From Byssothecium circinans (lineage: Eukaryota; Ascomycota; Dothideomycetes; Pleosporales; Massarinaceae), in NCBI GenBank assembly GCA_010015675.1, contig ML977032.1, positions 217,582 through 257,479 of the forward strand: a stretch of 39,898 nucleotides of DNA, in the 5' to 3' direction. Every line of letters begins with the position of its first letter. Within the stretch, counting starts at the first letter, position 1. A model generated the notes under the pieces. It saw only the letters and a program-made list of their open reading frames with translations. It had not been told where the DNA came from and did no database searches. Position numbers and translations under genes: made by a program. This document shows positions 1 to 39,898 of the stretch, piece after piece.

Positions 1-2
1 AG

Positions 3-212
3 GCCCTTAGGCCTCAACAGCCACGAAAGAGGGTTCGCATAGACCCAAATCAACGCTTTGCAGATATAGATACAATCATGATTGCAGTGCAGGCATCTGC
101 GCTTCTACAGGAAGAAAACGATAACAATTCTAAAGAAAAGGAAGCAGAAAAAGCTGCAGCTGAAATAGCAGCAAAAACTCTGCAATCTATGTGTACAGAG
201 TGGCAATTGTAA
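3..212 (+). mobile_element. C-terminal fragment of a pogo/Fot1-like DDE transposase
   Basis: An open frame enters from the left edge and runs 69 codons to a TAA at 210-212. It encodes a basic patch (PRKRVRIDPNQRF), then a Glu/Lys/Ala-rich helical tail ending in TEWQL. This layout resembles the C-terminal tail after the DDE domain of fungal pogo/Fot1-type (Tc1-mariner superfamily) transposases. The catalytic domain is outside the window, so the family call rests on the tail alone. No stop interrupts the visible part, so there is no sign of RIP decay here. I could not define the element's 3' terminal inverted repeat in the GC-rich sequence that follows. Confidence 0.5.
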
Positions 213-1522
213 CTAGGCTGGCGCAATTATTGCGTTGATTTCTGAGGGGTGGCCGATTTGGCGATGTGGCCGGAAACCCCTGGCGGCCGGAATCTATATA
301 GGCTAGCTTATCATCACACCTGGCCGGGAACTGGCGCGAATGCGACGGTCCAAACGGTGCAGTCCTAGCCTAGGATCGTAACTGTGGACAGTTTCTACAT
401 AACGTAGGAACGCTCTATTGTGGACCAAAGCCTTCTCATTCTTGCCCTTCTTCACATAGAACACCCTACCTTTAGCCAGACGGTCAAGGTGTTGGCCTAC
501 CAGATGACGTCATCGTTATCGACATCGTCGTTCGATCTCGGCGGTCGGAGAATATCCGTTGTCCCTAGGAGGGTGTTCCCAAGGGGAGAGTTTTATACCC
601 GGACTAGTCGTCTCCAATATTTGTTGTACGACTGAAGGAGCGTCGTATTAGACGATGCCTACATCTAGTTAAGGGCAGCAGGTTTCTCCGAGAGCAGGTG
701 TGCCTGATAATCTACCCCTAGATGAACGCATTGCCTATTTACTACGTGAGGGAGACCGATCAGCGTTGGTTCTTCCTCGCACTGAATAGATCGTCTCTTT
801 ACCTGCGCCAGTACCTCTCCACGACGGCCAGGCCCTCGAGCGTGCTTATATTTTGGGGGGAAGGTATCCAAGGTTTCTGGAGTGTTCCAAGTGCGCATGG
901 GTTTCCTCGCAGAGGTCAGAGCTGGCCCAGAGCTGGTGGAGCGCGCCTGCCCATCACGAAGGCACGGAGCTGTGGTTAGCGGTACACACTGTAGGCGATA
1001 GTCGCAGTAGTTGCTGCAGTAGTCGCTGTAGGACGGGAGCAAGCGGGTGAGGAGGCCGCTTCCACATAGCCGGTCGCGCCCTTTATGCCAGCGGGCCGTG
1101 AATGCAGAGATCGCCATCTTCGGTTCTCGCGAGAGACTCACAAACGGTGCAACGGACCGCTGTTTTGGGGGGTCGATTCACAGGTGGCCACATTCTAGTT
1201 GTAATTTAGTAGAGTTAAAATAACGTCAGTAGTACAGTAACATCGTGAGAGTCATTCTTACACCACGAACTGACCAAGAACTCTTACAATCCTTCCAACT
1301 CACAGTATCAAACACCACAGTCTCGTTGCATTCACCCTATCGCATAAGAATATGACAACGCCGTTGGCTAAAGCGCAGTGACGCACCCGCCAAGAACAGC
1401 CGACTGGCAAGTCACAACCGCTTGAGTTCCGAATTCACCAGCGACCCACCGCCCACCACCAAAACCCTCGCCTCTGCACTCGCTCTCGAGGATGTGTACG
1501 GTGGCTGATCCGCGACATAAGT
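213..1522. other. Intergenic region between transposase tail and LDB17-like gene
   Basis: No credible gene is seen. Open frames here (for example 158 codons on the - strand at 665-1141) have no recognisable domain and overlap one another. Small structures are present: a palindrome CGCAATTATTGCG at about 225-237, a palindrome TCCTAGCCTAGGA at about 364-376, and an 11-bp direct repeat CAAACGGTGCA at 351-361 and 1141-1151. The left part probably contains the 3' end of the transposon. The right part holds the promoter of the downstream gene. Confidence 0.5.
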
Positions 1523-3217
1523 ATGGCCTTTGAGGTATCGTATAGCCTCGAGAATGAGACACAATTTTGGGATGGTGAGTGAAAGAGAGGCCCCACCACC
1601 GCGATAATGTTCAACGGTCGCGTCAACAGATCGCAAGCCTTACCACTACCGTTATGCGCCAGTGCAGACCAAGGCCTGGAATAGACCCTGAGGATGCGTG
1701 CTGATTCGTAGGGTGGATTTAGAACTCGACGATATCGTCTCGACGCGCTGCCAGGAGCACGAGATCATAGATAATGCGCTCCGCTCATACCTCAATGTCA
1801 CGACGAGCTACAAATGTATGCGCCCTGTGGATGTGATAGGTAGAGAAGACTGGGTATTGATTGCGCATAGCCGAGTACTTGCAGACGGACTACAACATAG
1901 CGAAATGCATCTACAGACTCTTGCAGGGGGAGCTCTTCAATGCGCATAAGGACTATGTGCGACGGCAGATATTATATTGTCTGCTCCAGGTGCGCCCTCC
2001 TCCCACCAGGTCACAGAGAAAGGAGCGAGCATGGACTGAACGTTTGACAGGATGACGACAATCCCACGCTACACATGGTCGCCGCATTCCTCCTCTTCGA
2101 CGGCCGGAATAATGGAAATGACACCACGTTCGAGATGATGTATGACGAGGGCATCTTCCCGCGCTTGGTGGATCTGATACAGAGTCCGAGCGTGCAGGAG
2201 GACACACGGCTGCATCAGATGCTGCTGGAGCTCATGTATGAATCGTCGCGCATACAGAGGCTCAAGTGGGAAGACTTCAGTACGTGGGTTCATGCTACAC
2301 GGTTATGTTGAAGACATATAAAAGGATATACTAACGCAAATAGTGGCCATCGACGACTCTTTCATTCTTTACCTTTTAGAAATCATAGAAGGCGTCTCAG
2401 GCGACGTCGACGACCAATATCACTACCCTGTAATCCGCGTTCTGGTACGCCCACCCACTCCTCCCTCCTTCCGCACGCTAACACCCCCCAGCTGGTTCTG
2501 AACGAGCAATACCTAGTAGCCTCGACCACCAAGCACCAAGACGGCCGCTCCAACATGACCAACCGCGTAATAAAAGCCATATCCAGCCACGGCATCACGT
2601 ACAAGACCTTCGGCTGCAACTTAATCCTTCTCCTGAACCGCGAATCCGAGACCTCTCTCCAGCTCCTAATCCTCAAGGTGCTCTACCTGATCTTCGGCAA
2701 TCCGCAGACGGCAGAGTACTTTTACACAAACGATTTGCACGTCCTTGTCGACGTGGTGCTGAGGAACTTGATCGATCTGCCCTCGGATTCTCCCGCGGCG
2801 AACGCGCTGCGACATACGTATCTGAGGGTATTGTACCCTATTCTGACGCATAGCCAGATTAGCAAGCCGCCGCATTATAAAAAGGATGATATACTGAGAC
2901 TTCTGCATTTGCTTACTACGAGTGGGAATCACTTTGCGCCTGTCGACGATACCACGATACGGCTCGTCAAGCGCTGTACCTCTGTGCCTTGGTTACAGAC
3001 GGCGGACAGCGAGGCGAATGGCAATGGCAATGGGAGTGAGACGCAGTCGCCGGTTGAGAATAATGCGGCGGGGAACGGGCAGAAAGAGGTCGCGAGACGG
3101 ATGTTGGGCATGAGTGTGGGGAACGGAGGGGAGAGCGTGATGAGTGTGCTCGAGGTTGCGTCGCATACGGAGAAGCCGGGGGTGCAGACTCCGAGTCGGG
3201 GGAAGGAGGTTGTGTAA
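1523..3217 (+). CDS. LDB17: LDB17/SPIN90-like leucine-rich domain protein (actin patch regulator)
   Basis: Six exons: 1523-1574, 1723-1815, 1871-1989, 2051-2279, 2344-2444 and 2492-3217, giving 439 aa. The frame closes exactly through all five introns, and intron 4 has a perfect TACTAAC branch point. The start was chosen because the short first exon ends in TQFWD and joins ELDDIVST, matching how this family begins. Diagnostic blocks follow in order: [95 protein letters not shown] and PHYKKDD. Together they mark the SPIN90/Ldb17 leucine-rich domain (PF09431 family). In yeasts Ldb17 acts at cortical actin patches in endocytosis, and SPIN90/Dip1 proteins activate Arp2/3. The C-terminal ~80 residues are low in complexity and rich in Gly, Asn and Ser. 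The 148-bp first intron is the least certain junction. Confidence 0.88.
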
Positions 3218-6200
3218 ACCTTCTCCTTCCCTTCTTTTCTTTGGTGTTTTTTCTGGCTGCATAGTTGCATGGCTCGGCGTTCACGGGATGGGTTGAAGCG
3301 TTTCTGCATGACTTTTTCACCTGGGGTAATGTCTGGTTTTGCTTTATTTTTCTGTTTTTGTCTATCTTTTCTCCCGGGTCTTTTGGTAATTGATCACCAA
3401 GCGCAAATACGTGGTTTTTACCGCATCAAGAAATCCTTTTCAATTACTCGATTCGTCCTTGCTCTCGTTCACAACAAGGAAAGAAACCTGGGGAGTGGAA
3501 GCTGGGAGCTGGGGGCTGGGGACTTGCTCGGTGGGATATAGATTCGACGGATCATTGCGTGGCAAGACTGATTTACCATGCCTACGGAGCATGAAGAGAA
3601 GATAGCAGCAGGGACGCACAACGGATCTATCTCAGCGAAGGAAATACCATGGGTAGTACCAGCTCTCAACAGCCAGCCAGCCACCCGCACCGATCGATCG
3701 ATCTGACAGACAAAGAGAAGAAAGAAAAAAGGTACCCCAATTGCTCGCTACCCTACACACACATATTGCCAAGGAGGATGACCCTATATACTCCGCAAAA
3801 TCCCGACGTGGGTGTAACCCATGGCCCCCCATTATTTATTTCGATACAAGATATGGCTTAGATAGCCAAGCGGTGCACGACGAGTGTATGTATGCCCAGA
3901 GTCTTGGGTAATGGATGGGTACCATGGTACTGTACTGTACGGTACTGTATAAGGCTTGAATAATAATAATGGAGTGTACGTCGTTGCACCCAACACCACC
4001 CCGCCAGCTCACCAGCACCAGCACCAGAACCAGCACCGGAACCACATGCACGTCTTTATAAACAGAGTTAAGCCGTGTATTTTGTAATTTGGGGCTGTGG
4101 GAATGCATGTACTACCGCCTAGACACAGTGTTTCTCCCATCACCACCATCACCATCATCATCGTCATCAGCATTGTTCTCAATTAGGAAGGTAGCAAGGT
4201 AGGAAGGTTGCAACTACCTCCTCACCAAAACTACAGAGCATAGGTGGGTAGCACGAGAATACGTGTTCGAGGACTCCAAGGCAGAGACATAGACAAGGAG
4301 TGGGCCCCCTCGAGGACGCTGAACTAGAGTGCGTACTGTATGTGAGGATCTGTTGTCGCTCCCTCCTAGGCTTGGCATTTCCCGCCGTGGGGATACAGGG
4401 CTTGGAGCGGGACACACGGGTCTTGGGTGGTGTAAGAACGGCGTGTGTAGGACTTCTGGGTTGTCCCGGCTTGTGGGTTTGCTTGGTGTGAGATGTGAGT
4501 AGTGAGCAGTGAGTAGGGATGTGGGAGTGGGGGGTTTTGCGGGGATTTCGTGGATTTGTGTCGGGTTTTAGTCGCCGGGCTGATGGGACGGTTTACCGTG
4601 ATGGGGAGATGGGTAGGGAATGAGGTTGAGATGGACTTGTCTCGGCTGGAGTGATTAGAAGCTTCCTTGGGTTTTGGGCTTTGTGGAATCCCGGGGGGTC
4701 GGTCAGTTGATTTGGTCTCTTGATGCAGGATCATACGTATGGGTATCGGTTTGGTACGTAAAGTTGATTTGCTCACTTCCGAGGCTTCTATGATGAGGTA
4801 TAAAGTATGAATACCATGGTAGATGTATTTTTTCGTACTTGGCGGTTTACAGTTCCATCAAGGTAGTTTTTTCCCTAGAATTTGTGAGCTCAAGTGGAGG
4901 TGAAGGTAAAGCCGACGTTGATGCTGATGCTGGAGAGATATACCTAACGAAAAACGACCTTACATTTCGGGCTAAACGATGAAACTGCAAGTAATGCGGT
5001 GCAGTGCAGGCAACATGGAGCCCACCCAAACCCGAACGCGAAAACTTTCCCCATCCACAAACCAGGCACCCGCCACTCCCAACACACACACCTCCGGTAT
5101 AATCAGTCCACTTTCCCAGCAACCGTGACTTTGTGGGGTTGGCTCAGGGCCACTTTACCCAACTTTTGTTTTGCTCCTCTTCACACATCACTCTTTACAC
5201 ATTTCTTACTAATATCTCAAGTCCCAGATCCTAAAAGCCCCGGGCATTCTTCCTAGCTAGAACCCTAGCCTAAGCGCTAGAACCGGAACCAGAAACTAGA
5301 AGCACACATGCCGGAGAGAGAACTGAACTGAACTGCCGAAGCCATGAATATAAGCCTCTTGCATTCGGCCATAGCCAAGTGCTGCATCTATCCCATCTCA
5401 AACACGAAACACAGTTTCCACCTCATCTGCTACGGCCATGCATATCATAGCACAAGCACGTTCCCAACCCCAACCCCAGAACCATAACATGCTTTCCCAA
5501 CTACCATACCTGCTTACGTACGTAAGTAACCATTTGCGATCGGTGATCACCTTACACATGCACATGCGAAAACGTCCAAGAAATGATCATGATAATGATT
5601 ACTCCCAAGGTTATATCGCATATTATAAATTGATTATCTGACGAGGCTGAGGCCGAGGCTGAGATCCCGACTCCCGCCCCATCCGTATATAGCATATCGT
5701 ACATACGGTACTATCGCCAGGGTCCAGTCCAGCGTTTCAAAAACGTTGGGCACGGTATACCCTACATGGTGGGGGTAGGGTGGGGTGAATAAGGTAGAGT
5801 GTCGCGTAGGCCTCGAGGTATCCACGTGCTGGTATAAGTAGGCACCTAGATCATGAACGTGTTATCCGATCAATCTCGGTACTTTTCTTTGTTGACTGTC
5901 ACGTTGGGTATTTGGTTCCAAGGTGCGAACGTCATACGAAGATGAGATGAACGGGGGAGGGGAAGGGGCGTGTACGCCATCGGGGCATGCGCATATGCTA
6001 CCGCATACACATGCATGCAGCAACAACTAAGATCGCAAGGTTCACGCTCTACATACCTACCTTACCTCTCCAATCTTAGAGGTTGAACCTTGAACCTTGA
6101 CCCTTGGACTCAGGGTCTGAGATCCTGGTCCGAATTTACAAGGATCCGGTCGATCTGCACCAGCGAGCCCGAGACATTTCCCATTATTCTCCACCGACGA

Positions 6201-6821
6201 CGACACGCTATATGTGCCTGTGCTATAGCCTCAGCATCAGCACCTTCCAAAACACGGACACAGATGAGGGAGCACACACCTACGCTGCGCTCACTGAATA
6301 TTGTGCACTGCACACGGTAACAGATTGTACAAGCAGATTAAAGCGATACGAGAAAGGAAGAATTAGAGGTCTTTTGTGACATGTTGTTTTGATTTCATTT
6401 TCATGCCATTTTATTTCAACTCGTCTCATAATCTCTAGATGGATGCTCAACTTCAAGGCTGAGGAGCACCATGCATCTAAATAGTAGAACACACCTATAT
6501 GCCGTACGCCAAACCTGCCCTTGCTCCCCAGCGTGTCTCATCCCATCCCAGTAACAGAGATAGGATGCGCAGTAGGACCGCAAAATCCCGCTTACTCCTC
6601 AGTGACAAGTAGAAAAGAAGAGGATATAGAGGGAATTAAAAGAACGCCTAGAAAACTTCGCAAAACCCTACGGAGACAGATGGTATCATAATCCAAGCAT
6701 GCCCTTTCCATCCCTCCCCTCAACGCCTTCTATTGCCGCGCCGTTGAGCAATAACGATATAGATATCAAACATCGTCCCGATTAAGGACAAAAGCATAAA
6801 GAAAATTATATGAAGATCTAA
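3218..6821. other. Gene-poor intergenic region (3.6 kb)
   Basis: I find no coding region with family resemblance on either strand. The longest frame (136 codons, - strand, 4366-4776) is low-complexity Pro/Ser/Thr/Lys and looks fortuitous. The region holds the 3' UTR of the LDB17-like gene and, at its right end, the 3' side of the MFS gene. Simple-sequence patches include CCA/GCA triplets near 4008-4041, CAC/CAT triplets near 4137-4170, overlapping GTACT units near 3922-3950, and GAGGCTGAGGCC-like repeats near 5643-5665. No tRNA gene was recognised. Confidence 0.45.
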
Positions 6822-8565
6822 TCAGACCCTGCTATCGAGCTTCAGCGCAGCCGGTCGAGGAGGGTAAATCGTCGCATTGGCCTTCTCGTCGCTGGCGACA
6901 CGAGACACAGCCTCACTAACGCCCATAGTAGTAGCCTGAGAGAGAGGGACGGTGACAAGCTGGACGTTCATATCGCCTCGATACTTGGCATGGAAGAACG
7001 ACATTGCATGCTGGCCGTCGCGAAGAGGAAGATACCATCTAGCCAACAGCATACAGATGGCCGAGAGGAGCAGGTTCGTTCCCGACCACATCTGCACAGT
7101 GATGTAAGTTCTGTACTCTGAGACGAGATGACCGGCGATGATGGGTCCCGTGAGTGAAGGGATGGCGGCCACGGTATACATCATACCGGTCCACAGGCCT
7201 AGCTTCTGCTTGGCGATGTGTGCATTGTCTTTGGAGACGTATGTGCATTCCAAGATGTTGGAGATGGAAGCGGGGGGGAGACCGATGACGGCGCCAGAGA
7301 AGACGCCGAAGAAGACGCAGAAGGCGACGGCCTCTGAAAGTGTGTTGGACAGCGTCCACAGGGTGTATATGAGGATTGAGCACACGATCGTTGTCATGTA
7401 ATGCATGTTCAGCGCACCGAGCTTGTCGCCGAAGGCAGAAAGGAAAAGTCGTCCGACGGTTGAAGCGCCGTTCATGATGGTGAGGAGCCAGAACGTTTCG
7501 ATTGGCTTGTCGCTAGTATTGGCAACTCTGATTGGAATCTTTGTTCCGCCACGCGTGCCGAAGCCAGAAACGGCTGCCCACTGGAGTATTGTTAGCCCAG
7601 ATGTCGCAACACCCTATGATGTACTGTACATACCTCTTCAAGGTTGAAGAAGACAGGATAGAAGCCGAAGAAGAGGAAGGCGATGGCGGCCGTGAACCAG
7701 CAAAAGGCTTTGTTGCGGAATGCATCGGGATCAATCCAGATATGGACAGCACGATAGCTCTTGGGACGGGGATGATGGTGACTCGGGTTCGGGGTCGCGA
7801 AGATCCAGGAGTAGATGGCGGTAAGGGTGACGAGACCGGACACAGCGCGAACAGCATTATTAAACCCAAGAGAATCGATCAGGTACCTGAGCATGGTAGG
7901 ATATACCACTCCAGCGATGCTAGCACCACAAGCCACGACACCGACTGCAAGTGCTCTATTTCTAGGGAACCACGTTGCGGCGACTAGACGCGTTAGCAAG
8001 TCGTCTTTCTCGTACATCGATTCTGCTTACTTTGAGAGCTTGCTACGAAGAAGCAAGACATGCCTAGTCCGACGACCAGTCCCTGCGTAGCCCAGATGTG
8101 GCTGAAAACGCCAGTAGCATCCTCGCGGTTAGGGTGCGCAACACTAAGCATAAACATGCCGAAAGGCACCAAAAAGGCCCCGGTTCCGAGCACATAACGA
8201 TAGTGGCCGGCATCTAGCAGTCGTCCCATGGGAGCAGAGAGAAGCAGGACGAGGAACGACTGTGTTGAGCCAATAAGGTTCAGCTCCAGCTGGTCGACGG
8301 CCATGAGCGAGTGTCCGACGTAATAGGATGAGAAAGTACTATAGGCATTAACCAATCCCCAGGAGTTGAACATGAGGAAGAAGCAGCCGAGCCAGCAAGC
8401 GTAGGCCCGCCACGTCTTCGGCCATGGTGATTCGGTCTCGCCTGAAGGGCCGGCGGCGCTGGACGAGCTCTTCATCGAAGAGGACTCTGTAATGTCGTTG
8501 GAGTAAGGCAGTCCAACACTGCTGTCGTTGGGACTCTGACCTTGATAGAAGGTTTGGGGAGGCAT
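6822..8565 (-). CDS. MFS transporter, monocarboxylate (MCT/Mch)-like
   Basis: Three exons on the minus strand, 8565-8031, 7983-7634 and 7580-6822, give 547 aa. Both introns (47 and 53 bp) have canonical ends and a GCTAAC branch point. The ATG at 8565 has A at -3; the frame is open a little further upstream but offers no ATG. A Ser-rich cytosolic N-terminus of about 55 residues is followed by 12 predicted membrane helices with a central loop, as in the major facilitator superfamily. The first helix carries the WGLVNAYSTF pattern (WGxxN then F) usual in fungal MCT-like carriers, and SSQIAATWFPRNRALA is the typical loop before helix 5. Fungal relatives include Mch-type proteins such as the riboflavin carrier Mch5, and many have unknown substrates. 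The substrate cannot be told from sequence. It stands alone between gene-poor stretches. Confidence 0.9.
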
Positions 8566-11500
8566 GGTGAACGTTAAGCAGTGGCTCAAGCGGGTGGTGA
8601 CGGCTTTTGGATGGCAAGCCGAATAGTTGGGGAAGCGGCGACTGAGAAGTGACGAATTGTTAGGAGAGAAACAGGGTGCTCAACACAAACCGATGAAGCG
8701 TGTTGGAGGGGAGGCGCTCAAATGGTGGCGCTGACTGGTCTTGAATGTCACCGAATTGTGGACGTTTTCGAAGTTTAAGTACTCAGGCAATGTACTCAAA
8801 TACCACCAACCTATATACCACCGAGATTGGTACATGTCACTTCTGCGGACCCACCACCAGCAGGCGCATTGCCTTGCCCCCGTGGAGGCTTGAGTGGGTA
8901 ATGGTCCGCCATGACGTGCTAGTCAAACCCGTCACAAATGGTGAATGAGATATGAAGGCCGCACAAGCAACGCAAGGAAACACGCCCAAGAAATAGCCAA
9001 GACCAGAGGCTCCACAGCCAATGCGGACTCCTTCACTCCGCTGGTCTAAGGGTTTGCGTTGGACGATACCCTACTCGGTGTCACTGTTTCCCAAAGCTGG
9101 TGTAGCCCAAATGAGCTAATTGGGGCATGGAGCGTTTGCAGAGTAGACTTTATCAATAAACTGCTCGCAGGGCCGCGGGAGCGGTGAGCCTCATGGCGGG
9201 TAAACACTGGGCTGTGTAGCTCAGGGCGACAATGACTTCATCATTAGTTTTCAACCATGGAAACGTCGAACGAAGACCCTCTTCCATCTGCATGTGGAAA
9301 TGTATTCGACAAAGACGATAACCAGGCAAGTGATGCCGGTCTCGCAGCAACTCTGGAGTGCATTGAGTTCGTTTCAACCGCGGGTTTCGTTGAAAACGCC
9401 CAACAACGCACGTGCAGGAGTGAAGCATTAGGACGGCTCAGCGGAGCGGGACGCTTTGGCGCTTTCAAGAGATCTTGGCTGTTTTGGCGGGATGCTAATT
9501 TGACACTGATTGGGGCTGCTGGATAGGGACAGCATCATTGAGGTTCCACGGCCAAGGCTGGTGGGATTGTACTTTGCTTGAATGTGCATTCCCGCCTTGG
9601 TCCTGTACCCATGCGCGCATCAGCGCGATTCTGAAATGTGTGCCACTGATAAACAGCGGGCCGTACAACCGCTGAGATTCCTGGCTTCACCAAATGTCTC
9701 TGGGCACTCTCACGAGAGAAACTGGTCGGTAGGGAGGTGTCCTTGTCAAAACCGAATACCGGTCACGCTCTCAGGGCGCATATCACCGAGAGCAATCAGT
9801 GTATGGAGGACTTTAATGCGGCAAGAAGAGTGATGGCCGTTCCGACAAGGTTGGGATGGCCATCAAAGGTAGGGAACTTGGCGCGTTGAAGACGTTCTAA
9901 GCTCGCCAAGGCGTGTATGCGTCGTGGCGTCACACTTGTTGCGGTTGCTTAGGCAGTGCTTCGTTAGCTTACGGGTCCGGGGCGGCGGCGGCTTGGGCTC
10001 ATTCTTGCTTGTTTCTTTTCTCCCGCCTAGCGGAGGCAGTTCTGCCTTCACGACCGTGGATGTAATCGCCGCTCCAAATGCGACGTGATGATGAAAGAAT
10101 CTGAGTTGGTGTAATTCTTTGTGACGAGGGTTAGAGAAAAGGTCAGGTTTCACGCCACATGGCTGATGTTTCCATTTTCCATCTCAACCACGACAGAACT
10201 GTGGAGTGAACTGTCTGGCGCCATCCTGGTAGTCATAGAGAGAGCACAGGGCAATAACGCGCAAGCAGCAGCGGAAAGACATCGGTGTATGACAAAGTAT
10301 GTGTGGCGGAGTACGTGGAATGTGGCCGTAAGATAAGTAATGGAGAGGGAAGATCGAAGGAAGCTTTGGTGTTGTGGTTCCGCCAAGCCGCCATCGCTGC
10401 CCCTTGCACAGATCCATAGATCTGACTCCAACTCCCAACCTTTAGTTCCATGAAACGATCCCGATCTCGTCCATATCCGGGCCCCCCAAGCCAGGCGTGC
10501 CACTCTGTCCAGTGCCGATCGCTCTTGGAAACGTGTCTACTCTCGGTTGACTTCCGGTCCCTTTGCGCCACCCTTTCTGTCATTTGACATTCACGGGAGT
10601 GACCGGTCAAGTAGGAAATCCTCCAACGAGGCATACAAATGGGCCTCTACTTCTAGATGCGGAGCGGGGGGGTCTCCGCTGTGGAGTCTCCAGACGTCAA
10701 TCACCCATTGTCACGGCGTTAGCTTCCCATATGCTGGTGTACGGTACCACTACACGATGTATCGGAAAGATGCCGGACCTCCACCCCTATCGTTGACATC
10801 GTGGGGAAGCACATTCGAATCGCCTTGGCCCGTCATGCTGCTCAGCATTCCTCGGCGCTTGTTCAGGGTGGCGACATTGGTGACTTCAAAGTACCTACTT
10901 CTTCCCTGCGGCTCAATCCACTGTACACCCTTGTCGAAGAGCCGATGTTTTCACGGCTGATCGCCAGCACTTCTCGCAAACCTGTACCTGCCCAAGGTGC
11001 TTGGCCCTTCAAATAGCCTAAGGGGAAATATGGCCTCGCATCGACACAATTTACCAATTTACCGGGACATTATTGGGCAGCGAGGCCAACGTGAAGCTAT
11101 CCAAACGCCCCGGTTCCGGGGCCCGGGATGATGGTAATTGTTTTGACAGTAACCCGAATTTCGAGACGGCAGATCTCGCTTCATTTCCAGCATTGCGATG
11201 CACTCACTGCCCAAGGCATTAGTGAAGACAGGTATTACATGGGAATTTATTAGAGGTAGATGAATTCATCGGTGGCAGAACTTTGCTCTACTGACTGGTA
11301 TCGCCTCACATTTTCAGTTCCAACCGAGCGTGGCTGATAGAGATACGACCCCTTCCCCCTTTTTCCCCAACAATCACACGAAATATTGCTCACAAGCTTC
11401 ATTAACACGCCACCTCGGGAGCGTATCTAGCACGTGCCTAAATGAAATTCTTGGGAGCTTTCTCACCTGCTACCCGGCAAAAGACACATGTTGCATGTGC

Positions 11501-11984
11501 ATTGTGCATGCACACGTGAAAAGTAAGTTCATCGGCTGCAAGCCTCATCACACTAATCACCAGTAAGCTTCGCCATTCGAGCTCAATAGTCCGCGCCATA
11601 ATTACAATACATCCTCTAGCGTTTTCCGTCTAGCACCCCCGGAAACTATCGCTCGAGATCACAGCCTCCACCTCCATCAATACACAAGCGCTCGCTACTA
11701 CCACAGCAGGTATAGCAAACGCCACGTATCTTCCTAGGAAACTAAAGTCCACGCCCCAGCAAAGCCAAGTTTTCTACCACCTATCTAACCAGTATACATA
11801 TGCACCGCCCCCTTCACTTCAACAACTCGCAACCCCAGCCCCAGTCCCGATGGCAGCAGGTGTCTCTTTTCCAGCATTTGAACATATATGCCCCCACCTT
11901 TACCCCAGGCATTTCCCAAACGACACATGTCATTCCACGGAAAAGCAAGCCCACCAGTCCGTATAAGCTTTCCGCCCTACTACC

Positions 11985-12205
11985 AGGCAGATGGTACTCA
12001 GACTTAGTACTGACGGATGCCATCTGTCCTGAAACATATGGCGTGACAGTCATCTAGCCATCATATTGAGAGTCGGAACGACCTGACCTAACCTGACTTG
12101 ACCTGAAAAAATGAACTTGCAGAAGCGCTACTAATATCCTACCACCTACAAGGCAGGTGGTACTTGGGCCTGACGTGACATGACGTGAATGAATGCCATC
12201 TCTTC
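11985..12205. repeat. Two diverged hairpin-like repeats
   Basis: The first copy has AGGCAGATGG (11985-11994) facing CCATCTGTCCT (about 12020-12030), with a nested GTACT/AGTAC pair inside. The second copy, about 160 bp downstream, repeats AGGCAGGTGGTACT and later GATGCCATCT, and carries a perfect 8-bp inverted pair TACCACCT/AGGTGGTA (12140-12147 and 12155-12162). The order of shared words suggests an old local duplication. The function is unknown. Confidence 0.4.
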
Positions 12206-12465
12206 TAAAGCCTATAAAATAGGGCGCGACAGATCAGCTACGCGTCTCGTCCCGGCCTTACCGTCCTCGCGCCTTCTCAGAACATATAGGTAATAAGTTT
12301 CGTTTCTCCCTCAAGCTCAATCCCTCCATGTGTATAGCATATATATATACTCTCGTAGACAACCAACGAACCAGCTAATAGCTGTTCATGACTTGTTTTG
12401 AGAAGGTAGGATCGCTCTGAGATGGTGTACCACTGTAGTAAGGTAGATCTTCCGAGTCGGGACGA

Positions 12466-12505
12466 CCTTCCCTTCCCTTCCCTTCCCTTCCCTTCCCTTC
12501 CCTTC
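12466..12505. repeat. (CCTTC)8 pentanucleotide microsatellite
   Basis: Eight perfect tandem copies of CCTTC are followed by a broken unit CCTGA. On the opposite strand the tract reads as purine-only GAAGG repeats. It lies in non-coding sequence. The Lys-Gly-Arg-Glu repeats in frames that cross it are translation artefacts. Confidence 0.95.
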
Positions 12506-13290
12506 CCTGACGTGAGTATATCCGAACTGCTTTCCAGGCCCCTCCGCACTGAACATACTGTAAATCGCTTCCTTCCCTACTTACCCCCCCTACTTTAGCC
12601 ACTCTAGTCCAGTCAGTCCATCCCTCGTACCGGGACGTAAGATTGTTTTGTTTCGCTGTGATTGTGAACAAGTCCCCGAACTACCACAACCTAACTTAAC
12701 CGACCCTACATACCATCCCACCTACTCCCCGTACAAAAGCAAAGCGCAAGACCCCCTCGAACAACGGCGGATCCATTCATCTTCACCGCATGATATCCAA
12801 GGTGGATACATCAATCCCAACCCCACAATCTCACGAAATGACCCGCAGCTGTCACATCAAAGGTAGAGTAAGTAGATAAGAAAAATAGGGACATATCAAT
12901 ATCAATATCAAATATCATAGACTGACTCAAGACTACATACATACGTACGCTACCGAAAAGCCAGCCCTGGACGACAAAAAATGCTCAGCACGATCAAAAA
13001 AAAAAAGAAGAAAAGAACGCCACCATGCTCCGAAGTGCCGAGAAGAGAGAAGAGAAGAGAAGAGACAAGTACTCGACAATATTACCCCGAGAAAAAGCTG
13101 AATAAAAAAAAAACCACCCAATGAATGAGCGCCCAAGTCGCAAACCCGCAACAGCAGCTAGCGCAGAGGCCACTGTACGAACGATAAAAGCAAGCCGGCG
13201 GTGCCTCTGCAAGCAAGCAAGCAAGCATAGACGCTCGCTCACCCGTACGTTTGACGGAACCCCCCACCCCACCTACCACACCCCCACACC

Positions 13291-13922
13291 TCACACCCCC
13301 TTAATAGCAACCGTCCTCTCACTATTCAACTTATCCGCATTCCGCTCATGGCTCTCCTTCTTACAGTCCTCGAGGCCCTCACACCTATGATCCTCCAAGA
13401 GCCGATGCTTGCCGCAGAAGTGGCCGGAGCAGAAGCCGCAGTCGCCGACGATGCGCTGCGCCGCGTCCCGGCAGTCCTTGAACGAGCAGCGGATCTTCTT
13501 GGGGGGCATGCCGCCGCGCAGCGGCAGCGCCATGTGCAGCGTTGCGTTGGCGGGGATGTGCAGCGAGGAGAGCGTCGACGTCGGCGACGCGAGGTGCGTG
13601 CCGGCGTGCACGAGGCGGAGGTCGGATTCGGGGACGTTGTGGCGGAGGGCGAGGAGCGTGGAGAGCGTGGAGAGGGTTGTTGTTGAGGGGATGGTTAGGG
13701 GGATTGCTGGGGTTGGGGTTAGTGTTTTCATCTCGCTGGTGAAGTGTTGGTTGTGAGGGTGGTGGTTGCGATGATGGGGGTTGGCGGTTCCGAGGTTCGG
13801 AATGCTTGGGACGGGTACGGATACTTACTGCTCGTGCCGGAAACGTTCTTGACGAAGATCTGCATCGTGTCCTCGTCCGACTGCGTGGAGCTGACGCTGG
13901 AGATGGAGCTGGAGCGACGCAT
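13291..13922 (-). CDS. Ubiquitin-like domain plus AN1 zinc-finger protein
   Basis: Two exons, 13922-13829 and 13706-13291, give 169 aa. The 122-bp intron has a GTAAGT donor and ends CACTAACCCCAACCCCAG. Acceptors nearer the donor give a stop or the wrong frame, whereas this one restores an unbroken ubiquitin fold. Residues 20-97 are ubiquitin-like, starting MQIFVKNVSGTS, containing LRLVHAGTHL, and ending LRGG at 94-97. An AN1 zinc finger follows with C105, C110, C121, C124, C129, H132, H138 and C140 in the C-x4-C...C-x2-C-x4-C-x2-H-x5-H-x-C pattern. Related proteins include yeast Tmc1 and animal ZFAND4, and the wider AN1 family (Cuz1/ZFAND) works with the proteasome and Cdc48 in stress. The first 19 residues are Ser-rich. 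Initiation at the internal Met20 is also possible. Confidence 0.85.
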
Positions 13923-15577
13923 GTTGGCGGTGTCGTGCCGGTGGTGCGTGTCGTGCTTCGAGGCGTGGGTGGTTGCGGGTTGCGGTGTGGCAAGACGAAC
14001 AGCTGCGGTTGTGGCGCCGGGATAACAGAGATGCAGCTACGCCCTTGGTAGGTACTCGCGTTGTCTGTGTGATTGTAGGTAGACAGGTGACGGCGGTGTG
14101 TGAAGGGAGGTTGAAGTGAAGAGGAGGGAGCAGGCAGAAAAGCGTGAGTGGTTGAGTGTGGATGAGAGTGTGACTGGGACCGACAGCGGATGGCGACAAG
14201 GCAGGGCAAGGAATCGTAAATGTGACGCAGGCCTGGCGCTTCGGAAGCGTCTTATAAAGGCGAGCGAGCGGTCGGCGAGGCGAAAGCGTCCTCTGCGCAC
14301 GGTTCAGACGCAGCGAAGGAGCACTGTGCGGTGTGGTGCGGTGCGGGTGCCAGCCAGCAGGCGCAAGACCTTGGGATGAGCGATTATCTACTGACTACTC
14401 ATGCACGCTGCATTATTGTCCATCATGGTCGTGTGCTGCCTTGTACGTACTCTACCTATCCGCTGAAGCCCTTGGAAAAGCACATAAAGAATTGCCTGTT
14501 GTGCTCTTCCGCCCGCTATCCACTCACGTGCCGTTCTATTCGATATGTGGTGCGGATGCGGCGATGCCGTGCTTGTCGGAACATGAACATGAGCATGAAC
14601 ATGCATATGAATCATCGTCTTTTGATGACCAAGGCCCCTTCAGCCTTCCACACCTTTCCACTGGCACTGGAATCATCATCCGAAAGTCTACCGAGCGAGC
14701 ATCAACCCACGGTCCGACTGCAAAACGGTATCTCAACCGAGGAACCCATGGATTCGTATGACGATTCATCTTAATAACAATAAAGAACCTTCGTGTCGCC
14801 GTCGCCCTACCTTCCCGCCCTCCTTTCCTGTTCCCTCTCCTTCACTGCCACGTATCGCAAGCACACGCTCCACCCCGTCTCATCCCTCCTCCAACCTTGG
14901 AACCTTGGGCATGTCCTCCAATCCAGATCGGTCGACCCCATGTATCGAGCCATATCGATACCCGCATATACGACAGCACAGCGAACACGCGAACCACAGC
15001 TGCAGATGACCCGCCTGCCGCCCGCGCTCGCCTCTTCTTATTAACCTTGCCGCTGCATCTGCATGTAGCCTGCCTGCATAGCCCAGGAACATAAATGATG
15101 CCACACGTGGACGTCAGCCGCCGCCTTCTAACCGTATGCAGCCCTCTATCCTTACTATTCTGATCCTTACTGGCTGTAAACGTGTTCGACAGCCGCTTCG
15201 ATAATGCCAAGCGAAGGTGCATTCATATCCGTTTGGGCTTGCCTGGGTCGCTAGGTCGAATGGGATGATGCTGGTGAGGCTGTTTCCAATGGTTTGTCTC
15301 ATCATGGCATTGCCTTTCCGAGGGAACCTGTAACTTCCAACCGTTTGTTACAAAACGTTCCAGAAGGGTTTCCAATGTTCCACACAGATCCCACACAGAT
15401 TCGAGATCCAAGTTTCCCATCCCCTTTCTTTATCGACATGTCGACACACGACACACGACACACAAGACACGGCAAGGTAGTGCAACAATTCTATTTTCAG
15501 GTACACCGTACACAATCCCCATTCCATGGAGCCCGTACAACGCATCACCCCCACTCCCCCACAGCGTCCCCCAACCC
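13923..15577. other. Intergenic region, AN1-gene promoter and ACAD 3' flank
   Basis: No gene is supported. A long minus-strand frame reaching 14209 overlaps the AN1 gene out of phase and encodes a Pro/Arg-rich string typical of a shadow frame. Frames at 14331-14774 (+) and 14842-15222 (-) show no domain. ATGAACATG-like repeats occur near 14580-14615, and ACACGACACACG-like repeats near 15445-15470. Sequence upstream of 13922 should hold the AN1 gene promoter. Confidence 0.4.
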
Positions 15578-17175
15578 CTACAACATCGCCTTCGGCATCC
15601 TCTTCATCGCCTGCCTCACCCCCAAATCCGCAAGAATCTCCTCCGTGCCCCCCAAAATCGCATCAAACTTATACGTCCTATGAAACATCTCCACGACCCT
15701 CCCCATACCCCCCTGCGTAATCCCCCTTCCCCCAAATATATTCACCGCCTCGTCTGCAATCTCGTGCGCGCAGCGCGTGGCATACGATTTGAGCAGCCCG
15801 ATAGGACCCCCGAGGTGCGTGTTCTGCTGCGCGTACGACATGGATGACATTTGGAAGGCGATGGATTCGAGCCAGGCCTGGTTGGCTTCGACGAGGGCGA
15901 TCATTTTGGCGAGTTTTTGGCGGATGGCGGGTTGGGAGATGAGGGGGGCGGAGAAGACGATGCGTTGGTGGGTCCATTTTAGGGTTTCTTCGACGATGGT
16001 GCGCGACATGCGAATTACTGCCGCGGACATTCCGAAGCGCTCGTGGTTGAAGTTGGACACTGTTTCGATATTTTAGCAACTATGATATTCCCACCTATTA
16101 ACATTGCGTAGTCAGACTTACTGATGACAGTAAACCCCTTATGCTCCTCCCCAAGCAGATTCTCAACCGGCACCTTCACATCATTGAACTCAATAAACGC
16201 CGTCCCCGCCGTAGTACTATAACTCGTCTTAATCAGACTCGTCTCAACACCCTCCTGCCTCTCTACAAGCACCACACTAAACCCCTTGTCCGTCCGACAC
16301 CCCACGACAAAGTAATCGCACCACATCCCATTCGTAATCCACTTCTTGGTCCCCCTAACCACATAAAATTTCCCATCCTCCGTCTTCGTCGCCGTAGTCC
16401 TCAACCCCGCCACATCCGACCCAGCAAAAGCCTCCGTAATAGCCAAACACATCTTCTTCCTCCCCGCCAACACCTCCTCGACGACCTTCCTCTTTTGCTC
16501 CGACTCAGGCATCCACTGCAGCACCGCCGTCAAGCTAATCATCATCCCCGCCATATTCCCGTCCTGGAAGCCCCTCGCATTGCTCCGCACGAATTCCTGC
16601 ACCTGCACCATATCGTGCAGATAATCAAACTCCTCGCCCTTCACCACGCCGAAGAGATTCTTCCCGTGCAGATGCTTCCCCGGTCCCAACCGCATGGCGA
16701 GTATATCCCTCGAAGCCATGAGGTCAATCAGCTCCTGGGAGATATACGTGCCATCTTTCTCCTTGGCCTGCGCCTCCGGCGTGACGAACTCGTCGACAAA
16801 CTCCCTGACCTTGCGCTGCAGCGCGCGATGGCTGGCTTTGAAATACGGGCTCTTGCCCTCGGGACGCAGCCACAGCGGTTCCGCGTACGGCACTGTGCTG
16901 AGTTCGCCGATGCCGCGGACGATCACCTCCGGCGTCTCGTTTTCGAGCACGCCGACGCATAGCGAGGTGTACTTTTCCAGCACTTCTTGTCGGTGCAGGT
17001 TGTAGAAGGCGGTTGTCGCGTCGGTGCCGGCGATTTGCTCGAGCACGACTGTGCCGCCTGGGTGCGCGTCGAGGAAGTCGCTGAGGTCGTAGACTTTGTG
17101 GTCGATTATGCACCAGAGGTCCGAGGGGGTGTTGTGGGTTGCTACGGCTTCACGGGTGAGGGCTTGGGGGGGCAT
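15578..17175 (-). CDS. Cytochrome b5-acyl-CoA dehydrogenase fusion protein
   Basis: Two exons, 17175-16122 and 16059-15578, give 511 aa. The 62-bp intron (GTAAGT...ACAG) splits the Met codon of GFTVI-MSNFN. The ATG at 17175 (MPPQALTREAV) was chosen because the frame is open further upstream but has no earlier ATG. Residues 4 to about 80 form a cytochrome b5-type heme domain with the axial-ligand motif HPGG (38-41) and a second candidate ligand, H61. The rest is a full acyl-CoA dehydrogenase: N-terminal helical domain, the FAD-contacting block ITEAFAGSDVAGLRTTA, KKWITNG, and a C-terminal four-helix domain with IFGGRGIT. The usual MCAD-type glutamate position (YEGT) reads LGGT. A glutamate does occur at E358 (NHERF), where isovaleryl- and long-chain enzymes carry their base. 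The b5 domain could pass electrons within the same chain. The substrate is unknown. Confidence 0.9.
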
Positions 17176-17806
17176 TGTGGGCAGGAGGGGATTGTGTTGT
17201 GTTGTGGTGGATTGGTTGTGGATGGGACGATGCTTTAGCTGTGAGGCGCAGAAGTAGGTGTATGTGAAAGGTGGGGGTAGTGAGACAGGAACCTTCAAGC
17301 TACATTATTTCGAAAAGAGGAAATAAAGGTCTCGGCCGGCCCCAGAGCTAGAGCGGCTTCTCCGCAAGCTTTTCTCCGCAGATTCAGCGCAAATAATGAG
17401 TCGTGATGTTGGTGGTGGTGGGCATTCCTGCCTGGGGCCGAGGTTCGAAGCTCTGCATCAGCGGGATTCTATAGCCTCCTATTGGTCAGTACTCCGTGAT
17501 TACTACCCGCACATGGAGATACGCGATAGGATGTTTGGTTGAGGATGATGATTTCGATCTCAAATATTTTGGGATATAGAAAGCATGGCTGACAAGAATA
17601 TGTACAAGACTGGCAAAGCTGCTAAATCACAATGATGCTCCACGCTGAACGCTCCACAAATATATCTATCAACTCAGTACAGTCATAGATGCCCCAAGGT
17701 TGGACACGGTTTCACGGTTGACTGTCGAAAGTGTACCCACACTTCTGCTGCTGGTACTGTACACCCTGCTCACTCCTCATACAAATACAGATGCTGTTAA
17801 CGGCTC
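17176..17806. other. Intergenic region between OTU1 and b5-ACAD
   Basis: Both flanking genes are on the minus strand, so this stretch holds the OTU1 3' UTR and the b5-ACAD promoter. No gene is seen. There is a GC-rich palindrome GGCCGGCC near 17333-17340 and a GGTGGTGGTGGG run near 17411. Confidence 0.45.
17438..17443. promoter_or_regulatory. Possible fatty-acid response element (CCGAGG/CCTCGG)
   Basis: A CCGAGG hexamer lies about 265 bp upstream of the b5-ACAD start. Its reverse complement, CCTCGG, is the core reported for the fungal fatty-acid regulators FarA and FarB. Only one copy is present, and the same hexamer occurs elsewhere in this window (for example near 5650), so chance is a fair explanation. 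Confidence 0.2.
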
Positions 17807-18796
17807 TCAGCTTGCCTCCCCAAAATCGCCATGTCCCGTTTCTTGCGCATGCTGTACCGCAGCCTGTTCACCAGCACCCTTCCACCCGCACTGGTTGCAC
17901 TTGATAGTAAACTTCTGAGTATCCGTAAAATAGTGCTTCTTCTTTAGTTCCCCACACAATTGCCTCGCCGCCTCCAGTATCACATCGTCCCTCGCATCGA
18001 AGAGCTTCACATCATTCGCCGTATCATATGTCGCGCATCCCTGCGGCACGAATGCTATCGTATCGTAGTGAATCCCCGAGTACACGAGTATACACCGCTT
18101 TGGCCGACCCTCATTGAAGCGGTCTACCCGCAAATCTTGCACATTGATGCTGCAGATCTCGATATCGAACTCTTGCGACAGGATGCTGAGCTCGATGCCG
18201 CCGCCCCACGAATCAGAGTATGATATCCACCGGCAGTACTCGTCTGGCTTGCGCTGGAGAATGGCTTCGTTGTACATGTCAGGGTCTGCCTGGATAGCTT
18301 GCGCGACGAGGGAGCGGAGCTCTGTCATAGAGTCCAGGGAATCAGAAAGAACGGCACTGCCCAGGGCGCGGAACATGCATGAATTGTCGTCAGGCATGAC
18401 CCGTAGAACCATAGTGCCTGCCCGCGCCGGCACTGTTATCTCCGGCGTCTCCTTGAGCGCATCGTTTTGTTTCCGTTGTAATGATAGTGGTGCGGATTTT
18501 GACCGTTCGGAGGAGGGGGCTGGCTCGGCTTGTGCTGTTTCGCTCGGGTCTCCGGTTGCCTGAGCTATGACGATGAGAGTGGAGCCATTTAGCTTGAGGT
18601 CAGTATCGGCGAGGCGGGTTGAGAGCCCGTAGAGGGAGGGATCGAGAGGCTGTGGAGGGAAGCCCCATTTTAGTTCGAAGAGCGGAAGGTTCGTGGTGTT
18701 GGTGATGGAGGAGAGGAGGTCTGAGACTGCGGCGTCATCGTCGAGGGAGATGGTGGGCATGCCCGATGGCGTGCGGAGTTTGATGCGGATCGGCAT
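17807..18796 (-). CDS. OTU1: Ubiquitin thioesterase OTU1 (YOD1-type deubiquitinase)
   Basis: A single exon with an ATG at 18796 gives 329 aa, close to the family length. Residues 1-80 form a UBX-like domain (MPIRIKLRTPSG start) that in yeast Otu1 and human YOD1 binds Cdc48/p97. An acidic/Ser-rich linker follows (81-120). The OTU cysteine-protease domain carries PDDNSCMF, with catalytic C140 next to D137, and YSGIHYD with catalytic H243. The C-terminus is a C2H2 zinc finger with C300, C303, H316 and H322. In known family members the enzyme trims ubiquitin chains (preferring K48/K11-type linkages) on Cdc48 clients in ER-associated degradation. All key residues are present, so it should be active. 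A ubiquitin-like/AN1 gene lies two genes away on the same strand. Confidence 0.96.
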   Translation of the reverse strand: MPIRIKLRTPSGMPTISLDDDAAVSDLLSSITNTTNLPLFELKWGFPPQPLDPSLYGLSTRLADTDLKLNGSTLIVIAQATGDPSETAQAEPAPSSERSKSAPLSLQRKQNDALKETPEITVPARAGTMVLRVMPDDNSCMFRALGSAVLSDSLDSMTELRSLVAQAIQADPDMYNEAILQRKPDEYCRWISYSDSWGGGIELSILSQEFDIEICSINVQDLRVDRFNEGRPKRCILVYSGIHYDTIAFVPQGCATYDTANDVKLFDARDDVILEAARQLCGELKKKHYFTDTQKFTIKCNQCGWKGAGEQAAVQHAQETGHGDFGEAS

Positions 18797-20272
18797 ATTG
18801 TCTCTCGTGTGATCACAACTCTGGAAGAGGTTTGTAAAGAATGTTTTGGCTGCTTTTACAGTAGACTCGATAGTGTTGTGTGCGGTGTACAGGCAGGTAG
18901 CCGGTGTCGTTTGGTAAAAAAAAGTTGGGGAAGGCGAACAGGACCCCGCGGCAAGTGCTTCGGAACGGAGGCAGGAGCGTTTGTCACCTTATGCGTGGCT
19001 AGAATTGTTTTGTAAGCGAGAACTGCGCGGTGAAAAGGTGAGGAAAGGCAACAATAGTGACATAAGCGCGTGTGAACATACGATGCTTGCGGTGAGGCGT
19101 GGTACTGAGTTGGCATGCCAATGAATGTTCCGAACCAAGCCGAAACCAGATCGTCGGTGCACGGACCAGTGACCTTGAGTTTCCTCTTCCCCGGTTGAAC
19201 TCCGCAACACCTCCAAGTCTTCAAATCTCCATTGAAGAAAGGTTCACTACCAGCTAACAAAACTTTCGGCGCCGGCCTCTGCATCTAATGATACACTTGG
19301 TTCCCACACGTAGCACACTTATCTGGCACAGGGCACACAAGTCACCAACATCGAGTCCCCCTTCCGGCCCTTCAACAGGATTCTGATTGGGAGACAGTCG
19401 GTCAGTTATTGAACCAAGGATTACCTTCATGAGAAGGATGGCCGTCGATGAGAAACGGACATAGAAGCTGTGCTCACCTGGATTCTAATTCATCCGCTTT
19501 CTCAATTCCCCTTGACTAAAAGTCTGTTATCTCCTTGACCCTGCACTATCGTCATATCCAGCGCTACATATACATGTTTTCACTCAGATCCCCTAGACAT
19601 AAAGTACAGCGCGGTCGGGGAATCATGCGGCCCAAATCCCCCCCGGTTTCTCCAGCTCTCTCTGCCTTGGGTTTGAAAACGCATGGAATAGCGCATGCCA
19701 GACTCCTCTCCTCTTCATTGTACCGAATTATCACCCAAATCCATCAGCAATGGGGATCCAGACGTCAATATACATATTCCATATCGCGCCCCCATTCATC
19801 TCGTCGTTGTCGCTCGTGTCGATCTCTGTAAGGAAATGTCATCATTCACCCCGCGGAAGGAGCGTGGCCGTGGAGTGAAGAACATGCCGGTTGTCCGTTT
19901 CCGGAAACCCTGCATATAAACCCCCAACATCAAAGAGTGCCCAGCGGACACTGCATCGCAGAAACGTCTAGGCTCTAGCTTGGTCAGTCGCCAGAACTAA
20001 TGTGTACGACATCGCGTAGAATTCAAGCGAGCTGATTTGTGAAGGATGTACTCTTCTAAAGTGTTGATAGGCAGCATCCTGGATATCATAATCGGTGTGC
20101 AGGGAACGTGCTTACACACAGCGCATATACCCAATGGAGGGTAGTCTTTGTGTATATCAAATGTAAGCTTATAAGTAGTAGTGATTGAACTTGCGAGGGT
20201 TCGGGAGTTCGTGTTGCGCAAAACAGGCCTTGTTCAGCTGCTTCCCATCGTATCACCCCACCACAAGGTACA
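18797..20272. other. Intergenic region between divergent OTU1 and P450 genes
   Basis: This 1.5-kb region holds both promoters. A 142-codon minus-strand frame (18856-19284) begins with ATG but shows no domain, so I do not call it. A TATAAA-like sequence (GCATATAAACC) occurs near 19912-19922, about 350 bp before the P450 start. Confidence 0.45.
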
Positions 20273-22004
20273 ATGTCCGTCTCTTTGTACACGTTCTTCT
20301 CTGCCATATTGGTGCTCGCTCTCTACAGGCTTAGCAGAGTCGGGAGACGCTCGCCCGGGTTACCGCCAGGGCCGCCTACCTTACCGATTCTGGGTAATCT
20401 GCACCTGATGCCCAAGGAGAAAGGGCATCTGCAGTTCCAAAAATGGGCGAAAGAGTATGGACCGATATATTCGTTGATACTGGGAACAAAAGTTATGATC
20501 GTTCTGTCGAGTGATCAGACGATAAAGGACTTGCTCGATAAGAGAAGTGGGATTTACTCGTCGCGACCAGATATGTACCTTGGGGGTATAGTGAGCGGCA
20601 ATTTGCGTATGCTTTTAATGGTACTAGTCAGCTCCGCACTTCATAGGGAGAATTGGTGCATGAACAATGGCTGATCAGACGCGCATAGGAGTATGGCGAA
20701 GAATGGCGCATGATTCGGAGGGTTGTGCACAACAACTTGAATATCAAGGCGTCGCGAACGTATCTGCCGTATCAAGACCTTGAGAACAAGGCTATGCTGT
20801 TAGGCTTTCTGGAAACCCCGGACTTGTTTATTGATCACATTCGCCGGTACACGAACTCATTGACAACCCAGATGGTGTTTGGCTTCCGTACGACGAGCAT
20901 TGACGATCCGAAGCTGAAGCAGCTGTTCCATGGCTTTGAGAAATTTTCCCAAGTCACCGGAACGGATACTGCCGCCCTTCTCGACTTGTTTCCGATCCTG
21001 CGCTGGTTGCCCGATGCTGTACTTCCGATGCGTCGGTATGCGAAGGAGCTGCATGTCAAGGAGAAAGAACTGTACGTCGGGCACTGGTTGAATGTCAAGA
21101 AAGCCATCAAGAGTGGCACAGCAAAGGTACGGATATTGTTGGGTACAGATTGTTAACAACTGACGTACACCAGCCGTGCTTTTGTCTCGATCTCGCTCGC
21201 GCACAAGACGAGGAAGGATTTTCCGACGACCTGGCTGGTTATATTTCTGGATCCCTTCTCGAGGCAGGCTCTGACACAACATCCGCCACTCTCATTGGCT
21301 TTGTACAAGCCATGATTCTCTTTCCTGAAGTTGTTAAGATAGCTCAGGCAGAACTCGACCGCGTCTGTGGGGATAGACTCCCGACCATGGACGATGAACC
21401 CGATCTGCCCTACATCCGTGGCTGTGTCAAAGAGAGCTTGCGCTGGATGCCAACTGATATCCTCGGTGTACCGCACGCGGTAATCAAGGACGACGAATAC
21501 ATGGGCTATACGATCCCCAAAGGCTCTGGTGTCATGTGGAACGTTTGGGCTGTTCATATGGATGAGAAGCGGCATCCAGATCCACGGCGTTTCGATCCGG
21601 CTCGCTACAAAGACGACCAGCAGACTGCAGCAGAAGCGGCGAATAACAGAGATGCATCGAAGCGCGACCACTTCGTGTTCGGCGCTGGAAGGCGGTTATG
21701 CCAAGGTATGCATATAGCGGAGAGGTCGATGTTCCTCGCAATATCACGGTTGCTTTGGGCGTACAACTTCGAGAAGGCTGTTGATGAGCAGGGGAATGAG
21801 GTTACGCCTGATGCGGGGAATCTTACCGAGGGCTTTTTGGTCGCGCCCAGGCCGTTTCCAGCGCGTATTGTGCCTAGAGATGGGAAGAAGATTGAGGTTG
21901 TTCGGTCGGAGTGGCGGAAGATGGAGGAGTTGCTTGATGGGTCGGCCCAGTGGAGAGAGCTTCCGGAAGGTCTGATCTGGAAAGAATACAAGGCGGCGGC
22001 ATAA
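20273..22004 (+). CDS. Cytochrome P450 monooxygenase
   Basis: Three exons, 20273-20620, 20689-21126 and 21174-22004, give 538 aa. Introns of 68 and 47 bp are canonical and lie in phase. An N-terminal membrane anchor (about residues 2-20) leads into the proline hinge PGLPPGPPTLPILGNLH, indicating an ER-anchored microsomal enzyme. Signature motifs are all present: the C-helix WRMIRR, the I-helix AGSDTT (293-298), KESLR (ExxR, E349-R352), the PERF-like region FDPARY, and the heme loop FGAGRRLCQG with C438 as heme ligand. The overall style resembles the CYP64/CYP620-type P450s of filamentous fungi that act in secondary metabolism or xenobiotic oxidation. No backbone synthase is nearby and its neighbours are housekeeping genes, so the substrate is unknown. 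It lies 424 bp upstream of the RSC gene on the same strand. Confidence 0.93.
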
Positions 22005-22428
22005 TGTCTCTTTTCTATTTCCCTGCAGAAGGGAACCACAACTTCAGGAGACTTTGCATAACGATTTCTTATCTCCAATAAACGTGTAGTACATGTGTAT
22101 GCGAAGCTTCAGGGCTTAGCATCTCTCACACTCACGACAAAACTTTAGTCGTGGTGGCATAATGCACACCTTTCGGAGAAATACAGTGTAAAAAGTTGTT
22201 CAGAGTCGATGTTCTTCGATTGATGTGCGGGAATGGCAACGTCACGTGGATTTGGCGATTGCCGACTTACATAAGCATAATTATGCACAGACCAACGACT
22301 CTAGCTTCGCGACTGCTTAGCTCAACGCTCATTCTCTCGTCTCGCGACGCGCATTTCCTGTCGCAAACTCTATCTAATCCGCACCACCCCCAGCGCCATT
22401 GCGGAACTGCAGTTAAGGAATTGTCACC
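22005..22428. promoter_or_regulatory. P450 3' UTR and RSC1/2-like promoter region
   Basis: This 424-bp gap between co-directional genes must hold the end of the P450 transcript and the RSC gene promoter. CACGTG-like sequence (AACGTCACGTGGAT) occurs near 22238-22251, a possible bHLH or CBF1-type site. No gene is present. Confidence 0.35.
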
Positions 22429-25236
22429 ATGGCGACTGTACGCGCTGGTAGCGCCACGCCTGTACCGACCACAGAGAAGGCCGACCCTGGCACCGATGGC
22501 GCGCCTTCCGCAGTCACAGAGGCAGAGTGGACAGCCATGTCAACAGTGTTGGCGAACGTGTATGCGTTCAGGACGGAAGAGTGAGTTTTGTGCATAGGTA
22601 CGCGTTGCAGGTGCTAACAGCGCGCGACAGTGGCTACGATCCAACCAAGTTGTTCCAACGCAAGGTTAACAAGCGAGCGCTGCCCGACTACTACGAGGTC
22701 ATCAAGGAGCCCATGGCCCTGAGCGAGATCAAGCGAAAAGTGGCCTCAAAAGACTATAAGTCGTTTTCCGAATTCGTACGCGATTTCGCCCTCATTCCGC
22801 ACAACGCCCAGGTCTACAACAGGCAAGATTCACAGGCGTACGTAGATGCCCTTGATGTGAAGAAGGCGCTAGAGGCAGAATTGAGGAAGCTGGTGGAAGG
22901 AAACGTCATAACGGAAGAGGTCGCAACGCTACCCTATCTCGGCGAGATTCCTGAGCAGGACCCACTCCTACCCGAGGAAGAAGAGGAAGAGGAGGAGGAT
23001 GACGAGGATGAGGATGCAGAAGAAGAGGTCGAGGACGAAGTGGATGACGACGACGACGACGACGACGATGGCAAGCGTAAGAAGAAGCGCGGAGCTCGTT
23101 CAACTGCCGCGATTGCCAAGCGTGAGGCGCGTAGTAAAGACGATGCCAAAGACGACCCGGAATCAAGGAAGAAGCGAGGACGACCGCCGCGCGTGGATAC
23201 GCCTATGGAAGCTAGGATAAAGGCAATCATGAAAGCGATCAGGAAACCCCGCAACCAGGCCAACAAGCTCATGGTCGGTTCGTTCGAACGAGTACCCGAT
23301 AAAGCAGTCATGCCCGAATACCACGCCGAAATCAAGAACCCCATGGCAATGGATGTGCTAAAGCGGAAGTTGAAACGAAAGAAGTATAACTCGGTTGATC
23401 ACTTTATGGTGGATGTGGAACTCATGTTCGAAAACGCGAAGCAATACAACGAGGAAGACAGCCAAATATACAAGGATGCGGTGCACCTGCAAAAGGAGGC
23501 ACGTAAAACTGCTCAGGCAGAGAAAGACAAGGATGACTCGGAATTCGTCATGGAAGAGGGTCGAATCCCCATGCCAAACGGCATTCTCCACAATGGCGAG
23601 CTCTGGAAAGTGGGCGACTGGGTACATATACAAAACGCCAACGACCTCACCAAACCAATAGTTGCACAAATATATCGAACCTGGCAAGACGCGGAAGGAA
23701 GCAAATGGGTCAATGCCTGCTGGTACTATCGACCAGAACAAACTGTGCATCGATTTGACCGGCATTTTCTCGAAAATGAAGTGGTCAAGACGGGGCAGTA
23801 TCGTGATCACCCCATTGACGAAGTTGTTGACCGCTGTTTTGTTATGTTCATCACACGCTACAACAAAGGCCGCCCAAGGGACTTCCCTCGTGACAAGGAC
23901 ATCTACGTCTGCGAAGCGCGTTACAATGAGGAAAACCACAAGCTGAACAAGATCAAGACATGGGCTAGCTGTTTACCCGATGAAGTTCGCGACAAGGACT
24001 ACGTTATGGATCTTTTCGATGCCCCTCGAAAGCTGAAAAAGATTCCTAGCCCCATCGCTTATCTGCTCAAGGACGAGCAGAAGGAGGATGACGATCTGCC
24101 AAAACCAGAATGGGGGGCTGAGAATGCGCCGCCAAAGATTGGTGCTGTACATCGTCGGCCGCGCGATCCCAAGGTAAGTTGTGATCCATCACTTTTCGCT
24201 CACCTCAAGTTGAGCAAGTCCCTGACAAAATATCTAGGATTCTCCCCCGCCTGAGCCAACACCGTCACCTCCACCGCCTCCCCCTCCAGCACCAATAATG
24301 GCTACCCCGACCCTTCCTACTCCTCAGCCCAACGGCTATAGCAACACCATGCAGAGCAGCTATCCGCTTGCCCAGGCGCCCTCAGCTTCCCCCATGCCGG
24401 CGCCAACACCCCAGTCCCACCATGTGCAGACGGCATACACCCCAACCCATCACTCGCACCAGCAGCAATACCACTCTCACTCACAATCACCCGCCCCCCA
24501 CGTCTCCCATCAGCCCGTTGCCCAAGCGCCAGGCTTCCAGCCGATTACACCCCACCTTCCTTTTGCTACACCGCAACCTCATACTCCAGTAGCGCAGTTC
24601 GCAACCCCACGTATTGCGCCACAGTACCAGCAGCAGCCTCTAGTCCACCAAGCGCCAGTGGGCTATAAAGCTCCGCAACCCGTCGAAGTCTACACATTGG
24701 CCGATCACGCCAACGCGTCCATCCCCGCAGATATCCGCGAGCAATTCCACCGAGACGACCAAGGACGCGTCCTCTTCTTCACCGCGCCACCAATAAACAG
24801 CGAGCGCATCGTCGCCAAACCAGGCCGAGCCCTCGGCCACTCAGCGACCTTCCTTGCCGCCAAACAACGCCGCGAAGCGCTCAAAGCCGCCAAACGCAAA
24901 GCCGACGAGGCCGGCGCCGCCGAACGCGAAGCAGCAGCCAAGAAAGCACGTCTCGAGACTGAACGCAAGCTGCGAAAAGACATCGACGACTTGCGTGTCA
25001 AGGCCATGCACGCTATGGAGGACCAACTCGCTCTTGCCACTAAGAGGGACTTCCAGATGCTGGTCGGTGACGCGGATGGGAAGGAAGGGATTAGCAGGAG
25101 CTTGGAGAAGTTGGGAGAGCTTCAGGAGGAGACGGCGAGGAAGAAGAGAGAGAGGGAGGAGAGGTTGAGGAAGTTTGAGGAGGGGAGGCAGGTTGGTATT
25201 ACGGGGATGACGGTGATGTTGGAGGAGAAGATCTGA
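22429..25236 (+). CDS. RSC1/RSC2-like chromatin-remodelling subunit (two bromodomains, AT-hook, BAH)
   Basis: Three exons, 22429-22580, 22631-24173 and 24238-25236, give 897 aa. The ATG sits in CACCATGG, an excellent context, and joins YAFRTE-DGYDPTKLF across a 50-bp intron. Domain order is: bromodomain 1 (about 50-135, with PDYYEVIKEPM), a long Glu/Asp tract (about 165-200), an AT-hook (RKKRGRPPR, about 231-240), bromodomain 2 (about 243-345, with PEYHAEIKNPM), a BAH domain (about 370-500, with WVNACWYYRPEQT), and a Pro/Gln/His-rich linker. The end is a charged coiled coil. This matches Rsc1/Rsc2/Rsc4-class subunits of the RSC (SWI/SNF-family) nuclear remodeller, which read acetylated histones. 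The coiled coil after the proline-rich linker could bind complex partners. It is convergent with the large SKI3 fragment. Confidence 0.94.
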
Positions 25237-25718
25237 GATTTGATGACGGGGTGAGAGTGAGAGGTAGTGTTTTCGATCTGGCATAGTTTGGCGAGTAATG
25301 GATATTTGAATATTGTCATAGGTTATGGCCATGGGCATGATGGGGGGGAAATTGGCGTTGGGTCGCATTGGTGGCTTAAATGCACGCTGCTGTGGTCGGC
25401 TCGGTGCTTTGATTTGTAGATTCGAGTATCATATCGTGTACGACCAGGACAAGAAAGAAAACAAAAACATTTCTATCCTCATTCCTCACCACCTGTTTCT
25501 GCGAAGAAACTTACTTAACAGGGTCTATACTGTTCAAGTCAGTCCTCGTGAGCATCACTTCTTGGTCATTTTCCAGGCCTTGATGAAATTAATCCATATT
25601 ACAATGCTTTTGCTCGAAACAGGCAAGCACTGTATATATCTATCCAGGGTATCCCATATCCCATTTCTACAATCGGACAGACCATACACCGGCATCCCTA
25701 TCAACCCAACCTAACCAC
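25237..25718. terminator. Convergent 3' flanks of the RSC-like and SKI3 C-half genes
   Basis: The two genes face each other across 482 bp. No open frame here shows a domain. The stretch is expected to hold both 3' UTRs and polyadenylation signals. A-rich sequence (AAGAAAGAAAACAAAAAC) near 25452-25470 may belong to the + strand transcript end. Confidence 0.35.
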
Positions 25719-28700
25719 TCAAGCACCCTGCACACACCCCACCAACGCCCCCCAACCTACCCTACACCACGGCGCCAGCACAACCCCCCTCTGCACATCC
25801 GCCACACACCCGGTCCCCACCACCGCCCTCGCAAGCCCCACAGCATCCAACGTCCCACTCGGTGGAACACACCTCCCCGCCGTCTCCCTGGCCATCACAC
25901 TCGCAAACCCACCAGCATCCCCACCCGCGGCGTTTGCCAATTCCTCCCACCCAACATTCTTCCACGGCGCGAGCATGACGCTCGTCCTCGCCTCATCCAT
26001 CTCCCTATCCTCTCCCCCGAGCAGAAAACTCATACCATCGAGCACCTTTTCCACGCGTGAGAGTTGCTCGCTTGTGAGATCTTTGCTGGTGCGGAGGAGG
26101 GAGAGATCGGCCTGGATTGCGGACATTGTGTCTTCGTCCTCGTCGATGACTGCCATTGCGCCCAGAGTCGTTACGATGCCGATATGCAACGGATGCGCTT
26201 CCGCGGCGGTGAAAAGTTGCTCTCGGGCGATATCTTTGGCGTTGCCGTCGCCTTTTGCCCAGAGGACTTCCGCGAGGAGGCAGATGATGTCTGGGTTGGA
26301 GTTTGTGGCGCTGAGGGAGCTGCGGAAGTAGGGGATTGCTTTGTCGAGGTCGCCGCAGAAGAAGTGGGCGAGGCCTGCGGTTAGGCGGGCGGAGAGGCGC
26401 GTTTTGGAGAGCGCGGAGGGGGAGAGGATGGACGGGTTTGTCGAGGCGTCGAAGTCGGAGAGGAGGTCTAGTGCTGTTTCGGCTTCTTCGGCGGCGGAGT
26501 CGTGGGTGCTGCTGGCTAGGAGGTTGCGGGCGAGGTCGTTTTTGGCTTGCGCGTAGCGGATGAGGGCGGAGTCGGATTCGGAGTTTTCGTAGTCTTGCTC
26601 CGCGGCTGAGCATATGCCTGTCAAGGCTTGGATTGCTGCGTCATGGTTACCGATTCGTTCGAGGAAGAGGGCTGCTAGGTGTTTGTGAGGGATATCGTAG
26701 GGGGCTTGGAAGCTCAGTTGATGGAGGCCAAAGAGGGGTTGGATGAGGTTTGTGATGTTATTTGATGCGGATGGTGATGTGATGAGGTGGTCGAAAGTTG
26801 AGATTGCGTATTGGCGCTTTGTGAGGAGGGATGAAGAGTCGGAAAGCTCGAAGGCGTGTGTGAAGTGTGAGAGAGCTTCGGTGGTGTCGCCGTAGAGTAG
26901 GGCTATGATGCCTTCACCTACCCATGCTAGTGCGTAATCGGGATCGGTCGACTGGGCGCGGGAGAAGGCTTGATGAGCTAGTTCTTGATCACTCTGTAGA
27001 AGATAGAGCGTCCCAAGGTTCGTCCATGCGCTTACGCTACGCTCATTAAGATGTAAGGAGCGAACGAATGCGTGTTGGGCGACTTTCGGATTCAAAGCTG
27101 TCGTGATGACACCTAATGAATTCCAGAACTCCGAATTACCGGCTTCGAGTTCGATAGCTCGCTTGAAGCACTTCATAGCAGCTCGTAGGAATGTAGTGAG
27201 CTTCGGGTCTTGTGCGTTCTCTTGCTCTAAGCACACATGAGCTCGATACTCTGTCCATCCCAGGTTGTACCAGGCGACCGCTTGAGCATGTATATCGTGT
27301 GCACAACTCGCAATGGCGCGCTTGTGGGCTAGTATTGAGGCGTGTAAGATTCTCGTGAGCAGAGATTGGTCCTCGGAGGCGAGCCTAGACAGCTCACTCT
27401 TGCCAACGCCGTCGATATCATTGTGAGCATCAAAGTCCAACTCAATGTCTGACTTGCTACCGAGAAGATCCACTACGACCTTTGCTGGATACTGACTAAG
27501 TTTCTCTTGGACCCAAGTGAAAATGCTGCATGCGTCCCCGACAGCTTTCCACAGATTGAAAGCATCCGGCTTGTACTCCGTGATGCTGAAAGCGACCTCG
27601 AGAGCTCGATTCGCATTGTCAGCGGATTCACCAAAGAAGCCAGTTTCTACACATCTCCAACTCTTCTCTACGAGAGTCTGCACAAGCGCAATGGAGAGGC
27701 CGAACTCTTTTGGTCTCTCAACTAGAACTTCTTCATATCCTTGGACGGCCTCGTTGAACTCGCTCAGCTCACGGTGAACATTCGCAAGCATGTATTTGGC
27801 GAACCAGCTCTCACTATCCAGTTTCTTCATCGCAATACCGTCGGTGGGGTTCTCGGCATAGTTGAATGCCTTCGCTGCGGAATTGTATCGTCCCGAGTTA
27901 TGGTAGCTCTCGCCGAGGCCAATGTACGAATGGTAATCATTAGGACCGATGCGGAGTGCCGACAAGAACGAAACGATACTCTTTTGATATTCTTGCTTGT
28001 TCATTTGGACGACGCCCAGGGCAGAAAATGGCCAGCTTACGCCCTTCTTCTTTGAACTAGGCATGGTCCGGACTCTGCCCGAATCTACCACTCGCTGCGA
28101 GACCACTTCGACAATATCCCATTCACCTTGGTTGGCAAACAAGCGGGCTAAGCGCTCGGCTGCGACCACCTCGGATGAAGAGAGCTCGAATGCCTTCTGG
28201 AAGCATTGCCTTGCTCGCTTCTTATCTTTGCTGTAGTCTTCGTAGAAGATGCCGAGCTTTGTGTACGGCGGAGCATAGCTAGGGTTCGCTTTGATCGCAG
28301 CAAGAAATCGAGCATATGCACCTTGACGGTCGCGACGGGCAGCTTTCGACGGATTGAGCTCCCACATGCAGACACCAATTCTGTACAGCGTCTGAGCGCG
28401 GAGTTCCCGACCGCGCGTGTTTGAAGCATCCAGTTGAGGGTACTCGAGATACTCTTGCAGCCGTGAAAGGCCAGTCTCGTAGTCGCCACTGAGTGCTTGA
28501 CACCAAGCCGCCTCTGCTCCAATGCGGCCATTAGAGGGATCCTGTTTCAAAGCTTTCTCAAGAAATTCAACGGCATCCCTGTACTCTTCCTCCTCTTCCA
28601 AGATGAGGCCTATACCAATCAACGCTGGTGTGAATTGGGGCTTGTTCTCCAATATGGATTGGAAGATGCCCTTGGCCTCGGGATGATTCCGTGGCGCTTG

Positions 28701-29202
28701 GTAGTAGACTAGAGCGGTAGCGAGTGTACTGCTCAATGCATACCGGGTTCTTTGAAACGTGAAATCGGTCTTTTTGGCCTCGTTCGCTGCAAGCTTTAGG
28801 CCTCTTCTTGTTGTCTCGACAGCGCTCTCGTATTCTTCTAATGAGAGGTAGTAGTCGCCGAGCAAGCAGTGTGCGAGCGGCGAATTCTTCGCTTCCAAGA
28901 TGCCCTCCTATTATCACATTAGCGAAATATCAGAGGCATCGTTTTAATTCTCTTACACTCATCAGCACCAAACAGTCCTCCTGCGAAAGGGGAGCATCTT
29001 GATCCAGAGCTACCCCGCCTTCGCTCAGATCGGGTGCTTCTTCGTTCGATTTCTCTACAAGCGGATACCTGGATACGCCGCTACTCAGGTAGCCCGTCAA
29101 GACTTTCGAAAGACCTTCGCCAGGAAAGAGTTCGACATATTGGCGTAATGTCTGGATATCCAAATCGAGCAGATCGTGGGCGCTGTCTGCCCGTGACGCC
29201 AT
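25719..29202 (-). CDS. SKI3: Superkiller protein 3, C-terminal four-fifths as a separate gene
   Basis: Two exons, 29202-28957 and 28907-25719, give 1,144 aa. The 49-bp intron (GTAAGAG donor, CGCTAATG branch) is in phase zero, joining VLMS to EGILEAKN. The protein is a chain of TPR helices characteristic of Ski3/TTC37: GLSKVLTGYLSS, AHCLLGDYYLSLEEYESAVE, YYQAPRNHPEAKGIF, LIGIGLILEEEEEYRDAVE, and LNPSKAARRDRQGAYARFLA. In other fungi about 280 residues precede this point, but here the protein begins MASRADSAHD directly at the family's DLD(I/V) block. The missing N-terminus is encoded next door on the opposite strand. Ski3 scaffolds the cytoplasmic Ski2-Ski3-Ski8 complex that feeds mRNA to the exosome. 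The frame is intact over its whole length, so it is not a decaying pseudogene. The ATG at 29202 is in a fair context (GCGTCA downstream). Confidence 0.9.
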
Positions 29203-29522
29203 CGTATCGATTCGACTAAACTGAAGCCCACAAGACTAACGCCGAAGGGAAATGCAATACAAACAATCAACAAAGTCGAAGGTGTGTCTTTGTGTCAAAG
29301 CGAGGCTGGCGGGGCAGTGTTGGATGCGTGAGAAGAGTGGTGATGTGATGTTTGTGTTTCTCATAGGGCTGGAATAAGCTTTCGCTAGTGCGGGACGTCA
29401 TTGCCCATACAAACACGATTCGGCTTTTTCTCTCTTTCTACATTCCTCGATGGACTACACATAACACGACGGTGCCTCTCGCGGCACACACTAGTAACAT
29501 TAGTAATTTCTCTATCATCAAC
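29203..29522. promoter_or_regulatory. Shared divergent promoter between the two SKI3 halves
   Basis: Only 320 bp separate the start codons of the two head-to-head genes, so the promoters must overlap or be one bidirectional unit. A pyrimidine-rich run (CTTTTTCTCTCTTTCTAC, about 29424-29441) precedes the + strand start, as is usual at fungal transcription starts. A CRE-like GACGTCAT lies at 29394-29401, near the middle. If the inversion model is right, this is the ancestral SKI3 promoter in reversed orientation relative to the C-terminal half. Confidence 0.6.
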
Positions 29523-30432
29523 ATGTCTACCAAAGCCGCGCTGAAGGCCGCAAAAGCCGCCATCGATTCGAAGAAGTGGGGGGAAGCAATAGAGCACGCC
29601 AATACGGTGCTGGAGAAAGATGGTCAGAATTACTTCGCAAAGCTTTTCCTTGGACGTGCGAATGATGGACTTGGAAAGCTTGACGAAGCAGCGGCAGCTT
29701 ACATTGGCGCGACAAAGATCAAGGCAGAGGATCCTCAAGCATGGCTGGGACTGCGCGGTCTATACGAGAAGCAGGGCCCCGGAAAGGTGGATGAGAATAC
29801 CAAAGTCGGCCTGAAGCTGGCGGAGATATACATGGACCTGTAAGATTGCCCTACAAACTCTGGGGGTCATGGCTAAACGCTGTAGGGACGATGCGCACAA
29901 ATCGCAAACCGCCATCGACAAGCTCGTCAACCACGCCCGCAACCATGGCACGAAGCTCCAATACGTTCGGGCACTTCAAACACAACTACCATCATCTCCT
30001 GTCTACTCGTACCTGGAAGGACGTCTGCAGAACCCCGCCACCACTTACACACGCATAGCCGAGATACATGAGAATGAGGAGGCGCAGACGATCAAGCGCT
30101 TGATTGCTGAGCGCAAGACAAGAATTGGCGCGACATTGGAGGGAACTACACAGTCAGTGAAGAACGAGATATATGGGGTGAGTCCACTGGAAGAAGTATA
30201 CCAGGGCATCATTGACTGGACGAATGATGACGAACAACGGAGAGAGTATGAGGAGAAGCTGCTACAAAGGGCGTATGATACCTTACTTGCGCTTCCGGCG
30301 GGGCAAAAGGCTGAAAAGCGGGACAAGGTTATGAAGCTGGCGCACGATATGGTCATCATCCGCCATACATTCCTACTCGCCTGGCAGATTGAGCTGGAAT
30401 GGAGGTCAGGTCAGGAAGTCGAAGCTTTTTAA
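29523..30432 (+). CDS. SKI3: Superkiller protein 3, N-terminal TPR arm as a separate gene
   Basis: Two exons, 29523-29839 and 29886-30432, give 287 aa. The 46-bp intron has a GTAAGA donor and a GGCTAAAC branch. The start MSTKAALKAAKAAIDSKK is the conserved N-terminus of fungal Ski3. Further family blocks follow in order: YFAKLFLGRANDGLGK, EDPQAWLGLRGLYEKQ, SPVYSYLEGRLQNPA, TYTRIAEIHENEEAQ, IIDWTNDDEQRREYEEKLLQ, AGQKAEKRDKVMKLAHDM, and FLLAWQIELEW. The protein then ends after nine unrelated residues (RSGQEVEAF) with a TAA, exactly where full-length Ski3 continues into the block that begins the neighbouring minus-strand gene. In yeast and human Ski complexes the N-terminal Ski3 arm gates RNA entry to the Ski2 helicase. 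Here that arm would be a separate chain, unless trans-splicing or misassembly intervenes. Confidence 0.9.
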
Positions 30433-30859
30433 TATGAAACCCGTTCTTCGGCTTGGATTGCCTATTCGTAAAGAACACTTGATTGAAGCATCTGAGAAGT
30501 CCAAAAGGATACTTTGACCTATCCGTAGTCTCATCAACTTTATACCTATTCTGTTATTCAGATATCTAGACATCATCACCTGTATCCTGTCCAGGACCCG
30601 TACCACCCAAGTACCATGGTATTACTATCGTGCCAGCGCCCAATGAGGCTAGCTGTCACCCCTTATCGATAAGAACCATATGACCCCAATTGTCAGCCTT
30701 CTTCCCTGGCATCTCAATGCTGACATCTGAAGCGAGACACGATGACGCATGTGCCAAAGCTCTTGTCTTCAAAGTTCCGTTTCGTTGAACGAGTACGAGT
30801 GCGATTTGTCGTAGCCCACATTTCTCATTCACCCCACGTGGCTACGCGACACTTTCGAG
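30433..30859. promoter_or_regulatory. Upstream region of the Zn2Cys6 regulator
   Basis: This 427-bp gap contains the 3' end of the SKI3 N-half and the promoter of the transcription factor. A 12-bp palindrome CTTATCGATAAG at 30662-30673 contains two overlapping inverted GATA-type cores. There is also CACGTGGC at about 30835-30842, just ahead of the start codon. No gene is seen. Confidence 0.35.
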
Positions 30860-32008
30860 ATGCCCCAGAGACGACCACATAACAAGTCCCGATACGGCTG
30901 TGACCAATGTCGCAAACGACGCGTAAAGTGCGACGAGCAGCCTCCTCAGTGTGCTAATTGCATTGCGCGAAACGAGCAATGTCACTTCTCCCGGATTGCT
31001 CCCACAAAGGTCCTCCAGACTCCGCAAGCCACCCCGTCGCCAAATAGCACCGTCGCCCAGCAAGATTCCACTCCGAAAGATGTCATCACTCTGCAATCTC
31101 AATCTCTTAGGCAGAGGGAGCTGGAGCTCATGCATCAGTGGTGCTGCTACACCTACGCCTCCGCTGGTGCTGAATGGCATAGACTCTTCAAGGAATACGT
31201 CGGTAAACAAGCTCTGAACCATGACTACCTGATGGCTTCTGTTTTCGCACTATCATCTTTCCATCTCGCCACTGAGGCTATGGACGGCGAACAAGATATG
31301 CCAGCCGCTCGCCAGCACGTGAGCATCGGCTTAGAATACCATCATCAAGCGCTCGGTGGCCTCCGTACCGCTCTGGAGACTTTTACCCCCGATAAATCAT
31401 CTCCCGTTTTATTCACGTCCGTCTTGGTCGCAGCATGCGCCATCATCTCTCCACTCCTACCAGCCGGCGCGGGAGACAAGACCCAACCAGCCGCCGAAGC
31501 TTTTCTTGCGCTAGTATACCACAAGCACTCCATTGACTCCATAAAGGAAGCTACACTTCAGCATCTTACAGGTACTTCGATCGGAAAATACATAAATAAA
31601 GATTGGAAGAGCGTGGAGGTCGAACGACCGCTGTGCATCGTCGAACTGCGTCGTTTGAACCGAACAATCATCACTTCTCCATGGAAACATCAAGTATACG
31701 AGGGTGCTATATCAAAGCTCGAACAAGTTTCTCGCAAGGACGACACTATCGCCGACTGGCTTGTCGAGTCAGGGCGTGATTTCTTGGACGAGTTGCACCG
31801 GCGAGAGGCTGTTGCACTTGCCATATACATGCACTGGGGTGTTCTTCTTGATAATTTGCAGGATGTGTGGTGGGCTAAATTCTCTGGCAGAAGACTTGTG
31901 GAAGAGTTGTCTGTGACACTGACGGAGAAAGGACCTGAGTGGGCGACAATTGTGACTTGGTGTCGAGAGCAGGTTGGCCTCTCACCAATACAAGTGGACA
32001 TCTCTTAG
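30860..32008 (+). CDS. Zn2Cys6 transcription factor, Upc2-like short type
   Basis: A single exon gives 382 aa. The N-terminal binuclear zinc cluster has C14, C17, C24, C31, C34 and C41 (CDQCRKRRVKCDE, then PPQCANCIARNEQC). A Pro/Ser/Gln-rich linker follows, then a helical region beginning LELMHQWCCYTYASAG and continuing VFALSSFHLA, the pattern of the fungal-specific factors annotated as sterol uptake control protein-like. These bind DNA in the nucleus and often regulate membrane-lipid or secondary-metabolite genes. At 382 aa it is on the short side but ordinary for this subgroup. It lies upstream of RTA1-like and GMC genes on the same strand, so it could be their local regulator; this is inferred from position only. 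No intron is needed. Confidence 0.88.
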   Translation: MPQRRPHNKSRYGCDQCRKRRVKCDEQPPQCANCIARNEQCHFSRIAPTKVLQTPQATPSPNSTVAQQDSTPKDVITLQSQSLRQRELELMHQWCCYTYASAGAEWHRLFKEYVGKQALNHDYLMASVFALSSFHLATEAMDGEQDMPAARQHVSIGLEYHHQALGGLRTALETFTPDKSSPVLFTSVLVAACAIISPLLPAGAGDKTQPAAEAFLALVYHKHSIDSIKEATLQHLTGTSIGKYINKDWKSVEVERPLCIVELRRLNRTIITSPWKHQVYEGAISKLEQVSRKDDTIADWLVESGRDFLDELHRREAVALAIYMHWGVLLDNLQDVWWAKFSGRRLVEELSVTLTEKGPEWATIVTWCREQVGLSPIQVDIS

Positions 32009-32483
32009 AGACTCTCCTACACTTTCCATAACGGAGATTCCCGTTTATAGGGCTTCCAACGGTTACGAGCACGATTACTTTCATGCGCTGAGCTATATCA
32101 CGCCTTGGCGTAGGATTCGTACTCGTTCTCGTTTGGTCTACGACGCGATTGGCTGAGCAACACTTTTCCGCCAAAATCGGACATGGCGATACACATTGTC
32201 GCTACTGCGCAGACTGCAAGGCGAGACGTCCTGAATTCGACACGCCCGTTGAGGCTCAGCTTGCGAACTACCAAGGGCTTAGCATGGCCTACATTCTCAG
32301 CGAAGAGTCTGTCATGTCTCTATAAAGGATCTCCACGACCCATATGATCCATCTCAGGGCCACAATCTTGGACTCTTTCATTTATCTTTCTTATCCCAAC
32401 GTACGTGTTAGAACTTATCAACACTTCTCTGCTGGAAGACATTCACCTAAACGCCCGTAGTCAACGACTGACACCACATAACA
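32009..32483. promoter_or_regulatory. Intergenic region upstream of the RTA1-like gene
   Basis: This 475-bp stretch holds the 3' end of the regulator and the RTA1-like promoter. CT-rich sequence (CTTTCATTTATCTTTCTT) occurs near 32375-32395, as often seen at fungal transcription starts. A 60-codon frame at 31974-32156 contains FHALSY, which recalls a HET motif, but nothing else supports it. Confidence 0.35.
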
Positions 32484-33588
32484 ATGGCAAAAGCACGATC
32501 GGACCTCTACTACTACACGCCTTCCTTGCCTTTAGCCATCACATCCGCAGCCGTCTTCTCAATCTTCTTAGCCATCCACACCTACCGCCTCTTCCGGACA
32601 AAAACATGGTTCTGTACCCCCTTTGTCATCGGAGCATTATGTACGACCAAATCCACCTCTTCCCTCAAAACAAACATCACCTAACAACACCACAGGCGAA
32701 GTAATTGGTTTCAGCGCCCGCGCCTACTCCCACTACCATAAGACATACTCCCGCACCAACGCCGGCCCCCTCGTCGCCCTCATTGTACAAGCCTGTCTCA
32801 TCCTCCTCGCACCCCTCCTCTACGCCGCGTCCGTATACATGTTCCTAGGCCGCATCATACACGCAACAGGCCACACCACCCTCTCTCCAATCCCAATCCG
32901 CTATCTCACGAAGATCTTCGTGTGGGCGGATATTATATGTATTAATCTGCAGAGCACGGGTGCAAGTCTCTTCACAAATGCCAAGGGCAAGGCTTCGATG
33001 GTTAGTCTGGGGAAAACGATTGTGTTGGTGGGGCTTGTTGCGCAGATTTTTACGTTTGGGTTGTTTGTTTATGTGGCTGTAATGTGGCATTATAGGGTCA
33101 AGAAGAATGCGTGTGGCGGCAGAAGAAATGCAGTGGAGGGGTTTGAGTGGGAGAGGTACGTGGGTTTGCTGTATGTTGTTAGTGTGATAATTACCTTCCG
33201 CAACCTTTTCCGTGTTGCGGAGTATGCTATGGGCGGTAAGTGAACTCTTGTTTTTTTCCCTCTATGCTTTATGCGTGTGCTGATCGGATACACAGAAGAG
33301 GGTTATCTCAATGCCAACGAATGGCCAACATACGCTTTCGACGCGTTACCTATGGCGGTCGTCCTCACTATATGCGCCTTCTGGTACGTTGGCAATATAT
33401 ACGCTCCTCTGGAGCAGAATAGGGAGAGTTTGGAGATGATGGTCGATGGCGAACAACCTGGCGTGGAGGGTAACGGGAGGGGAAAGAATGAGAAGAAGGC
33501 GGACGCGTTCGATATTGCGATTAATGTCTTCTTTCTGGGGATTCCGTGGTTGTTTGGTAAGGTAACGAAAGTGGTTAAGGGGAAGTAG
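32484..33588 (+). CDS. RTA1-like seven-transmembrane protein
   Basis: Three exons, 32484-32640, 32696-33235 and 33296-33588, give 329 aa. Introns of 55 and 60 bp have canonical ends, and both junctions split codons cleanly (Cys of GALCEVIGF and Glu of GEEGYLN). Seven hydrophobic segments are visible. Family marks include EVIGFSARAYSH, LLAPLLYAASVYMFLGRII, FVWADIICINLQSTG, FRVAEYAMG and DALPMAVVL. These identify the fungal RTA1 family (PF04479), plasma- or vacuolar-membrane proteins related to yeast Rsb1 and Rta1. The known members are linked to sphingoid-base export and resistance to 7-aminocholesterol. The charged C-terminal tail is cytosolic in the usual model. It lies between a Zn2Cys6 gene and a GMC oxidase gene, all on the plus strand. 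Confidence 0.92.
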
Positions 33589-33873
33589 AGTGAGTTGTTG
33601 AGACCTCTACGTCTGATAGCACTTCCAAGCTACCACAACGCAGTTCCACCAATTGTATTTTAGCCAATTCCAGCATAACGCACTTTTTTAATTATCCAAC
33701 GGCGCGTACGGCAAAAGGTACTTTACACCAGTAAGACCTTGTCCCATTTAGGGGTAGTGTGCTTTCAGCTTACATGCTCGAAAGCGACACGGCTCTTCAG
33801 TCCACGATATTTATACCTACACCAAACACCCAATATTCTTCTCTTGTTGTGATCTCTCTAGACGAGCCACATC

Positions 33874-35819
33874 ATGGGCTTACACACGCATTTCGATCCC
33901 TCTCTCTCAGAGGTTGATGTAATCATCGCAGGAGGTACCCCCCCTACTAAGTTAAAAACAAAGCACACTAACCACTAACCCCACCCCAAGGAGGAACAAC
34001 CGGCAGCATCCTCGCCGCACGCCTCGCCTCGGCGTCCCCAACCCTCCAAATCCTCCTCATAGAACGCGGCCCCAACAACCAAACCCCCACAATCCACCAC
34101 CCAGCCCTCTTCCTCACCCACTTCACCCCAGTCACCAAAACCGTCCACTACAACGTCTCCACGCCCTCCGACGATGTCGGCGGCCGCCAGCTCATCGTCC
34201 CCGCAGGTAGTGTGCTAGGCGGCGGTTCTTCCGTGAACTTTATGATGTATAGTCGCCCGCAGGCGCGCGACTTCGACGCCTGGAACACGCCGGGCTGGAC
34301 GGCGGAAGAGATGCTGCCGTTTATGAAGAGGGCGGAGACGTTTCATGGGGTGGATGAGAAGGGGGTGCATGGGAGGGAGGGGCCGGTGCATGTTTCCCGC
34401 GGGACGTATGAGTCTGGGGGTCTGCAGGAGGATTTTTTGAAGGCGATGGCGAAGAGGGGGTTGAGAGAGGTGAGCGATCTGGCGGATTTGAGGACCGTGG
34501 ATGCTGGGTGGAAGGCACCGCATTTTATTTCACCGGAGGGGAAGAGGCAGGATGTTGCGAGTTGTTATTTGCTTCCGAGGCTTGAGGATGGGAGACATGA
34601 GGGGTTGAATGTGTTGGTTGAGACGCAGGTTGTGAGGGTGTTGTTTGATGGGGAGAAGAGGGCTGTTGGGGTGGAAATTAGGCGGAATCCGCAGTTTGAG
34701 AGTGGGGAGGTGGGTAATGAGTTGCACTGCGTTAAGGCTAGGAAACTTGTTGTTTTATCTTCTGGGGCTTGCGGTACGCCTTCGATTCTGGAAAGATCTG
34801 GTGTGGGTGATGCGGAGGTGCTGAAGCAAGCGGGCGTTCCTCTTGTTGTTGAGCTTCCGGGCGTGGGGAATGGGTATGAAGACCATCACTTGATTCCGTA
34901 TCCGTACCTTAACTCTCTCAAGCCCGAGGAAACGCTCGATGCGCTCCTGTTCGGCGGTCCGGAGAAGATTGAGGAACATATCAAAGCGAAGGCTAAGATC
35001 CTGGGCTGGAATGCGCAAGATGTACAGGTTAAACTACGACCTACGGAAGACGAGATCGATGCCTTGGGTCCTGAGCTTAGGAAGGCGTGGGATAAGGAGT
35101 TTAAGAATGATCCGGAAAAACCTATGGTCGTTTTCGCCTTGATCGCTGGGTAAGTACTCGCCATACACTTCCATCCTCAATGTGATGTTGTGGATTAATA
35201 CTCATTGAAAAACAGCTTCGCAGCCGACCCATCCCTCACAAACGGCGACCCATCGTTCAGCGTAACAGCCTTCACAGTCTACCCCTTCTCCCGCGGCTCC
35301 ATCCACATCACAAGCCCCACCCTCGACACCCCTCCTACCTTCACCACCGGCTTCTTCGCCGGTCCCACCGGCGCCCTCGACGTCAAAAAACACATCTGGT
35401 CCTACAAAAAGCAGCGCGAGATCGTGCGCCGCATGTCCTACTACCGTGGCGAAGATCCAAAATGCCATCCACCCTTCGCCTCCACCTCGGACGCCGTCTG
35501 CGTCGCGCTCACCGAGCCACTTCCCGAGGACGTGAAGGACATCGTATACACAGAAGACGATGACAGGGTGTTGGAGAAATGGATCAGGGGAAATGTGGGG
35601 ACGACGTGGCATTCGCTGGGGACGTGTAAGATGTTGGCGAGGGAGAAGGGGGGTGTTGTTGATGCGGCGTTGGGAGTGCATGGGGTAAAGGGGATGAAGA
35701 TTGCGGATTTGAGCATTGTGCCGGGGAATGTAGCGGCGAATACTAATGCGACGGCTTTGTCGGTCGGGGAGAAAGCTGCTGATATTTTTATTAGGGAGTT
35801 GGGGTTGGTGCCCGTGTGA
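33874..35819 (+). CDS. GMC-family FAD oxidoreductase, alcohol-oxidase-like
   Basis: Three exons, 33874-33934, 33991-35149 and 35216-35819, give 607 aa. Introns are 56 and 66 bp. The ATG at 33874 gives a short lead into the FAD-binding Rossmann fold VDVIIAGGGTTGSILAARLA (about 14-33), whose glycines span the first intron, followed by LLIERG (E45). Other GMC signatures are AGSVLGGGSSVNFMMYSR and SSGACGTPSILERSGVG. The C-terminal block has GTTWHSLGTCKM with the active-site H539, and ADLSIVPGN...NTNATAL with N582 in the second catalytic position. The His/Asn pair and the VHGVKGMKIADLSI style resemble methanol/alcohol oxidases more than glucose oxidase. It is somewhat shorter than AOX (about 660 aa) and ends LVPV, so it has no C-terminal peroxisomal PTS1 tripeptide. 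No signal peptide is seen, suggesting an intracellular enzyme. The substrate is unknown. Confidence 0.92.
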
Positions 35820-35906
35820 TGCGGAGAACGGTATTTGGTATTTCGTTGAAATGTAGTGTTCTAAGGCTATTGAAAATCGACGATCTTCATATGGGTCAAG
35901 GTTTGA

Positions 35907-38707
35907 TTAGTACAGGTTGATCACCTCTTCTCGCGCTTTTTCCATCCACCGATTCTCCCATAAACCCACACCCACATCTACAATCCCTATCCGCCTAAAA
36001 TCCATGCTCTTCTCGGAAATCTTCTCCAGCCGCAAGAGTGTCGTGGGGGTAGAAAATTGCGCCTCTCTAAAAGGAGCCATAAGTTGAGTCGTCGTAACAA
36101 GCATCAACCAAGCGTTCTCAACGAGCGCAGCATCCGCAAAGTCATGCCATATTTCATAATAGTTGCCTTTTGGCAGGTTGCCTAAACCGTCTCCAACGCT
36201 ACGTTTCTCGTAAACCTTCTCGTCTTCGCGAAGTAATTTGCACCGCACTGTGACGTACCCCTCAATGCCATCGAATAACTTGTCATCGATTTCCCAAGCA
36301 ATCGCTTCGACATGGTAATGGTATTGTATGAACCAGCCACCTCGCCATGTCAATGTGTAAGTCACTGGTCCTAACGCAGAGGCCCAGCTCCAGGACGGAC
36401 AAAAAAATGCCTCAATAGCTCTTTCTATATGTTCGTTTGACACCTTCCACAGGAGACCGTGCGCAAAGAAGCGCCTTTTCCAGATACCAGCCGCAGGCGT
36501 ATCTCCCAGCTCTCTCCCAATTGCTTCCTGCACGCTAGCCAAAGCAACTATCTTGTCCCTGTGATCGGAGGTCATTCGCCGCGAATAGTTCATCACTGTA
36601 CGCTGCCACTGGAAGAAAAGATACTCTTGCTTGGATCGAGTCGTTTGCCCAGAACCATTGAGCCCTGCAAGTAGTGTCCTAATGGCATCCGCAGATCGAA
36701 CACTTTTTTGGAGATTGAATTCTGTGGGATCGTACCCGGAGCATTTGGATGTTAGACAGACCCAACCAAGCTCATGCTCGCCGCAGTTCAGCATTCGCCG
36801 CGAAAGGATTTCTTCTTGTAGTGTCCAGCAGCGCGTCTCGAGCATTGGTATTTTATATCTTTGTAGGCTCTTTGCCAATAATCCAGGTTTCCAAAATGCC
36901 ATGACTGGGTTAAGAGGTGACGTACGCATATATGTGGGACGTCTAGAGAGAAGCGAATAATCCGGTATGGTTATGTTCGACAAGCGGAGGTTTAGCGGTA
37001 CAATTGCGCTTTTTGACCAATCCCGTGTTTGGAAACAACCTCCGTTTGCATTTGCTGCATGCTTTGCGGCGATGGTGAACCAGGCGTTGGCGTATATGGA
37101 ACCCATATGTGAAAGTTCGTGCTTCAGATCTTCTGTCGAGTCTTGTAGGATGCAAAGGGCGTCTACCCAGAGGTACTTTACCCCCAGTTTCTGAGTGATG
37201 GTGATGGCATCTGCTATAGTGCGAGGTAAACGTTTTGCAGCAATACCTTCTTGGAATTCGTCCTTGTTCGTGGAAAGGAGAAGGGTATTTCCCTCTTGGC
37301 CCCAACAGTATGACAGCGCGACGTACGGCTCATGCTCCCCTGCCGAGGTGTAGATTTTAGGGAGTATTTTTCCATCACCTACATCAACAACGCGCGTGGG
37401 AAGCCTTCCGAGTTCTTTACGACACGACGGATGTTCGTCTTCGCACCTTTGAAGCCACGCTTTTGCGACTGCAAGGCTTCTCTCTGAGCCACTTCCTTCA
37501 CCGTCAGATGGAGTTGTCTTCAAAATAGCGTTACTGATGTTCCCTGCCTTCATCAGCCGAATGATAAGCATATAAACAGAAAACAAAATGGCCTACTGTT
37601 CACATGTTCCAGGTTCAGATACGCGACTTTATTTCCACATACAATAACCAACCAGTAGCTTGCCTGACGATCGGCCCGATGCGGCTCAACAGTTAGTCGG
37701 ACTTTAGAGCTCAATTCCAATCCCAATACCGGTCTTTCGATTTTGCTGTTGTCCAAGCTGTGTAGTTCCAGCTCGTTGATCAATAACCGGCACAGGCTGC
37801 AACCACTCTCTGCGGACTGCTCTAAGCTAGCATAAGTTTCGGCGTGATAGAAAACGGTAGAGACTTCGCTAGGATCTTGAGCTTCAAAGCGCTTGCATGG
37901 GTCGCATAGTTTTCGATCCCAACTGATTTCGGCACGAGTGTTTGAACGATCTGTAAGGAAGGTATCCATTTCCTTGATCAAAGAAGTGCTCAGCTCTGTC
38001 GTGCTGTTGGTTGTCTGAGCGAGTCTCTCAATAATGCGTGAGAACTGAGTTTGGTAGAATGAGAAATGCCGGTTGTCTGTGCCTTTGACGCCATGTTCGA
38101 CGAGATAAGAAGCTACAGCGAGTTCATCTCCTTCTACCGGTTCGCTGGGTCCCAATGGGAGGTAGTGCGCCACCGTCCGCGAGTCAACTCCATCCAGCAA
38201 GAGCGAGAGGATCTTCCCTTGGTGGTCGAGCACAGCGACGTGTACTGGTGTCCAACCAACATTCGTTTTCGCCAGCGGCTCAGCACCTCCACCCAGCAAG
38301 ATATTGACAATATTCACCTGACCCTCCAATACAGCGATATGAAGAGCCGTACCGCCACACAAAAACTCCGAGACCATTCGAGTATCAGGCTTCGCTTTCC
38401 GATCCAAAAGGAGCTGCACCATATGTACGTTTCGTTTGATAACCGCTTCTTGGAGTGATGTGCGGCCTTCGCCATTGTGTTTCTCGGGTGTCGCACCGTG
38501 GTCGAGCAGTAAAGTGGCGAGTCGTAAGTCGTCTTCCAAAACTGCGCTGAATAATGGTGAAGAGCATCTTAGGCCGTATTTCGGGACAACATCACTGGTC
38601 CACTCTTCGTTTGGGTTGTGGCCATCTTTCAGGTTCTTTTTCCAATCATCGTATAGCGGTAGGGGTTCTTGTGCCTCCAAATAGGATTGTTTCAACCGAT
38701 CGCCCAT
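35907..38707 (-). CDS. Ankyrin-repeat HET-domain protein
   Basis: Two exons, 38707-37597 and 37543-35907, give 915 aa. The 53-bp intron (GTAGGC donor, GGCAG acceptor) joins LEHVN to NISNAIL. Without splicing, the two frames would look like separate genes. The ATG at 38707 (MGDRLKQSY) was preferred because the frame continues upstream without an ATG. Residues about 49-180 hold four ankyrin-like repeats (LLLDHGATPE, LLLDRKAKPD, ALHIAVLEGQVNIVNILLGGG, GWTPVHVAVLDHQGK). A Cys-rich segment follows (LCDPC about 267, GCSLCRLL about 302). The HET domain has YVALSYCWG (444-452), KYLWVDALCILQD (about 493-505) and YANAWFTIAA (521-530), then RCWTLQEEILSRR. HET proteins mediate self/non-self recognition and regulated cell death when incompatible hyphae fuse. 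Ankyrins would serve as the sensing arm. All motifs are intact. It neighbours a hAT element. Confidence 0.92.
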
Positions 38708-39568
38708 TTTTTTGTAAGCCTCCTGTATGAAGGTGGTCACAGTCTATGAGCTGATGTTGGAAACCGATTTGAATGTCATGAGTAGTGGCGGGTGCTTGGT
38801 GTTAAAGGGTAAACGTGGGCGTAAGAGTTTTCGATTCAGTTGCAGCAGAGGCTGCCTTTATATGAAGGAGCTCGTATTTAGGATGGTAAACAACCACCGT
38901 GAGCGATTGTCTTAGCGAGAAAGCCATGCTTTTGCTTGGTGCCATAGTTGCCTACTCGCGGAGGGCAGTGGATACGGGCGAACCAATAAGGCCCTACACC
39001 TCAAATTTAATTAATGGCAAAAAACGTAACTCCAATTCTGCCCGAGCACGTGAGTACGTGACTGGTGTGCGCCATCAAGGATGTAAGCGCTAAGCCATTT
39101 GCGAACCTGAGGGCCTAACGCAAATTCGCACAGCCTTGCATTGGTCAAGCTGAGCATTACGACCCATTAAAACGCATACCGTGCCATACGTGAAGGAATT
39201 GATCTCGAGCGTGACAGAAGGAGAACCGAACAGCGTATGAAATATTAGAAGGGGCCGACATCGTGGATTTGGCTCGATTTCCAATTCGGCTTCATTGATA
39301 ATAACAGCCGGAGTCTTGCATGGGAACACGGTCGTGTCCAACTTGTAAAACTAGCCGAGAAACCTGGGCACGGTAGCGAGCATAGAATATACTGCCTTTG
39401 CAGCCTTCTACTGACTTGCATCCAAGCGATGTATGTCGCCCAATGGATCGAGAGGATGTACGATAGACTTTGCTCTTCTGGCTTCTCAGAGCCCATGAGA
39501 TCGTCGAACATCCCTTTTATCAAACCGAAGATCTCCTAGGTGAAGGCATTGGGTACAGAGTTGGCAAC
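38708..39568. other. Intergenic region between HET gene and hAT element
   Basis: This contains the HET gene promoter. No gene is supported; overlapping frames of 60-92 codons on both strands show no domain. A GCACGTGAGTACGTGAC stretch near 39045-39061 holds two ACGTG cores. Confidence 0.4.
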
Positions 39569-39694
39569 AATCAAGTCAATCAAGTCGAGGTGAATTGATT
39601 GATTGATTGACGGATCTGGTGGCTTTTGCTTGACTTGATTGACTTGATAGCAAAAATAAGGCTCGACTTGTTGACTTGTTTGACTTGATTGATA
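39569..39694. repeat. Terminal/subterminal repeats of a hAT-like element
   Basis: ATCAAGTCAATCAAGTC at 39570-39586 has its exact 17-bp reverse complement at 39632-39648. A third, degenerate copy of TTGACTTG units runs over about 39664-39693. A TTGATTGA tandem lies between (about 39595-39610). Dense short repeats at the ends are typical of hAT elements, and this cluster lies just beyond the 3' end of the transposase frame. The outer boundary is probably near 39569. I could not confirm an 8-bp target duplication because the other end is outside the window. Confidence 0.6.
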
Positions 39695-39722
39695 ACTGTA
39701 CGTATAATTTAGGCGTAGTAAA

Positions 39723-39896
39723 TTAACTACCGTATATCTCGTATATCGTCTCCAGCTCTTCAGGAGAGATAGCTTCGTTACGTGGACTTTTTGCTGCCGT
39801 CGTAGGCTTTAAGCCAAGGCGCTTCCAGCTACGTAGGCTTTGTAGAGCGGAGAGGAGATCTGCCTTCATACGAAGACGCCTCGTCTCCAGCAAATC
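39723..39896 (-). mobile_element. hAT-family transposase, C-terminal end (partial)
   Basis: A minus-strand frame enters from the right edge and ends at a TAA (39725-39723). Its 57 visible residues include DLLETRRLRMKADLLSALQS and LRSWKRLGLKP. This matches the end of the hAT C-terminal dimerisation domain, where an FSGA...R.R(L/M)...ECL..W pattern is usual. The remainder (SPRNEAISPEELETIYEIYGS) is an acidic tail. No stop or frame break is seen in this part, so the copy may be recent. Catalytic residues lie outside the window. Confidence 0.65.
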
Positions 39897-39898
39897 GC

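Follow-up and report, generated by a model that had tools for sequence, protein, structure and literature searches.

The SKI3 locus of Byssothecium circinans raises the question of whether a scaffold protein can be divided between two genes and endure. From yeast to humans, Ski3 serves as the scaffold of a complex that degrades mRNA in the cytoplasm; passages of PMC8860381 describe its human homolog, TTC37, as a disease gene.

The SKI3 locus of Byssothecium circinans

Within the window, the whole 39,898-nucleotide stretch of B. circinans DNA that was analysed and to which all coordinates refer, the original prediction of two intact, divergently transcribed genes held when both models were re-derived. 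SKI3-N (287 aa; 29523-30432, + strand) has exons at 29523-29839 and 29886-30432 around a GT-AG intron at 29840-29885, and SKI3-C (1,144 aa; 29202-25719, - strand) has exons at 29202-28957 and 28907-25719 around a GT-AG intron at 28956-28908. Both frames are open, and the genes form a head-to-head pair on opposite strands, an orientation read in the B. circinans genome only. The SKI3-N protein is identical to the deposited B. circinans protein P0121, and SKI3-C equals P0001 except at the C-terminal end, where the two models diverge over about 12 residues. A 320-bp spacer separates the two ATGs (29203-29522, assigned to neither strand); because the 5' regions of both genes begin in it, it is probably a shared bidirectional promoter. 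No bacterial-type promoter or terminator turned up when the spacer was scanned, but such models are uninformative for a fungal host.

The two genes together amount to one fungal Ski3, as had been proposed: their products align in order along the full-length Ski3 of Macrophomina and others. The SKI3-N profile spans residues 4-295 of the 1,432 in yeast Ski3 (chain 5mc6_i), and the SKI3-C model begins at yeast residues 293-296 in 4buj_B, 8q9t_E and 5mc6_i, the three yeast chains that are aligned as far as its start. SKI3-N is a TPR solenoid with the Pfam domain TPR_22 (PF18833) at residues 141-228; SKI3-C is the rest of the Ski3 solenoid, the counterpart of yeast Ski3 from about residue 294 onward. 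Both queries match all 120 full-length proteins listed (the best 120 of 318), with most of the query covered in 119 of them for SKI3-N and 118 for SKI3-C, and yeast Ski3 is the best full-span match of both parts, by sequence and by fold. With Ski3/TTC37, the scaffold of the Ski2-Ski3-Ski8 complex, the pair shares sequence homology along the whole length when N and C are taken together, the TPR_22 domain, and the TPR architecture with its yeast-like solenoid fold. However, Ski3 is one chain in yeast, in human and in the 120 full-length fungal homologs listed, whereas here it comes as two chains, encoded on opposite strands by separate genes. Together they represent a two-chain variant of Ski3.

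No second SKI3 was found in the B. circinans assembly (48.4 Mb, 109 contigs) with SKI3-N exon 1 and SKI3-C exon 2 as queries; the latter gave one match, and the former gave one at E 2.5e-65 and two weak ones of TPR type at E 0.012 and 0.83. The genome also has a SKI2 gene. Among the listed homologs the halves carry various names, including 'superkiller protein 3', 'TPR-like' and hypothetical protein.

Distribution and single origin of the split

The split is not private to B. circinans but common to species of Pleosporales, Mytilinidiales and Gloniales. Three protein lists were compared: the best 120 of 1,268 matches for C, the best 120 of 167 for N and the best 120 of 318 for full-length proteins. 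The 120 C homologs listed are 975-1,243 aa long and contain no N homology at E 1e-5; likewise, the 120 N homologs listed contain no C homology, and 67 of them are exactly 287 aa long. N-only proteins come from Pleosporales, Mytilinidiales and Gloniales, the last two represented by N proteins only, and the full-length homologs listed all fall outside these three orders. When the full-length size range was scored on residues 1-287, the top match among the best 120 of 318 was Macrophomina at 375 bits, and the best without a species label reached 350. In the N list, the named Pleosporales proteins reach 391-631 bits, so an unsplit Pleosporales Ski3 would head the full-length list; none stands at the top of those best 120 of 318.

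Mapped on a phylogeny, as had been suggested, the split falls in one clade with a single origin. The tree and the rate tests drew on 39 of the 40 named N/C pairs (one label was a duplicate and was dropped) and on the 110 of 120 full-length proteins that measure 1,375-1,445 aa; for the tree, 38 of the latter were picked by name, and three N-only taxa were added on the split side. All 42 split tips are monophyletic (support 0.994), and their sister is the unsplit Pseudovirgaria hyperparasitica (Acrospermales; support 0.968), whereas by N-part score the nearest unsplit relative is Macrophomina (Botryosphaeriales). Full length is the ancestral state, found in the listed outgroups, yeast and human, and the split is derived. 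Complementary N-only and C-only homologs within the clade, and no full-length copy found in the genome, uphold the earlier claim of a natural gene fission; sequence evidence supports both a fission and its single origin. The split appears to be at least ~100 million years old, and the Pleosporales radiation is dated to 133-97 MYA in passages of PMC3516569.

Neither Hysteriales nor Jahnulales turned up among the listed matches. Unsplit taxa include Verruconis and Venturia (Venturiales) and Rhizodiscina and Aulographum (Aulographales). That the split marks the entire Pleosporomycetidae is refuted, as NCBI puts the unsplit Venturiales and Aulographales in that subclass. A search for fungal DNA with SKI3-C in viral contigs found nothing.

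N and C remain linked in many genomes. By identical longest contig size (bp), 48 of the 120 N clusters listed pair with a listed C cluster, and 72 have no contig match; 40 of the pairs are named with the same species label and eight are metagenomic (shortest contig 5,933 bp). Locus tags of N and C are consecutive in five species. Six species labels occur in both lists on different contigs, although one of these species, Alternaria rosae, has consecutive tags. The comparison of ancestral neighbour order covered LDB17 linkage alone: in a Neofusicoccum gene model LDB17 is the gene immediately upstream of SKI3 and shares its strand, whereas in B. circinans it lies ~22 kb from SKI3-C, and more than one rearrangement must therefore have occurred.

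The break site

The original prediction placed the break at the border of two arms of Ski3. It lies instead inside the N-terminal domain, in a loop between two helices near yeast residue 293, and the C chain therefore retains a short helical stretch followed by a predicted-disordered linker. At the break, the N chain has its final helix, FLLAWQIELEW-R (residues 268-279; 30370-30405, + strand); after it family homology stops, and 8 tail residues and the stop follow. The motif is present, with the chain ending 3-15 residues past its W, in 117 of the 120 N proteins listed, and FLLAWQIELEW is identical in the unsplit Pseudovirgaria. On the other side, the helices that directly follow the N helix in unsplit Ski3 form a 'hook' at C residues 7-42 (29077-29184, - strand), presumed to be the dock for the N chain.

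Just behind the hook, the predicted-disordered linker carries PDLSEGG (C residues 57-63; 29014-29034, - strand), which is unchanged in 45 aligned C proteins and followed by V or I in all 80 C proteins of at least 1,120 aa; 72 of these 80 start with MAS. PDLSEGGV occurs in none of the 120 full-length homologs listed. In contrast to the split proteins, Ski3 of P. hyperparasitica and Botryosphaeriales is continuous across the break and, at the place of PDLSEGG in the split clade, has a variable acidic linker (the linker could be parsed in 65 of the 80 split proteins and in 57 of the 120 unsplit ones). A gain of PDLSEGG at the fission has become less probable, since the unsplit sister has SDEGGAAL there and GGVSL occurs in some of the other unsplit relatives. 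Because early branches carry short, unrelated N tails, the possibility of a short duplicated segment at the break was dropped.

Plain MAFFT of fragments with full-length proteins misplaced TPR fragments, and fragments were instead placed on an alignment of full-length proteins that was kept fixed. In it, Macrophomina position 291 is the end of 28 of 39 N rows and position 278 the start of 29 of 39 C rows; the ends of the other rows are mis-set, with unrelated N and C tails occupying the same linker columns.

Sequence comparison supports continued constraint on both halves. The conservation gain of six 15-residue windows at the break lies at the 66th-92nd percentile, and the flanking helices retain most hydrophobic positions in the split clade. 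Some changes run the other way. In Macrophomina numbering, the hydrophobic share goes from 0.96 to 0.79 at position 272 and is lost at 295 (0.96 to 0.05) and 314 (0.40 to 0.05); at 279 it goes from 0.69 to 0.00, where the unsplit sister already has E. Relative to C, the N part also evolves ~11% faster in the split clade (N/C ratio 1.09 versus 0.99 in unsplit proteins; half-sample ranges 1.05-1.14 and 0.94-1.02).

Alternative explanations

That the halves are truly collinear and their arrangement an artefact of assembly or annotation is extremely improbable. Although the strand switch is directly visible in one assembly only, the same two proteins, with the same ends and starts, recur in genomes of many origins and in metagenomic contigs, which makes chance or assembly error very unlikely. 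The new start (MAS in those 72 of 80 long C proteins) and the new stop are conserved, and no fused Pleosporales protein occurs among the best 120 of 318 full-length matches. A tentative possibility, which we rate somewhat below even, is that SKI3 was first duplicated in inverted, head-to-head orientation and that the copies then lost complementary parts, the 5' part surviving in one and the 3' part in the other. This would likewise yield a head-to-head pair and the same two-chain outcome, and it would provide the second promoter that fission requires according to passages of Durrens et al. (PMC2557144). The variable linker adjoins both the N tail and the C start, with a formal overlap of up to ~14 alignment columns, yet no conserved family residues are covered twice. 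Remnants of the lost parts were not found with N exon 1 and C exon 2 as queries, which counts only weakly against duplication because more than 100 million years could erase them.

A different view of function is that the C chain alone does the Ski work and the N chain, now a protein in its own right, serves some other purpose outside the Ski complex. Passages of PMC8860381 and PMC11540850 place the human partner sites (SKI2N, two SKI8, SKI7 at TPR 29-30 and 40S at TPR 39-40) in the C-terminal arm and describe human TPR 1-8 as flexible and unmodelled, and the N part evolves slightly faster than before the split. We nevertheless consider a separate role unlikely: the N helix at the new end is still hydrophobic and near-invariant, as is most of the C hook, and linkage is kept in at least 48 contig-matched cases, a match count that is silent on linkage loss.

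A model for two-chain Ski3

We consider it very likely that one ancient fission, possibly by a small inversion, gave rise to a two-chain Ski3 whose N chain would dock on the first helices of C. We hypothesize that the common ancestor of Pleosporales, Mytilinidiales and Gloniales had a single SKI3 that was broken within the N-terminal domain, between two of its helices, and that a linked pair of genes, arranged head to head in B. circinans, has encoded Ski3 as two chains ever since. The C chain would bear the Ski2- and Ski8-binding solenoid, and the N chain would dock non-covalently on the C-chain hook through a formerly covalent helix-helix contact. With Ski3 as two chains, the Ski complex would comprise four gene products, not three. 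The least certain step is the inversion; inverting the promoter and 5' part would be the simplest source of the head-to-head order, and it would have left the original promoter in the middle to drive both genes. Passages of PMC3516569 attribute genome rearrangement in Dothideomycetes chiefly to inversions, and passages of PMC2557144 present gene fission as hard, one half needing a new promoter.

It is more doubtful that the N chain is a detachable Ski subunit, going on and off the C hook, on which PDLSEGG may help to hold it, and expressed from a shared bidirectional promoter. If true, Ski-exosome mRNA decay would operate with a separable N arm in three or more fungal orders, a state out of reach for a one-piece Ski3. 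The earlier description of this arm as RNA-gating is unsupported, because the published gatekeeping module has the C-terminal part of Ski3: passages of PMC8860381 describe hSKI3N (TPR 1-8) as flexible and the human module as hSKI3C, hSKI2N and two hSKI8.

A stable two-chain Ski3 predating the Pleosporales radiation would show that the N-terminal domain needs no covalent attachment, and would offer a natural experiment on the role of a flexible, poorly understood arm. The SKI3 split would also be a clean case of a core gene surviving fission. A full-text search of a limited collection, which is no proof of novelty, found no paper combining Ski3 with gene fission, superkiller with Pleosporales, SKI3 with Dothideomycetes, or gene fission with inversion and bidirectional promoter. 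The fungal fission catalogue of Durrens et al. 2008 (PMC2557144) likewise has composite genes giving two element genes and covers 12 species, whereas here a core scaffold gene is involved and at least three orders have retained its split. In the collection searched, superkiller together with Alternaria leads to mycovirus work, and 'gene fission' together with Dothideomycetes to a fructose transporter.

Gene pair in Byssothecium circinans

SKI3 in Byssothecium circinans (Pleosporales) is confirmed to be in an ancient, fixed, two-gene state. SKI3-N (29523-30432, + strand, 46-bp intron, 287 aa) and SKI3-C (29202-25719, - strand, 49-bp intron, 1,144 aa), hereafter N and C, both have intact frames and lie head to head, with start codons 320 bp apart. 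Gene models and open frames thus bear out the original prediction of two intact, divergent SKI3 genes, and the arrangement is more general than was claimed. The N protein is identical to the deposited P0121, and the C protein agrees with the deposited P0001 except at its C-terminal end (25719 region), where the deposited protein has 1,138 aa, the open frame has 1,144 aa, and the last residues differ. C exon 2 has a single match in the assembly and N exon 1 has one strong and two weak TPR-type matches; no other SKI3 copy was found with these two queries, and the predicted absence of another full-length SKI3 held for the assembly so queried. A SKI2 gene is present on contig C8, and the other DSHCT gene, on contig C18, looks like MTR4.

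The halves are also linked in other genomes. Among the best 120 of 167 N clusters, 48 have a longest contig exactly equal in size to that of a listed C cluster; 40 of these pairs are named, with species labels agreeing in all 40, and 8 are metagenomic (shortest contig 5,933 bp). The other 72 N clusters have no matching C contig, partly because one contig is shown per cluster, and six species labels are found in the N and C lists alike but on different contigs. In five species N and C carry consecutive locus tags (J1614_002212/002213, IAQ61_010083/010084, J4E91_001475/001476, ACET3X_001052/001053 and J4E90_000539/000538), which are serial tags of one annotation and give order without strand.

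Distribution and origin of the split

The C query matched at least 1,268 proteins at E <= 1e-10, and none of the best 120, which span 975-1,243 aa, has N homology. Those at the short end are without the motif of the first exon and probably represent truncated predictions. We take the named C homologs among these 120 to be Pleosporales genera apart from Zopfia, whose position within Dothideomycetes is unassigned at NCBI. The N query matched 167 proteins, the best 120 of which are stand-alone N proteins or pieces thereof, 67 of exactly 287 aa and none with C homology; they include Lophium and Lepidopterella (Mytilinidiales) and Glonium (Gloniales). When a joined N+C query was scored over residues 1-287 against proteins of full-length size only, the best 120 of 318 matches were headed by Macrophomina (375 bits, 60%). 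Next came Botryosphaeriales, Dothideales, Capnodiales, Aulographales, Venturiales and Trypetheliales, with Eurotiomycetes and lichen fungi scoring lower. Because N proteins score 391-631 bits in named Pleosporales, 381 in Lophium and Glonium and 372 in Lepidopterella, a full-length protein from these three orders should head this list, and none stands at the top of the best 120. The split therefore covers three orders plus Zopfia. We rejected it as a mark of the whole Pleosporomycetidae, where NCBI places the unsplit Venturiales and Aulographales, so that the clade it marks lies inside that taxon or cuts across it; the single origin of the split and the complementarity of N and C are independent of the label.

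A FastTree phylogeny (80 taxa, 1,405 columns) unites all 42 split tips in a single clade (support 0.994), which places the predicted gene fission at a single origin. Lophium, Glonium and Lepidopterella group weakly (0.565) beside the remaining split tips, and the sister of the clade is the unsplit Pseudovirgaria (Acrospermales; 0.968). The split is the derived state, because yeast, human and the remaining 38 taxa all have an unsplit Ski3. Parts of Ohm et al. (PMC3516569) date the main Pleosporales radiation to 133-97 million years ago, which the split should predate because it is common to two further orders.

According to passages of Durrens et al. (PMC2557144), one product of a fission must gain a new promoter, and sections of PMC3516569 describe inversions as the main mode of Dothideomycete chromosome rearrangement. 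We hypothesize that an in-place flip of the promoter and 5' part would have produced the head-to-head order with the promoter between the halves. Inverted duplication of SKI3 followed by reciprocal loss could also have given rise to the pair, a route we consider somewhat doubtful. The wider locus fits common ancestry: an LDB17/SPIN90-like gene (PF09431; ORF 2312-3217, + strand, Pfam run on 2492-3217) lies ~22 kb from SKI3-C, and the deposited Neofusicoccum parvum model P0242 joins LDB17 and SKI3, LDB17 first. This linkage looks old, and the different arrangement here indicates that further rearrangements occurred. Foreign domains occur in three deposited SKI3 models (Neofusicoccum P0242, PF09431; Zasmidium P0308, PF20684; Aulographum P0262, PF02330), which are probably mis-joined neighbour genes.

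Constraint on the two chains

From range-matched identity distances, the split clade has an N:C ratio of 1.09 (half-sample range 1.05-1.14), compared with 0.99 (0.94-1.02) for unsplit Ski3. N is slightly loosened without decay, and both chains remain constrained. Relative to unsplit Ski3, the conservation gain of six 15-residue windows at the break lies between the 66th and 92nd percentiles. At most of the hydrophobic positions in the last N helix and in the hook, the helices at the start of C, hydrophobic residues persist at or near 100% (274-276, 278, 280, 282, 296, 299, 300, 302, 303, 308, 311, 312, 315 and 316, Macrophomina numbering); they are lost at 295, 279 and 314 and partly at 272, and one is gained at 273. 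FLLAWQIELEW is shared unchanged with the unsplit sister Pseudovirgaria, which dates the changes at 273 and 279 to before the split; the change at 295 occurred on the split-clade branch or later. If the ends had become free surfaces, wider polar drift would be expected. We infer that N still docks on C, with hydrophobic retention at the break as the main sequence evidence.

PDLSEGG with V or I as the next residue occurs in all 80 C proteins measuring 1,120 aa or more (exactly PDLSEGGV in 79), and PDLSEGGV in none of the best 120 of 318 full-length Ski3. An alignment of 45 C proteins shows it to be among their longest invariant runs, and it lies directly behind the hook, in a predicted disordered stretch. 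Looser relatives in the unsplit sister and some other unsplit groups indicate that the fission did not create it.

In human SKI3, as described in parts of PMC8860381 and PMC11540850, TPR 1-8 are flexible, TPR 9-40 hold SKI2N and two SKI8, and SKI7 and the 40S head dock at TPR 29-30 and TPR 39-40, respectively; budding yeast shares neither the SKI7 contacts nor most of the final superhelical turn. Because alignment with the human sequence fails across the break, the break can be placed only approximately relative to human TPR 8/9. The Ski2-/Ski8-binding solenoid is likely part of the C chain, with most of the flexible arm in the N chain. By helix complementation, the hook (C residues 7-42) would pack against N helix 269-279 in the way it did within the single chain, tethered to the scaffold by the linker that includes PDLSEGG; two chains in one complex are the likely outcome. 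The proposal that the N arm gates RNA is unsupported, as the gatekeeping module in these sources comprises TPR 9-40, SKI2N and two SKI8.

Other genes in the window

The window also contains a cytochrome b5/acyl-CoA dehydrogenase frame (16015-17304, - strand), an OTU1-like deubiquitinase frame (17807-18988, - strand) and a cytochrome P450 frame (20940-22004, + strand). At 22452-25236 on the + strand, a presumably RSC1/2-like open frame encodes two bromodomain stretches plus a BAH domain, and behind it a second open frame, lacking any Pfam match, extends to 25236; the two are possibly one gene, convergent with SKI3-C. A HET-domain frame adjoins an ankyrin-repeat frame (35202-38743, - strand), perhaps a single HET-ankyrin gene or fragments of one, beside a GMC oxidoreductase frame (33972-35153).
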